Shown piece after piece: positions 1-64,000 of a stretch of DNA of 64,000 bases. The notes under the pieces are model-generated. The model searched no databases, was not told the DNA's origin, and saw only the letters and a program-made list of their open reading frames with translations. The stretch is from Sinohyriopsis cumingii. Lineage: Eukaryota; Mollusca; Bivalvia; Unionida; Unionidae. A program made the position numbers and the translations under genes. Every line of letters starts with the position of its first letter. Position 1 is the stretch's first letter. The stretch spans positions 157,278,789-157,342,788 of the forward strand of contig CM068824.1 in assembly GCA_028554795.2 (NCBI GenBank), read 5' to 3'.

Positions 1-150
1 ATTAGGGAGGTTCGATTTTGCGTAATTAGTCAGTGCTATTATACTTTCTTGTAAATACAATAATTTATGACTTCTGCTCCTTGTAATTGGCTAATTACTT
101 AATTTGAGAAACATTCTCAACAGAGACTTTCTGTAATCGAACAAATAATC
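1..150. other. Host flank left of element A
   Basis: AT-rich DNA outside the element A boundary. I see no gene. It ends at the target-site duplication beginning at 151. Confidence 0.6.
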
Positions 151-155
151 ACAAG
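151..155. repeat. Target-site duplication, element A left
   Basis: ACAAG directly precedes the terminal AGCAGCAG and recurs directly after the right terminus. If the shared terminal A is included it is a 6-bp ACAAGA duplication, the usual Polinton length. Confidence 0.85.
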
Positions 156-410
156 AGCAGCAGAGGGGGCGAATCGGACAACTTTTTCGACAAAATTTGA
201 TTGAGTTTTAAAACGACAAATAGAGCCTTCCTTCGAAATCTCACTTTTCAAACAAAAAAAAATAAAGGCTCCGTTTGGCAAATGGAGCCTTAGTGTTTTT
301 TGCTCGAAAACGCTATATTTCGCGACAACATCCCGTTGGTGTTTTCCCGTGGCAATCATCGGGCGTCCCGCGTCGATGTCATCGCCCCCTCTGCTGCTAA
401 GGGGTTACAT
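156..410 (+). repeat. Left terminal inverted repeat of element A
   Basis: About 255 bp, repeated in inverse at 15313-15566 with few differences. The TIR is itself bounded by inverted 17-mers: the outer end is AGCAGCAGAGGGGGCGA, and the inner end at about 382-398 is its reverse complement. Inside is a hairpin-forming pair GGCTCC/GGAGCC around 267-290. The first gene (ATPase, minus strand) stops at 416, immediately inside the repeat. Confidence 0.92.
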
Positions 411-415
411 ACAAT

Positions 416-1070
416 TTAACCGAATATTTGGTCAAGTCCGATACGATATCGTGTCCGAGGATCATGTAAATTTATCGTTACAAATCCATGTGGGGTCGAC
501 TGAGCATGACTAAAAAAGTTTCGAAAAACATTAAAGTCCATGTCACCGCCGCACCATGTTTGCCAAATATTTCGTAGCGTGTGTGTATCAACGCCGTTGA
601 ACACAGCAAGAATATTACAGTTGTCTCTGATTACTTTTGGAATCTGAGTGTATCGTTGAGTGACATATATCACGTCGGTGTTTTTATGCCTGCCTCTGGA
701 AAATATCCTAGCTGGGTTTTTTTGATTGTCTAACATAACATCATCGTACACGACTAAATTGTTAACGTCGCCATCAATATCATCGATACCTGGTGCATCA
801 TTGATATCTGTAATAAACTCAATAACATTTTTTTCAGCGATCGCTGATGCATTCTCGTTGAAATCTTTCAACACCTCGTAGCATCGTTGATCATCTACGC
901 TAGGGGCGATTAAATACAACTTATCCCACTTCATCCATCTCATTATTAAATTAAGTAACAATTGCGTCTTGCCGGATCCAGATGATAATCATCCGGATCG
1001 AGTTTGGTAACGCTGCAACATGCTTAACTGGTTCTCTTGTTTTAGTCGCCGAAAAATCAATTATATTCAT
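416..1070 (-). pseudogene. FtsK/HerA-type genome-packaging ATPase, frameshifted
   Basis: Family: the A32/FtsK-HerA packaging ATPase of Polintons, adintoviruses and large DNA viruses, which pumps the genome into the capsid. The open part from 961 leftwards carries the region after the P-loop and the Walker B-like VVYDDVML stretch, then the VTQRYTQIPKVIRDN segment typical of the family. Compared with element B, 8 bases are missing near 983, exactly inside the P-loop coding sequence. This removes its first Gly-Pro and shifts the frame, so this copy cannot encode a working ATPase. The start is taken at the ATG at 1070, shared with element B. The gene is divergent from the zinc protein at 1088 with 17 bp between them. 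Confidence 0.88.
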
Positions 1071-1087
1071 ATCTCTATACATAAATT

Positions 1088-1366
1088 ATGGATCTATATT
1101 GTGTGAAGTGTAGAGTACGTACTGGCACAAATGATATGACAACCGTTACAACAAGAAATAATAGATCGGCACTTACTGGTAAGTGTGTACAATGTGGTAT
1201 AAAGAAATTTAGATTTATTTCTATTAGACCCGGGGATGTTTTAAAAAAAAGCGAGGAGGTGATATTGCAGCCAAGTTATCAAAACTCCCCGGAACACCGT
1301 GGGCAAAGTATCCAGGAGAAAAGCACCTCCCAGGATATAGCTACTGTGGCCCCGGAACACGATTAG
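1088..1366 (+). CDS. DUF5679-like zinc-ribbon protein (upstream frame of PLA2-like region)
   Basis: A 92-residue open frame. Its first 45 residues match the DUF5679 pattern: YCVKCR near the start (Cys5, Cys8), then ALTGKCVQCG (Cys33, Cys36), predicted to bind one zinc. DUF5679 proteins are common in mid-size and large DNA viruses; the function is unknown. After about residue 50 the frame becomes low-complexity, while the -1 frame carries a phospholipase A2-like domain. A T TTA AAA slippery sequence lies at 1240-1246, where the two frames meet. Either the two domains are joined by -1 ribosomal frameshifting or a shared ancestral indel separates them. Confidence 0.75.
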   Translation: MDLYCVKCRVRTGTNDMTTVTTRNNRSALTGKCVQCGIKKFRFISIRPGDVLKKSEEVILQPSYQNSPEHRGQSIQEKSTSQDIATVAPEHD

Positions 1367-1629
1367 ATATCAGACTCGATGATCAAAATCAGCCCAAACC
1401 CGGTGAGTATCCAATAAACGCTATCGATAAGGCGTGTCATGCTCATGATGTTGCTTACTACAAAAGTAGCGATCTGCAACAGCGTCATATCGCGGACGTA
1501 AAATTAATTCACGCGTTAAATGCTATTCCTGATAAATCCTTCAAAGAAAAATTGGCTTCATGGTTGGTAAAATCGGCCATGAAAGGTAAATTAATGACTG
1601 GAAGCGGAGCTTCTCGCGCTGGTAATTGA
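1228..1629 (+). CDS. Parvovirus-type phospholipase A2-like domain (-1 frame)
   Basis: The open -1 frame relative to the gene at 1088 has no ATG before its domain. It encodes LPGYSYCGPGT (calcium loop) and, about 30 residues later, DKACHAHDVAY (catalytic His-Asp), followed by a helical tail to the stop at 1627-1629. This is the compact PLA2 fold of parvovirus VP1u, also found in adintovirus-like elements, where it is thought to breach endosomal membranes during entry. With no start codon of its own, expression would need frameshifting at 1240-1246 from the zinc protein. The stop codon lies inside the AATTGAAAAC promoter-like motif of the integrase gene. Confidence 0.78.
   Translation, partial: TRGCFKKKRGGDIAAKLSKLPGTPWAKYPGEKHLPGYSYCGPGTRLDIRLDDQNQPKPGEYPINAIDKACHAHDVAYYKSSDLQQRHIADVKLIHALNAIPDKSFKEKLASWLVKSAMKGKLMTGSGASRAGN
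1240..1246 (+). promoter_or_regulatory. Candidate -1 frameshift site T TTA AAA
   Basis: In the zinc-protein frame the codons read GTT TTA AAA AAA AGC, a textbook X XXY YYZ slippery heptamer followed by more A. The -1 frame then opens directly into the PLA2-like domain. The same sequence in the same phase is kept in element B at 19026-19032. I did not find an obvious downstream pseudoknot by eye. Confidence 0.45.
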
Positions 1630-1654
1630 AAACGCCAGCGTTTATAATAACAAC

Positions 1655-2599
1655 ATGGAATCCATCTATTATTCTCCGAGAGGATACTGGAAGGGGAAGG
1701 CCGCAATGGGTAAGCTTGCAAGCGCTGCAAAAGTAACGAGGGCCACCGCGGCTAATTGGTTATCCAGACAGGCTATATGGCAAATTTATCTACCACCGCC
1801 TAAACAAATCAACTTTTCGCGCTTTGATATCAGCGTACCTAATGAAGTTCATCAGGCTGATATACTATTTCTGCCGCATGACAACGGTTACAAATACGCG
1901 CTAACCGTAGTTGATGTTGCGAGTCGATACAAACAAGCGGAGCCGTTAAAAACAAAGTCAGCAACTGAAGTAGCCGATGCGTTTGGGCGAATTTATCGAA
2001 GAGGTCCTCTGCGCTGGCCAAATCTATTACAAGTTGATCCTGGCAATGAATTTCGCGGCGCTGTTTTATCAACGCTGAAACATCATAGCGTCGCGGTACG
2101 ACGAGGTCATACTGCGCTACATCGTGATCAGGCAATTGTTGAACTATTCAATCGGACTGTTGCTAAACGGTTATTTGGATATCAATACGCGAAGGAATTC
2201 ATCCAAGAAAAACGATCTCGTGAATGGGTCAAAAGGTTGCCGGGTGTAATTGCCGCGTTAAATAACGAGATTACCCGAGCAATCAACATGAAGCCCAGCG
2301 ACGCGATTAAATACGAGTATATACCCGGAAGATCAAAAATAAATAGCGTTTCCAAGCCGATTCTCGGCGATGTCACTGTCAGATATCTGTATGAACCAGG
2401 AGAGCTTGAAGGCGGTAAAAAAAGAGCTACTGATCCTATTTGGAGTGTTACCACACATAACATATCAACGATAACACGATCAACTGGTAGACCACCGATC
2501 TATAGACTGGATTCAACTGCCCCACAGCGGGGGTTTACACGCGAGCAACTACAAGTGATACATGACGATACTCAATTGCCCCCGCGTGGTCTTAACTAG
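1655..2599 (+). CDS. Retroviral-type integrase (rve), Polinton/adintovirus family
   Basis: A 314-residue DDE integrase that would insert the element and create the short target duplication. The catalytic triad is visible: D69 in VHQADILF, D128 in QVDPGNEF, and E163 in AIVELFNRT (35 positions after D128). After the core comes the SH3-like C-terminal part (GDVTVRYLYEPGELEG...). The start ATG at 1655 sits 25 nt after the PLA2 stop, with AATTGAAAAC and TTTATAATAA in between. No chromodomain is present, unlike the integrase of element C. The frame is intact here; in element B the 5' end is deleted. Confidence 0.93.
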   Translation: MESIYYSPRGYWKGKAAMGKLASAAKVTRATAANWLSRQAIWQIYLPPPKQINFSRFDISVPNEVHQADILFLPHDNGYKYALTVVDVASRYKQAEPLKTKSATEVADAFGRIYRRGPLRWPNLLQVDPGNEFRGAVLSTLKHHSVAVRRGHTALHRDQAIVELFNRTVAKRLFGYQYAKEFIQEKRSREWVKRLPGVIAALNNEITRAINMKPSDAIKYEYIPGRSKINSVSKPILGDVTVRYLYEPGELEGGKKRATDPIWSVTTHNISTITRSTGRPPIYRLDSTAPQRGFTREQLQVIHDDTQLPPRGLN

Positions 2600-2812
2600 C
2601 GCCGTTGCGTCTATTGCACTCAAGACAGGTTAACCTCACATTGTTTTTGACATGACCGAGACTGTTATCGATCCTGTCCACGGTAAATTGGCGGGCGTCT
2701 TTATCCGAATAACGCCAACGCATTACACAATTACAACTCGCGCAGTGATTATTCTGTTGTTGTCGTAACGCAATTATTAATTCGGCATCAATATCAAAAC
2801 GCCGCTGTTTTT
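2594..2812 (-). pseudogene. Detached HNH-nuclease tail of the polymerase-helicase fusion
   Basis: In element B the polymerase-helicase reading frame continues into a Cys-X2-Cys / LDRIDN / CLECNRRNG module, an HNH-type zinc nuclease. In element A the same DNA is present, but the T run near 2807-2814 is one base shorter. The frame therefore shifts and the fusion stops at 2777, leaving this module untranslated. Further substitutions within it suggest it is already decaying. Confidence 0.75.
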
Positions 2813-5800
2813 TTTATCCTGTTGGCGGTAACCCGAGAGTTTTCTATCAATGACGTTTGCATCGATGATGTCGTTGGTGACTTTGTCAGTGACTCCGTCA
2901 GTGACTCCGTCACCGGCTTCGTCAATAACAATTCTTATCCTCCGTACTCGGGACACTGCAAGATAGACTAGATTTGACCATTCGATGCGATTATCAACTA
3001 TCCAAACAATTGTGTCCGTGATGGTTAGTCCCTGCGAGGAATGTATTGTTGTTGCGTATCCTAGCGTCCACGGGGATTTATCAGCACGTAGCGCGTTCTC
3101 GACGACGCTGATATCAACGAGCACGATATCATTCAGCACGAGAACTTGTTTTTTTGTCCCTGACGCCGTCGGGCCCGGGATTTCAACTTCAATGTTCTGC
3201 CGCCGTGTGTCCGAGGGTCTATAGCATAACGGCACTGGGCGCGTTGGAAACTTTTCCTTATGCAACGTAAACAACTTTTGCTGAAGTGTGTCTCTGACTA
3301 TCTTTCTACTCGCTACAATCAAATCATTTGGTCTCCATGTTTCCCAGAATTCATTTAACGGCGTTTCCGGAATCACCTCGCGGATTATTTCACACTGAAT
3401 TCTATCCGGCTGTAATCTGATTAATTTTTTAACCTCGCGCAGTTGTTCATCAAGTGCTCGGTAATCAGTATCGGTTTCTTCATAATAGTCCACAAAACCC
3501 TTTAACCAATCATGGGGACCCTCGCCGACAAATGGTGGTGGTTGGCCATGGTCGCCACACATTATCACCGCTGTATTCGCGCGCAGAAACCACTCAAGAA
3601 AAATTTGTAAAACATCTAACGAAACAGTACATATCTCATCCCAGATGATAACCTCAGGAATAAATTTTTCACCCATTCGATCAGGAGTCCACTCACCGCC
3701 GCTGTATCGAAAAAAGCTGTGATAAGTAACGGCGTCAACATTTCGTTGTTTTATCTCTCGCGCTAGTCTATGGGTCGGTGTAAGCACGATTATACTTGCC
3801 CGCGTTCGAAATAATTCAATTGCCCGAGTCGTCTTTCCTGACCCGCCACAGCCGCTTAAATAAACTGTTTTGTGTCTACAAATTGGATCAGAACACTGTG
3901 GTGCATTAGACCATTCTGATAGATTATCACCGCGTAAGTAGTTGTTTTCAACGGTGACATCTGCTGATGGTGAATAATCGCGTCGTATTTCATTTTTAAT
4001 TCTCCATGTACCCCAACTCTCGTCCGGACTAGTAAACTCGGCTATGTTTCCCTTATACTTTACGTCAATATAAAATGAATCAATCGCAACTCTAACCGCG
4101 GTGTCGGAAAATCTATTTATCATCGAGAATAAATTTATGCAAGCATAACCCAGCATAGACGCCCTCAAATGCGGGTATGCTGGGCTGTCTCCATCGCTGT
4201 AAGTAACAACTGTACCCAACCTTGTTCCATTGGACAAGAAAGCTGTTTTACAGTTCGCGTATTTATTTTTCGCCACTGCGTCCTTGATTACGAAATCATA
4301 TTCTGCGTCATCTATAATCAGCCGTGAGCAATATCGTTTGTAATCGCAGTTTTTTCCACCTTGTGTGAACTTACCAATTATTCTTCTACCGAGATCTTTT
4401 GCCTCTCTGTTTCGTTGGTTGAATAGCTTTTTGGACCATTCGACGATATATTCCTCGTCGGCATCAATCTGTTTTCTGGATTCGTCAATTATACTATCTA
4501 GACGCTCCGGTTCCGGTAACCAGACTTCAGTCTGCGCCCGGTATGATATAATCGCGTCACTGACAATCAACGAAACTAGCATTTTACAATCAATCATATA
4601 CCGTAGCAGCGCTATTGGCAGCCACTTCTTTTCAGACATGTGTCTACCGATCCAAATATAGCAACAGCGATGAAGTCCTGCCGCGAATTCAAATGATACT
4701 ATGCGAGCGAATCCGGTTAAATCAAAATCAGGCAGTGGCCCATTAATAGCAACACGAGTCATTTCATGTCTGGGGTGTCCAAATCGTTTAAAGTACCCAG
4801 CGGCGGATCCATACCCGAGAAAACTCGCTGGATAACAGGCAACTATATCAACGGAAATCATAGCGTCGCGGTTGTATTCAGTGTTCCATAGTCCACCGTG
4901 ATAGTATTCCAAACAACTGGATTGTACATCCGGTAGAAATTCCTTGCGTGTTGGACTCCACGCATTTTTCTTTGCTGCAACATGAGCCGCAACCGATGGA
5001 ATCGTAAAACAATTTGTTAGCAGTTGTTCATCATGCTCTTCAAATTCCATGGCGGTTTTTTTCACCTTGTTGTGAAACGCTTCAGTGCGATATAATTCAC
5101 CGTTTGGTCTTATAAACTGATCAAAGGCATCCGCATCGTTTTCAGCGCTGCGAAGTAACCACACTGATACAGGGTCGTTTTTACACAAGCAGGCAATAGC
5201 ATCAAATAGTTTCCTCTCCGCGAGAAAACCATCCTGTATAAATTCTTCAGGTATATACTTTACTGTTCTATCCCGTGGAAATACTGTGATCGCGGACGTC
5301 CATGCGTGTTCGTTATGATCAATAATTTTGATTGGGGTTCCCTTTGATTTATACTTTGATTCGTATAATACTTCACCGGTTATCGTTGTAACGGTTATTG
5401 GAAATCTCAGCGACGTTTCTAATCTCGCTACGTCGCTGATGGTTGCTCCACGCTCGCGCACTGTCTCCTCCCACTGGTTGATTTTGCTACGTCGTAAATC
5501 GGTTAGTTTATTTCCTCGACATGCATTTGTAAAATGCTCTATTACTCGTTCTGCTACACAATTTATCCCCGTTGACTGTTTCATCGGCGCTAGTTTTCCG
5601 ATATCAGGTTTCTTATTTAACGGGTATATTCCGTAAACAACTGCTGTTTCAGGATACGCTCGTTCATAGTATGGTCTGTCAATTCCGGTTAACAACCCCG
5701 GCTTGGAGTCGCGGCTAACAGTGACTGTTTTCTTGTCGCTGAGAACTGGTTCAAATTTATCACGTATGATCCAATTACCTGATTCCACCCGGACAATGAA

Positions 5801-6076
5801 TTTTACTCTGAAGAAATACTTTTTACCGTCAAGTTGTGATATTATCGTTGCTGCGCGGTTGTCGTTCATGGTAGCATCAACAACGCCATCAATTCGAAAT
5901 GTTGACCAACTATGAGATGCACCATCACGCTTGAATTCATTGATACAATCGCGTATTTTACTCAACAGGGTTCTATCGTTTATTAACGCTTTTGGTGCGT
6001 CCTTGAGGACTCTGTCGAGATTAAACCTAATATTTTTCCAGGGCTTAATTGCTGCTAATCTCTCGAACTCCTCCAT
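2777..6076 (-). CDS. DNA polymerase B - SF1 helicase fusion protein
   Basis: About 1,099 residues from the ATG at 6076; an open extension runs to 6124, for which residue numbers are given here. Polymerase motif A is SVDIVACYP (424-432), the motif B region is RIIGKFTQGG (581-590), and motif C is AIDSFYID (680-687). These are the palm motifs of family B, with insertions as in protein-primed enzymes. A second enzyme follows: P-loop SGCGGSGKTT (757-766), Walker B IIWDE (826-830), GDHGQPPPF (857-865), HSSQG (1028-1032) and AVSR (1056-1059), an SF1 helicase of the Pif1/RecD2 style. I could not find a clear DxE exonuclease motif. The fusion would supply synthesis and unwinding in one chain. It is intact across both domains here and interrupted by a stop in element B. 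Confidence 0.92.
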   Translation of the reverse strand: MEEFERLAAIKPWKNIRFNLDRVLKDAPKALINDRTLLSKIRDCINEFKRDGASHSWSTFRIDGVVDATMNDNRAATIISQLDGKKYFFRVKFIVRVESGNWIIRDKFEPVLSDKKTVTVSRDSKPGLLTGIDRPYYERAYPETAVVYGIYPLNKKPDIGKLAPMKQSTGINCVAERVIEHFTNACRGNKLTDLRRSKINQWEETVRERGATISDVARLETSLRFPITVTTITGEVLYESKYKSKGTPIKIIDHNEHAWTSAITVFPRDRTVKYIPEEFIQDGFLAERKLFDAIACLCKNDPVSVWLLRSAENDADAFDQFIRPNGELYRTEAFHNKVKKTAMEFEEHDEQLLTNCFTIPSVAAHVAAKKNAWSPTRKEFLPDVQSSCLEYYHGGLWNTEYNRDAMISVDIVACYPASFLGYGSAAGYFKRFGHPRHEMTRVAINGPLPDFDLTGFARIVSFEFAAGLHRCCYIWIGRHMSEKKWLPIALLRYMIDCKMLVSLIVSDAIISYRAQTEVWLPEPERLDSIIDESRKQIDADEEYIVEWSKKLFNQRNREAKDLGRRIIGKFTQGGKNCDYKRYCSRLIIDDAEYDFVIKDAVAKNKYANCKTAFLSNGTRLGTVVTYSDGDSPAYPHLRASMLGYACINLFSMINRFSDTAVRVAIDSFYIDVKYKGNIAEFTSPDESWGTWRIKNEIRRDYSPSADVTVENNYLRGDNLSEWSNAPQCSDPICRHKTVYLSGCGGSGKTTRAIELFRTRASIIVLTPTHRLAREIKQRNVDAVTYHSFFRYSGGEWTPDRMGEKFIPEVIIWDEICTVSLDVLQIFLEWFLRANTAVIMCGDHGQPPPFVGEGPHDWLKGFVDYYEETDTDYRALDEQLREVKKLIRLQPDRIQCEIIREVIPETPLNEFWETWRPNDLIVASRKIVRDTLQQKLFTLHKEKFPTRPVPLCYRPSDTRRQNIEVEIPGPTASGTKKQVLVLNDIVLVDISVVENALRADKSPWTLGYATTIHSSQGLTITDTIVWIVDNRIEWSNLVYLAVSRVRRIRIVIDEAGDGVTDGVTDKVTNDIIDANVIDRKLSGYRQQDKKNSGVLILMPN
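2886..2930. repeat. TGACTCCGTCA dyad repeats in polymerase-fusion linker
   Basis: Tandem copies of an 11-12 base unit with TGAC/GTCA dyad symmetry. They encode a GVTDGVTD-like linker between helicase and HNH. Similar units occur at 20567-20600 in element B, and single copies lie near 6363 and 24028 in the zinc-protein genes. Confidence 0.55.
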
Positions 6077-6115
6077 ATAATTAAAACAAGTATTTAAATG
6101 AAAGAATATAGTATA
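6077..6115. promoter_or_regulatory. Divergent promoter region, polymerase / zinc protein
   Basis: Only 39 bp separate the ATG of the leftward polymerase gene (6076) from the ATG of the rightward zinc protein (6116). The sequence is very AT-rich (ATTTAAAT-type core), is conserved in element B at 23744-23782, and must hold both promoters. Confidence 0.5.
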
Positions 6116-6529
6116 ATGAATCACTGCAAATGGTTGATGATTGGGTCGACAACCCCGTGCAATAAATCATGTAGAGGTGAATTCTGCGGGTATCATTTAC
6201 AAAGCGTTCGTAATGGTTCTCTTGGCCCCCTCCCGTGCTTGGTTTGCCACGTTGGTGTAAGAGGAAAATCGCAGTTGTGTATCAATTGTGGCGGAAATCG
6301 ATACAGAGAGTTAAAGCGTTATTACGATAAACGAATAAAAAACGCCGTCATTGACCCCACCGCCGACTCCGTCAAGGACAAAATTATCAAAACTCCTCAA
6401 GACTACATTGAAAGGTTTATAATTAAACCAAATAATGAATTATACAAATGGACCAAGAATTTCAGCCGCATCCTGTGCTCGTTAATTACGAGGCATCTCG
6501 CGACGGCGTTGTTAGAAATCGTAGACTAA
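6116..6529 (+). CDS. Cys/His-rich putative zinc-binding protein
   Basis: Function unknown. The first 65 residues hold nine Cys and two His in ordered pairs (PCNKSC, EFCGYH, PCLVCH, LCINCG), consistent with two zinc sites, followed by a basic helical tail. In element B the protein ends 14 bases before the next gene. In element A a small deletion near 6440 lets the frame run on through the first 80 bases of the homing endonuclease gene, so the last ~35 residues here are probably not native. The ATG at 6116 is preferred; an in-frame ATG at 6098 would lie inside the divergent promoter. Confidence 0.7.
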   Translation: MNHCKWLMIGSTTPCNKSCRGEFCGYHLQSVRNGSLGPLPCLVCHVGVRGKSQLCINCGGNRYRELKRYYDKRIKNAVIDPTADSVKDKIIKTPQDYIERFIIKPNNELYKWTKNFSRILCSLITRHLATALLEIVD

Positions 6530-6951
6530 AAAAACCAGTTGGATGGAAAAATAATCAGGGGTATTTGACGTTTAGTGCCGGAAAGAAGAAATATTTCTGT
6601 CACAGAATCATCTATGAATGTTTTTACGGATTGATCAAGGATGGTCTCGTTATTGATCACATTAATTCTAATTGTCAAGATAACAGACTGTGTAATCTGC
6701 AAGCTATCTCTCAGAGCGAAAATACTAAAAAAGGCCAAACTGGTAAGTGCTCAAAGAAAGCAAAGGGTGTCAAATCGTTTAATACATCAACGCACGAGGA
6801 AAAAATATTTCAGTCGATGAATGAGGCAGGAAAATATTTCGACATTTGTATCGCCTCAATACGATTTGTTGCAGAAGGAATACAGAATTCAGCGATCTCA
6901 AAAAAGACCGGACACAGAATTCGATTTTTATATATAAATATCAGCGAGTGA
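6448..6951 (+). CDS. HNH homing-type endonuclease
   Basis: A 167-residue protein. It has an N-terminal NUMOD4-like segment, a central HNH_3 motif (HRIIYECF...LVIDHIN...DNRLCNLQAIS, residues ~50-90) and a C-terminal NUMOD1-like segment (FQSMNEAGKYFDICIASIR). Such nucleases are selfish genes or genome-mobility factors in phages and giant viruses. The gene is intact in element A and frameshifted in element B. It is distinct from the HNH module fused to the polymerase. Confidence 0.85.
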   Translation: MDQEFQPHPVLVNYEASRDGVVRNRRLKKPVGWKNNQGYLTFSAGKKKYFCHRIIYECFYGLIKDGLVIDHINSNCQDNRLCNLQAISQSENTKKGQTGKCSKKAKGVKSFNTSTHEEKIFQSMNEAGKYFDICIASIRFVAEGIQNSAISKKTGHRIRFLYINISE

Positions 6952-7109
6952 CGAAGTCGCCATGACAGTGTGAAACGTTATAATTAATGAATTGTCTGTT
7001 CCGGAAGAAAACGAAGTATTCAGTGTTGTTAAGTAAATGAATAACACACCTCGGGATTGATACGCAGAGTTCATTTTTTTATATTAGAAATAAAGATGTT
7101 TATAAGAAT

Positions 7110-7487
7110 ATGAATATCGAAGACATCAATAACATTTTAACCGAGATTTCAAAATTAAAAAATCAAGGAATTGAATTATCTGATAGTCTCGACAGCGAAA
7201 GAATATTATCCGATTATGAGATTATTAACGAACAATCGAAACGGGGGCGTTTTACCCTGGCCCGCGAGTACTTTTTTATAAAACGATTACAACATGTGAT
7301 TAATGAGAACATGTACCACAATGACGTAAATGCATTCATTGGACTATTTACTGCCGTTGAAATAATACGAGAAAAACTTGGACGTGTTTATGAACGACGC
7401 CGGGAGATTTCTAGTAAGATCAAAAACATTAGAAGGATTATAGACGAAAACTCCGTGGAGACCCCGCCACACTCGGCGGGAAATTAG
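7110..7487 (+). CDS. Conserved helical protein, unknown
   Basis: 125 residues, not recognised. Mostly charged helices with a heptad-like N-terminus; no cysteines or membrane segment. It is conserved and open in element B (24735-25115), where the C-terminus differs because of an indel near the end of the gene. It lies directly upstream of the AGNNS-motif protein with a 22-bp gap. A coding function is supported by conservation between the two copies. Confidence 0.65.
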   Translation: MNIEDINNILTEISKLKNQGIELSDSLDSERILSDYEIINEQSKRGRFTLAREYFFIKRLQHVINENMYHNDVNAFIGLFTAVEIIREKLGRVYERRREISSKIKNIRRIIDENSVETPPHSAGN

Positions 7488-7509
7488 AAATTGCGGAGCA
7501 ATTGCAATA

Positions 7510-8478
7510 ATGGTAGGCGAATCACTTACTACTCGGCTAGCCAGAGAGCGGCTAGCAGCGCTTAAAAAGTTCATACCGTTACGAGACAGGGTCCGAGAAC
7601 AACTTCAAACGCGGCAGCAACTACAAACTGATTTTACTGTTGGAAGCGAACAACTCTTTGCCCCGGTAACGAGTGCAACCAAGGATGTGAAAACAGCGAT
7701 ATACGGGGATATTCCCGACGAAGAAAGAAAGAAAAAGGCGTCACTGCTTGGCGTACTTGAAAAGATAGCGGCTCGGACCGAACAAACAAAAAGGTCTTTA
7801 GAAACACTTCCTGCAAAAATAGCGGTTGCTACAACACGGAGGCCACCACCACTCGCTATAATGGACCCACAAGAACCTTATGTTACAATGGCCGACGAAG
7901 AAGAACTAGGTGCTACTGCAAGAGAACCAGAAGAAGAAATACCGGAAGAAATACCGGAAGAAATACAGGAAAAAAAAGAGAAAGGGGAAAATATACCCCG
8001 TAATGTACTTAAAAAGGACACAATAGATAAAATTAGAGGCCTCAGCGGGGAAGAATTAGTTAATTTTACTGTCACAAATTTTGCTAAGAGCACACGAGAT
8101 AAGAAGCATATCAATAGCGGTTACGAGGAAAATGTAAAGGAGTTAAAGGATTGGGCAAGAATAGTGTATTTAGCGAGTATACATGAGAATGCGATACCAC
8201 GTGGTGGTGGTCCCAATTACAAAGCATTCCTCGATAGGGTTAAAAGCGCAAAACCAAAAAAAGGAGAAGGATACTTCGGTGTGGTTGAAAACGCTTGTCC
8301 TGATAGTGTTCTTAGTGATATATCACGGCTGGAAGTACTAATCGGAGGAAAACGAGCCGGAAATAACTCTCCGGAAATAATCAATGAGGCCGCTGATATT
8401 TGCAAGCGGTTATTTGCAGGCGGTATCATGGACATTAATGCATATCGAACGCTCATAGACGAGCTCGTGGATGATTAA
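7510..8478 (+). CDS. Virion-associated AGNNS-motif protein of Polinton/adintovirus type
   Basis: 322 residues: a basic helical N-terminus, an acidic low-complexity middle (repeated PEEIPEE units, ~residues 140-160), and a conserved C-terminal module with RAGNNSPEIINEAADICKR and a final LIDEL. An AGNxS...L..G.I...Y C-terminus recurs in unassigned Polinton proteins. Its role is unknown; a structural or scaffold role is an inference from its place just before the capsid cluster. The acidic repeat length differs between copies A and B. Confidence 0.7.
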   Translation: MVGESLTTRLARERLAALKKFIPLRDRVREQLQTRQQLQTDFTVGSEQLFAPVTSATKDVKTAIYGDIPDEERKKKASLLGVLEKIAARTEQTKRSLETLPAKIAVATTRRPPPLAIMDPQEPYVTMADEEELGATAREPEEEIPEEIPEEIQEKKEKGENIPRNVLKKDTIDKIRGLSGEELVNFTVTNFAKSTRDKKHINSGYEENVKELKDWARIVYLASIHENAIPRGGGPNYKAFLDRVKSAKPKKGEGYFGVVENACPDSVLSDISRLEVLIGGKRAGNNSPEIINEAADICKRLFAGGIMDINAYRTLIDELVDD

Positions 8479-8506
8479 TTGGAAAACTGGTGTTTTTATA
8501 ATAAAG
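8477..8506 (+). promoter_or_regulatory. Late-type junction promoter before pVI-like gene
   Basis: AATTGGAAAACTGG overlaps the upstream stop codon, followed by TTTTTATAATAAAG and the ATG at 8507. It belongs to the junction motif shared by the rightward genes of elements A and B. Confidence 0.55.
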
Positions 8507-8980
8507 ATGATCATACACTACAACCATGATAAACCAGTACTCGTCCACGTGGTAAACTCGCGATTGCCTGTTTACCGCGCGTACTATGGAGATGGTCTCG
8601 GTAGCACCATTGCGGGGTTATTTACAAGAATGGCTCCAAAAGTGGCGCCGTTAGCCAAACAATTAGGAATGAAGGCTATTGATGTTATTCGTGATAAGGG
8701 AATCAGCGCTATTGGAGATGTTGCCGGAAAGGCGTTTTCTGCAGCAAAGGACAAACTAATGTCGTTGGTGAGAAGAAAAAAACAGAAACCACCGGTGATG
8801 CCATCAACGACAGTGATGCCTGCGAATGTCAGTAAAGTAATAAATAACGCCGTGGAAGAAAAACTAGAGTCGTTGGCGGCTCAGTCATCCGCCGATGCGG
8901 CAACCAATGCGCTCATGAACGCGATAGCGGGAAGTGGCCTTAAACATAATTCAAAGAATTTACGACGAAAACGACGTTGA
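8507..8980 (+). CDS. pVI/pX-like minor core protein
   Basis: 157 residues from the ATG at 8507, which matches element B and follows the promoter-like TTTTTATAATAAAG; the longer in-frame start at 8471 overlaps the previous gene. It has a YYGDGLGSTIAGLF segment followed by an amphipathic Ala/Lys-rich helix and ends in a basic RRKRR tail. This layout resembles adenovirus pVI/pX and the corresponding Polinton proteins: small, basic, membrane-lytic or DNA-binding cement proteins. The assignment rests on pattern and position before the capsid gene. Confidence 0.65.
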   Translation: MIIHYNHDKPVLVHVVNSRLPVYRAYYGDGLGSTIAGLFTRMAPKVAPLAKQLGMKAIDVIRDKGISAIGDVAGKAFSAAKDKLMSLVRRKKQKPPVMPSTTVMPANVSKVINNAVEEKLESLAAQSSADAATNALMNAIAGSGLKHNSKNLRRKRR

Positions 8981-8988
8981 TGGATTTC

Positions 8989-9020
8989 AATTGAAAACAC
9001 CGACATGAATAATAATAAAA
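8989..9020 (+). promoter_or_regulatory. Late-type junction promoter before major capsid
   Basis: AATTGAAAACAC at 8989-9000, then AATAATAATAAAA directly before the ATG at 9021. In element B the first half has been lost while ATTAAATAAA-ATG is kept. Confidence 0.55.
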
Positions 9021-10448
9021 ATGTTTGCGCGAACCGCTGATCCCGCGTTTGATATGGATGCCCCAGTGCGCAGGGATGATTCTGTCCGCGATTATCAATT
9101 TTATTCCTATCAACCACCACAAGCCGACCTACGATCGCGAATTGAACTTCAAGTCCAAGATACCAGTAAATACTTTTTGCCGTGTGAAGCGTTTATCGAA
9201 ATTGAGGGAGAACTCGTGACAAATGTTGCCGCTAATACACCATACGCAAATGACAATCGTGTTCGAGTTGGTTTCGTCAACAACGGTATCATGGCGTTAT
9301 TTGAGAGTGCCAGATATCTTATTGACGGGCGAGAAATTGAATCAATAGAACGCGAGGTTGATGTTGCAACAACGATAATTGGGTTAGCGAGATACTCGGA
9401 TGATTATACAAGATCGGCGGGCCCATCTATGATGTTCGCAAAGGACACCACTAATAACGCTGATCATCTTCAGTACATTAACGTGCTGACGGCAAGAGAT
9501 AACGCAGTTGACCCACAGGCTGAAGCAGCCAATCCAGATCGCAGAGCAAGACCAGGCGCTGATTTCAATATTATAAAAAGTATTAACGATAGTTACAATA
9601 TGGGATTCGCAGCACGAGTAGGGATGTTGCAAGGACAACGCCGACAGTTTTCATGCGCGATTCCACTCCATCACATATTCGGATTTTGCAGAAATGTCAG
9701 AAAAGTTATCTATGGGGCTAAGCATACAATCGCGCTAACGCGAAGGGGCGATGATAACAATGCAATATGGCGTGCTGCTGGCGTCGATAACGGTAAAGTC
9801 GTTTTAACAAAAATAGCATTGTGGATGCCGGTGTTGACTCCATCAGTTACCACGGAAGCACGATTGTTATCATTTATGGAACAGGGAGGGAAATCGTTGT
9901 TGAGTTGGCTAGCGGTAACAACTGATGCTAAAGAGGATAATGTCACTGATACATTTACATGGCACTTGGCATCAAAACAGGGTGTTTCAGCCCCGCGTCA
10001 TATATTCATAGCGCTACAGAATAGGGAACGATTGGGTAATCAAGAACGCAGCCATATGATATTTGATCAATTAGGAGTCAGGGATGTTTCGCTGAGAATA
10101 AACGGACAACAGGAACCATCCGAGGATATACAGCTTAATTACGGCGACAACCATATCGCACGTGTGTATCATCGATTGCTGTCATACATGGGTCGTGATC
10201 AAAACGTCGACACTGGTTTGCAAATATCACAACTTGATTTTAAAAACCTGTATCCGATTTATTATTTTTCGTTGGAACATCTTGATTTAACGAGACAATC
10301 CGTCGTTGATATACACTTCCGAGCTCGTATAGCCCCGGGTGGTGCTGATTATAGAGCGCTTGCTGTCATTCTCAGCGATAAATCAATGCTGCTAGAAGGT
10401 GTTGGTGGACGAATGAGAATCGTTGATGCGCCAGTGGAAAACATGTAA
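9021..10448 (+). CDS. Double jelly-roll major capsid protein (hexon-like)
   Basis: 475 residues forming the main capsomer. Recognisable family features are the N-terminal strand region (DTSKYFLPCEAFIEIEG), the conserved hinge IPLHHIFGFCRNVRKV (~residues 215-230), and a C-terminal second barrel (ALAVILSDKSMLLEGVGGRMRI). Length fits Polinton/adintovirus capsids (about 450-650). The frame is intact here and shifted once in element B. The upstream gene is the pVI-like protein and the downstream gene is the core/protease frame, the usual morphogenesis cluster. Confidence 0.92.
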   Translation: MFARTADPAFDMDAPVRRDDSVRDYQFYSYQPPQADLRSRIELQVQDTSKYFLPCEAFIEIEGELVTNVAANTPYANDNRVRVGFVNNGIMALFESARYLIDGREIESIEREVDVATTIIGLARYSDDYTRSAGPSMMFAKDTTNNADHLQYINVLTARDNAVDPQAEAANPDRRARPGADFNIIKSINDSYNMGFAARVGMLQGQRRQFSCAIPLHHIFGFCRNVRKVIYGAKHTIALTRRGDDNNAIWRAAGVDNGKVVLTKIALWMPVLTPSVTTEARLLSFMEQGGKSLLSWLAVTTDAKEDNVTDTFTWHLASKQGVSAPRHIFIALQNRERLGNQERSHMIFDQLGVRDVSLRINGQQEPSEDIQLNYGDNHIARVYHRLLSYMGRDQNVDTGLQISQLDFKNLYPIYYFSLEHLDLTRQSVVDIHFRARIAPGGADYRALAVILSDKSMLLEGVGGRMRIVDAPVENM

Positions 10449-10476
10449 TTGAAAACACAAACGCGTTTACAATAAA
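10446..10476 (+). promoter_or_regulatory. Late-type junction promoter before core/protease
   Basis: TAATTGAAAACAC starts with the stop codon of the capsid gene, followed by GTTTACAATAAA and the ATG at 10477. Element B has the same junction at 28259-28289 with one change in the box. Confidence 0.6.
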
Positions 10477-11376
10477 ATGTCGTATAGTGTTGTCAGTGTA
10501 GAGTTGACTGATGGTCAAGTCAAGAAATTACGATCAAAGTCGGCTAAACAATGCGGAACCACAATAACGCTAAAGCCGTCGCAGATGGCAGGTTGTAATC
10601 ATAAGATATCGTTGACGGCGCGTCAAATAAAACATTTCAATGATGCGATGAAGAATAAAAAGGGCGTTCAAATAGATTTTTCGGCCGCAGCGATTAAAAA
10701 CATGGAAAAGACCGGTGGGATATTTCCGCTGTTAGCTGCGATTTCAGCGTTGATTGCCGCGGCCGCACCAGCAGTGGCTAAGGCGGCGGCGTTAGGAGCC
10801 GTTGGTACCGCGGCGGGGATGGCATTGAAGAAGGCAACCGGGAAAGGCTATAAAAAAAAAACGATCCGTGGCCGGAAAGGGTCTAAGACTACCGGGAACC
10901 CCGTATTCATGGTACTCGGGAAAGGGTCTAAGACTACCGGGAACCGTTTAATGACTCCTATGTCTAATTTTGATTTAATAGACGCCGCCGACGCGTTAGC
11001 GATAAAAAACTTCAGAGGTGTTTTTATGAGGGATCAATTACCGGCGGCACCAAGGAATATTGAAACCGGCATAATTAACCTCGATGGGTCCTCCGGAGCG
11101 GGAACTCATTGGGTTGCGTACGCGATTGATCCGCGTGCGATCGTCTATTTTGATTCATACGGGTTAGCCCCGCCGAACGAGTTCATGCGGTATATCCGGG
11201 CGTGTTCAGCCCCGGTTTTTTATTCCACGCTGCCAACACAGCAATTAAGCGACCCACCGATATGTGTCCGCGAGGTATTGAACGTGCTCGCGGCGATTTC
11301 ATCATCGCGGAAACCACCTCATGTGGTTGTAAACGAATACACTAGTGGGGTCGTAGAGGCCCGGCGGGTTAATTAA
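10477..11376 (+). CDS. Core protein fused in frame to adenain-like cysteine protease
   Basis: 299 residues. Residues 1-130 are a basic core-like protein with a GGIFPLLAA...AAAAP hydrophobic stretch, as in Polinton/adintovirus core proteins. Residues ~160-299 are a C5-type (adenain-like) protease that would process virion proteins: H211 in GTHWVAY, D226 in YFDSYG, Q255/Q256 and C263. The usual Cys-Gly at the nucleophile is Cys-Val here, whereas element B has Cys-Gly. In element B a stop separates the two parts, so they are probably two genes that became one open frame in A through an indel near the A run at 10852-10861. A 28-base direct duplication (GGGAAAGGGTCTAAGACTAC core) lies at the junction. 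Confidence 0.8.
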   Translation: MSYSVVSVELTDGQVKKLRSKSAKQCGTTITLKPSQMAGCNHKISLTARQIKHFNDAMKNKKGVQIDFSAAAIKNMEKTGGIFPLLAAISALIAAAAPAVAKAAALGAVGTAAGMALKKATGKGYKKKTIRGRKGSKTTGNPVFMVLGKGSKTTGNRLMTPMSNFDLIDAADALAIKNFRGVFMRDQLPAAPRNIETGIINLDGSSGAGTHWVAYAIDPRAIVYFDSYGLAPPNEFMRYIRACSAPVFYSTLPTQQLSDPPICVREVLNVLAAISSSRKPPHVVVNEYTSGVVEARRVN

Positions 11377-11402
11377 AAACGCCGTTTTTTTTTACAATAA
11401 CG
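11371..11402 (+). promoter_or_regulatory. Late-type junction promoter before fibre gene
   Basis: AATTAAAAACGCC overlapping the stop codon, a T run, then TTTACAATAACG and the ATG at 11403. Element B has the same layout at 29200-29229. Confidence 0.55.
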
Positions 11403-13349
11403 ATGATTGATATTTGGGGACGACCTATTTCGGCGCTGAAAAAATCCACGGAAACGCCCGCCGCCGATGACATAAAAAAACTAATCGAGGATGAAATCGC
11501 CGATACGTTAAACCTAACCAGTGTTGACCCAGGTGAAATAGTTGTATTTCAAGACCGCCAGGGTAAATTGAAATCCAGTAATGTGTCGCTGGATGACGTT
11601 TTAACACGACAGCGTGATGCCGCCAAGAACGCTATCGCGTTGTATACCAGCGACGGACGACTCAAACCGGGTGAACATCTGTCGACGGTGACGGATAGGG
11701 TAACATTAGTCCAAGACGGTTTTATAAGGTTGGATAGATCGGTGACCGAACTTGACGCGCAGGTGAATAAATCTGTCGCCGAGGTGAAAAAATCTGTCAC
11801 CGGTATACAACGCTAGTTTTTTTGGGACCCCGACGGTAACCGAACCGAATATTACAACAATAAAAAATACTATTTCGGAGTTTACAACGCTGTCGGGCCA
11901 ATTTTACACGTTACGAAAAAATGTTAACAGGATCGATGACAACTTTGATAAATTCTTCGGTAAAAAAAATACCAAGCTGGATGAGATTACAACAACTATA
12001 AATGATATCACTGCGTATGGACGGGAAATAAAAACAATCAAAACTGATGTTGAAGCGAACAAAGGGAATATAGACGCGTATGGAGGGGAAATAAGAACAA
12101 TCAAAACTGATGTTGCAGCGAACAAAGGGAATATAGACGCGTATAGAGGGGAAATAGGAACGATCAAAACTGATGTTGCAGCGAACAAGGGGGATATAGA
12201 CGCGAATACAGGGGAAATAAAAACAATCAAAACTGATGTTGCAGCGTACAAAAAAAGTATAGACGTGTATGGAGGGGAAATAGAAACAATCAAAACTGAT
12301 ATTACAGCGAACAAAAAAGTATAGACGCGTATGGAGGGGAAATAGGAACGATCAAAACTGATATTACAGCGATCAGAACTAGTATAGACGTGCATGAACG
12401 GAGAATAGGAACGATCAAAACTGATACTGTAGCGAACAAGAATAATATAGACGCGTATGGATGGAGAATAGAAACAATCAAAACCGATGTTGCAGCGATC
12501 AGAACTAGTATAGACGTGCATGAAGGGGAAATAGGAACGATCAAAACTGATGTTGCAGCGAACAAAAGGCATATAGACGCGCATGAAGGGGAAATAGGAA
12601 CGATCAAAACTGATGTTGCAGCGAACAAAAGGAATATAGACGCGCATGAAGGGGAAATAGGAACGATCAAAACTGATGTTGCAGCGAACAAAAAAAGTAT
12701 AACCGAGAATACACGGGAAATAGAAACAATCAAAGCTGATGTTGAAGCAAACAAAAAAAATGTAGACGCGCATACACAGGAAATAGTAACGCTCAAAACT
12801 AATGTTGAAGTAAACAAAAAAAATGTAGACGCGTATTGGCGGGGAATAGGAATAATCAAAACTGATGTTGCAGCGAACAAAAAAAGTATAGACGCGCATG
12901 TATATGAAATAGGAACAATCAAACTTGATGTTACAGCGAACAAAAAAAGTATGACCGAGAATACACGGGAAATAGGAACGATCAAAACTGATGTTGCAGC
13001 GATTAAAGACAAACTACCGGGAATGACAGAGCAACTCGAAAAAATAAAAATCCCTCATGAGAACGCCATCAACACAGTATACACAATTCGGCATGGATCA
13101 TTCGATTGGACTCCTACAAATAATACAGTAAATATCACCGCAACTGTTAAGGGCATTTATCGATTGACATTGATTTCAGCGATGCAGTTTAATATATCAT
13201 CGCCGAGTTCATCCGGGTTTAACAATACAATATCAACAATCATTGACAAGAATGCAACCGAACGGTTTATAATTAAAGCCGTTGATAGCAATCTATTTAG
13301 GACAAACATCACATGGTGTGTAGAATTTGTAGTGGATCTAAGTGAGTAA
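11403..13349 (+). pseudogene. Coiled-coil fibre / attachment protein, broken in this copy
   Basis: Starts at the ATG at 11403 with a short N-terminal domain (open to 11816). A long shaft of sixteen 63-bp units (21 residues, three heptads each) then spans about 12020-13015. It ends in a C-terminal head of ~110 residues (HGSFDWTP... WCVEFVVDL). This is the design of trimeric fibres (adenovirus fibre, reovirus sigma-1, phage tail fibres), so receptor binding is inferred. Element B carries the same protein with only seven shaft units. Relative to B, this copy has a small deletion near 11812 and a one-base loss in an A run near 12313, so shaft and head are in a different frame from the N-terminus. 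The open frame at 12390-13349 holds the last ~11 units and the head. Confidence 0.82.
12020..13015 (+). repeat. 63-bp tandem repeats encoding fibre shaft (about 16 units)
   Basis: Units of the form GAAATAGGAACGATCAAAAC... with period 63 bp, each encoding EIGTIKTDVAANKxxIDAHxG-like heptads. Some adjacent units are almost identical, indicating recent expansion. Element B has about seven units (29826-30250). Confidence 0.92.
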
Positions 13350-13377
13350 TTGAAAACACTAGCTCTTTTAAAATAAA
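13348..13377 (+). promoter_or_regulatory. Late-type junction promoter before membrane protein
   Basis: AATTGAAAACAC at 13348-13359 overlapping the fibre stop codon, then CTCTTTTAAAATAAA and the ATG at 13378. Confidence 0.6.
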
Positions 13378-13950
13378 ATGACCACCAGGGTAATTGAATC
13401 AGAGGTATCACCGACGTCACATCAATATCGATTCGATACCGCAAAAGAATTCTCCGCGAGCTTAAAAACGCTTTCCGAACAATACCGCGCAAAAATAAAA
13501 AAATACCGTCGTAAAATTACCGCCATCGACGTGGCCGTGTACTCGGTGTCCGGTATAGTAGCCGGTACCGGTGTCATTTTATCCACGGTGACCATGATAG
13601 CCCCGATCGCCGTTCCAATCGCTATCTCCGCGGCGACAACAATTGCTGGAGTTGCCAACGCAATCACCAGAAAGATATCATCGTGTTCTCAGAAAAAACT
13701 CAACGAGTATACAGTAAAACATCAAATAGTATCCGACGCGTACTCAAAATTATCCCGGTTGATCTCGTTGTCGATTGATAATTCGTTCATATCCGATGTT
13801 GAATTCTCCACGATGGTCCAGTTGTATGGCTCCGCGATGTCAAAAATCGAAAATTTTCAACTGGAAGCCGGAAACCACGTCGCTGAAACCACTTCAATGG
13901 GCTTAAAACATTCTCCTGAAAAGAAGCAGGTTGTTAATATTCGGCGTTGA
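13378..13950 (+). CDS. Two-helix membrane protein, unknown
   Basis: 190 residues: a helical N-terminus (residues 1-50, YRAKIKKYRRK), a Gly/Ala-rich hydrophobic hairpin at about 55-98 (GIVAGTGVILS ... AAATTIAGVANAI type), then a helical C-terminal domain. Proteins with this layout (basic helix, hydrophobic hairpin, helical tail) occur in adintovirus-like elements and aquatic animal genomes; the function is not established. Insertion into the host membrane or a virion membrane is an inference. It lies between fibre and minor capsid, and is broken by a ~14-base deletion in element B. Confidence 0.68.
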   Translation: MTTRVIESEVSPTSHQYRFDTAKEFSASLKTLSEQYRAKIKKYRRKITAIDVAVYSVSGIVAGTGVILSTVTMIAPIAVPIAISAATTIAGVANAITRKISSCSQKKLNEYTVKHQIVSDAYSKLSRLISLSIDNSFISDVEFSTMVQLYGSAMSKIENFQLEAGNHVAETTSMGLKHSPEKKQVVNIRR

Positions 13951-13981
13951 AATTGAACACTAAAAACAACGAATAATAATA

Positions 13982-15301
13982 ATGTCACTGAACCCCGAAG
14001 GGTTTCAATTACTTCAACGGATCGCGGAGAACACCACTCCGATACAAACAAGTATGATATCAATAACGTCAACGGAACCCAAATTCAGTGTAAACTTCCC
14101 ATCATCGGTTCCAGTAAAGGAAATAGCGCTGGCAAAATTGCGAATATATCACAGTTGGCCTAATATCCGAGCGGATGCATTTAACGGACAACAACATAAT
14201 AACTCGCTGGTTTTTGCATGGACAAATAAACCCGATGGGACCCCAGACTGGAAGGAGGTTACAATACCAACTGGGTCATACCAAATAGAACAAATCACTA
14301 AAGAATTTCAACGCAGAATAAAATCGATCACAGGAAAAGAATCAAAAATCGCTATTACGGTTCATGAACCGACGTTATCGTCGACGATTGAAGTGAGCAC
14401 ACCGGGGTATATGGTTGATATTTATAACAGTTCAATAAGAACCATACTAGGATGGCCTAAGAATCCACCTCATGGAATCCCCGCGGACTTGCACACGAAT
14501 GCGCAATCGTATCATGGAATTAATCCCAGTTATCAAAATGATTTGTCTATTATAAAAAGCGCGTTATTACCCAGTAGGTGTATATTTCAAAACAGGAATA
14601 CCATGCAATGGTATTTTCCGTATAAGCAAACTCCTGAATCGTCCGCCGTGGTCACAGTTGGTTTAAATGATATCACTGGTGCGTTTGCCGAGATTAATCG
14701 TAATTACCAATCACAACTAGAACAGCTACGGAAAACGAAAGCACGAAAACACGTTGAGGTGTTAAACCAACTTATATCAGACATGGAATATATCAATGAA
14801 CGAATCGTTAAAACAATATCCGCTAACAGCGATGATAATAAACAAAAATTCCTAACCGAGTATAATATCACAGAAGCCAATTTACCCGATTTCAAGTTTC
14901 CAGGATACAACGCGCAGGAACTAAGAAAATCTCTTAATGATTTTCTCGGTCCATCAACTGTCCTCAGACACGATAACGGAGAGGGTGGTAGGCATATTGC
15001 CCCATACAACGTAAATATTGCATCGGTAATAGCAATCAATCTAGTGTGTGATGTTATCGAAGGGAGTTACCAGGTGGATACCAAGCAATCAAATCAGGCT
15101 CAACAGGGGTATATCCTTTATTCATTTTCACCAACAGCCCCTCCCGGATTCTTAATTATTGAGAGTCCGATTAATCCGGTCTATATGCGATGCCATAATC
15201 GGTTTTTAACGAGAATTAATTTCAGACTTACCGATCAGTCAAATAACCTAATTGATCTACAAGAGGAGGAGTTAGTGATCACTCTGTTTGTAAGATCATA
15301 A
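13982..15301 (+). CDS. Penton-like minor capsid protein
   Basis: 439 residues. The N-terminal part (KFSVNFPS...VKEIALAKLRIYHSWPNI, then an IP.GSY.IEQI motif) and C-terminal part (DVIEGSYQV...SPINPVYMRC... DLQEEELVITLF) match the single-jelly-roll minor capsid of Polintons/adintoviruses, which sits at the vertices. A helical insertion (~residues 225-320, EQLRKTKARKHVEVLNQLISDM) separates the halves and could be a spike or coiled coil. It is the last gene, ending 11 bp before the right TIR, and is intact in both copies. Confidence 0.87.
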   Translation: MSLNPEGFQLLQRIAENTTPIQTSMISITSTEPKFSVNFPSSVPVKEIALAKLRIYHSWPNIRADAFNGQQHNNSLVFAWTNKPDGTPDWKEVTIPTGSYQIEQITKEFQRRIKSITGKESKIAITVHEPTLSSTIEVSTPGYMVDIYNSSIRTILGWPKNPPHGIPADLHTNAQSYHGINPSYQNDLSIIKSALLPSRCIFQNRNTMQWYFPYKQTPESSAVVTVGLNDITGAFAEINRNYQSQLEQLRKTKARKHVEVLNQLISDMEYINERIVKTISANSDDNKQKFLTEYNITEANLPDFKFPGYNAQELRKSLNDFLGPSTVLRHDNGEGGRHIAPYNVNIASVIAINLVCDVIEGSYQVDTKQSNQAQQGYILYSFSPTAPPGFLIIESPINPVYMRCHNRFLTRINFRLTDQSNNLIDLQEEELVITLFVRS

Positions 15302-15312
15302 GGATTTTCATT

Positions 15313-15566
15313 GTAATCCCTTAGCAGCAGAGGGGGCGATGACATCGACGCGGGACGCCCGATGATTGCCACGGGAAAACACCAACGGGATGTTGTCGCG
15401 AAATATAGCGTTTTCGAGCAAAAAACACTAAGGCTCCATTTGCCAAACGGAGCCTTTATTTTTTTTTGTTTGAAAAGTGAGATTTCGAAGGAAGGCTCTA
15501 TTTGTCGTTTTAAAACCTCAATCAAATTTTGTCGAAAAAGTTGTCCGATTCGCCCCCTCTGCTGCT
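15313..15566 (-). repeat. Right terminal inverted repeat of element A
   Basis: Inverted copy of 156-410. It begins about 12 bp after the stop codon of the minor capsid gene. It has the same nested AGCAGCAG...CTGCTGCT boundaries as the left copy. Confidence 0.92.
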
Positions 15567-15571
15567 ACAAG
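15567..15571. repeat. Target-site duplication, element A right
   Basis: ACAAG (ACAAGA with the next base) follows the terminal CTGCTGCT and matches the left copy at 151-155. Confidence 0.85.
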
Positions 15572-16041
15572 ACTCTAAGAACGTTTTCAATAGATACGTA
15601 AATCAAAGTATTACGTCTCCTAGGTTTTGTCACAATATATATACACACATATTTATATCATTCGAAATACGTTTCACACTTATGATCAGCGTTCCATCTG
15701 CCTCTCTTTCTTATCTTTCTCCAACTTTTTACCTGATACTTGTTTTTTCTTCTCTGCATCCCGGAATTTCCGTTACCAGTATCCTTGTTTAACCTATGCA
15801 AAACTATACATTTTGGCAAAAAAAAAATACGTTGACCAATCTAATCCATTTAAGATTTGGAGAGCTAGTTCTTTCAAACAAAATGAAACAAAGGAATACC
15901 CATTGGTCATCATAGGTGGGAAGACAAATTAATATACTTGGAATGTTTTCTCTAGTCCTATGTCACCGCGTGTGTGTTTGATCATGAAACTGATAAAACG
16001 TGCTTCACTGGATTTTATTTAATAAATTGTGCCTGTTATTG

Positions 16042-16132
<91 letters not shown>

Positions 16133-16450
16133 GGAAATATTAAAACTATTTTACCAATAATACTCTTTACTTAGTACTGCATTACTGGCTTTATATTGCT
16201 GAAAAAATGGAAGCTGAGTGTTTTCCCAAGGAAACAAAGAGGCAGCCAACCATCACGGGCATCGACCCAATGACTTTTGGATGAGTGTGTTCTGTAAATC
16301 TGTTTCCTGAAAAAATTGTGATGTAACTGTAAATGTCTTGGAAAGATATTTCAGTGGAAAATAATATCGATGCACAATGCTTGTAGTTATCTACTAAAAA
16401 ATAACTAAATGATAATAATTATAAGTTCTTTGATTTTAGGACTCTCCAAA
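15572..16450. other. Host DNA between elements A and B, 5' part
   Basis: AT-rich non-coding DNA with a long (AT)n microsatellite at 16043-16130. The bases before 16440 end in a TTTTAG acceptor, so this is probably the end of a 5'-UTR intron of the host gene whose first coding exon follows. Confidence 0.5.
16043..16130. repeat. (AT)n microsatellite
   Basis: About 88 bp of uninterrupted AT dinucleotides. Confidence 0.98.
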
Positions 16451-16532
16451 ATGACGTGGAAGTTTATCATTCTACTAATATCGGCAGTCTCGTGCTTGTC
16501 TATTGTCAGAAGCCAGTACGAGCCCTATGGCG
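16451..16532 (+). CDS. Host lectin/sushi gene, exon 1: signal peptide
   Basis: ATG at 16451 opens a 27-codon exon with a classic secretion signal (MTWK then a hydrophobic FIILLISAVSCLSIV core). It ends at a GT donor (GTAAGG at 16533) in phase 1. A TTTTAG acceptor 12 bases upstream of the ATG implies an upstream 5'-UTR exon. It is followed by F5/8C and sushi exons in the same phase, so the product is a secreted protein. Confidence 0.72.
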
Positions 16533-16952
16533 GTAAGGAGAAATGTTATGTTATAGCCTATCTAAATGTTAGACACTAAACAAGTAGTAAATTATGTATT
16601 GACAAAAAAAGTACAAGTCTTATCGCGGTAAAGTCAAACGTCATGGCATTGCCTATCTAGATTTTATAACACTAAACGAGTAGTAAATTGCATATTTAGA
16701 TAACATTGTGTAGCAGTCGACATGGACGTTTAACGCATGATATTAGAAGTCATAGTTCCAGCAGCAAAATGAATTATTTCAGATAGATATAAGTCCTCAG
16801 TGGATTAGAGGTAGAGTATTTATAGATGCCTGTATGCTTATAAGATTGTTATTATTCAACAATTCATAAATGACGCGTATTTATGGTATGCCCTTAAACA
16901 TTATATACATCCAATATTATTTCCTTCAATCTTGGAATCCATTTCGATGCAG

Positions 16953-17168
16953 AAAATGTTGCATTTAGAAAAGCTGCAAATCAGTCTACTACCTATACTG
17001 AACATGGATTTATGTACAATGCGTCACTTGGGGTAGATGGCAAAACATCCACAACGTTCGCTGACAAAACATGCAGTCACACTGATGTAGGGTCGAGTTA
17101 CTCTTCGTGGACAGTGGATCTGGATGGATTCTACTTTACTAAATTCATCAGAATATATCAAAGGAATG
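16953..17168 (+). CDS. Host gene exon 2: first half of F5/8C (F-type lectin) domain
   Basis: Flanked by TTCGATGCAG and GGTAAGAA splice sites, phase 1 on both sides. It encodes NVAFRKAANQSTTY ... ASLGVDGKTSTTF ... CSHTDVG ... SSWTVDLDG, the N-terminal half of a discoidin/F-type lectin-like beta-barrel (pattern N.A.gk.a.qSs.y, a.lavDG..., W.vDL). Such domains bind fucose or other glycans in mollusc and fish immune lectins. The domain is completed by the exon at 37847, on the far side of element B. Confidence 0.8.
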
Positions 17169-17920
17169 GTAAGAATATTATAATATATTAGCATGCTTTT
17201 TAGTTAACATTTTGTTAAAGCACTCTCTCTCTCTCTCTCATATTTTAAACTATGCTCGCCGTTCTTAGGCTTCATCACGTGATTTACAGTAACGATAGGC
17301 TCGAGTCAAATGTTGTATTAATTACCAGTCAGTCAAATAAGAAAATGTTATTAACTGCAATGTTCCAACTTGGAGAAGGTCGTTTATAGTGGATTGCTGA
17401 CAATGTTAACAGTATATTATGTGCAACCGAGGGTAACCGGTTAAGAAGATAATTGTTTATTGCTTGATCGTTGGGGTATAAAAGCTTTGAGTGCTCTCAC
17501 ACTTGAGCTCAATGGTGTTTTATTGTTTTCACGCACATAGTAATGAAACTGAGAACTCGTTCACTGGCAAGTACTTTGTTTCCATACAATGTGCATTAAA
17601 AATAGCATATTGTAAATCACCCTTGTTTATTATTTTTGTACTTTATGTTTCCTGTTTGACCACACAGGTCCCTAAACTGGACCTCTTCCCTCTCCGATTT
17701 ATCCTTAACTCTTGTACAAATTATTTCACATTATGATTAATGGTAATTGTCGTTACTTCAATTTACGATTAGTTAAGAGAAAATGCACATTTATGGACGG
17801 ATGTTTTTCTTTCACTTTAAATTAATGGAGACTATATTTAATTTCTGATCGATTTAATTTTGAAAATCTCAACCAATTTTGATGATATAATGCTCTTTGT
17901 CCAGTTTAATCAGCTTATGT
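17169..17920 (+). other. Intron, part left of element B
   Basis: Non-coding, AT-rich, with a short (CT)n tract at 17222-17239. Element B starts at 17926. No gene is seen; a short + strand open frame at 17491 has no recognisable features. Confidence 0.6.
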
Positions 17921-17925
17921 TGGAG
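17921..17925. repeat. Target-site duplication, element B left
   Basis: TGGAG (6 bp TGGAGA if the terminal A is shared) directly before AGCAGCAG; matches 32694-32698. Confidence 0.85.
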
Positions 17926-18190
17926 AGCAGCAGCGGGGGCGAATCCGACATTTTGTCCAATCGTCATTTGGCTTAATTAATACTTTCTGCACTCAGCGGA
18001 TCCGGTGTCGTCAGCGCCTGGTAAAAAAAAAACGACGTCGTCGTCGTTGTCATCGTCGAGGGGCCAAATCGACAATTGTCCGGAACGTCATTTGGTTTAA
18101 TTAATACCTTCTGCGCGCCGATCCCAGCGTCGTCAGCGTCCGGTAAGCACATCGACGACCGCGTCGATGTCATCGCCCCCCCTGCTGCTA
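17926..18190 (+). repeat. Left TIR of element B
   Basis: About 265 bp, inverted at 32447-32693. As in element A it is bounded at both of its own ends by inverted AGCAGCAG/CTGCTGCT motifs with a G/C run. It also contains a direct repeat of about 62 bp (units near 17963-18023 and 18088-18148, each with CATTTGG.TTAATTAATAC and GTCGTCAGCG). Apart from the termini it does not resemble the TIR of element A. Confidence 0.9.
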
Positions 18191-18194
18191 TGAT

Positions 18195-18856
18195 TTAACC
18201 GAATATTTGGTCAAGTCCGATACGATATCGTGTCCGAGGATCATGTAAATTTATCGTTACAAATCCATGTGGGGTCGACTGAGCATGACTAAAAAAGTTT
18301 CGAAAAACATTAAAGTCCATGTCACCGCCGCACCATGTCTGCCAAATATTTCGTAGCGTGTATGTATCAACGCCGTTGAATACAGCAAGAATATTACAGT
18401 TGTCTCTGATTACTTTTGGAATCTGAGTGTATCGTTGAGTGACATATATCACGTCAGTGTTTTTATGCCTGCCTCTGGAAAATATCCTAGCTGGGTTTTT
18501 TTGATTGTCTAACATAACATCATCGTACACGACTAGATTGTTAACGTCGCCATCAATATCATCGATACCTGGTGCATCATTGATATCTGTAATAAACTCG
18601 ATGAGATTTTTTTAGCGATCGCTGATGCATTCTCGTTGAAATCTTTCAACACCTCGTAGCATCGTTGATCATCTACGCTAGGAGCAACCAAATACAACTT
18701 ATCCCACTTCATCCATCTCATTATTAAATTGAGTAACAATTGCGTCTTGCCGGATCCAGATGGTCCGATGATAATCATCCGGATCGAGTTTGGTAACGCT
18801 GCAACATGCTTAACTGGTTCTCTTGTTTTAGTCGCTGAAAAGTCAATTATATTCAT
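18195..18856 (-). pseudogene. FtsK/HerA-type packaging ATPase, frameshifted copy
   Basis: From the ATG at 18856 the frame carries an intact P-loop (IIIGPSGSGKTQLL). A single base is missing after the T run near 18613, so the frame ends within ~80 codons. The remainder (VYDDVMLDNQKN onwards) is open in the next frame to 18195. The damage differs from that in element A, where the P-loop itself is hit, so the two breaks are independent and recent relative to the family. The stop is 5 bp from the TIR. Confidence 0.88.
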
Positions 18857-18873
18857 GTCTCTATACACAAATT

Positions 18874-19152
18874 ATGGATCTATATTGTGTAAAGTGTAGA
18901 GTGCGTACTGGCACAAATGATATGACAACTGTTACAACAAGAAATAACAGATCGGCGCTTACTGGTAAGTGTGTACAATGCGGTACAAAGAAATTTAGAT
19001 TTATTTCTATTAGACCCGGAGATGTTTTAAAAAAAAGCGAGGAGGTGATATTGCAGCCAAGTTATCAAAACTCCCCGGAACCCCGTGGGCAAAGTATCCA
19101 GGAGAAAAACACCTCCCAGGATATAGCTACTGTGGCCCCGGAACGCGATTAG
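18874..19152 (+). CDS. DUF5679-like zinc-ribbon protein, copy B
   Basis: Same 92-residue frame as at 1088 with two CxxC pairs in the first 40 residues. The slippery T TTA AAA at 19026-19032 and the following A run are conserved in phase with element A, and again the -1 frame encodes the PLA2-like domain. Confidence 0.75.
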   Translation: MDLYCVKCRVRTGTNDMTTVTTRNNRSALTGKCVQCGTKKFRFISIRPGDVLKKSEEVILQPSYQNSPEPRGQSIQEKNTSQDIATVAPERD

Positions 19153-19402
19153 ATATCAGACTCGATGATCAAAATCAGCCCAAACCCGGTGAGTATCCAA
19201 TAAACGCTATCGATAAGGCGTGTCATGCTCATGACGTTGCTTACAAAAGTAGCGATCTGCAACAGCGTCATATCGCGGACGTAAAATTAATTCACGCGTT
19301 AAATGCTATTCCTGATAAATCATTCAAAGAAAAATTGGCCTCATGGTTGGTAAAATCGGCTATGAAAGGTAAATTAATGAGGATACTGGAAGGGGAAGGC
19401 CG
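19014..19402 (+). pseudogene. PLA2-like domain, copy B, truncated 3' end
   Basis: The -1 frame carries the YCGPGT calcium loop and the DKACHAHD catalytic motif. One codon is missing after HAHDVAY compared with element A. A deletion of about 86 bp near 19378 removes the native C-terminus, the junction promoter and the integrase start, so the frame now runs into integrase-derived sequence and stops near 19402. Confidence 0.75.
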
Positions 19403-20298
19403 CAATTGGTAAGCTTGCAAGCGCTGCAAAGGTAACAAAGGCCACTGCGGCTAATTGGTTATCCAAACAGGCTATATGGCAAATCTATCTACCACCGCCT
19501 AAACAAATCAACTTCTCGCGCTTTGATGTCAGCGTACCTAATGAAGTTCATCAGGCTGATATACTATTTTTGCCGCATGACAACGGTTACAAATACGCGC
19601 TAACCGTAGTTGATGTTGCGAGTCGATACAAACAAGCGGAGCCGTTAAAAACAAAGTCAGCAACTGAAGTAGCCGCTGCGTTTGAGCGGATTTATCGAAG
19701 AGGTCCTCTGCGCTGGCCAAATCTATTACAAGTTGATCCTGGTAGTGAATTTCGCGGCGCTGTTTTATCAACGCTGAAACATCATAGCGTCGCGGTACGA
19801 CGAGGTCATACTGCGCTACATCGTGATCAGGCAATTGTTGAACGATTCAATCGGACTCTTGCTGAACGGTTATTTGGATATCAATACGCGAGGGAATTTA
19901 TCCAAGAAAAACGATCTCGTGAATGGGTCAAAAGGTTGCCAGGCGTAATTGCAGCGTTAAATAACGAGATTACCCGAGCAATCAACATGAAGCCCAGCGA
20001 CGCGATTAAATACGAGTATATACCCGGAAGATCAAAAATAGATAGCGTTTCCAAGCCGATTCTCGGCGACGTCACTGTTAGATATCTATATGAACCAGGA
20101 GAGCTTGAAGGCGGTAAAAAAAGAGCTACTGATCCTATTTGGAGTGTTACCACGCATAACATATCAACGATAACACGATCAACTAATAGACCACCGATCT
20201 ATAGACTGGATTCAACTGCCCCGCAGCGGGGGTTTACACGCGAGCAACTACAAGTGATACATGACGATACTCAATTACCCCCGCGTGGTCTTAACTAG
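19379..20298 (+). pseudogene. rve integrase, 5' end deleted
   Basis: The catalytic core and C-terminal region are open and very similar to 1655-2599, including the D, D and E motifs (VHQADILF, QVDPGSEF, AIVERFNRT). The promoter-like motif, the ATG and about the first 9 codons are absent because of the ~86 bp deletion. The first in-frame ATG is after the first catalytic Asp. Probably not functional, although the core residues are preserved. Its 3' end overlaps the convergent polymerase gene by 8 bp. Confidence 0.88.
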
Positions 20299-20510
20299 CG
20301 CCGTTGCGTCTATTGCACTCAAGACAGGTCAATCTCACATTGTTTTTGACATGACCAAGACTGTTATCGATCCTGTCCAGGGTAAATTGGCGAGCGTCTT
20401 TATCCGAATAGCGCCAACTCATTATACAATTACAACTCGCGCAGTGATTATTCTGTTGTTGTCGTAACGCAATTATTAATTCGGCATCAATATCAAAACG
20501 CCGCTGTTTT
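20291..20510 (-). CDS. HNH-nuclease module at C-terminus of polymerase fusion (intact form)
   Basis: The last ~70 residues hold two CxxC zinc pairs flanking an LDRIDNSLGH core, typical of compact HNH nucleases that recognise and cut DNA. The module follows the helicase after a repeat-rich linker (TGACTCCGTCA dyads). It is the part lost by frameshift in element A. Confidence 0.72.
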
Positions 20511-23500
20511 TTTTTATCCTGTTGGCGGTAACCCGAGAGTTTTCTATCAATGACGCTTGCATCGATGGTGACTCCGTCACTGACTCCGTCACTGACTTCG
20601 TCAATAACAATTCTTCGAAGCTGATTTATCCTCCGTACTCGGGACACTGCAAGATAGACTAGATTCGACCATTCGATGCGATTATCAACTATCCAAACAA
20701 TTGTGTCCGTGATAGTCAGTCCCTGCGAGGAATGTATTGTCGTTGCGTATCCTAGCGTCCACGGGGATTTATTAGCACGTAGCGCGTCCTCGACGACGCT
20801 GATATCAACGAGCACAATATCATTCAGCACGAGAATTTGTTTTTCTGTCCGGCCTGGAATCTCAACTTCAATGTTCTGCCGCCGTGTATCCGCGGGTCTA
20901 TAGCATAACGGCACTGGACGCGTTGGAAACTTTTCCTTATGCAACGTAAACAACTTCCGCTGAAGTGTGTCTCTGACTATCTTTCTACTCGCTACAATTA
21001 AATCGTTTGGTCTGCATGTTTCCCAAAATTCATTTAACGGCGTTTCCGGAATCACCTCGCGAATTATTTCACATTGAATTCTATCCGGCTGTAATCTGAT
21101 TAATTTTTTAACCTCGCGCAGTTGTTCATCAAGTGCCCGGTAATCAGTATCGGTTTCTTCATAATAGTCCACAAAACCCTTTAACCAATCATGCGGACCC
21201 TCGCCGACAAATGATGGTGGTTGGCCATGGTCGCCACACATGATCACCGCTGTATTCGCGAGCAACAACCAATCAAGAAACATTTGTAAAGTATCTAACG
21301 AAACAGTACATATCTCATCCCAGATGATAACCTCAGGAATAAATTTTTCACCCATTCGATCAGGAGTCCACTCACCGCCGCTGTATCGAAAAAAGCTGTG
21401 ATAAGTAACGGCGTCAACATTTCGTTGTTTTATCTCTCGCGCTAGTCTATGGGTCGGTGTAAGCACGATTATACTTGCCCGCGTTCGAAATAATTCAATT
21501 GCCCGAGTCGTCTTTCCTGACCCGCCACAGCCGCTTAAATAAACCGTCTTGTGTCTACAAATTGGATCAGAACACGGTGGTGCATTAGACCATTCCGATA
21601 ATTTATCACCGCGTAAGTAATTGTTCTCAACGGTGACATCTGCTGACGGGGAATAATCGCGTCGTATTTCATTTTTAATTCTCCATGTACCCCAACTTTC
21701 GTCCGGACTAGTAAACCCGGCTACGTTTTCCTTATACGCTACGTCAACATAAAACGAATCAACGGCTACTCTAACCGCGGTGTCAGGAAATCTATTTATC
21801 ATCGAGAATAAATTGATAGCGGCGTAACCCAGCATAGACGCCCTCAAATGCGGGTATGCCGGGCTGTCTCCATCGCTGTAGGTAACAACTGTACCCAACC
21901 TTGTTCCATTGGACAAGAAAGCTGTTTCGCAGTTCACGTATCTATTTTTCGCCACTGCGTCCTTGATTACGAAATCATATTCTGCGTCATCTATAATCAG
22001 CCGTGAGCAATATCGTTTGTAGTCGCAGTTTTTTCCACCTTGTGTGAACTTACCGATTATTCTTCTACCGAGATCTTTTGCCTCGTGGTTTCATTGGTTG
22101 AATATCCTCCTGGACCATTCGACGATATATTCCTCGTCGGCATCGATGTGTTTTCTGGACTCGTCAATTATGCTATCTAGACGCTCCGGTTCTGGTAACC
22201 AGACTTCAGTCTGCGCTCGGTATGATATAATCGCGTCACTGACAATCAACGAAACTAGCATTTTACAATCAATCATATACCGTAGCAGAGCTATTGGCAG
22301 CCACTTCTTTTCAGCCATGTGTCTACCGATCCAAATATAGCAACAGCGATGAAGTCCTGCCGCGAACTCAAATGATACTATGCGAGCGAATCCGGTTAAA
22401 TCAAAATCAGGCAGTGGTCCATTAATAGCAACACGAGTCATTTCATGTCTGGGGTGTCCAAATCGTTTGAAATACTCAGCGGCGGATCCATACCCGAGAA
22501 AACTCGCTGGATAACAAGCAACCATATCAACGGAAATCATAGCGTCGCGGTTGTATTCAGTGTTCCATAGTCCACCGTGATAGTATTCCAAACAACTGGA
22601 TTGTACATCCGGTAAAAATTCCTTGCGCGTTGGACTCCACGCATTTTTCCTTGCTGCAACATGAGCTACAACCGATGGAATCGTAAAACAATTTGTTAGC
22701 AGTTGTTCATCATGCTCTTCAAATTCCATGGCGGTTTTTTTCATCCTGTTGTGAAATGCTTCAGTGCGATATAATTCACCGTTTGGTCTTACAAACTGAT
22801 CAAAGGTATCAGCGCTGCGAAGTAACCACACTGATACAGGGTCGTTTTTACACAAATAAGCGATAGCATCAAATAGTTTCCTCTCCGCGAGAAAACCATC
22901 TTGTATAAATTCCCCCGGGATATACTTTACCGTTCTATCCCGTGGAAACACTGTGATCGCGGGCGTCCATGCGTGTTCGTTATGATCAATAATTTTGATT
23001 GGGGCTCCATTTGATTTGTACTTCGATTCGTATAATACTTCACCGGTTATCGTTGTAACGGTTATTGGAAATCTCAGCGATGTTTCTAATCTCGCTATGT
23101 CGCTGATGGTCGCTCCACGCTTTTTTACGGTTAGTTCCCACTGGTTAATTTTGCTACGTCGTAAATCAGTCAATTTGTTTCCTCGACACGCATTTGTAAA
23201 ATGCTCTATTACTCGTTCTGCTACACAATTTATCCCCGTTGACTGTTTCATTGGTTTCAGTTTTCGGATATCGGGTTTCTTATTTAACGGGTATATTCCA
23301 TAAACAACTGCTGTTTCAGGATACGCTCGTTCATAGTATGGTCTGTCAATTCCGGTTAACAACCCCGGCTTGGAGTCGCGGCTGACAATGACTGTTTTCT
23401 TGTCGCTGAGAACTGGTTCAAATTTATCACGTATGATCCAATCACCTGATTCCACCCGGACAATGAATTTTACTCTGAAGAAATACTTTTTACCGTCAAG

Positions 23501-23743
23501 TTGTGATATTATCGTTGCTGCGCGGTTGTCGTTCATGGTAGCATCAACAACGCCATCAATTCGAAATGTTGACCAACTATGAGATGCACCATCACGCTTG
23601 AATTCATTGATACAATCGCGTATTTTACTCAACAGGGTTCTATCGTTTATTAACGCTTTTGGTGTGTCCCTGAGGACTCTATCGAGATTGAACTTAATAT
23701 TTTTCCAGGGCTTAATTGCTGCTAATCTCTCGAACTCCTCCAT
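20291..23743 (-). pseudogene. DNA polymerase B - SF1 helicase - HNH fusion, one stop codon
   Basis: Same fusion as at 2777-6076, but the C-terminal HNH module is in frame here (20291 to about 20510: CASCN ... LDRIDN ... CLECNRRNG). This shows the ancestral protein had three enzymes in one chain. A TGA at 22091-22093, where element A has CGA, interrupts the frame between polymerase motifs A and B; all sequence on either side stays open. Polymerase motif C, the helicase P-loop GCGGSGKTT and later helicase motifs are intact. A short deletion around 22800 removes a few residues present in A. The start is the ATG at 23743. Confidence 0.9.
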
Positions 23744-23782
23744 ATAATTAAAACAAGTATTTAAATGAAAGAATATAGTATA

Positions 23783-24106
23783 ATGAATCACTGCAAATGG
23801 TTGATGATTGGGTCGACAACCCCGTGCAATAAATCATGTAGAGGTGAATTCTGCGGGTACCATTTACAAAGCGTTCGTAATGGTTCTCTTGGCCCCCTCC
23901 CGTGCCTGGTTTGCCACGTCGGTGTAAGAGGAAAATCGCAGTTGTGTATCAATTGTGGCGGAAAGCGATACAGAGAGTTAAAACGCTATTATGACAAGCG
24001 AATTAAAAACGCCGTCATTGACCCCACCGCTGACTTCGTCATTAAAACCCCCCAAGACTACGTTGAAAGATTCATAATTAAACCAAATAATAAATTAGAC
24101 AAGTAG
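23783..24106 (+). CDS. Cys/His-rich putative zinc-binding protein, copy B
   Basis: 107 residues from the ATG at 23783, with the same ordered Cys pairs as the element A protein. It stops at NNKLDK, 14 bases before the homing endonuclease, which is probably the native end. Divergent from the polymerase gene with a 39-bp spacer. Confidence 0.7.
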   Translation: MNHCKWLMIGSTTPCNKSCRGEFCGYHLQSVRNGSLGPLPCLVCHVGVRGKSQLCINCGGKRYRELKRYYDKRIKNAVIDPTADFVIKTPQDYVERFIIKPNNKLDK

Positions 24107-24120
24107 TATTATTATACAAA

Positions 24121-24626
24121 ATGGACCAAGAATTTCAGCCGCATCCCCTGCTCGTCAATTACGAGGCATCTCGCGACGGCATTGTTAGAAACCGCAAACT
24201 GAAGAAGCCGGTTGGATGGAAAAACAATCACGGGTATTTAATGTTTGGTGTCGGAAAAAAAAATATCTCTGTCACAGAATCATCTATGAATGTTTCCACG
24301 GATTAATCAAAGATAGTCTCGTTATTGATCACATTGATGGATACCCTCAAAATAACAGACTGTGTAATTTGCAAGCTATCTCTCAGAGTGAAAACACCAA
24401 AAAAGGTAAAACAGGGAAGCACGCAAAAAAAGCAAAGAGCGTCAAATCGTTTGATACAACAACGCACGAGGAAAAAACATTTCACTCCATGAATGCGGCA
24501 GGAAAATATTTTGATATTTGTATGCCCGCAGTACGATTTGTTGCAGAACGAGTATATCAAACAGCGATCTCAAAAAAGACCGGACACAGAATTCGATTTT
24601 CGTATATAGATACGAAGTCACCGTGA
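24121..24626 (+). pseudogene. HNH homing-type endonuclease, frameshifted
   Basis: The N-terminal frame (24121-24306) and the HNH/NUMOD1 frame (24216-24626) overlap; the shift lies in an A run near 24257-24265. The HNH core (LVIDHID ... NRLCNLQAIS) is still readable. Intact in element A. Confidence 0.85.
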
Positions 24627-24734
24627 CAAGGTCACGTCTGTTCCGGAAGAAAACGAATTATTAAACATCTTCAGAATTGATACACGGGGGTTTCATTTTT
24701 TTTTTATTTAAAAACAAAATGTTTTATAGGAATA

Positions 24735-25115
24735 ATGAATATCGAAGACATCAATAATATATTAGCCGAGATTTCAAAATTAAAAAATCAAGGAATTGAA
24801 TTATCTGATGGTCTCGACAGCGAAAAAATATTATCCGATTATGAGATTATTAACGAACAATCGAAACGGGGGCGTTTTACCCTGGCCCGCGAGTACTTTT
24901 TTATAAAACGATTACAACATACGATTAATGAAAACTTGTACCACAATGACGCAAATGCATTCATTGGACTATTTACTGCCGTTGAAATAATACGAAAAAA
25001 ACTCGGACGTGTTTATGAACGACGCCGGGAGATTTCTAGTAAGATCAAAAACATTAGAAGGATTATAGACGAAAACTCCGGCGAGAAATTAGAAATTGCT
25101 TCGCAATTGCAATAA
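24735..25115 (+). CDS. Conserved helical protein, unknown, copy B
   Basis: 126 residues, collinear with the element A protein at 7110 up to about residue 115. The tail differs by an indel. It overlaps the start of the next gene by one base. Confidence 0.65.
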   Translation: MNIEDINNILAEISKLKNQGIELSDGLDSEKILSDYEIINEQSKRGRFTLAREYFFIKRLQHTINENLYHNDANAFIGLFTAVEIIRKKLGRVYERRREISSKIKNIRRIIDENSGEKLEIASQLQ

Positions 25116-26041
25116 TGGTAGGTGAATCACTCACTACTCGGCTAGCCAGAGAGCGGCTAGCAGCGCTTAGAAAGTTCATACCGTTACGAGACAGGGTCCG
25201 AGAGCAACTTCAAACGCGGCAGCAACTACAAACCGATTTTACTGTTGGAAGCGAACAACTCTTTGCCCCGGTAACTAAAGCGACCAAAGATGTTACGGCG
25301 GCAACTGTACCCGTCCTCGATGCCCTTGAAAAGATAGCGGCTCAGACCGAACAAACAAAAAGGTCTTTAGAAACACTAGCGGCTGCTACAACACGGAGGC
25401 CACCACCACTCGCTATAACCGAACCACAAGAACCTTATGTTACAATGGCCGACGAAGAAGAACTAGGTGCTACCGCAAGAGAACCAGAAGAAGAAATACC
25501 GGAAGAAACACCGGAAGAAAAAGAGAAAGGGGGGAATATACCCCGTAATGTGCTTAGAAAGTCCACAATAGATCAAATTAGAGACCTCAGCAGCAGGAGG
25601 GAAGAATTAATTGATTTTGCTGCCAACAATTTTGCTAAGAAAACACGAGATAAGGAGCATATCAATAGCGGCCACGAGAAAAATATAAAGTCGTTAAAGG
25701 ATTGGACAAGAATGGTGTATTTAGCGAGTAAATATAAAGATGTATTACTACGTGGTGATGGTCCCGATTACGACGCATTCCACAAGGAAGTTGAAAAAAG
25801 GATAAAACTAAAAAAAGGAAAAGGATACTCTGTTGGTAAAGAATCCTACGGCGTTACCTGTCCTAACAGTGTTCTCAGTGATATATCACGGCTAGAGGTA
25901 CTAATCGGAGGAAAACGAGCCGGAAATAACTCTCCGGAAATAATCAATGAGGCCGCTGATATTTGCAAGCGGTTATTTACGGGCGGTATCATGGACGTTA
26001 GTGCGTATCGAACGCTCATAGACGAACTCGTGGATGATTAA
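25115..26041 (+). CDS. AGNNS-motif virion-associated protein, copy B
   Basis: 308 residues. Same N-terminal basic helix, shorter acidic repeat, divergent middle and conserved RAGNNSPEIINEAADICKR C-terminus. The middle third is the most divergent stretch between the A and B copies of this gene. Confidence 0.7.
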   Translation: MVGESLTTRLARERLAALRKFIPLRDRVREQLQTRQQLQTDFTVGSEQLFAPVTKATKDVTAATVPVLDALEKIAAQTEQTKRSLETLAAATTRRPPPLAITEPQEPYVTMADEEELGATAREPEEEIPEETPEEKEKGGNIPRNVLRKSTIDQIRDLSSRREELIDFAANNFAKKTRDKEHINSGHEKNIKSLKDWTRMVYLASKYKDVLLRGDGPDYDAFHKEVEKRIKLKKGKGYSVGKESYGVTCPNSVLSDISRLEVLIGGKRAGNNSPEIINEAADICKRLFTGGIMDVSAYRTLIDELVDD

Positions 26042-26352
26042 AAAAATTATCGTTTTGTTAATTTTGACCGTTTTTGGTCGTTTTTGGTCGTTTTTGACCG
26101 TTTTTTGCCATTTTTTGACCGTTTTTTGAGGGCAAAAACCCCAGGAAATCATTTAGAGAAAATCGATGTTTTTGCTGAAAAATCGAGAAAAAACGACTAT
26201 AGGCAACAAAAAACGACCAAAAATGACTAGAAATCAGGAAAAAACCGGAAAAAAACCGGATTTTTATCGAGGGCAAAAACCCCAGGAAATTTTGATAAAA
26301 TTTATTCCGGTTTTCCACACGGCGGTGGGGAGGGGTGATGATCACAATCACT
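26042..26352. repeat. B-specific insertion with foldback-type repeats
   Basis: About 310 bp present only in element B, between two genes that are 28 bp apart in element A. It holds multiple GACCGTTTTTGGTCGTTTTT units on the left, their inverse (CAAAAAACGACCAAAAATGAC) around 26205-26226, and GGGCAAAAACCCCAGGAAAT twice (about 26129-26148 and 26271-26290). Very A/T-run rich. No credible protein. Confidence 0.7.
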
Positions 26353-26382
26353 AATTGAAAAACCGGTGTTTTTATAATAAAG

Positions 26383-26817
26383 ATGATCATACACTACAAC
26401 CACGATAAACCAGTACTCGTCTACGTGGTAAACTCGCGATTGCCTGTTTACCGCGCGTACTATGGAGATGGTCTCGGTAGCACCATTGCGGGGTTATTTA
26501 CAAGAATGGCTCCAAAAGTAGCGCCGTTAGCCAAACAATTAGGAATGAAGGCTATTGATGTTATTCGTGATAAGGGTATTAGTGCTATTGGAGATGTTGC
26601 CGGAAAGGCGCTTTCTGCAGCAAAGGACAAACTAATGTCGTTGGTGAGGAGAAAAAAGCAAAAACCACCGGTGATGCCATCAACGACAGTGATGCCTGCA
26701 AATGTCAGTAAAGTAATAAATAACGCCGTGGAAGAAAAACTAGAGTCGTTGGTAAACAGTAATCAAGATGACGCCGCAAACATAATAGCGGGGAGTGGTT
26801 TAAAACGACGACGATGA
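26383..26817 (+). CDS. pVI/pX-like minor core protein, copy B
   Basis: 144 residues, the same start and GDGLGSTIAGLF segment as in element A, with a shorter linker before the basic C-terminus. Preceded by AATTGAAAAACCGG and TTTTTATAATAAAG. Confidence 0.65.
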   Translation: MIIHYNHDKPVLVYVVNSRLPVYRAYYGDGLGSTIAGLFTRMAPKVAPLAKQLGMKAIDVIRDKGISAIGDVAGKALSAAKDKLMSLVRRKKQKPPVMPSTTVMPANVSKVINNAVEEKLESLVNSNQDDAANIIAGSGLKRRR

Positions 26818-26847
26818 TTTAGATGCATCAGCGTATTATTAAATAAA

Positions 26848-28261
26848 ATGTTTAAACGAACAGCTGACCCGGCGTTTGATATGGACGCACCAGTGCACAA
26901 GGATGATTCTGTCCGTAATTATCAATTTTATTCCTATCATGCAGTACAACCCGACATACGATCGCGAATTGAACTTCAAGTCCATGATACCAGTAAATAC
27001 TTTTTACCGTGTGAAGCGTTTATTGAAATCGAAGGAGAACTTGTAACAGAGGCCGATACTCCTGCTGTACCAGCACCGTATCCAGATGGTACCAAAGTTG
27101 GCTTAGTCAATAACGGCGTAATGGCGCTGTTTGAGAGCGCAAAATATCTCATTGACGGGCGAAAGATCGAGTCTATAGAACGCGATGTTGATGTTGCTAC
27201 AACAATAATCGGGCTAGCAAGATATTCCGACGATTACACAAGATCAGCGGGTCCATCTATGATGTTTGCAAAGGATACTAGAAACACTGCCGGAAACTCG
27301 CAATTTGTGGTAAGACGACCAAAAAAAAATGCTGGTGACGCTGATGCTGATGTTGAGAATATGATTATAAACAGCGATCCTAATTTCAACATCGGAGCCG
27401 TAACACGCATATCAATGTTAACAGGACCGCGTAGATCTTTCTCATGCGCGATTCCACTGCATCATATATTTGGATTTTGTAGGAACGTGCGAAAAGTTAT
27501 CTACGGAGCAAAGCATACCGTGGTACTTGTGCGAAAAGGTGATGATAGAAATGCAATTTGGAGAATTCCAGCGGATACTGCAAATCCAAATAATGACCCT
27601 GGTAAAGTCGTTTTAACTAAAATGTCATTGTGGATGCCGGTGTTGACTCCATCCATTACCACAGAGGCACGATTGCTATCCTTCATGGAGCAGGGAGGAA
27701 AATCATTACTAAGTTGGCTAACAACAACAACAGATACTAAGCAATCAAATATCAATGGTATATTCACATGGAACCTGGCATCACAACAAGGTATTTCGGC
27801 TCCGCGTCATATATTTGTTGCGTTGCAGGATATGACGAGAGTTGATAATCAATTATCCAGCCATATGATATTTGATCGATTAGGCGTTACTGACGGTCTC
27901 GCTGAGAATAAACGGCCAGCAGGAACCATCTGAGGATATACAACTTAATTACGGTCAAAACCATATCGCACGTGTGTATCATCGATTGCTGTCGTACATG
28001 GGTCGTGATCAAAACGTCGACACTGGTTTGCAAATATCACAATATGATTTCAGAGAACTATATCCGATCTATTACTTTTCGCTGGAACATCTTGATTTAA
28101 CAAGACAATCCGTCGTTGATATACACTTCCGAGCTAATGTAACTCGCGGCACTATTGCTAATTATAGAGCTATTGCTGTCATTCTCAGCGATAAATCAAT
28201 GCTGTTGGAAGGCGTTGGTGGACGAATGAGAATCGTTGATGCGCCAGTGGAAAACATGTAA
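26848..28261 (+). pseudogene. Double jelly-roll major capsid protein, frameshifted
   Basis: Open from 26848 to 27933 and again from about 27900 to 28261 in another frame. One extra base near 27890-27900 shifts the frame in the second barrel. Family features as at 9021 (IPLHHIFGFCRNVRKV; ILSDKSMLLEGVGG). Surface-loop regions (residues ~75-85 and ~160-185) differ strongly from element A, more than the rest of the protein. Confidence 0.88.
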
Positions 28262-28289
28262 TTGAAAGCACAAACACGTTTACAATAAA

Positions 28290-28682
28290 ATGTCGTATAG
28301 TGTCGTCAGTGTAGAGTTGACTGATGGTCAAGTCAAGAAATTACGATCAAAGTCGGCTAAACAATGCGGGACCACAATAACGCTGAAGCCGTCACAGATG
28401 GCAGGTGGTAATCATAAGATATCGTTGACGGCGCGTCAAATAAAACATTTCAATAATGCGATGAAGAACAGAAAGGGTGTTCAGGTAGATTTCTCGGCCG
28501 CAGCGATCAAAGACATGGAAAAGACCGGTGGGATATTTCCGCTGTTAGCCGCGATTCCAGCGTTGATTGCCGCGGCGGCCCCAGCAGTGGCTAAGGCGGC
28601 TGCGTTAGGGGCTGTTGGTACCGCGGCGGGAATGGCACTGAAAAAGGCAACCGGGAAAGGCTATAAAAAAAAAGACCCGTAG
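28290..28682 (+). CDS. Core protein, copy B
   Basis: 130 residues ending in GKGYKKKDP. Corresponds to the first 130 residues of the fused frame in element A: basic, with a GGIFPLLAAIPALIAAAAP hydrophobic stretch. A DNA-condensing or pX-like role is inferred from composition and position. Confidence 0.65.
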   Translation: MSYSVVSVELTDGQVKKLRSKSAKQCGTTITLKPSQMAGGNHKISLTARQIKHFNNAMKNRKGVQVDFSAAAIKDMEKTGGIFPLLAAIPALIAAAAPAVAKAAALGAVGTAAGMALKKATGKGYKKKDP

Positions 28683-28719
28683 CCGGAAAGGGTCTAAGAC
28701 TACCGGGAACCCCGTATTC

Positions 28720-29202
28720 ATGGTACTCGGGAAAGGGTCTAAGACTACCGGGAACCGTTTATTGACCCGGGGGTCAATGACTCCTATGTCTAATTTTGAT
28801 TTAATAGACGCCGCAGACGCGCTAGCGATAAAAAACTTTAGAGGTGTTTTTATGAGGGATCAATTACCGGCGGCACCAAGGAATATTGAAACCGGCATAA
28901 TTAACCTCGATGGGTCCTCCGGAGCGGGAACTCATTGGGTTGCATACGCGATTGATCCGCGTGCGATCGTCTATTTTGATTCATACGGGTTAGCCCCGCC
29001 GAACGAGTTTATGCGGTATATCCGGACGTGTTCAGCCCGGGTTTTTTATTCCACGCTGCCAACACAGCAGTTAAGCGACCCGCCGATATGCGGCCGTGAA
29101 GTATTGAACGTACTCGCGGCCATTTCATCATCGCGGAAACCACCTCATGTGGTTGTAAACGAATACACTAGTGGGGTCGTAGAGGCCCGGCGGGTTAATT
29201 AG
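28720..29202 (+). CDS. Adenain-like cysteine protease, copy B
   Basis: 160 residues, or about 141 from the ATG at 28777. Contains GTHWVAY, YFDSYG, QQLSDPPICGREVL: His, Asp, Gln and the Cys-Gly nucleophile of C5 proteases, all intact. Adenain-type enzymes process capsid and core precursors. It is a separate frame from the core protein here, unlike the single open frame in element A. Confidence 0.82.
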   Translation: MVLGKGSKTTGNRLLTRGSMTPMSNFDLIDAADALAIKNFRGVFMRDQLPAAPRNIETGIINLDGSSGAGTHWVAYAIDPRAIVYFDSYGLAPPNEFMRYIRTCSARVFYSTLPTQQLSDPPICGREVLNVLAAISSSRKPPHVVVNEYTSGVVEARRVN

Positions 29203-29229
29203 AAACGCCGTTTTTTTTTACAATAACGA

Positions 29230-30583
29230 TGATTGATATCTGGGGACGACCGGTTTCGGCGCTGAAAAAGCCCACGGAAACGCCCGCCACCGATGACATA
29301 AAAAACTAATCGAGGATGAAATCGCTGATACGTTGAATTTAACCAGTGTTGACCCAGGTGAAATAGTTGTATTTCAAGACCGCCAGGGTAAATTGAAATC
29401 CAGTAATGTGTCGCTGGATGACGTTTTAACACGACGGCGTGATGCCGCCGAGGACACTATCGCGTTGTATACCAGCGACGGACGACTCAAACCGGGTGAA
29501 CATCTATCGACGATAACATTAATCCGAGACGGTTTTACAAGGTTGGATAAATCGGTGACCGAACTTGACGCGCAGGTGAAAAAATCTATCACCGATATAC
29601 AGCTCACTACCGCTAGTTTTTTTGGGACCCCGACGGTAACCGAACCGAATCTTGCAACAATAAAAAATACTATTTCGGAGTTTACAACGCTGTCGGGTCA
29701 ATTTTACACGTTGCGAAAAAATTTTAACAGGATCGATAACAACTTTGATAAATTCTTTGGTAAAAAAAATACCAAGCTGGATGAGATTACAACAACTATA
29801 AATGATATCACTGCGTATGGACAGGAAATAAAAACAATCAAAACTGAGGTTGAAGCGAACAAAGAGAATATAGACGCGCATGCAGGGAAAATAGCAACGC
29901 TCAAAACCGAGGTTGAAGCGAACAAAGAGAATATAGCCGCGCATGTAAGGGAAATAGTAAAGCTCAGAACCGAGGTTGATGCGAACAAAGAGAATATAGC
30001 CGCGCATACAGGGGAAATAGGAACGCTCAGTGCCGTGGTTAAAGAGAACATGGGGCATATAGACACGCAGATAAGGAAAATAAATACACTCGCTGTTAAT
30101 ACTGCAGTGAGCAAACAAAATATCGACGGGCACACACAGGAAATAAATACACTCATTACTAAGGTTACAGCGAACAAAAAAAGTATAGACGGGCATACAC
30201 AGGAAATAGGAACAATCAGAACTGATGTTGAAGCGATTAAAGACGGACTACCGAGAGTAGCAGAGCAATTCGAAAAAATAAAAATCCCTCATGAGAACAT
30301 CATCAACATAGTATACACAATTCGGCATGGATCATTCGATTGGACTCCTACACAGAATACAGTAGATATCACCGCAACTGTTAAGGGCATTTATCGATTG
30401 ACATTGATTTCGGCGATGCAGTTTAGTATATCATCGTCGAGTTCATCCGGGTTTAACAATACAGTGTCAACAATCATTGACAAGAATACAATTGAACGGT
30501 TTGTAATTAAGGCCGTTGATAGCAGTCTATTTAGGACAAACATCACATGGTATGTGGAATTTGTAGCGAGTCTAATTAATTAA
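29230..30583 (+). CDS. Coiled-coil fibre / attachment protein, seven shaft units
   Basis: The main frame is open from about 29310 to 30583 (416 residues from 29333). The natural ATG at 29230 is out of frame because one A is missing in the A run near 29300. It has an N-terminal domain (DPGEIVVFQDRQGKLKSSN), a helical neck, seven 21-residue coiled-coil units and a C-terminal head of ~110 residues (HGSFDWTP...YVEFVASLIN). Trimeric-fibre architecture and a role in host attachment are inferred from design and position, not from a family match. Shaft length is less than half of that in element A. Confidence 0.8.
29826..30250 (+). repeat. 63-bp tandem repeats encoding fibre shaft (about 7 units)
   Basis: Same period and heptad code as the element A array, but more diverged between units. 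Confidence 0.9.
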
Positions 30584-30608
30584 AAACATTAGCTCTTTTA
30601 AAATAAAA

Positions 30609-31132
30609 ATGACCACCAGGGTAATTGAATCAGAGGTATCACCGACGTCACATCAATATCGATTCGATACCGCAAAAGAATTCTCCGCGAATTTGAAAAC
30701 GCTTTCCGAACAATACCGCGCAAAAATAAAAAAATAACCACCATCGACGCGGTCGTGTACTCGGTATCGGGTATAGTAGCCGGTACCGGTGTTATTTTAT
30801 CCACGGTAACCACGATAGCCCCGATCGCTGTTCCAATCGCTATCTCCGCGATGACAACGATTGCTGGAGTCGCCAACGCAATCACTAAAAAGATATCATC
30901 GTGTTTTCAGAAAAAACTCGACGAGTATACAGTAAAACATCAAATAGTATCCGACGCGTACTCGAAATTATCCGGGTTGATCTCGTTATCGATTGATAAT
31001 TTGTTCATATCCGATGTTGAATTCTCCACGATGGTCCAGTTGTATAGCTCCGCGATGTCAAAAATCGAGGATTTTCAACTGGAAGCCGGAACCACCTGGT
31101 TGTTGAAATTAGACACTAAAAACAACGAATAA
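30609..31132 (+). pseudogene. Two-helix membrane protein, deleted copy
   Basis: The ATG at 30609 begins like the gene at 13378, but about 14 bases are missing near 30735 and shift the frame. The hydrophobic hairpin and helical tail are open from 30755. The C-terminus is also shorter and differs from element A. Confidence 0.75.
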
Positions 31133-31137
31133 TAATA

Positions 31138-32448
31138 ATGTCGCTGAACCCCGAAGGGTCTCAATTACTTCAGCGGATCGCGGAGAATACCACTCCGGTA
31201 CAAACAAATATGATATCGATAACGTCAACGAAACCCGAATTCAGTGTGAACTTCCCATCGCCGGTTCCAGTGAAGGAAATAGCGCTGACAAAATTGCGAG
31301 TATATCACAGTTGGCCTAATATCCGAGCGGATGCATTTAACGGACAACAACCTAATAACTCGCTGGTTTTTGCATGGACAAATAAGCCCGATGGGACCCC
31401 AGACTGGAATGAGGTTACAATACCAACTGGGTCATACCAAATAGAACAAATCAATGGAGAATTTCAGCGCAGGATAAAATCGATCACAGGAAAGGAATCA
31501 AAAATCGCTATTACGGTTCATGAACCGACGTTATCGTCGACGATTGAAATAAGCACACCGGGGTATATGGTTGATATCTATAACAGTTCAATAAGAACCA
31601 TACTAGGATGGCCTAAGAATCCACCCGCGGACTTGCACACGAATGAGAAATCGTATCATGAAATTACCCCCCGGTATCTAGATAATTTATCTATTATAAA
31701 AAGCACGTTATCACCCAGTTGGTTTTTATTTCAACACAGGAATATCATGCAGTGGTATTTTCAGCATAAGAAAACTACTGAATCGGTCGCCATATTAACA
31801 TTTATTTTAAGTGATATCACTGATATGTTTGCCGAGATTGATTATTATTACCAATTACAACTAGAACAGCTACGGGAAACAAAAGAACGAAAACACGTTG
31901 AGGTGTTAAATCAACTTATATCAGACATGGAATATATCAATGAACGAGTCGTTAAAATGATATCCGATAACAGCGATGGTAGTAAACAAAAATTCCTAAC
32001 CGAGTATAATATCACAGAAGCCGATTTACCCGATTTCAAGTTTCCAGGATACAACGCGCCAGAACTAAGAAAGTCTCTTAATGATTTTCTCGGTCCATCA
32101 ACTTATATCCTCAAACACGATAACGGAGATGGTGGTAGGCATATTGCCCCGTACAACGTAAATATCGCATCAGTGATAGCGATCAATCTAGTGTGTGATG
32201 TTATCGAAGGGAGTTACCAGGTGGATACCAAGCAATCAAATCAAGCTCAACAGGGATATATCCTTTATTCATTTTCACCAACAGCCCCTCCGGGATTTTT
32301 GATCATTGAGAGTCCGATTAATCCAGTCTATATGCGATGCCATAATCGGCTTTTAACGAGAATTAATTTTAGAATTACCGATCAGTCAAATAACCTAATT
32401 GACCTACAAGAGGAGGAGTTGGTGATCACTCTGTTTGTAAGATCATAG
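31138..32448 (+). CDS. Penton-like minor capsid protein, copy B
   Basis: 436 residues, intact and collinear with 13982-15301. N-terminal jelly-roll motifs, central helical insertion (LEQLRETKERKHVEVLNQL) and conserved C-terminus. The region of residues ~165-225 is markedly more diverged than the flanks. The stop codon overlaps the right TIR. Confidence 0.87.
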   Translation: MSLNPEGSQLLQRIAENTTPVQTNMISITSTKPEFSVNFPSPVPVKEIALTKLRVYHSWPNIRADAFNGQQPNNSLVFAWTNKPDGTPDWNEVTIPTGSYQIEQINGEFQRRIKSITGKESKIAITVHEPTLSSTIEISTPGYMVDIYNSSIRTILGWPKNPPADLHTNEKSYHEITPRYLDNLSIIKSTLSPSWFLFQHRNIMQWYFQHKKTTESVAILTFILSDITDMFAEIDYYYQLQLEQLRETKERKHVEVLNQLISDMEYINERVVKMISDNSDGSKQKFLTEYNITEADLPDFKFPGYNAPELRKSLNDFLGPSTYILKHDNGDGGRHIAPYNVNIASVIAINLVCDVIEGSYQVDTKQSNQAQQGYILYSFSPTAPPGFLIIESPINPVYMRCHNRLLTRINFRITDQSNNLIDLQEEELVITLFVRS

Positions 32449-32693
32449 CAGCGGGGGGGGGGGGGCGATGACATCGACGCGGTCGTCGGTGTGCTTACCG
32501 GACGCTGACGACGCTGGGGATCGGCGCGCAGAAGGTATTAATTAAACCAAATGAGGATTGGACGATCCCCCAACGACGACGTCGTTTTTTTTTTTTACCA
32601 GGCGCTGACGACACCGGATCCGCTGAGTGCAGAAAGTATTAATTAAGCCAAATGACGTTTGGACAAAATGTCGGATTCGCCCCCCCTGCTGCT
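32447..32693 (-). repeat. Right TIR of element B
   Basis: Inverted copy of the left TIR with a longer G run (13 G at 32453-32465) at its inner edge. The stop codon TAG of the minor capsid gene (32446-32448) overlaps its first bases. Confidence 0.9.
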
Positions 32694-32698
32694 TGGAG
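32694..32698. repeat. Target-site duplication, element B right
   Basis: TGGAG (TGGAGA) directly after CTGCTGCT; matches the left flank. Confidence 0.85.
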
Positions 32699-35600
32699 AC
32701 TTTTGCAAAGAGTTCTAATGACGCACATAATTTATAGGATATACTATCTCTACATCGTTAAAATGTACATCACTTGTCATTTGAACATCGTTGAATTTCA
32801 TGAGTGGCTTTTGAGAAGAAATTAGTTGTGAATGTTGTACTATTTATTTTTTTATTTATTTTTGATGCCGTATCTGATGGGGGATTAGCATTGATTGAAC
32901 TTTATGTCATGGGAATGTACGAAAACCTTAATACTAACTGGATGATAAACCCATTTTAGACAACGTTATTTATATGTTTTATCACACCTTTACAAATGCA
33001 CAAAAGCTTTTGTTATGAGACCGTCGTCATTTTTACGAACTATTCTAAATTTGTAATGACAGGTTTGATGTAATAGTTTGCGTTTCAGGGTTGGTATATG
33101 TCGAGAGCGAAGAAAATATGTGTATAAGGTTGTTATGTCTCAAATGAAGCGCTTCTGTCTTTGAGACTCAATAGCGTCTGCAGGTTACGTTTTATACAAT
33201 GTTTCCTATAATTATGTCATGCTGAGACGTGTGCGATAAGCATTATGTGTAGAAAGAGGAATCAAGATAGCATTTCATGCATTGATTATACACACAAATG
33301 AAGGAAAGGAAAACACTATTCCAAATTAACCGTTTGTGTATTTATAAGCATTTGCCTGCCCGTACTCACTGATTTTCCATACATTGTTTCTTACTTTTAT
33401 TAACATCTATGTGGAACGCATGAGCTGAACATATCGCTCTCCTTATTTTGAGGTCTCCTAGTTTGTTTCGCTTTCAAGTAACATAATTTTTTTGTCTCTG
33501 ACCAACAACAAATGTGAAGGGGTCATAATGCGTTAACCTTTTCTGCCTGTTTGTCCGTCAGTCCATCAGTCCTCCCATTCATTATAGATTAATATATTAT
33601 TTACAATTTGTATTAAATAAGGGCAGTTACTCAGACGGTCTTGCTTATAGGTTATGCTATTTAATGTATTTAGGAGAGAACTATAGGCAAAATAGTCATT
33701 GACTGTGTCGTAGCTTTTTTATAAATGTTGTTTACTTGAAAGATTACTTATTCTTGCCTTAACATCCCAAGCGGAATCGACCTTCATCTAAAATTATTCC
33801 TACACATAAACAGGTTACTATGATGAAGTAACGTAAAAGAAACGTTAAATGAAGACGAGCGTGACACTGTGAAATACAGCAAGAAGGATACGGGGTCTTG
33901 AACCACCATAGAAAGTAATGATGTGACCGTGTCAAACTCTAGATGTCATATCATGACTTCTGTAACAACCAAAACTTAACACCAAAAGCAAAATTAAAAT
34001 TAATCGTTCCAGAATCACAACTAACATAGTACGGAGAAGTATGGATTAGAGCGGAATACAAAATAGTTTTCTCAGACTCACGACAACACTGTAAACATAA
34101 TGTAGGTTGCAGAATTTGACATGTAACTGTCTCAGAGAAGTGATAAAAAACTAGCCTACAAGAATATAAACCACAGGACTCGTAGTCAAAATGTCAGTGT
34201 GCTAGAGGAGTACGAAGAAACAGCATTGGCACGGTGTTCTGAACACGAGATAAAACCTTGGCGGTATGTTTTGCTAAACACATTTTTAAGTAATCATGCT
34301 CCTACTTTTAAAGTATTGTATTCGTTGTCAAGTCAAGCACAAAGCTACATTTATATGACGACTGGTTCAGAAGGTGTAGGATTATCTGGAGGACTCTCAT
34401 CCAACAAAATAGTAGTATGAAGTACTTCTAACATGATTTCCCACTGCCGTTGACTAGCAGCGAGATGAAGCGCATTGGAGCCCTCTTGCGTCATATCACA
34501 CAAATACTTCCTTCACATGTACGTAGCTAAGGGACTTGTTTTATTTAAAAAAGTAATGTCTGCAATCAGAGAATACCATTACATATGAACCATGTTTGTG
34601 ATGCAAGAATGAATACCTGGGAACAACATTACCTCGCACCCAGTTCATAAATATTATCATAAATTCTAGCAGTTGTTGCCAATGAAAATCTACTTTACAG
34701 AAACTCCAAAATAATTCGAGCCTATGTCATTACACTAACAAAAGTTATTGACAGGAAAATGATGAATAGTTGTCCATTCTCAGCACCAAGACAAGGTGAA
34801 ATGTTTTGACTGATATGGATGACTACGATCAAAGACTTTGTTAGATGAAAATGTCCTTTCTACCGAATTAAATAATTGTAGATTACAGTGATCAGACTGC
34901 ATCGTGTATGGACAATAGTATGTGTATTATCTTCATTACGAACGTCTTGTGTTACCTTTCACCTATATATTGATGAGTTGGACAATATTTTAAAAGAAAA
35001 TATGACAAACTATAATGGATTTTGGGAGTATTATAGGTATTTCATTTTTCTCACAGGCTATGCATTTTACTTATTTCATCGTTGTTTGTCTTGGGAATTG
35101 CTATAGAACCTACCAACCCTTAGAATTTGCCGTACATTGTATGGAAATTACCTTTAAAATACGGAGTTGAGGACTAAATGCAAAAGTTACGTTAATATGA
35201 TTGTTGTAGTAAAATTCAGATAACTGGCTCGTCGGCATTTGATTTACATCCGGGTTTTATTTAGCGGAGATAGTCAGGGAACCAGACTAACTTTAGAATA
35301 GTAACTCAGATGCTTTTAACTGCATATATTTTTCATACAAAGCGTGTGCATGATCAAACAGTTGATTATAGAACTTTAAACACTGTTGTCCCGCAAACGG
35401 TGAGTGTTGAAGACTAAATATTAAATGAGCCTATTAAAAGTGTTAATATTCAGTACAGAAGAAAAAAGGGAGTATTTCTATTCTTTTGAATAAAATCAGT
35501 AATGCACATAATTACGTTTATTGGAAGTTTATGTATATAAAGTATTACCCTCTTCCCTTTATATGTACGGTAATGTGTTCGATAGTTAGTCTTATTATGT

Positions 35601-37846
35601 GAGCTACTCCCTTCCTTTTGATTGTGCATTGGATTGTTTATATAATTTATACTCACTTATGCATGTGTTGAATGTATGCGCATTTTCTCCTCCAATCATG
35701 TTCGTTTGCTTTAGTGCATCTCTCCCTCTGTTGTCGATTCATGTTTACATAGGTCCCCATAGCGCCCCATAATGCTAAATTTATAGAAAGGTCATTACAA
35801 ACCCGTAATATTAATGGTCCCAATAATATTATACTTTTTACACCATAAGACTGTCATCTGAATTGTTAATATCTATTTATCATAATACTAGCCATATTTC
35901 TCACAGTTTCGGGAAACCACAATGTGATCAGGAATTATAACAAAATCACCTATTGCAAAGCATGCCTGTACCAATTGTTCACATGAGTAATAACAATCAT
36001 CAATCCAAAACATCCGACATTGTAAAATTAATCTTTTGATTGTATGCCTTTAAAATAGAGACTATCAAATACCATGACCTTACAATGCAAAATTTAAATA
36101 GTGAGCAGAACCAAAGATGTAATCGCTGATTAAATACATCTGACGTTTCACCTTTGGACACCTAGAATGATATTATTCTTTCGTGTAGGCTTGACGAAGA
36201 CCAGATGCTGCTGCATTGAATTGAAATGAAACACTACATAGCATATTCCATTTATTACAGGTCTGATTCTGGTTTGTTATAAGTGATCCTAGAAATATTC
36301 TATGTACCGTAATCATTGTTTTACATTTGACTTCGTGTTTGTAATCCTCGGATCATGGCTTTGATACCGTCCTGGGTCGGCTTCCCTAATGTACCCTTGC
36401 GACAGGCACTTAGCTCTTATTTCCTCGGTATGATATAGGCAACAATGCGTTAAAATAGACTTTAGAAGCATCTAACTAATCAGCTTGTTTGTGATTGTGT
36501 AAAACACGACGATACATCAATCACCTCATTAATCACTATCGTAATAACATTGCCAAAGAAATGAACTCAAACCTAAAACAGAATATAACACATAAAGAAA
36601 CTGACAACAATATCATGTTTCATTTCGTCGTAGTTGATCGATAAAACAAATTATCCTAAGTATCAGCCACATTAACCTGTATTTTCATTTGGGTTTAAGC
36701 CTGACAGTGACAAAGGTTCGGAACTTTAACGCTTAACAGTTTAAGAAAGTGATTAAAAAAGAAACTTTAAACAAAATATGATGTCTGAAATATCTATAAC
36801 AGCGTCCTTCTTTTTACAGGCCTAGTACTGACCGAGTTATAACAATTGAAGGAGTCGTAATTAGAGCATTGCCAGTGCCTTTAACAATTAAGCACTAAAG
36901 GAATTAACACTGATGGATATGCATACGTCACCGAATATCATAATTACAGCATGAACAGTACCTAAAAAAAATTAAATAATACATAATGCTTAAAATTAAG
37001 CAAAGACACCGAAGCATGAAAAGTACATTCAGTGACTTAGGTTTTGTTGTAACAGCATAGTAGTTTTAAAGATGAATTCCATACTGCAATTTTTAATGAT
37101 TCTCGATGGGATAGTTTATGTATTTGATGGTAAGCCGAAGTCGTCGTAAGTTAAACTATCTGTGTCATTTTCTCTCAGGGAGTTGCAGTGAACATATATC
37201 TAACTAGAAAATGAGTGCCAAATTCAAAGATTGATTAGTTTAACATACAGACCCGGACTCTCATATGCACATATCAAGTATTTATTGTTTTACATATGCC
37301 TATAATGACACTGTGTTCTATAATTGATACATTTTAGTTATAAACTCGAATTTGTGTATTATTTCACTATCTGAAGAGAAAACTCGTAATATACATGTTC
37401 AGCATACTTAATTCCTTCTAATTATGTACTAAATCAAACCTTAAAATGTACCATGACGTTTGGTATTTTGTAAATAAAATAAGTGATCAATAATCCATGT
37501 TAAAACACTGTAAACGTGTTTCACTTATATGATTGTCATGACTATGATTTGTCTTGGCTGCACCGTACATGTGGTTACGCTACATGTATGTTGAAGTATT
37601 GGAAATGTGAGATAAATATTCATACTGAACATGTTATATTTGTATACATTATATCTTTAATATTAATGGTTCAATATAAGGGCTGAGATCTAACAACTCG
37701 AAGTTCGTGAAAGTCATTTGTTGACCAGAGTTCATTTTCACAAAGAATCGCAGGCGTAATTTATCAAATGAAATTAAAGATATAAAATGTTACACCTCCC
37801 TGTGGAACACAAAGAACTTAATATTCTTCCTATATTTTCGATACAG
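32699..37846 (+). other. Intron, part right of element B
   Basis: About 5 kb of AT-rich DNA between element B and exon 3. Open frames at 34199-34420 and 34888-35106 have no features I recognise. Nothing else supported. Confidence 0.55.
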
Positions 37847-38101
37847 TTACACAACCTAATGTGAATGTTTCATATATTTCTATTCCAGACGAAATTGCCG
37901 ATCGAATGAAAGGTTCCGAAATGTATGTAAGAGTAAAGGACGGCACTTGGCAACGTATATATTTTAATTCAACCGAGCCACCTGCCGTGTTCAATGTGAG
38001 TGTACAACTAGATAAACCAATTGGTGAGATAATGCTTAATAATTCTCAAGGCGGGTCCGATGGAGCATTTATCTGTGTTTGTGAGTTAGAAGTATTTAAA
38101 G
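37847..38101 (+). CDS. Host gene exon 3: second half of F5/8C lectin-like domain
   Basis: Acceptor CGATACAG at 37839-37846 and donor GGTAAGAC at 38101-38108; phase 1 at both ends, matching exon 2. Encodes VSYISIPDEIAD ... SEMYVRVKDGTWQRIYFN ... GAFICVCELEVFKG, the C-terminal strands of an F5/8C/F-type lectin-like barrel, which typically end in ..L.lcEvev.g. The same gene continues in sushi exons at 51268 and 51877. Confidence 0.78.
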
Positions 38102-38479
38102 GTAAGACTTTTAAATCACTATGTTCACATGCCTCTAAGTTTTTCTCAAATAAGTATATATAAAATTACAAATATGCACAAACTTGAGACGAACTGATGA
38201 GCATGTAAACTAATGCAAGCAATTTACCTACTGTGCATATAACATCCAGATTAAATGCGACGCATGAAAGAGTTATATATAAACATTGTGAAAAAGATGT
38301 ATTGGTGGCCAAGATTAGCGGACATAATAACCACTATCGTAGTAACTGTAATAGAGGTAATCGTGGTATAAAATTTACACCAACTGCATCGTCTTCCTAT
38401 AATTATCCTGACAGGAATTATTCGACCTATCTACTTTAGCCGATCGTAATTATATTTTATAACACAAACCCTAGAAAAG

Positions 38480-39480
38480 TAATGTAAGTATCACCAATGA
38501 CATGCCAACAACATCACCGCCAGATAAGCCGTCAGATAAACCTTTATCCAAACCCAAAATACCTGTGCCGTCAGTATATCAGATGCCCCGAAAATGGAGT
38601 GACTTTCAGATTACAGAACGTCAATTAGCGTAAGAATTACCTCGTTTAAGAGATAGAGTATTCAATGAAAACTATACAAATGCAAACTAATAACTTACTT
38701 TGATAGCGACAAGAATGTCAGCCACATATGACAGAATGGATATAACAGCTGATAGTACAAGGAACAATCGGTTTTGAAGCAGCTGCATACATAACTATTG
38801 CCAAGACTTCCAGAAATATGATGGTTTATCACATTCTCTTGAAACGTTATCTTTGACATAAACATACTAAATACTGATAAGTTCGTCAGCAAAGGCAAAA
38901 AACTATAATGAAATCAATCATTGAAGCATTATTCGCATTATCAACGAATAAAGGGAATATAAAGAGATGATGCATCATAACAGGAGTATCAAGACTGCAT
39001 ACAACCAAACGACAAAAGAACTGAAGAGAACGTTTTGAGAAGAGGGAAAAAACTGAGAGAGTAATTTAATATTGAGCAAATTGCTGATAAAATCAGAAAC
39101 ATTTTTGATTCAGACAGGAACAGATATCCCAGGTCCCTCTGTATAACAATAATTTATTTTGGAGATAAAAAGTGAAGTTACCTGTTATATCTATCGTGAG
39201 AAAGAACTCTGGGGCGCAGAATGTCCACATCGTCAAAGAAAACTAAACTTTCATACTGAAAAGGGTGAACGAGGTCCCGAGGCAAAAGGAAAGACAAATG
39301 TTTTGGTATCACAAACAAGGACATTGGTCTTCAGCGTGTCCAGAAGCTCAATGGAAAGCGGAAGAAGAGGCAAAGAACAAGTAAGAAAGATTTCGGAAAA
39401 TGAAGAAGCAGAAGACCTCATTCATTCTAAGATATTGAAAGAAAGGTGCTTTCAAAAATTTACTTCTCTGAAATGTTGTC
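38480..39480 (+). pseudogene. Possible decayed gag-like retroelement fragment
   Basis: Scattered frames suggest a gag remnant. There is a Pro/Lys-rich start near 38500 with a segment WSDFQITERQLA, helical stretches near 38960-39060, and near 39297-39350 a HKQGHWSSACPEAQW string resembling a CCHC zinc knuckle whose first cysteine is out of frame. Many stops. Low confidence. Confidence 0.35.
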
Positions 39481-39618
39481 AATTTCATTGTGATTTCTAA
39501 TCATGACGATGTACCAAACGTAAGTGAAGATCAAAATAGTCGTGATTTGTTAATGGTCATCATCATGATGACGATTGTCAGTATTATTGATATTGTTGTT
39601 GCAGTTATTATTATTATT

Positions 39619-39619
<1 letters not shown>

Positions 39620-39703
<84 letters not shown>
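39620..39703. repeat. (TA)n microsatellite
   Basis: About 84 bp of TA dinucleotides, preceded by TTA triplets. Confidence 0.97.
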
Positions 39704-39706
<3 letters not shown>

Positions 39707-42160
39707 AACAACTCGGCGTGTGTGCGTGAGTTGGGCCGTAGCCATGGGTGATGGTCGGTGGGACTGTCTTGGTTTGTAAATGTGGGTGTTGGTCAGCAAG
39801 GCTGGGAATTAGTATTCGTGGATGTTTGTTAGCTGTTAGCTGGTGTTGGTGCTTGTCAGTAATAATGTGTATTAATTAATATGCATAGAAACTACTCACT
39901 AGGTGTGAATGGTGGTCACACTGTGTGGGGCATTATCAGTAGGAATGTATTGTTAGCAAGTGTGTGTGCTGTAAGTGTGAGTAGTCGTGTGAGTGCTAGT
40001 AACGAATACATTATTTGTTAGAAGGCGTTCGTGTTTTTCAGGAATTGTAGGTACTTGTGAGTGAGATAGTGTGATGATGATCAGTAAGTGTATGTTCAAA
40101 CTACATATACTTGCAAACATTAAATTTTCCATTCACACCCAACCAGCTCTCAGTCAGACCCACCATGTTAATCCTATGGGCAGTTTTACATTACAATTTC
40201 CCTTTCCCCTATAGAAATGTTAAATTCGCATCGCTCAATGAGCGATATCAAAATCTTATACTAATTACATCATGTTCTAAAGCAGGAATACTTTAATAGT
40301 CGCCTTCATCCAGTTTATGATTCTGCATAAACATATTTCTCAATTCTTCACATACATTAACGATAACAATCGTTCCGTTTTTATATAGTAGTCATGAGTC
40401 ACGTCAGATTTATAGATATAAATGCTCATTTGGCTGATGATTAGAATGCACGTAATGGTGGTACAGTTTCATCAAATTTACCAAAACTATTCATATTCTA
40501 AAGAAGATAATCATCCTTCATCAAATGCATTACTTTCATGCTTTCGAAATTTGCAAATTATGAACTGTCTTGAAACTTAAATAAATGTTTCATCTCTGTT
40601 CGGAATGATGAGTGATATGGGTTGTTTTTCACATAGATTTTCATAAAGTGTATTCAAATATGATCGGTTGTGGATGAATAGCGGAACATATTTTGGATGC
40701 ATGTAGTAGTAATTTAATTTTGCAGACTTGATGAGCTAGACGTTGATCTGGACCTGTTGGGAGACAGTGATATCTAACACTTACATTGTCTACTTGTTTT
40801 TTCTCAAATATGACGTACTTGTATCACTGAGGTGCTTTGCATCACGTTCCCTAAATATCATTATAGCAGCCAGTATTCGTACTTACTTGACATGCTTGAT
40901 ATACGAACTGTACAATCTTTTACACATACATATATAATCTTTTCAATGCAGTCCTTACCTCTGTAAGTTATAGTATTATGTTCCTTGTTTATAACTCTAT
41001 AATGAACAAAAGCAGAATCCTAATGGTCTACGTTGGGCTAAACATTCCTACAAATGACTTTATATTGTCTTCAGTAAGACGAAAATATTTCCATTTAGTA
41101 ATGGTAAAAGTATAAATATTAATGTTCTCTACATCACAATAGGTTTGATGATCATTAACATCCACAGTTTCGGAAATGTTATGTTAACGTTTTACATGCT
41201 TTGTTAGTCTAATTGAACAATATATTAGAAAATGTGTTGATTAATATCGAGTCCCTATCCTAATATGACGATATCTCTGAAAAGTTCAGAGGAACAGATC
41301 ATATAGTCAACTACTCTGCAACCATTATGATTTATGAATGTGAACTGACCATTTTTATAATCAAAGGGCCTACCATTAATAATATGAATATTACAATTTC
41401 TGCGTAATCTATTAACGATAAGCTAAAATTGTTATGCACTCTATCGTTTTTTGAACGCCTCTCCATTGAAACATTATCTGCGTCATAATCAATGTGTATC
41501 AGCAGGGATAAAATCTTCAAAATTCTTAATTCTAGCCTTAAAATCTCCCGATGAGAAAAAAAAACAATTTTCTACAATATATCAATGTAATAACAAAAGA
41601 GGTCGTATAAATACAAAGTCAAAGTATCAGACCATGTGTGATTCATATATTGGGTTCTCAAGTATCGAAGATGACAAGTATAGCTCAGTCTGAAACTCCT
41701 ATACAGGAAACAGCAAGAAGGTTAATATAACTCTTTTAAATTGGATCACCAAGGTTATTTTTTATATTAAAGCATAATGAACAAATTTTAATACTATAAT
41801 GCAAAGTGCATTGGATTGTACCGTTGGTTTTGATTAAATCGTTTTCGTATTTAGTGATAAGGTTCTAAAGGTTGGTAGTGTTGTAGGGTACTATAACAAT
41901 ATCAAGAATTCATCCGGCAACTTCACTTTAGGATTCAATAATATACATATTTATGTAGAGAGCCAATTTATTTCTCAGGCGGATCAAAAACGAATTAACG
42001 ATTCTTCAAAAGGTTTACTATGAACCAAAACAGCGGAACGGGAGTAGTTATTATATACACAAGCAGGACAGGAACGGCGAAAATATGTAAGATTGTGGAA
42101 TTACAACTTGATAGTGCACTGATCATTCGTCAACAGCAGGTACCTGGAGAGGTCTCTATT
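39704..42160 (+). other. Intron of host gene, no gene seen
   Basis: AT-rich; the first 300 bp after the microsatellite are rich in GTG/TGT-type repeats (about 39704-40090). No supported coding region. Confidence 0.5.
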
Positions 42161-44060
42161 TTCTCATAAGAATTCAATTTTTAATGGAATAACAGACAAG
42201 AACTTCAGTGGCTTCAGTTTTACTAATGGCCCTTTGAAACAAACAGGACATCTCAGGATATTTTTCCTGCTGGACGACAAGTGATTGTCGTTTGTCACCT
42301 TGATTAGAATAAAGAGAATGAGTAGATAAAAGATGAACACAATGATCAATATCGTTTCATTGATCCAAACAAGGAGTGGAAGTGACCTCATTAAAAGCCT
42401 GACCAATACATGTGTCAGCTAAAGGAATAATTTCCTTATCAACATCATTCTCAATAGCTTTCTTCGCCATAGCTCTGGTAATTGCACAAGCTGGGTATAA
42501 ATCAGGGAATTCTTTTCTAATTGGATCGACGTTCTGTTCCAAACAAGTCTAGTCAGTTACACATGGATTAAATAAAATGTTGTCTCCAGCTAGGTCGTTG
42601 CCTAATAATAAATGAATGCACTCAACGGGTATAATGCCCTCAACAGGTAAAACAGAGACTGTTCCGACTGTCACTGGTCCTGAGACTAAGTCTGATGACA
42701 ATTTTCCACAATGGAGAATAAGAATACTCTCACTAGAAGAAGACTTCTTAGAAAAAGGAAATAAAAATACCTGAAAATAAAAGACTTTGAGAATCTCATG
42801 CTTCCTTTAAAATTGTCATAGAGATAGGATTGACCGAATCACCTAAGAGTGATATAGAACCCTTGAATATGAATAGTTCATAATTATCCTTATTAGATCC
42901 AACAAATGTATTGCTTTCAATATTTTGAATAGGTCTTTCTTGATTATTATGCTTAATTTTCAGTTTGTAGCAATCAGAAGAAACGTGTCTTTTCTACTTG
43001 CAATAGGTACATGTAGGAATCGACAAGGATTTTTGATGAAGTTTATCTGAAGTATGATTTTTAAACGTTGTGACAGATTGAGATTTAGAAGGGCTTATAT
43101 TAGACTGAAATACTTTTTTGCCAGAGGACTGCTGAGTGCAACACTTGCCATCACTTGGAACATTATGAGATAAAAGAATACTCATCAGCAGCACAGACAC
43201 ATTTTTCTAAGATTTCTACCATATGCTCATAAAGATACGTTTTAGTGTCACTATGGATACAGTTCTTTAACTCTTCAAGTAATAAAAGTTGTCTAAGACT
43301 TTCATAATATTGATTAATTTTATTGGCTAAGCACCATCTATCAAATAACTGCTCTTTTTCTCTTCGAAATTCGACATCAGTTTGTCCAGCTTCGTTTTTA
43401 TAGTTTCTGAATTTTTGCCGATAAGCCTAAGAGACTAACTCATCGCCCTTTAAGATGCATTCCTTAAAAACATAATAGTCACCACTTTGCTGAAGCGACA
43501 GTAAATGGTAAATGTCACTAGCTTTACCAGTAAGTACACGTTGTAATAACATAGTCCAATGCTCCATTGGCCATTTCAAATATTCCGCTATTTTTTCAAA
43601 ACGAGGGAAATATTTGCCTACATATTTTTCTCGAAAAAGGGGCACTAACCTAATATTCTTTGTAACATCAAAACTTAGATTTGTATCCAAAGTAGGAATG
43701 TACTTTCCACTTGCCAGCTCTATTTCTTTTATTCTACATTGATATCCCCTCTTTTTCTTCTCTGATCGTAAATGCATTTGATGTTTCTGTAACTGTATTT
43801 GTTCTTTTTGTAACTGCATTTCTCCTTCTCTCTCCTATTTCTCCGATTGTAAATGCATTTGCTCTTTCTCTTTCTCCAATTTCATTTGTTCTTTCTCTTT
43901 CTCCAATTGCAACAGCATTTATGTTTCTTCTTTCTGAAGTTCGAGCTTCCTTAACTCCAATTCCATCTTGTACTTTAATTGTAATCCCTTTGCTTTTATG
44001 TCAGTCTGATAGACAGACATATTTTCTGGCAAGTTGAATCAATCCATCTTTTTCCAATGG
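42160..44060 (-). pseudogene. Decayed LTR-retroelement gag region (SCAN-like)
   Basis: The clearest part is 43427-43819, where a charged coiled-coil leader is followed by FDVTKNIRLVPLFREKYVG ... KYFPRFEKIAEYLKWPMEHW, with VLTGKASDIYHLLSLQQSGDY. This is the capsid/SCAN-like gag domain common in Gypsy-type elements of fish and molluscs. Downstream (toward lower coordinates) a CTYC...HVSSDC knuckle-like string near 42965-43005 is interrupted by a stop. Several frameshifts. No LTRs or pol were recognised. Confidence 0.7.
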
Positions 44061-44499
44061 TCTAATTGTTCCTGGATAGGACTTGAAAGAACGATTTCCG
44101 CTTTTGATGACATTATAAAAAAGCTTGCTGATTTCTCTCAAAATTTCATTTCAAAATTGTAGAATAATACTTGGGATTTAAAACTTTTAAAAAACTAGGT
44201 GAATTCATATTTCATTAAAGAAAGTCTTCTGAAATATTTTAGCCGAAATTCATATATCCTAGGACGAAGAAACCAATTTATTTGTTACATGTTTGTGCTT
44301 TCATAAACAGTAACAAGACAAAAGTGAAGACAACATTCCTTATAAAAAATTTAACAGATAATTTATTTCCCTAGAAAAAAAGGTAAAAATGAAAGAAAAA
44401 AAATTACGGTTTTAAGAATCAAATCCAAAAATAATCCAAGAATTTAAAATTAGAAGTCCTAGTAATAAAACGGTCTAACGAATTTGACTTGAAAGGCGA

Positions 44500-47240
44500 T
44501 GACGTATACTGTAGTTGGTATAGTAATAATAATAATGGTAGTCTCTCGAGTCGAGGAAGGCAAGTTGTGCAATTTTATTCAACGGTGGATGCGCATGTGG
44601 CTCCTGAGTCCAAATTCCGATGCACACAGGCGATTGCAGGTGGGGCATGGGACACCGGTGGTTGGTGGTATTTGTGATACAGTTCTGTGACGTCTCTCCT
44701 GAGTCGCAGCAAGACGCTGACGGCGGTCATCCTCAAAGGTGGAGCAGGCTTTTCTGGTCAGCGCTCGCCAATTTCTTCTGTCTAAGGCAGCGAGCTCGAG
44801 CTGGCGGGGTTGGAGGTCTGTCCATTTGATGTTCATCTTGAGGTTGTCTTTGTACCTCTTATGAGGGCGGCCTTGGTTTCGGTTTCCCTGGGCTAGCTCG
44901 CCATAGAACAACTGCTTTGGGATTCTGCTTTGATCCATGCGGATGACATGGCCAGTCCAACGAAGCTGGGCCAGGATTAATTTGGCTTCGTTGCTTGTTG
45001 TGTTCACTCTGTCAAGGACTTCCTGGTTGGTGATTCGGTCCTGCCACTTGATCCGCATAATGGATCTCAGGGAGCGCTGGTGGAATTGTTACAGCTGACT
45101 GATATGTCTTCGGTAGAGTGTCCACGTTTCACAGCCATACAAGAGAGACGTGAGGACAACTGCATTGTACACTTTCCTCTTTGTTGACAGGCGTATGTCC
45201 TTGTGCTGCAAAACCTTGGTTCGAAGTCGTCCGAGTGCTTGACTGGCTTTTTGGATCCTCACAGTGATTTCTTTGTCCAGGGAGCCGTCACTAGATATTG
45301 TGCTGCCAAGGTATTTGAAACTGTCCACATTCATCAGCTGCGTGGAGCCAATGGTGATACAGGGTTGTGAGGGGACAGTGGTTGGGGCGGGCTGGAAGAG
45401 GACTTCTGTCTTTCCTAGGCTGATTGTGAGTCCAAATAAGTTGTAGGCGTCAGAGAATCAGTCCATGATTGCCTGTACGTGAGTCTCTTCATGGGCCATG
45501 AGGGCACAGTCATCTGCAAAGAGTGCTTCAGTGATGAGTCTTTCTAGCGTCTTTGTTTTAGAAGCTAGGCGACGCAGATCAAACACTGATCCATCCAGGC
45601 GATACCTAATGTAGATTCCAATGTCAAGGGCACGGATAGCATGGAACAGTACCTGTGCGAAGAAGAGGCTGAAGAGTATCGGAGCAAGTACGCAGCCCTG
45701 TTTGACACCATTAGATATTGGGAATTTCTCAGAGGGTTCACCGTCTGAGAGAATCTCTTCAGTAATGTCAACGTGGAGGAGCCGAATGAGGTTGATAAAC
45801 TTCTGAGGACAACCAAGTTTCTTGAGTACTACCTACAGTGCGTCTCTGTTGACTGTATCAAAAGCCTTTGTCAGGTCCACGAAGACAGCATACAGATTCA
45901 TGTTCTGCTCAAGGCACTTCTCTTGGATTTGTCTCACTGCAAAGATCATGTGAACGGTGCTGCAGTCTGGGCGAAAACCACACTGAGACTCGGGGAGGTT
46001 ATCTTCTGACACTGCCGCAATAAGCCTGTTGAGGATGATGGGAGCAAGTATTTTGCCAGCTATGCACAGCAGGGAGATGCCTCTGTAGTTACTGCAGTCC
46101 ACACGTGTGCCTTTATTTTTATAGACGGTCATGATTGATGCGTCCCTGAGGTCGTTTGTCATCTCTTCTTCCTTCCAGATGCTGATTAGCACATCGTGGA
46201 ATGCCTCCAGAGTCTGTTCACTGAGAGCCTTGTACACCTCCGCTGGGATACCATCCTTTCCAGGTGCCCTGCCACAGTTAATTTGTTTAATGGCCCTCCT
46301 CAACTCCTCCATCATTGGTGGAATATCCAGTTTGTCGTGCGTTGGCTGCTGGGGTATTTGGTCAAGAACAGATTGGCTGACCGATGAGGGCATGTTTAGG
46401 AGCTGACTAAAGTGTTCTTTCCATCTTTCCTTAATGCCATTCTTGTCCTTTATTAGTGTAATGCCATCTGCAGCGAGCAAGGGCGCAAAGCTGGACTTTG
46501 CGTGGCTGAAGATTGACCTGATAGCGTTATAGAACTCTTTGGGGTTGTTAGTGTCAGCATAGCTTTGCACTTCATCAGCTTTCTTTTCCCACCAATGGTC
46601 ATGCATCTTGCGGATTTCCCTCTGAGCCTCAGCTTGATAAAATTTGAAGCGGTCTTTTTTGTTGATGGAGTTTGTGTCATTCTGCCAGTCCATGAATGCT
46701 TTGTTCTTTCTGGCAAGCAGATCTTCAGTGGCATCGTTGTTCTCGTCGAACCAGTCTTGATGGATTCGCTTCTTTGGGCCCAGGGTCGCCATAGCTGTTT
46801 CTCTTATCGTGTCCCTGAGCTTGTTCCATTTTTCGGAGGCATTTCCACATATCGGTCCGTTTGTTTACAGCTTGTCATCTAGTCTCTTCTGGAAATTGAG
46901 CTTGGTGGAAGGCTGCTGGAGTTTGACAATGTTGAAGGCTGTGCGCACAAGTTTAGGACGTCTTAGGTGATGAGGGGCAATGTGCAGCTGTATGGTAGTT
47001 CGGACAAGTCTGTGGTCTGTCTAGCATTCTGCTCCTGGCATGGCCTTGGTGATGAGGACATCCTTGGCATCATGCTGGCGGACTATTACATAGTCATTTA
47101 AGAGCCATTGGTGAGATCTGGGGTGCATCCAGGTGTTCTTGTGTTTGTTCGCCATTCTGAACATTGAGTTTGTGATTAGGAGGTTAAATTCTGCGCATTT
47201 GCTGAGTAGGAACGGTCCGTTGTTGTTCATTCATTGAGTG
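44500..47240 (-). mobile_element. 5'-truncated non-LTR (LINE) retrotransposon
   Basis: Minus-strand reverse transcriptase remnants. 47230-46870 has the end of an APE endonuclease (TDHRLVRT type string after a stop). 46792-45833 is an open 319-codon stretch with RT motifs APGKDGIPAEVYK, YRGISLL, SQCGFRPDCST and FVDLTKAFDTVNR. 45334-45089 and 45058-44579 carry the thumb/connection region and a terminal C2H2-like finger (CPTCNRLCASEFGLRSHMRIH). The frame is broken at about 45830, 45560 and 45080. A short ATT-rich tail near 44523-44540 may mark the 3' end. The clade cannot be fixed by eye; it looks like a Jockey/I-type lineage. Confidence 0.85.
45833..46792 (-). pseudogene. LINE reverse transcriptase fragment
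   Basis: Longest open part of the LINE above. Contains the palm/fingers motifs up to FVDLTKAFDTVN, but ends before the catalytic YxDD motif, which lies beyond the frame break. Not functional. Confidence 0.85.
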
Positions 47241-48963
47241 TTTTGAACGGTAACATCTGTCACTATTAACAGTGGAAAGCCAAAAGCACACTTATGCACT
47301 TGGACTTATGGCACTTATTTTATTAAACTCTTGAATAAAATTTGGTTATAACTGTTGATGTGATGTACCTGTATATGTGGCACAAACTATTATTTTCTGA
47401 AAGATCTTTTAAAAGACAAAAGCACAATTCACTTGTTTTAAACTTTAATGATAACAGAAAACTTTGCATTAGTTATAACTCCTGTTTAAAATGACCATGA
47501 GGCAAAGATATTTATCTAACTCATGGAAATTTAAGATATTGCATACAGTTCAATGTTATCTGACTCTCCAGATATGAATGAAAGGCAGAATTGTGTTTCC
47601 AGAGTTGTTTATGTCTGCCTGAGTGGCTTATATTTAGTTACATTGCCATTTAAAAAATAAAGATAATTGTGACAATGAAAATTGTTTTATTTATTTATTG
47701 TTTATTTGTTTTTTTTATTTATTTATTGTTCTATAACAGTATATATTTGCATGCAACTTTTTTGGTTAAAAAACACCAGAAGGAACTATTGGCCCCCGGG
47801 CATCTTCACTTTATCAAATCTGGCCCTCTTTGCAAAATGTTTGGACACCCCTGACGTAAAATATATGCCCGGATAAGGATGAAACCTCCGGTAAAACCAG
47901 AATTTTGAAATAATTGATACACGTTTAAAGTAACGTACTCATAGTACAGCCTCGATTTCATTCTATAAATACCACACTAAGAATGAATAAAAAAGACGTT
48001 GTTTACTTCAACTCTTACTGACTCTGACTCAAGGTCAGGAACTAGATCAGCATTTGATCCAAAGTTCTAATATTTTGTTTTCCAAAACTGAACTGAATTT
48101 ATGGATAACATCAAATTCAGTAAATAAAATTACATTACAATATCATTAATGGAATAAACAAACAATTAAATTGAATCAAATATAAATTAAATCAAATATA
48201 CATAACAATGATATAACATACCTACTGTCAATCTTTCTAAATTTACATGCTTGTCATTGTGCTTAAATGAACTATTTCTCGAATGTAATACATTTTCTTC
48301 TACTCATACCCTGATTTGGGAGGTAGGACCCAAATTTTACAGTAAGGGCAGTTATTTATTTTTCATTTGTAAAACGACTTGGCATGATCGTGTGTGATTG
48401 GCATTGAATTACTGCTTGCATAATACAGTATTTAATACGCACTACCATATTTAGTATTATCACAGTCATCATAATTAGATACAGCGTAAGAAGAATTAGA
48501 GTAAGGTGAACTAGTGGGTTTAGGTTTATTGCCATGATTACCGCTATTACGAAATTTCACGACTTGTCTTAATTTATCTGTCTTTATTCAATACTTGACT
48601 ACTTTTCTTTACATAGGAAAGTACGGAAGTACTTCTAAATAGCATAGAAAACCGATATACCTATTGATCAGTATGTTTGTATATCTACTCATATTGATTT
48701 AGTTTCTCGCGATTTTAGTGAGATAGTAGTTGTAACTAAATTGTATCGACTAGACTGATCTAGATTGTTAATTTGTATCCTTCTTTCTATACTTGTACTT
48801 TTTTAAAAGCACAAAAAGCACCGAAGCTAAATAACGTTACATGATTGTATGTCTAATTAAGGTTTTGTTTGAAATTTTTTGATATAACACTCTTTGTCAT
48901 CGGAATCCAAACCAATGAGTGTGACATCTAAAATTTTCAAACACTTCAATTACACATACAACT

Positions 48964-49410
48964 ATGAAAAGTGTGATATGTTGCCTTTTCTTTTGTGTTG
49001 ATTGCTTCTCTTCTTTGTCTGTGTTTCGTAAGTGCAAAAGTTCTAAGAAATCGTCGGAACAACGAAATAATATATCAAGAGAACGGTTTTAATTGGACAG
49101 TGGTCCACAACCCCATGGATCCAAGCAAGGGTTTTAACGGGTTCATATACACTACAAACTATCAGCCACGATTTAAACCATTACTCAGTCTCCCCTATCT
49201 ACCCCGTCTGTAAAGGTTTGCAGAGCAATGACAGTGAACTCATGATTGTTTTCGACTGCAATGCTCTCAGCATCAAGGATTCGTTTGACTTGAGCACCGA
49301 CAAATTCCAGAAAACTGACTGTTTCATTAGAATCCTCAAGAGAACAACTCCCCATAATTTAGATACATATATTCTCAGTATGATGCTCCTGCTCCACACT
49401 CGCCAAAAAT
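48964..49410 (+). pseudogene. Possible decayed gene with signal-peptide-like start
   Basis: A hydrophobic LIASLLCLCFVSAK string followed by ENGFNWTVVHNPMDPSKGFNG, then in another frame a stretch with DSELMIVFDCNALSIKDSF. There are a stop directly before the hydrophobic string and a frame change near 49205. No family recognised; could be chance. Confidence 0.25.
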
Positions 49411-49592
49411 AAATTTTAGATATGTGTACATTGATTTTCTCTAGGAACGACCCCAGCCTCTTTCTCCTCTCTACACAGTCCTCATAATGGTTGGTAATGG
49501 GTTAGTAGTTTTTATGCATCTTATATTAGATCAATATTACCCGACTTTGTGAATACATTCGGGCGGTATTCTGGTGGAAACTAGAAGAAACG

Positions 49593-49935
49593 TGTGTAGC
49601 ACCATAGTACTCCACAAACAAGTTCTATCATACATACAAATCTATTACAAATACTAAAATATGGGATGCACCAATAAAATATCAGGGGTGACTACAAGTA
49701 AAGCAACCATATCGCAAATCTTTCAATACTGATCTACCTCTTCATATCATGAATTAGATTAGTTCGTTCCATTTATATCGTTTCTGTAAATATATACAGT
49801 CAGACATCTTGTACATTCTGTAAAGTATTACGTTTTTTGTGTGTCTTGTGTTCTTGTTTCGTTTTTGTGATCGCCTTTGCCGCTACGATCTCTTGAGCAA
49901 TAAATCGACAGAAACGGCACATTCTTGGGCTGGAT
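49593..49935 (+). repeat. Interspersed repeat copy 1 (possible solo LTR)
   Basis: About 340 bp starting TGTGTAGCACCATAGTACTC and containing an AATAAA near 49899. The same sequence occurs inverted at about 53605-53953. TG start and poly(A) signal suggest a solo LTR, but the 3' boundary is unclear. Confidence 0.7.
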
Positions 49936-51267
49936 TAACTCGTTTGTCAGTTTTTGCATCAGCACATATAACCTTATTGCACATGAACTTTATATTTTAT
50001 ATTCAGATCATCGGTCTAGGCAACTCGTCCTGCAAAAGAAGTCTGCGCTAGTTACCTGTCATCACTAAGGCTTTGTAACGTCTATATGACCGCATGTTAA
50101 ATATTTGTGCTTCTCTGAAAGGAATTATCTCTTCGACGTTAAATTCTCTATATCAATTACTATTTCACAATTTCAGAAATTCTTTCAACGTATTGAGAAT
50201 GGACATTTTTTCATTCTTATACGTACGTGAAATTTGTTTTGCAATGTGGTGAAGACATGAGGGGTGGGTCTTTTTTACATTCAGTTGTATGCATGATTGT
50301 GATTTTCAATGCCGAACAACTATGGCAAATAACCTGTACCATATCACTGTTGTCTTTTATTTTTTCTAATGCAATCATCCCGATTAACCCCGTCCGGTAA
50401 ATGATTTAGAGCGCGTGAGGTGGCGTACCATTCATAAACCAGAAGCAAACTTTAGTTAGCGATCAATGCTATTGGCTTGCGAAAATTCGTAAGGGAACAA
50501 CGAAGTTCTCCTTAGGCACACATATTAGTTTATACTGCATATTGATAACATACGCAATTAGCTTTGTGGTTTAGACTACAATATTTGCAATACGCCATCA
50601 TTACTTTCGCCGTAACGTTTCTCTCTAGAATGTTCAAATAAATAATTGTACGTTATCCAACTGTGTTAAGTTTTAAAATCCCACATCAGGTGTCAGCAGT
50701 TTGTGTCACAATTATACCCTTGATACTGATTAACCTTCAATCAAGTGATGTTTACCACAATATTCTCTTTGCCCTCAAATTAGATCAATGCGTATACACA
50801 CTGAGAAAATGTCCATGGCTTTAGTCATTATTCGAACACTCGGTCGGGAAGATAAAGAGATAATCATTAACTGCAGCACATTATATCCCGAAATATGTAG
50901 TGGATGCTGATGGTCTCTCGCAATCTGGACAATTTGATCTGATCGCTCTGCTTCTATGAACAAATTATATAGACTAGTTTCAAGTGAAAAGTGACATTGT
51001 TCTCCTTTTTATGTTTCATTTATAAAATATGATCAATAAAAGCATTTTTCCTCAAAAAGTGGTGGATATATTTTTTTGTGATGATCATGTCGTAAACGTT
51101 TACGATACTGACACAGACAGGTTTTAATACATTCAAGTCAATCCAAACACATTGACATTGTCTACCTGTTTTTCTTAACTCTTTTGTGTTCCAAACTATT
51201 GTATCGTTAACTTATAGGAACATAGCAAATTGACATTTATACATGGAGCAGTAAACTCTATTTGCAG

Positions 51268-51480
51268 TGATCCAGTGTTCTAACTATTCTATTGGAAAAG
51301 GGAGCATTACAGTTGTACAATATGGGGATTCAAACCAAACCTTTACGTACGGAACAAAACTCAACGTCACATGTCATGAAGGATACAGGATGTCAGATGA
51401 CGGAGTGGTTACTAATGAGACTGAAAGTGATTTAGAGTGCAATGCCACCGGAAATTGGTCAAGAAACCTTACATGTTCAA
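51268..51480 (+). CDS. Host gene exon 4: sushi (CCP) domain
   Basis: A single phase-1 exon between TATTTGCAG and A|GTAATC. Encodes a ~60-residue complement-control module with four cysteines (QCSNYS ... VTCHEGYRM ... LECNATGNWS ... LTCSS) and the typical G.W before the last Cys. Sushi modules mediate protein or glycan contacts in complement and adhesion proteins; the exon continues the secreted lectin gene. Confidence 0.8.
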
Positions 51481-51876
51481 GTAATCTTTATACTTATTTA
51501 AAATTCAAAGATTCAAGTAAACATTCTAAACGTTTATTGCACTATTCACTAATACTCAGCAAGTGAAAATAAAATATAGTAATTTTCTATTTTTCATGCC
51601 AAAAATCGGTATTGATGATGATGATAAAAATGATGTTGATGGTAATGATGATGATCTCAAATATGTTGATGAATTTTTAAACTTTTGATATATAATATCA
51701 GACGTCGAATCATGCCTCGAAGTATTCCATATTTGTTTATGAAAAATAAGAATTATATCTGATGTATACATATTTCTAAAACCGTTGTTGTGTGTAGAGG
51801 ACATATCTAAGTCATTTAGACTAATTATCCCTACAGAGAAAATGGTGACTTAATTAACCTTCTTTGCCAATAACAG

Positions 51877-52074
51877 TTGTAGTTTGCGGGTGGCCTCCAA
51901 ATATCCCGAACAACAGTAAACAGACTCTAACACCCGGAATCGCTGGTGACACCACATACAACGCCACACTGACTGTGGAATGTAATGAAGGTTACAGCTA
52001 CAGCTTACAGGAAACAGAATCTATTCGGTGTTCTGACGATGGAGTTTGGGCTGGACAACTTGGAAACTGTAATG
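51877..52074 (+). CDS. Host gene exon 5: second sushi (CCP) domain
   Basis: Between CCAATAACAG and G|GTAATT, phase 1. Four cysteines in CCP spacing: VCGWPPNIPNN, TVECNEGYSY, IRCSDDGVW, GNCNG. Same gene as exons 1-4. No later exon is seen before element C begins, so the gene either continues beyond the window or was interrupted. Confidence 0.8.
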
Positions 52075-53604
52075 GTAATTATGCATTTGCAAGTGGATAT
52101 ATTTGACTGGTATATGTTTTATGTATGACTGATTTTTGCATAATACGCAATGATGTAAATTAAACTAGTGAGTAAAATAAGACCCAAAAAAGGCACAACA
52201 GATGGGACGTTTTCTTGATGTTCATTGTATAGGCGGTTGCTCACGCAATGGTAAATTAGGGAATCATTTACAAGAGGGTCAACGATAGGTCAGATCAAGG
52301 TTACACTGACTTTTTCAAATCGTGTTTAGAGTCTTATCTTTAGCCACTTCTTAAACAAGTATCGCTGTTTATTTCTATACAATGCACTAGTAAACGCATT
52401 ATTATTTGCTTTAAATATGTCCTACCATGCAAACTGATAGTATTGGCGGGATTGTACATCAAAATAACGGTAATATGAAAGAATCATTATACAAGACGAA
52501 ATGCATTAGGTTTGTACTCTACACCGCTACAGAAATTAATTGTGCTATTTGACGACCCAGAATTTAACATTTGGCAATGAGGAGTGGTTAAATATGAAAC
52601 AGAACATTGAAGCAAAAATTGGCGTCAATTTGCCGGCACTAACTATCCCGTGTCAATTATCGGATCTAAACCTAAGATATAACTTGATCAGTTTTTATTA
52701 TAGTAACAACAAGTTAACCATAACGCTGGAGAAACTCGCTATCATGATGATGGATGAAGGGTGGTTTGGGTGGATGAGGTAGGAGGATCCTTCAAAGTAA
52801 TGGGATCGGTTTGTACAAAGAACTATACCGCAGCCTTAAAATTTTCAATAGGGATTTTCCTTGTTTGTTGCGGTATCCAGTTGAAGCTGTTATATATCAG
52901 ATCAACAGCTGGCAATGTGTTTCTCATCTTGTTTCGACTCTCTGATCTTACACTAAGTAACAAAAAGAAGCAAGTTTTCTTAAAATTCTCTAAAGTATAA
53001 AATAAAACTTTAAGAGGAGCTTACAGTATGATGAATTAAATCCAAGAGTCCTTAAACATTCTAAGTAAGTCCAAAAGAATCGAGTTTTCCTAAAGAATTG
53101 CAGGTCCTGTAAGGTGTTGAACTCCTTTGAATAAATTTAGCCCAAGAATAATATTTTAGTCCATATTCAAAGAGCACTTTTAATTCCAAAGAATAATCCG
53201 AACAAATGATTTCCTCTCAAATTATATCTAAACACGACATTAAACATTTCTGCAAACTGATTTTAAAAGTTGAAGAGAGGAAATAAGAATGAACTGATTG
53301 GTCAACTCTCTCCCCTTATATGCACACTGTGGCAGCATTACGACTCATAAATCGCAATACTTTCTACGTGACAATGGTCAAAATACCCAAAGTCGCTACA
53401 GAGCCCACCTGACTGTACCAGCTAATCGGAACTTAACCCAAACTTGTCAACAGGTTTATTATTACAATCAGTGTTAAACTCTATTAGTATATATTAATAG
53501 CTTATATGCAATTTACAGAGACGCGCCAAAAGTGAAAACACAATATATACATAACAATTTTAAAGAACCAAGCCATCACTAATTTGAAGACAAATTCAAC
53601 GAAC
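52075..53604 (+). other. Non-coding DNA between exon 5 and element C
   Basis: AT-rich. A short frame at 52540-52782 shows no domain. No gene supported. Confidence 0.5.
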
Positions 53605-53953
53605 CGATAGCCTATAGCCCAAAAATATGCCATTTCTGTCGATTTATTGCTCAGGAGATCGTAGCGGCAAAGGCGATCACACAAACGAAACAAAAACACA
53701 AGACACATAAAAAACGTAATACTTTACAGAATGTACAAGATGTCTGACTATATATTTACAGAAACGATATAAATGGAACGAACTAATCTAATTCATGATA
53801 TGAAGAGGTAGATCAGTATTGAAAGATTTGCGATATGGTTGTTTTACTTGTAGGCACCCCTGATATTTTATTGGTGCATCCCATATTTTAGTCTTCTTAA
53901 TTGATTTGTATAGTATGATAGGACTTGTTGGTGGAGTACTATGGTGCGACACA
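53605..53953 (-). repeat. Interspersed repeat copy 2, inverted
   Basis: Inverted copy of 49593-49935 with scattered substitutions. Its TGTGTCGCACC end lies 4 bp from the left terminus of element C, so element C inserted at or beside the edge of this repeat. Confidence 0.75.
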
Positions 53954-53957
53954 TGTT

Positions 53958-54380
53958 AGTAATATAAGGGTGAGATTAGCGACAATGGGAATTAGCATTA
54001 AAAACACCCCCTGGGTAAGATTAGCGACAATGGAAATTTAACATTAACCACCCTGGGTAAGATTAGCGACAATGGAAATTTAACATGGGCAAAAAACCCT
54101 GGGTAAGATTAGCGACAATGGAATTTAACATTGGAGAAAGGAAAAAAAAGGAAATATTGATTTTAGCGACAAAGGCATTCGAACAATGGAAAACACATAT
54201 CGATTCTAGGGACAAAGGCAATTGAACATGGGGAATAGAGTTTGGGTCTGTCTAGGGACAAGGGGAATTGAACATGGGAATAGAGTTTGGGTTTGTCTAG
54301 GGACAAAGGGGAATTGAACATGTTAGAAAAAAAAACTACTTTAGGGACAAGGGGAATTGAACATGGGATTTTTTTTAAAA
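53958..54380. repeat. Element C left TIR with two tandem-repeat arrays
   Basis: Array 1 (about 53968-54137): four units of 42-46 bp, each with GGGTAAGATTAGCGACAATGG and A/T-rich spacers. Array 2 (about 54206-54370): three to four units of ~50 bp with CTAGGGACAAGGGGAATTGAACATGG. The two arrays share an AGNGACAANGG...AA.T..AACAT core. Tandem repeats inside TIRs are usual for Polintons. The matching right TIR is outside the window. Confidence 0.75.
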
Positions 54381-54414
54381 CAAAAGTTTTATAAAGGGTT
54401 AGGCAATGGAAAGT

Positions 54415-54457
54415 CATTCTCTTTTTTCGAGAAATATGGGTGGCCCTGAAAAGGGCC
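54415..54457 (-). terminator. Histone-type mRNA 3' end signal after 178-residue gene
   Basis: Read on the minus strand: GGCCCTTTTCAGGGCC (6-bp stem, TTTC loop) at 54457-54442, immediately ACCCA at 54441-54437, then a purine-rich GAAAAAAGAGAATG about 8 nt further. This equals the stem-loop / ACCCA / histone-downstream-element layout of replication-dependent histone genes. It lies 24 nt after the stop codon, within the usual 25-50 nt range. Confidence 0.8.
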
Positions 54458-54481
54458 TTTGGGTTTTTTCTTCTTCTTCTT

Positions 54482-55018
54482 CTAACTCCTTAACTTCTTC
54501 CACCATCCTCTTATTTCTTCCATCATTCCTTTCTTCTTCTTCTTTTCTGTTTCCGGCATCCAGTCCGGGTGACCCATGGCTCGGAACTTCTCTTGGATTT
54601 TCATCCAGTTTGAGTTTAGTTTCTCTAGTTCTTCCTTTTTCTTTCTATTTTCTTCTTCTTTTCTTTCCTTTGACCACTTTTCTTTGATCTTCTTGACCTC
54701 TTCGGTCAGCACATTTCTCATTACTTCTTCGGCTTTCTTAAGCTTGTCTAAGCCCCACTTCACAAAAGACCAACCTGTCCATTCTAGAATGTCTTCTAAA
54801 TAACACCTTACACTCGTCACATAAACTATGGCTTCTTTCAACTTACCCACTTTAACATACGGTGGGTTAATTAAACCTCTGATTCTCTTCTCCTCATCCT
54901 CTATCATTTCTTTTACAATATTGATGGCTAAGTGGAGGCTGGTTACTTGTCTTGAGACGAAGTCTTTTGTCACTGCATGCCTCCATACCCAAACCCATAA
55001 TCTACTATTCACACCCAC
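54482..55018 (-). CDS. Accessory coiled-coil protein 1 (element C)
   Basis: 178 codons open; the first codon is GTG at 55018 and the first ATG is ~36 codons in, so the start is uncertain. A core shared with the next two genes is readable (KLKEAIVYVTSVRCYL, then TEEVKKIKEKWSKERKEEE), followed by a long charged coiled coil. Function unknown. Followed by a histone-type stem-loop. An AATATAAAC box lies upstream at about 55085-55095. Confidence 0.6.
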   Translation of the reverse strand: MGVNSRLWVWVWRHAVTKDFVSRQVTSLHLAINIVKEMIEDEEKRIRGLINPPYVKVGKLKEAIVYVTSVRCYLEDILEWTGWSFVKWGLDKLKKAEEVMRNVLTEEVKKIKEKWSKERKEEENRKKKEELEKLNSNWMKIQEKFRAMGHPDWMPETEKKKKKGMMEEIRGWWKKLRS

Positions 55019-55029
55019 GTACTTGAGTG

Positions 55030-55170
55030 CTTACAAACACAAACACACAAACACATACCCTCACACTAAAAAAAGAGTGAGTGTTTATATTCACACTACT
55101 CTACCTACACACATTGGCAAATTGATGGTTATTTCTTTTCTAGAGTATTGGGTAGCCCTTAAAAGGGCTG
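55030..55170. repeat. ~140-bp intergenic duplication, copy 1
   Basis: Near-identical to 55850-55995: a CA-rich stretch, GAGTGTTTATATTCACAC, CTACCTACACACA.TGGCAAATTG, then the histone-like 3' signal. It contains both the 3' end of one accessory gene and the upstream region of the next, showing that gene plus signals were duplicated as a unit. Confidence 0.85.
55128..55169 (-). terminator. Histone-type mRNA 3' end signal after 107-residue gene
   Basis: Minus strand: AGCCCTTTTAAGGGCT (6-bp stem, TTTA loop) at 55169-55154, ACCCA at 55153-55149, then CTCTAGAAAAGAAATAACC as a candidate U7-pairing element. 29 nt after the stop codon at 55199. Confidence 0.78.
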
Positions 55171-55198
55171 TTTGTTTTTGAACTCCAGATGCACCTAT

Positions 55199-55507
55199 CT
55201 AATGATGGCACCTTCCTGGCCTGGCGCCACACACGCATCTTCTTCCCCAGTCTCCTTTCACCTTTCTTCTTGGGAGCGCAGAGGGAGGATGATTCGCTTC
55301 AGCACCCCAATCCTCTGTCTCTGGAATATTGTACGACATCCTCTCTCCTATTTTCTTTTCCTCCTCTTCCCTCTGTCTTCTCTCCTCCTCTTCCTTCTTT
55401 ATTCTTTCCTCTTCTACTATAGCCTCCGCGGCCAGTTCATTTAACAGGCGCCTGACATATTCCAGATGTATCTGGAGTTCAAGAAGTTTGCTTATTCTGC
55501 TATTCAT
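55199..55507 (-). CDS. Accessory coiled-coil protein 2 (element C)
   Basis: 102 residues from the ATG at 55507. Short N-terminal helix with the shared pattern (ISKLLELQIHLEYVRRLL), then a Glu/Arg-rich coiled coil and a tail ending in CVCGARPGRCHH. Weakly similar to its neighbours, probably a paralogue. Upstream lie a TATAAA (about 55558-55563), the GCGCGGACGTGAAGGAAAAC box at 55571 and a second partial box at 55643. Followed by a histone-type stem-loop. Confidence 0.6.
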   Translation of the reverse strand: MNSRISKLLELQIHLEYVRRLLNELAAEAIVEEERIKKEEEERRQREEEEKKIGERMSYNIPETEDWGAEANHPPSALPRRKVKGDWGRRCVCGARPGRCHH

Positions 55508-55570
55508 TCTGGTGTTGATCAATCAACAAGGGTAGCTAGACTGCCCAGCGAGTTTCAATTTATAGTGAAA

Positions 55571-55595
55571 GCGCGGACGTGAAGGAAAACATCCC
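55571..55595 (-). promoter_or_regulatory. Shared upstream box, copy 1
   Basis: GCGCGGACGTGAAGGAAAAC plus ATCCC, identical over 25 bp to 56466-56490. Located ~65 nt upstream of the ATG of accessory gene 2, with a TATAAA between box and gene. A partial copy (CGCGCGGACCTAAAAGAAAC) lies at 55642-55661. Confidence 0.65.
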
Positions 55596-55599
55596 CCTA

Positions 55600-55978
55600 A
55601 AAAACATAAAATTGATCTTACCAAGATCATGACCAAAACAACGCGCGGACCTAAAAGAAACACTCACTTTTTTATACTACCCATTCCTATTCTAAAAAAA
55701 TTTTTTCATTAATCACTTCAATAGACTATCCACATACGCAAAGCAATCCAATCAAACCCCCCAAATCTACTCTCCCCACACCTCAAACACCAAAAAAACA
55801 TCATCTTAATCTACTATCCACACCAACCTACTTCATCCGTTACAAACACAAACACACAAACATAAACACACAAACACATACACTCTTACTGTTAAAAAAG
55901 AGTTAGTGTTTATATTCACACTACTCTACCTACACACACTGGCAAATTGATGGTTATTTCTTTTCTAGAGTATTGGGT
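55600..55978. other. Intergenic region with second 140-bp duplication copy
   Basis: No gene. 55600-55840 is AT/CA-rich and otherwise featureless; 55850-55995 is the second copy of the duplicated 3'-signal region described at 55030. Confidence 0.6.
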
Positions 55979-55994
55979 AGCCCTGAAAAGGGCT
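55953..55994 (-). terminator. Histone-type mRNA 3' end signal after polyQ gene
   Basis: Minus strand: AGCCCTTTTCAGGGCT (6-bp stem, TTTC loop) at 55994-55979, ACCCA at 55978-55974, then CTCTAGAAAAGAAATAACC. 37 nt after the stop codon at 56032. Confidence 0.8.
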
Positions 55995-56031
55995 GTTTTT
56001 TTTGTCTTTTTTTGTTTGCTAGGGCAATCTT

Positions 56032-56400
56032 TTAGTTTCTAAGAATGCGATGTCCTCTGAGGATAGACTTTCTGGCAATAGGTCTGCTTCTTCGGAAAGA
56101 GAAGAAGAACTCTTTGGTGTCGATACGACAATCGACAAAGCCTCTGTCAGGTTCAGGTTGCTGTTGCTGCTGCTGTTGCTGTTGTTGTTGCTGTTGCTGC
56201 TGCTGTCTCTGAAGTCTGTACTTCTCTGTCCATTCTTCTTTCTCCCTGTTCACTTCTTCTCTGAAGAGCTCTTCTATCAGGTCTTCAGTAACTTTTAACA
56301 TTCTCACATTCTCTATCTCTTCTGGCTTCGGTATCAGACTGTGTCTGACCCTATGCAAATTCACGTAGGCTTCGTTTAGCTTAGCTAGTTTGGAGCACAT
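56032..56400 (-). CDS. Accessory protein 3 with polyglutamine tract (element C)
   Basis: 122 residues from the ATG at 56400. Shared N-terminal pattern (CSKLAKLNEAYVNLHRVR, then LIEELFREEVNREKEEW), a run of about 19 Gln encoded by mixed CAG/CAA (56152-56212), and a basic C-terminus. Likely paralogue of the two downstream genes. Preceded by the 25-bp shared box at 56466 and followed by a histone-type stem-loop. Confidence 0.62.
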   Translation of the reverse strand: MCSKLAKLNEAYVNLHRVRHSLIPKPEEIENVRMLKVTEDLIEELFREEVNREKEEWTEKYRLQRQQQQQQQQQQQQQQQQPEPDRGFVDCRIDTKEFFFSFRRSRPIARKSILRGHRILRN

Positions 56401-56465
56401 CTTCGTAGGAGGATGAGTCGACAATGGATGGTTAGACTGGAAACAACCTGGTTCTTAAAGTCAAA

Positions 56466-56490
56466 GCGCGGACGTGAAGGAAAACATCCC
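56466..56490 (-). promoter_or_regulatory. Shared upstream box, copy 2
   Basis: Same 25 bp as 55571-55595, 66 nt upstream of the ATG of accessory gene 3. Position and identity suggest a promoter element. Confidence 0.65.
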
Positions 56491-56838
56491 TCTACGGTTT
56501 TCGAGCCGCAACGTTCAATGAGTGTAATGAGAGGGATAGTAAGAAGTCAAAGAGCATAAATCAACATTGTTATAGCCAAACAAACCACAAATGCATTTTT
56601 TTCAAAACACAACATTTTTTATTCAAAATCACTTAACATTAACCAACAACTCTAACATTTTTTAACAATAATCCAACAATATAACATCAAACATTTTTTT
56701 CAATTTACACTCTACTTTAAACAGGGTTGGCAAAGTTGTGAATGCAATTGTGATTTCCACTGTTGCAAGTCATTGAGTCATGGATGGACACTACGTTTCC
56801 TAGCTGAAGACAACAAAATAAGCATACTTGTCACAAAA
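56491..56838. other. Intergenic region (element C)
   Basis: AT-rich, with CAACATTTTTT-type short repeats around 56600-56700. No gene and no stem-loop of the histone type. Confidence 0.55.
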
Positions 56839-57321
56839 TCAATGATTTACTTTCTCATCGTTTCTAGAAAAATCACGATCAAAATAAGTCACTAAATGTT
56901 CTTTTGCTGATAATATGTGATCAATTTCGATCTCGACTTTCTCTCTAAATTTGTCAAAGAGGGCTTTGATGTAATGGATGTCTCGAGTCGTTAATGGAGG
57001 ACAGAAATGTTCACGCAAGTCTTTATACCACCAACGTAACACGTCTTTTTTAAACAGACTCCAAGCTTCGTCCAGATATTCGTTGAATTTTTCTTCTTGA
57101 CTGATGTTTTGACATTCATAGTAATCATGCTTCATCCATATCGTAATTGTGTCTGCCAGGTATGTAGCACAGTAGGAGACCAATTGCTGTTCTTGTTCTG
57201 GACATCTCGACTTGATCACGATGTCCTTTTCGTCTTTGTGTTGGGATTCTCCTTCCACGGTCTCCTCACATTCCATCTGCAAAGCTTCTCCACTAGGTAA
57301 AGAGGGAGAACAGTCTTTCAT
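56839..57321 (-). CDS. Unknown 160-residue protein (element C)
   Basis: ATG at 57321, 5 bp after the major capsid stop. Acidic N-terminus, then an aromatic-rich helical domain (DTITIWMKHDYYEC ... FKKDVLRWWYKDLREHF). Not recognised. No histone-type 3' signal follows, unlike the three genes after it. Confidence 0.6.
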   Translation of the reverse strand: MKDCSPSLPSGEALQMECEETVEGESQHKDEKDIVIKSRCPEQEQQLVSYCATYLADTITIWMKHDYYECQNISQEEKFNEYLDEAWSLFKKDVLRWWYKDLREHFCPPLTTRDIHYIKALFDKFREKVEIEIDHILSAKEHLVTYFDRDFSRNDEKVNH

Positions 57322-57326
57322 GGCTT

Positions 57327-58568
57327 CTAATAATCTAGAATGACTTCTCTCAAACTGTTGATTTCTATCGTATTATCGAATTCTGCATACAGGATGACGT
57401 TCACTGTCTTGTCCAGTGGTTCTGCAAACTGAAGTTCCACACGAATCTGGCCGGATTTTATAGGGTGAAAATGTCCCTCGTCGCTGCCTTGGTCTGGAGT
57501 GAAATCGAAAGCCCACAAAGCATAGCCTCCTGCGTAATCTTCGTACGTAATGCCGTGACTGGTGTTGGTTCCTAACTGGCCGGTGGCTTCGTACAAGGAC
57601 AAGTACGATCTCAAGTAATTCATCTTCGTGTCACTAAAGTCAGGTTCGAAAGGTCGGGTACACAAGGTCTTGCCATCGCGACTGACTTCGATTTTCTTCA
57701 CCTTAAAGTGTTGAAAGTTGAAAGGATTTTTTTTGAAGGCTCCGTTGAAGGCTTCATTCTCGACCATACCAAGGATTAAACGCTTGGGTAACTGTCCTTG
57801 GAACAGATGATCTTCGATCATGGAATGATGGCTAGCGGGAATGGTGAACGTTTTCACTTCCACCCTTCGTATGGGATACATGGCGGTCGTTCTGCTCAAC
57901 GTTTGACTGATGTCGTTTCCCACTTTGGGTAACGCTTCCACGCGTCGTACGTAGAGTTTGGCCTCCTCGATTTTGCTTTTAGGATTGCCAGCATCAGTAT
58001 CAGCCAACAAATGGTAAGCGGCACTGCTACGATTCAGTCTCAAGCGAACATTGACCCCGTTCAGCAAATATTTCTCTTGCAACCACATGTCCAAATGCAA
58101 ACGATCCATCAGTTCTATACTCTTTCCATCTAGGATTTTGCTTCGTCTTTCCACAAAGTCGTCATTGTCTTTTTTTAATGTGTCAAACTCCTTCGCTTCG
58201 TCAGGTTCCCATAGCACACAAGCATTGAGATGAGTATTCTTGGCGTCTATTCCGTACGTCAAGAGATTTTCCAGGTAGGCACGGTAAGGGTAAGTATCCA
58301 TGCTGCTGCTGACCAGTTTGTTGTTCAAGTACAAGTCCACTGAGCTGAACAAGGTATGCATGAAATTGTTGACGGGAGCTATATTCTCAGTGTCTTCTAC
58401 TGCACCATTATCCTTATCTAGAACTTTGACTTTCAAGTACAAGTAACTGCTATTCAGATCGATGTAATCTTCGGATTGTCCCTTGATTTCAAACTCGATG
58501 GGAGCGGAATCTGCCAATGAGGAGACGGGATGAAATTCCACCCATTGGGATTCTTGCATGGTCATCAT
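57327..58568 (-). CDS. Double jelly-roll major capsid protein (Polinton type)
   Basis: 413 residues, intact. Recognisable as the widespread Polinton capsid (often listed as F54H12.2-like): an N-terminal IEFEIKGQSEDYIDLNSSYLYL, the middle VNNFMHTLFSSVDLYLN and YPYRAYLENLLTYG, and a C-terminal YEDYAGGYALWAFDFTPD. Forms the pseudo-hexameric capsomers. It lies downstream of the minor capsid gene, the conserved Polinton order. Confidence 0.93.
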   Translation of the reverse strand: MMTMQESQWVEFHPVSSLADSAPIEFEIKGQSEDYIDLNSSYLYLKVKVLDKDNGAVEDTENIAPVNNFMHTLFSSVDLYLNNKLVSSSMDTYPYRAYLENLLTYGIDAKNTHLNACVLWEPDEAKEFDTLKKDNDDFVERRSKILDGKSIELMDRLHLDMWLQEKYLLNGVNVRLRLNRSSAAYHLLADTDAGNPKSKIEEAKLYVRRVEALPKVGNDISQTLSRTTAMYPIRRVEVKTFTIPASHHSMIEDHLFQGQLPKRLILGMVENEAFNGAFKKNPFNFQHFKVKKIEVSRDGKTLCTRPFEPDFSDTKMNYLRSYLSLYEATGQLGTNTSHGITYEDYAGGYALWAFDFTPDQGSDEGHFHPIKSGQIRVELQFAEPLDKTVNVILYAEFDNTIEINSLREVILDY

Positions 58569-58649
58569 CGTGGGGGGGCATTACAAACAGGTCCAGTTCC
58601 GTTTTGGAACAGGCGCAAGATTCTCGGTGCATCATTTTTTCTCTGTGTC

Positions 58650-58871
58650 TCAATAATCGAAAACGTCTAAGTCTCGAACGGTTCTTCTTTTCTTGGCCTT
58701 TCTCGCTCTAGACGTGTGAAGTCTGGTGAAAGGGTGTTTTCTTCGTCGTCTCTTTCTGCCTTGTCCTTGCTGAATGCCTGACTCGGTAGCGTGCAGGGCA
58801 TTTATAGGTGTGTCTCGTTGGCCCAAAAGGTCTTTACCCGTTTGCAGCAAGACATTTTTGCCTGCCCTCAT
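58650..58871 (-). CDS. Small Arg/Lys-rich protein or C-terminal piece of minor capsid
   Basis: 73 residues from the ATG at 58871, in the same frame as the minor capsid and separated from it by one stop and two codons. Contains GKNVLLQTGKDLLGQRD and a strongly basic tract (GRKRRRRKHPFTRLHTSRARKAKKRR), like adenovirus pX/core peptides. Either a separate core peptide or the severed end of the minor capsid. Confidence 0.5.
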   Translation of the reverse strand: MRAGKNVLLQTGKDLLGQRDTPINALHATESGIQQGQGRKRRRRKHPFTRLHTSRARKAKKRRTVRDLDVFDY

Positions 58872-60032
58872 GAAAGGTTATTTAGGGTTTTGTTTGTCGA
58901 TGATGACATTTTGGAGAAATTCTTTGCCTTGCGTCAGTGCCGCATCTTTCAAGGCGTGCAATCCGCGTGTCACCATCGGTTTCAACACCGAGGCCACTGA
59001 ACGAAAGGCGGATTTTAACATATCTCCTAAACCGTGTCCTCGCTGTCGAGCAACCCCTCGGTACACTGGATACATGACTGACGAATCGTGAGAGAACCGT
59101 TTTCGAAAATGGAGTTTCACCGTGACTTTTCCTTTGGTGAATGGAATATTTTGTCCCAGATCTCCTTTTATAGCAATGTTGACCGTGTCCAAATACGACT
59201 TGCTGACAGGCAAATAATGAGGATGGACAAATTCGCGGTGGACGTCGTAAGTGTTTCCACCTTCCTCGTCAGTGGCCGTGGCAGAATTATCTTTGAAAGG
59301 AATGACACGCAGTAACGGCACGGAGGTGTGTCCCACCACGTTGTACTCTACCACATCGGAGTACACGAACATCAAATTCAGTCCTTGGTTCAGTTCTACC
59401 GGGTAACGAAAATACCTTGCAAAATGCCCGTTGTTGTCAATGTCTGCGATGTGAATCTTTTTGGTCTGCTTATCCGTGACCATATTGAGGTCTTCACCCA
59501 AAATGTCATACAATCCAGGTCAAAATTTAATACGTATACTTCTATCCTCACTTTCAAATTTGATGAGTAGACGGTGAGACTGTTTGTGGTACTCCATGGT
59601 GACACGTTTATTTAGTTTGGTCAGAACTTTGTCAAAGGCTGCATAGAATTTGTCAGCGATGGCCTCCACCAGATGTTGTCCACTAAAATAATAGCGTGAG
59701 TTAATTTTAAAGTAATAAACTTAAAAAGGAGGAGAAGTGTCACTGTTGAGTATTGGGGTCTTGGGAAGTGATTTATGTTGAGAAGTGGTCGTCATGGTTT
59801 GCTGCACTGTTGGGTCCAGAATTTCGACGTCAAAAGTTTTTTGAGTTTCAGTGATGTTTTTGATTTGTGTTGGGTGAATCATTTCTACCAAAGCCACTTC
59901 CCAATGGGCTTCGTGATCTAACTGGATGGCCTGAGGTAATTTGGCGGTGTAACAGCACAACGTGTTGTGAGGAAACACCTCCATGGAACTGTCACTGGGT
60001 AAGGTTAAGTAAAATTGGTTTTGGTGACTCAT
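58650..60032 (-). pseudogene. Penton-like minor capsid gene with in-frame stops
   Basis: ATG at 60032 (ATGA overlap with the membrane-protein gene). One reading frame of 461 codons runs to 58650, broken by TAA at 59721-59723, TGA at 59520-59522 and TAA at 58878-58880. The N-terminal part (FYLTLPSDSSMEVFP ... HWEVALVEMIHP) and central part (LMFVYSDVVEYNVVG, FTKGKVTVKLHFRK) are typical of the Polinton single-jelly-roll minor capsid. The C-terminal end has a GHGLGDML pVI-like helix and, after the last stop, a basic RKRRRRKH segment. The first two stops look like decay; the third could be the native end, leaving a separate 73-residue basic protein from the ATG at 58871. The other genes around it are open. 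Confidence 0.85.
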
Positions 60033-60439
60033 AATTCCAGAGTTCTGTGGCTGTCCAAGGGGTTACTGGACGTCAGAGGCGTGTTTCCGCTCAAAATGGG
60101 GTTCTGGTTGTGGTTGGAGTGGTGACTGGCACTGGTACTGGACACAAGGTTACTGTGGTTCCCGTTCGAAGAGAATTTCAGGGAGGGATTGGGAAGCAGG
60201 TAACCGATGCAACTGCTCATTAAAATGGTCCACAATTGTTTGTCTCCTTCTTGCAAACTCAAATTGGCAATGGCTGCCCCGATGACACAATACACCACGA
60301 AGATTTGGCAGAAAAAGACGATTTGCGTTTTAGGCACACGTTCTCCACACCACACCCACAAGGGTTGTTTTTGTAAATCTTGCACAGAAGAACTAGGGGA
60401 AGGAGTGGTCGACGTAGCTGCGTCTGTGTGAAAGGGCAT
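60029..60439 (-). CDS. Small two-helix membrane protein (Polinton)
   Basis: 136 residues from the ATG at 60439. A VWCGERVPKTQIVFFCQIFVVYCVIGAAIANLSL first membrane segment (residues ~32-60), a second at LWTILMSSCIGYLLPNPSLK, then a Ser/Asn-rich tail. The ending LLPNPSLK after the second helix recurs in an unnamed small Polinton protein next to the minor capsid. Overlaps the minor capsid start by four bases (ATGA). Confidence 0.72.
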   Translation of the reverse strand: MPFHTDAATSTTPSPSSSVQDLQKQPLWVWCGERVPKTQIVFFCQIFVVYCVIGAAIANLSLQEGDKQLWTILMSSCIGYLLPNPSLKFSSNGNHSNLVSSTSASHHSNHNQNPILSGNTPLTSSNPLDSHRTLEL

Positions 60440-60444
60440 GATGG

Positions 60445-61551
60445 TCACTTCTTTTTATAGTCGATGACTTGAGAAGCGTCGATCCAAGAATCAAAACTGG
60501 GTGGATATCCTTTCCAATGTACTTTGACTTCTTTGACACGTCGTTTGCCCACTTTACGGGTTCTGCGTTCGAGAATGCTTTCGATGTCGTACACGTCTTC
60601 TTTTTTGGTGACACGTTGTAACTTGGGGAAATAAAACGTTCCTTTGAGCACTTCTCCGTTCATGTCTTCCAATTTATAGACGGCAGGATGACGGCCATGC
60701 ACTCGTCCAGTGACACGAAACAATTTGGTGGTCCAGTTAGGTAAGTAACCTTTGTCGAAAGTGCGTTTGGTTTTGCCAATGCGCACCCAATATCCTACGG
60801 CCAACTCTCCACTTTTCTTGGGGACAGCCCTCGTCGGGGACGTACCAAACAGGCGCTCAAACACCAACACTTCGTTCTCGGGAGTCACGTCTTGCGGGGC
60901 ACGTCCTATGCTTCGATGGTAAGATTGGTTGTACGCTTGCACCAGGTGCGGTAAGATGTCGATGTACTTCAGAGTGTGGTGATGCGTAAAATATTTCCAC
61001 ATGCGTTCTTTCAAAGTGCGTTGAAAACGTTCCACGATGCTGGCTTTGGTTTCTGGATTCTCGGTGGTAAAAAAATGAATGTCACGTTTCTTTAATTCTT
61101 TTTGGAAAGCTTGGTTCAGAAATTCGGTGCCTTTGTCCGTTTGCCATCGAAGAGGGTGACGGCCACTTTGTTTGAACACTCGTTGCAGGGCTCGCACTAA
61201 CTCGCTGCTCGATTTGGAAGTCAAGGGCACGACCCAGGCAAATTTGGAAAAGACGTCGATGACACAAAACAAATATTTGTAGCCACGATTGTAGCTGGCC
61301 AAATGAGAGACATCGGCTAAATCGGCTTGCCATTGATGATCGATGCCTTCCACTCGGGTGCGACTTCTGGCAAACTTGCGTCGAATGGGTTTGTGTAAAG
61401 TGTAGGTAGCTTGTTCTTGTAACCATCGTTGCACTTGAAGTAAACGGAGACTTTTCAGTCGCGTTTTGGCAGCACGATACAATTTTTGAACTCCTGCGTA
61501 ACCTGCAGGATGTAAGGGATCGTAGTAAATGCTGGCTAAGACTTTTTCCAT
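60445..61551 (-). CDS. rve integrase with C-terminal chromodomain (Polinton)
   Basis: 368 residues from the ATG at 61551. Catalytic residues D77 (WQADLADVS), D139 (WQTDKGTEF) and E174 (KASIVERFQRT); D-to-E distance 35. The SH3-like part (VGYWVRIGKTKRTFDKGYLPNW) precedes a ~45-residue chromodomain (VYDIESILERR ... VHWKGYPPSFDSWI). Chromodomain integrases tether insertion to marked chromatin in Polintons and Gypsy-type elements. Intact, and clearly distinct from the integrases of elements A and B, which lack the chromodomain. Confidence 0.95.
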   Translation of the reverse strand: MEKVLASIYYDPLHPAGYAGVQKLYRAAKTRLKSLRLLQVQRWLQEQATYTLHKPIRRKFARSRTRVEGIDHQWQADLADVSHLASYNRGYKYLFCVIDVFSKFAWVVPLTSKSSSELVRALQRVFKQSGRHPLRWQTDKGTEFLNQAFQKELKKRDIHFFTTENPETKASIVERFQRTLKERMWKYFTHHHTLKYIDILPHLVQAYNQSYHRSIGRAPQDVTPENEVLVFERLFGTSPTRAVPKKSGELAVGYWVRIGKTKRTFDKGYLPNWTTKLFRVTGRVHGRHPAVYKLEDMNGEVLKGTFYFPKLQRVTKKEDVYDIESILERRTRKVGKRRVKEVKVHWKGYPPSFDSWIDASQVIDYKKK

Positions 61552-61571
61552 TTTTTGTGTTGGTTGGTGTG

Positions 61572-62192
61572 TTAATAAGACACCCACTCTTGGAGGATGC
61601 TGCTCTTTTTCTCTTGGGGTATGTTCTTGGATTGCAATGCTTTGCGTGTGCGACCGGCAATAGGTGTTGAAGAGGAGGATGTCTGAGCGGGGGATATCGG
61701 TTCTTGTTTCACTTCTGTCTTCACTTTCTTTTTCTCTTGTGATGAAGAAGGGGTGGCCATCATCTTTTTAATCCATCCAATTCTAGAGGTAGGTGGTGTT
61801 GTTAACTTGCGTACTTTTTCTAGTGGAGTTTGAAACCCTTCTTCTTCTTCTTCTCCTTTTTCTGTCTTGGTCACTGGTAGTGGTGGTACTGGTACTGGTG
61901 ATGGTGCTGGACTTTTCATCAAGGTCTTAAAATCTTTCAGAGTGGGTAGAGCTGTTTCGTCTAAAGCTTTCTGGTGAAAGAGTTGCAGTCGTTGCAAGAG
62001 TTGACCGTACTTTTGCGATTTTTCTGTTTCGGACAAATCTTGGCGATCCATCAAGGACTGCAATTCGTGTTGTAACTGGGACATCTCGCTCAAATGGGGA
62101 TTGGGAGGTAAATGCGGGGTGCGTTGTTCTTGCCACTGATGGTATTCCATCCATCGTTTGTAAGGCACTAAAGCTAGTTTTCGTCCTTCCAT
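61572..62192 (-). CDS. Polinton structural-cluster protein, 206 residues
   Basis: ATG at 62192. N-terminus KLALVPYKRWMEY, helical middle (LSETEKSQKYGQLLQRLQLFHQK), then Pro-, Glu- and Lys-rich disordered tail. The helical middle (xxLPxxEKxxxYxxLLQRxxxF) matches an unassigned protein recurrent between integrase and core genes in Polintons. Role not known. Confidence 0.65.
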   Translation of the reverse strand: MEGRKLALVPYKRWMEYHQWQEQRTPHLPPNPHLSEMSQLQHELQSLMDRQDLSETEKSQKYGQLLQRLQLFHQKALDETALPTLKDFKTLMKSPAPSPVPVPPLPVTKTEKGEEEEEGFQTPLEKVRKLTTPPTSRIGWIKKMMATPSSSQEKKKVKTEVKQEPISPAQTSSSSTPIAGRTRKALQSKNIPQEKKSSILQEWVSY

Positions 62193-62241
62193 GGGGTTGT
62201 CAGGGGTCGATTCTGAAATCTTGGGACTTCCGAGGGCCTTT

Positions 62242-62628
62242 TTATCTTGCTCCCACCAGTCCTCCCAACATGGTTCCCAAGACTCCTTTCAGTAAGGGGC
62301 CTAACAAGAGAGGTAAAATGCCTCCACGTTGGACCAACATCTTCTTTTTTTGACGAATGGGAAATTTCTTTTGAACCATTTGGCGAAGAACGTGACGATG
62401 TTTGCTTAAGCATTGTTTCTGGTGTTTGGACAAAGGGATCGTGCCTTTCAAGACGTTCAAACAACATTCGCACACGGTATCGATGACCTCTTTGGGGGCT
62501 GATTGAATGAGTTTTTCTCGTAGAGGTGGAGAAGCTTTGGACAGGACAGATAGCATGTCCCCATGTTTGACTAAACGTGGTGGTAGTCCTTTTCTTTTCT
62601 TTCCTTGGGGTTTTCTGGAGGGTGACAT
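62242..62628 (-). CDS. Polinton small basic protein with C-terminal hydrophobic helix
   Basis: 128 residues from the ATG at 62628. CECCLNVLKGTIPLSKHQKQCL, a basic stretch, then QRGGILPLLLGPLLKGVLGTMLGG. The NVLKG.IPLS..QK..L..H...LR pattern with a GGxLP.LL end is common to small Polinton virion-type proteins. The hydrophobic end could be membrane-active. Related in design to the gene at 63261-63632. Confidence 0.68.
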   Translation of the reverse strand: MSPSRKPQGKKRKGLPPRLVKHGDMLSVLSKASPPLREKLIQSAPKEVIDTVCECCLNVLKGTIPLSKHQKQCLSKHRHVLRQMVQKKFPIRQKKKMLVQRGGILPLLLGPLLKGVLGTMLGGLVGAR

Positions 62629-62684
62629 CTTTGAGTCTTCAGGAGCACCAAAAAACACTGATACCCTACTTGGTCACACCTTTT

Positions 62685-63212
62685 TTATACTGGAACGCGT
62701 CGCCACTGATTGTCTTTACGTCGTATCAATTTGAGGACAGGCATGACACGTCGTGCAGGGGTACGTAACGAACTAAATCGAGCCAGTTCTTGCTTGGACA
62801 AATCCAGTAAACTTTGTAACATGCCCGATCTTTCTTGAACTTTGATTTTGGGAGAAGGTACTTTGTGAGCAGCAGCCACTGCCACTAAATTGGAGGGTCC
62901 TGCCACTGGGGAAGTAATTTTTGGGTTCATCAACGGAGAAGTTCTTGGTGTGATCAACGTCTCCAAGTAGTCTTCAGTTCTTGGTGTCATCAACGGAAAA
63001 GTGGATGAACGTGAGGCTGCCGGAGATGCGGTCACCGCCGTGGGAGGTCGTAATTTGCGAGTGTAAAGTTGCGTCCTGGCCGAAGTGCCTCTCTTGCGAC
63101 TAGTTTTCTTCTGTGGACTTTTCTTTTTCTGGGGACTTTTTCTCTGTTTCTTTTTCTTGGGGCTTGTTTTCTTTTTCTGGGGTGGTGTCTGGTCAGAGGA
63201 GGGTCCTGCCAC
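62685..63212 (-). CDS. Lys/Ser/Pro-rich core-like protein, start uncertain
   Basis: 175 codons open from a GTG; no ATG in this frame near the start. Very basic N-terminus of repeated SPQKKK/PKKKK units, then a Ser/Pro/Thr linker with three TPRT/ITPRTSPLMN-like repeats, and a helical end (MLQSLLDLSKQELARFSSL). The preceding gene's stop overlaps an ATG (ATGA at about 63261) in another frame that stops after ~24 codons, so a frameshift near the 5' end of this low-complexity gene is likely. DNA-condensing core role inferred from composition. Confidence 0.5.
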   Translation of the reverse strand: MAGPSSDQTPPQKKKTSPKKKKQRKSPQKKKSPQKKTSRKRGTSARTQLYTRKLRPPTAVTASPAASRSSTFPLMTPRTEDYLETLITPRTSPLMNPKITSPVAGPSNLVAVAAAHKVPSPKIKVQERSGMLQSLLDLSKQELARFSSLRTPARRVMPVLKLIRRKDNQWRRVPV

Positions 63213-63260
63213 TGGAGAAGTTCTTCTTGGGGACCTGGTCTTTTTCTTCTTCTTGGGGCT

Positions 63261-63632
63261 TCATTGGACTTTTTTCTTGGGGAGAAGTTTGGGGGCATTA
63301 GGATCCCATCTTAAGAGAGAGCGAATGATGACCCCTCCTAGAGTACCGCTCCCTCCAGGTTTCAAAATGATTTGTTTTTTGGTTTGAGTGTCGATGCGGG
63401 GATCGGCCAGTTGGACCAAAGCGACTTTGTTTCGATCGAAAAAGCGTTTGGTTTGATGAGGAATCTGAATGATTCCTTTGAGTAATTGACGTGCCGTCAC
63501 CGTGAACCATCGTAAGACTTCTTTGAGACTAGCTTCTAAGACACGAGCTCGTATTTGTGGATTTTTTTCTCGACTGATGCCATACAAGGCACGAATCAAT
63601 TTGACGGGAAGATGCGAATGAAAGGACGTCAT
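63261..63632 (-). CDS. Polinton small structural-type protein, 123 residues
   Basis: ATG at 63632. LRWFTVTARQLLKGIIQIP, RFFDRNKVALVQLADPRID, then KKQIILKPGGSGTLGGVIIRSLL. Same general plan as the 138-codon gene downstream (helix, basic stretch, GG-hydrophobic end). No function assigned. Confidence 0.65.
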   Translation of the reverse strand: MTSFHSHLPVKLIRALYGISREKNPQIRARVLEASLKEVLRWFTVTARQLLKGIIQIPHQTKRFFDRNKVALVQLADPRIDTQTKKQIILKPGGSGTLGGVIIRSLLRWDPNAPKLLPKKKVQ

Positions 63633-63698
63633 GTTGACGCTGTGTGAGACAGACGAAAAGGGTCTGAGGTTTTTATAGATTTTTTTTGTGGAGTGAAA

Positions 63699-64000
63699 TT
63701 AAGTCGAGGACGGAGACGTGTACAGGACAGGCCCTCCGTCTTGGCACCAGTGGTGAAACAAGTGGGTACGAAATCGCAAATCCTCGGGGGTCGTAGGTTT
63801 CAAATCGATGAGTAAATAGGCGTGTGGAGTTTGAGTGTCATCGTCGTACGCCTGAGTCAGCCAAGGCGTTCCTAACTGTTTGGCTAAGATTTGCACTTGC
63901 GATTTATCTCGAGGGCTTTTAAACAAGACCACGTAATGCGCATTGAGACTGATGGTGCGATGGGCTTTACTTTGTTGAAACAAATTTTGGGTGATGTAAA
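63699..64000 (-). CDS. Packaging ATPase, C-terminal part (runs off window)
   Basis: The open frame reaches the window edge. It contains ITQNLFQQSKAHRTISLN, then VVLFKSPRDKSQVQILAKQL and HAYLLIDLKP, the diagnostic C-terminal block of the Polinton FtsK/HerA-type ATPase after Walker B. The P-loop is outside the window. Ends at 63699; the next gene starts 67 bp further on. Confidence 0.92.
   Translation of the reverse strand, partial: YITQNLFQQSKAHRTISLNAHYVVLFKSPRDKSQVQILAKQLGTPWLTQAYDDDTQTPHAYLLIDLKPTTPEDLRFRTHLFHHWCQDGGPVLYTSPSST

Follow-up and report, generated by a model that had tools for sequence, protein, structure and literature searches.

The window analysed here (64,000 nt of the genome of the bivalve Sinohyriopsis cumingii, contig CM068824.1, positions 157278789-157342788, called C1 below) ends within a Polinton-like transposon whose genes are read from the minus strand. 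At the far edge lies an ORF (63699..63998) of which the C-terminal 99 codons remain, the rest being cut off by the window end, and which, by resemblance, is the putative packaging ATPase gene. The element also holds an integrase gene (60445..61551), whose rve core and chromodomain match Pfam PF00665 and PF00385 above the cut-off, and the gene for a major capsid protein of 413 aa (57327..58568). Three small accessory genes, referred to as A, B and C, lie between the capsid gene and the left terminus of the element (53958..54014, terminal base 53958), an end point common to 13 kin copies and the one terminus that is defined. Further ORFs are found upstream of the accessory genes, on the same strand as the capsid and integrase genes.

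The element had been called a Polinton from the letters alone, and this identity is borne out by a retroviral-type integrase with a chromodomain in the window, a capsid profile related to double-jelly-roll proteins and, in kin copies, a PolB that neighbours either the capsid gene or the hairpins. The capsid protein itself has no direct Pfam match, and its profile found nothing relevant among solved structures; compared with a protein that carries the Pfam domain DJR-like_dom, the profile gives an hhalign E of 2.8e-6 and a probability of 88%. The capsid has 982 homologues, and the named animal hosts among the 120 listed are mostly bivalves (Mercenaria, Ostrea, Saccostrea and Crassostrea), with one snail. 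PolB is common in the 2.9-Gb assembly, with open frames of up to about 1360 aa, and the window is cut before any PolB. One of the 100 listed capsid copies pairs with one of the 75 listed PolB places, the two lying on one strand at a distance of 8.5 kb. On C1, one PolB is situated between stem-loops of its own strand: one stem-loop precedes it by 3.5 kb, and two more follow it at 9.8 and 10.7 kb.

The stretch 49589-53957 of the window, bordered by inverted repeats that are some 350 nt long and 91-96% complementary, abuts the terminus at 53958 exactly, and subterminal direct repeats with units of 35-47 nt (53990-54330) are found between gene C and the element end. On C9 (84666356-84731039), four capsid copies are spaced by 21153, 21143 and 21149 bp, resembling a tandem array. 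A second Polinton-like family occupies two stretches of the window (1-15301 and 20291-32448) with an rve integrase, a double-jelly-roll capsid and a 1099-aa ORF, which has a superfamily 1 helicase domain at its end and is broken in the second stretch. In the far-side piece of the window copy (L113), neither a promoter element nor a stem-loop nor an ORF of 90 aa was found.

Gene A (56032..56400) encodes 122 aa with a Q-rich stretch and no Pfam match, gene B (55199..55507) encodes 102 aa and has the C-terminal end RCVCGARPGRCHH, and gene C (type I; 54482..54907) retains 141 aa, and neither the N-terminal part nor the promoter elements found in kin copies are present. The ORFs of the accessory genes are uninterrupted and have no introns, and Pfam found no histone domain, and hence no encoded histone fold, in the A and C proteins of the window or in the B, C and type IV proteins of kin copies. 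The accessory proteins are under purifying selection: with saturated pairs dropped, dN/dS is 0.099 for A (17 intact ORFs, 136 of 136 pairs used), 0.180 for B (13 ORFs, 58 of 78 pairs), 0.137 for C type I (9 intact kin ORFs, 21 of 36 pairs) and 0.211 for C type II (4 ORFs, 6 of 6 pairs), and the highest synonymous distances among the remaining pairs are about 1.0 for B and 0.67 for C type I. Homologues on short contigs (three of the C protein, eight of the B protein) are 50–57% identical where the query is nearly fully covered, which implies that the accessory genes predate the copies in this genome. The predicted fold of the gene C product is a helical bundle, with no match at E <= 0.001 among PDB and viral models; the model of the gene B product is poor (pTM 0.28).

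Genes A and B share a 24-nt upstream element, GATGTTTTCCTTCACGTCCGCGCT, which begins 88 nt 5' of the ATG in gene A (56465..56488) and 86 nt 5' of it in gene B (55570..55593), where it is followed by the TATA-like CTATAAAT. Gene B has a second upstream element (55640..55660), spotted by eye, that resembles one of the host H4 gene (TTTCTTTTAGGTCCGCGCGTT). Neither the 24-nt element nor the shortened state of gene C features in the first-pass annotation.

Behind each of the three genes there is a hairpin with a 6-bp stem and a TTTC or TTTA loop, followed at once by ACCCA. The hairpin of gene A is AGCCCTTTTCAGGGCT (55979..55994; ACCCA at 55974-55978), that of gene B is AGCCCTTTTAAGGGCT (55154..55169; ACCCA at 55149-55153) and that of gene C is GGCCCTTTTCAGGGCC (54442..54457; ACCCA at 54437-54441), and they lie 37, 29 and 24 nt past the respective stop codons. 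A purine-rich element stands downstream: CTAGAAAAGA, 10 nt past the stem, in genes A (55959..55968) and B (55134..55143), with its GAAAAGA core beginning 8 nt past ACCCA, and CTCGAAAAAAGA at that place in gene C (54420..54431). The first-pass annotation had described this layout (hairpin coordinates, stems, loops, ACCCA, distances from the stops and purine-rich elements), and a check of the sequence reproduced it throughout. It had also named the gene C hairpin a canonical histone stem-loop, with which the Rfam model Histone3 (RF00032) agrees: the gene C hairpin (54462-54418) scores 39.2 bits (E 5.4e-8) and is the only one of the three to clear the gathering score of 34, while those of gene B (55174-55129; 31.6 bits, E 7.9e-6) and gene A (55999-55954; 31.0 bits, E 1.4e-5) fit the model below that score.

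The histone genes of the host offer a direct comparison. They are arranged in a repeat of 8.27 kb (locus L063) that holds H3, H4, H2B, H2A and H1, with the stem-loops GGCCCTTTTTAGGGCC in H3 and H4, GGCCCTTTTAAGGGCC in H2A and GGTCCTTTTCAGGACC in H1; the stem-loop of H2B is, letter for letter, that of gene C. The downstream element of genes A and B recurs with the same letters in four of the five host genes (H3, H4, H2B and H1), 10 or 11 nt past the stem, while H2A has CCCGAAAAGG instead; the downstream element of gene C occupies the position seen in the host genes. The letters right after the stem differ, being ACA or others in the host genes and ACCC in the element. The likeness extends to the promoter, given that close relatives of the 24-nt element are found upstream of host H2B (1 mismatch, 107 nt from the ATG) and H1 (2 mismatches, 105 nt). 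H4 has a remoter form (8 mismatches) and has AGGTCCGCGCG in common with the upstream region of gene B, in H2A the element is inverted (5 mismatches), and no such element was found upstream of H3 in the repeat. Since both the stem-loop with its downstream element and the promoter element match host histone genes, signals of histone type stand at both ends of Polinton genes that are not histone genes.

A further resemblance concerns the flank of genes A and B past the downstream element, where CATCAATTTGCCA (window 55935-55956) is like CATCAATTTTGCCA of host H2A (L063, after 3674). A likeness of this degree was reached in 4 of 2000 shuffles (15 gene comparisons, two segments each), and a capture of the flank from H2A is only modestly supported.

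At least 101 capsid copies with 91–100% identity are present in the genome, and the 5.5 kb downstream of the best 20 of the 100 copies outside the window were taken as the kin set. With one unpaired position tolerated, 18 of the 20 kin copies have hairpins on the capsid strand: 12 have three, 5 have two and 1 has one, and the other 2 have none. After intact ORFs, the stem is paired at all six positions in 15 of 17 A genes, 12 of 13 B genes, 6 of 9 C type I genes and 2 of 4 C type II genes, and the downstream element is present in 17/17, 13/13, 7/9 and 2/4, respectively. The placement of the stem-loops just after the stops, as first proposed, exceeds what shuffled flanks give: within 160 nt of the stop, the best match has 0–2 mismatches in every intact A (17/17) and B (13/13) ORF, against a best of 5 mismatches in 850 shuffles for A and 4 in 650 shuffles for B. 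All 20 kin copies have at least one promoter element; as a rule, A and B are each preceded by one and C by two.

Mean pairwise identity amounts to 0.985 (A), 0.949 (B) and 0.985 (C) in the stem-loop and to 0.51–0.85 in the preceding 12 nt, in a comparison whose rows were picked by stem pattern, which favours the stem. In gene A the stretch from +60 to +100 (identity 0.972) is conserved as much as the stem, and in gene C the downstream element (0.818) is conserved no better than its surroundings. Among 13 hand-picked stems of the element and the host (12 of them distinct), 98.6% of the cells pair and two pairs change on both sides.

The notion that host histone ends were captured once and then spread passively, their transcripts being polyadenylated or not made at all, has to be weighed here. 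The kin copies are mutually related and some of them are damaged, and genes A and B are similar to host H2A in their flank beyond the downstream element (the 4 of 2000 shuffles mentioned above), all of which such a fossil could accommodate. It is nonetheless an unlikely account, because the signals stand on several distinct gene endings and because the stems vary by paired changes even though synonymous distances reach about 1.0 (B) and 0.67 (C type I).

The signals are spread over the whole genome. The pattern of stem-loop, ACCC and GAAAAG has 33,240 matches and that of the promoter element 24,957 exact matches, and the reversed control of each pattern has 0. Among the 71 promoter elements listed on C1, 49 have a stem-loop on the same strand within 900 nt downstream and none has one on the opposite strand (expected, 0.5); a same-strand stem-loop within 900 nt upstream accompanies 36 of the 71, as expected of tandem genes. 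Of the 75 scored RF00032 matches in the genome, 48 were inspected (the best 8 and 40 more), and none of these 48 showed a histone gene. The 40 fall into four gene endings (type III, 19; type IV, 9; type I, 6; type II, 6), classes that were drawn up after inspecting the same 40 matches. Types III and IV are arranged as a divergent pair, and in locus L007 the pair lies beside a terminus, next to the type III gene, that is similar to that of the element, suggesting that histone-type accessory genes are present at both ends of the element. In loci L003 and L037, a zinc-knuckle-like ORF (MEET.QMERFVRALRG...) adjoins the divergent pair of types III and IV.

The sheer number of these stem-loop matches (33,240, when 105 of the 150 scored histone frames listed are H3-like) could be taken to mean that both the hairpins and the promoter elements serve chiefly as decoys, titrating SLBP, U7 snRNP or histone promoter factors, with coding a secondary matter. 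The purifying selection on the proteins and the fixed distances of the hairpins past the stops speak against such a role, which we consider quite improbable. That the hairpins are chance or general ones (a terminator, or a hairpin for DNA replication or packaging) merely resembling histone ends, as could be read from their being GC-rich palindromes and from weak matches of another family on the opposite strand (E 0.24 and 0.55), is hardly credible in view of the Histone3 model scores, the match of the downstream and promoter elements to host histone genes and the genome-wide controls of 0; a chance palindrome or terminator was dismissed on account of the model scores, the host match and the paired changes.

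The distribution of poly(A) signals is also relevant. An AATAAA (56618..56623 in the window) separates the capsid unit from the promoter of gene A; all of the 21 copies, window included, have one here, no more than 300 nt upstream of their first promoter element. In contrast, an AATAAA or ATTAAA occurs within 150 nt downstream of only 9 of 45 stem-loops, with none after the other 36. By this difference, polyadenylation seems likely for the capsid unit and, in most cases, not for the accessory genes, so that the element would use two 3'-end systems, the capsid unit ending in an ordinary AATAAA.

As for the factors that would act on these signals, searches of the genome for U7 (Rfam) and for SLBP domains gave no match, and the positive controls were equally silent. 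A loose U7 pattern is found in 9 places, against 5 for the reversed control; three of the nine have TCTTTTCAAGTTTCTCTAG in common, followed by a conserved small hairpin, and a dedicated pattern finds these three places only (control, 0). They lie at C9:37977680-37977706, C17:63002801-63002827 and C17:63138303-63138329 and are candidate U7 snRNA genes, identified by pattern; complementarity of their 5' end to the histone downstream element extends to 9 of 10 positions for CTAGAAAAGA and to 10 of 10 for CTTGAAAAGA, which occurs in several copies. The hairpin of the candidate is short, and no PSE common to the candidate U7 and U2 genes is visible.

Taken together, the fit to the Rfam model, the host histone genes and the kin copies support the reading of the hairpins as histone-type 3' ends. 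Very probably, then, this bivalve Polinton family carries accessory genes that are built and run like replication-dependent histone genes. We also lean towards a more specific proposal, namely that the element took over the control of histone genes, at the promoter as well as at the 3' end, and applies it to genes of another kind; this would yield S-phase mRNAs that lack poly(A) and escape poly(A)+ RNA-seq, and with about 33,000 ends it might burden the supply of SLBP and U7. According to the mechanism that we infer, the factors that serve host histone genes would turn on the accessory promoters around S phase. In the transcripts, SLBP would bind the stem-loop and U7 snRNP would pair with the downstream element; cleavage a few nucleotides past the stem would then produce mRNAs without poly(A), lasting only while cellular DNA is being copied. 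The accessory products would thus be made while host DNA synthesis is on, and may help the element to exploit replicating cells. Processing by SLBP and U7, and poly(A)-less transcripts bound to S phase, had both been put forward in the first-pass annotation.

To our knowledge, hardly any genes other than replication-dependent histone genes have histone-type 3' ends. If the proposal is true, the histone expression programme, promoter element and 3' end alike, can be borrowed as a unit by a mobile element, which could time its accessory functions to the DNA replication of its host, and data from poly(A)-selected RNA miss the accessory genes. The element family also represents thousands of natural variants of the molluscan histone promoter element and stem-loop.

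The histone-type signal is not general to Polintons. The first-pass annotation had called for a Histone3 scan of related elements. By pattern, the hairpins are present in 18 of 20 kin copies; further afield, the Histone3 scan found no match up to E 1 in positions 1-54000 of the window, where the two stretches of the other Polinton-like family lie, and none in four distant Polinton-like contigs (26–41% capsid identity), one of which (L049) spans only 1.3 kb past the capsid gene. On another contig, a weak match to the type-P1 twister ribozyme follows a Polinton-like capsid gene (L050, 11644-11708; 28.9 bits, gathering score 67.2) and is probably due to chance. In the viral contig set, no relatives turned up by integrase, by capsid alignment or by gene B alignment, and no contig with the promoter pattern; its sole exact match to the canonical stem-loop (L064), which might have pointed to a virus that shares the signal, falls within a long ORF and was attributed to chance. 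No earlier description of histone-type 3' ends in Polintons was known to the first-pass annotation, and none was found in the literature searched, a body in which subscription journals are mostly outside coverage; nor did these searches find a report of the histone stem-loop in transposable elements generally or of SLBP with Polintons. The accessible part of a survey of bivalve transposons mentions Mavericks and does not mention histones (PMC10294476).

Three known systems can be compared with this one. The first is the adomavirus ‘Histoid’, reported as a histone-like protein encoded by viruses, with one clam-associated example in which it occurs together with adintovirus-like virion proteins (PMC11071296). 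Both cases link a group of DNA elements or viruses to histones; in the Histoid viruses it is the protein that is histone-like, whereas in the Polinton family it is only the gene ends. With Polinton/Maverick elements and adintoviruses, the element shares the chromodomain integrase, the double-jelly-roll-type capsid and, in kin copies, PolB, and it differs from them in having accessory genes at its ends with a histone-type promoter and 3' end. Finally, the accessory genes resemble the replication-dependent histone genes of metazoans in the stem-loop, the downstream element and its spacing, the promoter element and the intronless ORFs, the downstream letters of A and B being those of the host; unlike those genes, they sit in a mobile element and encode proteins without a histone domain.
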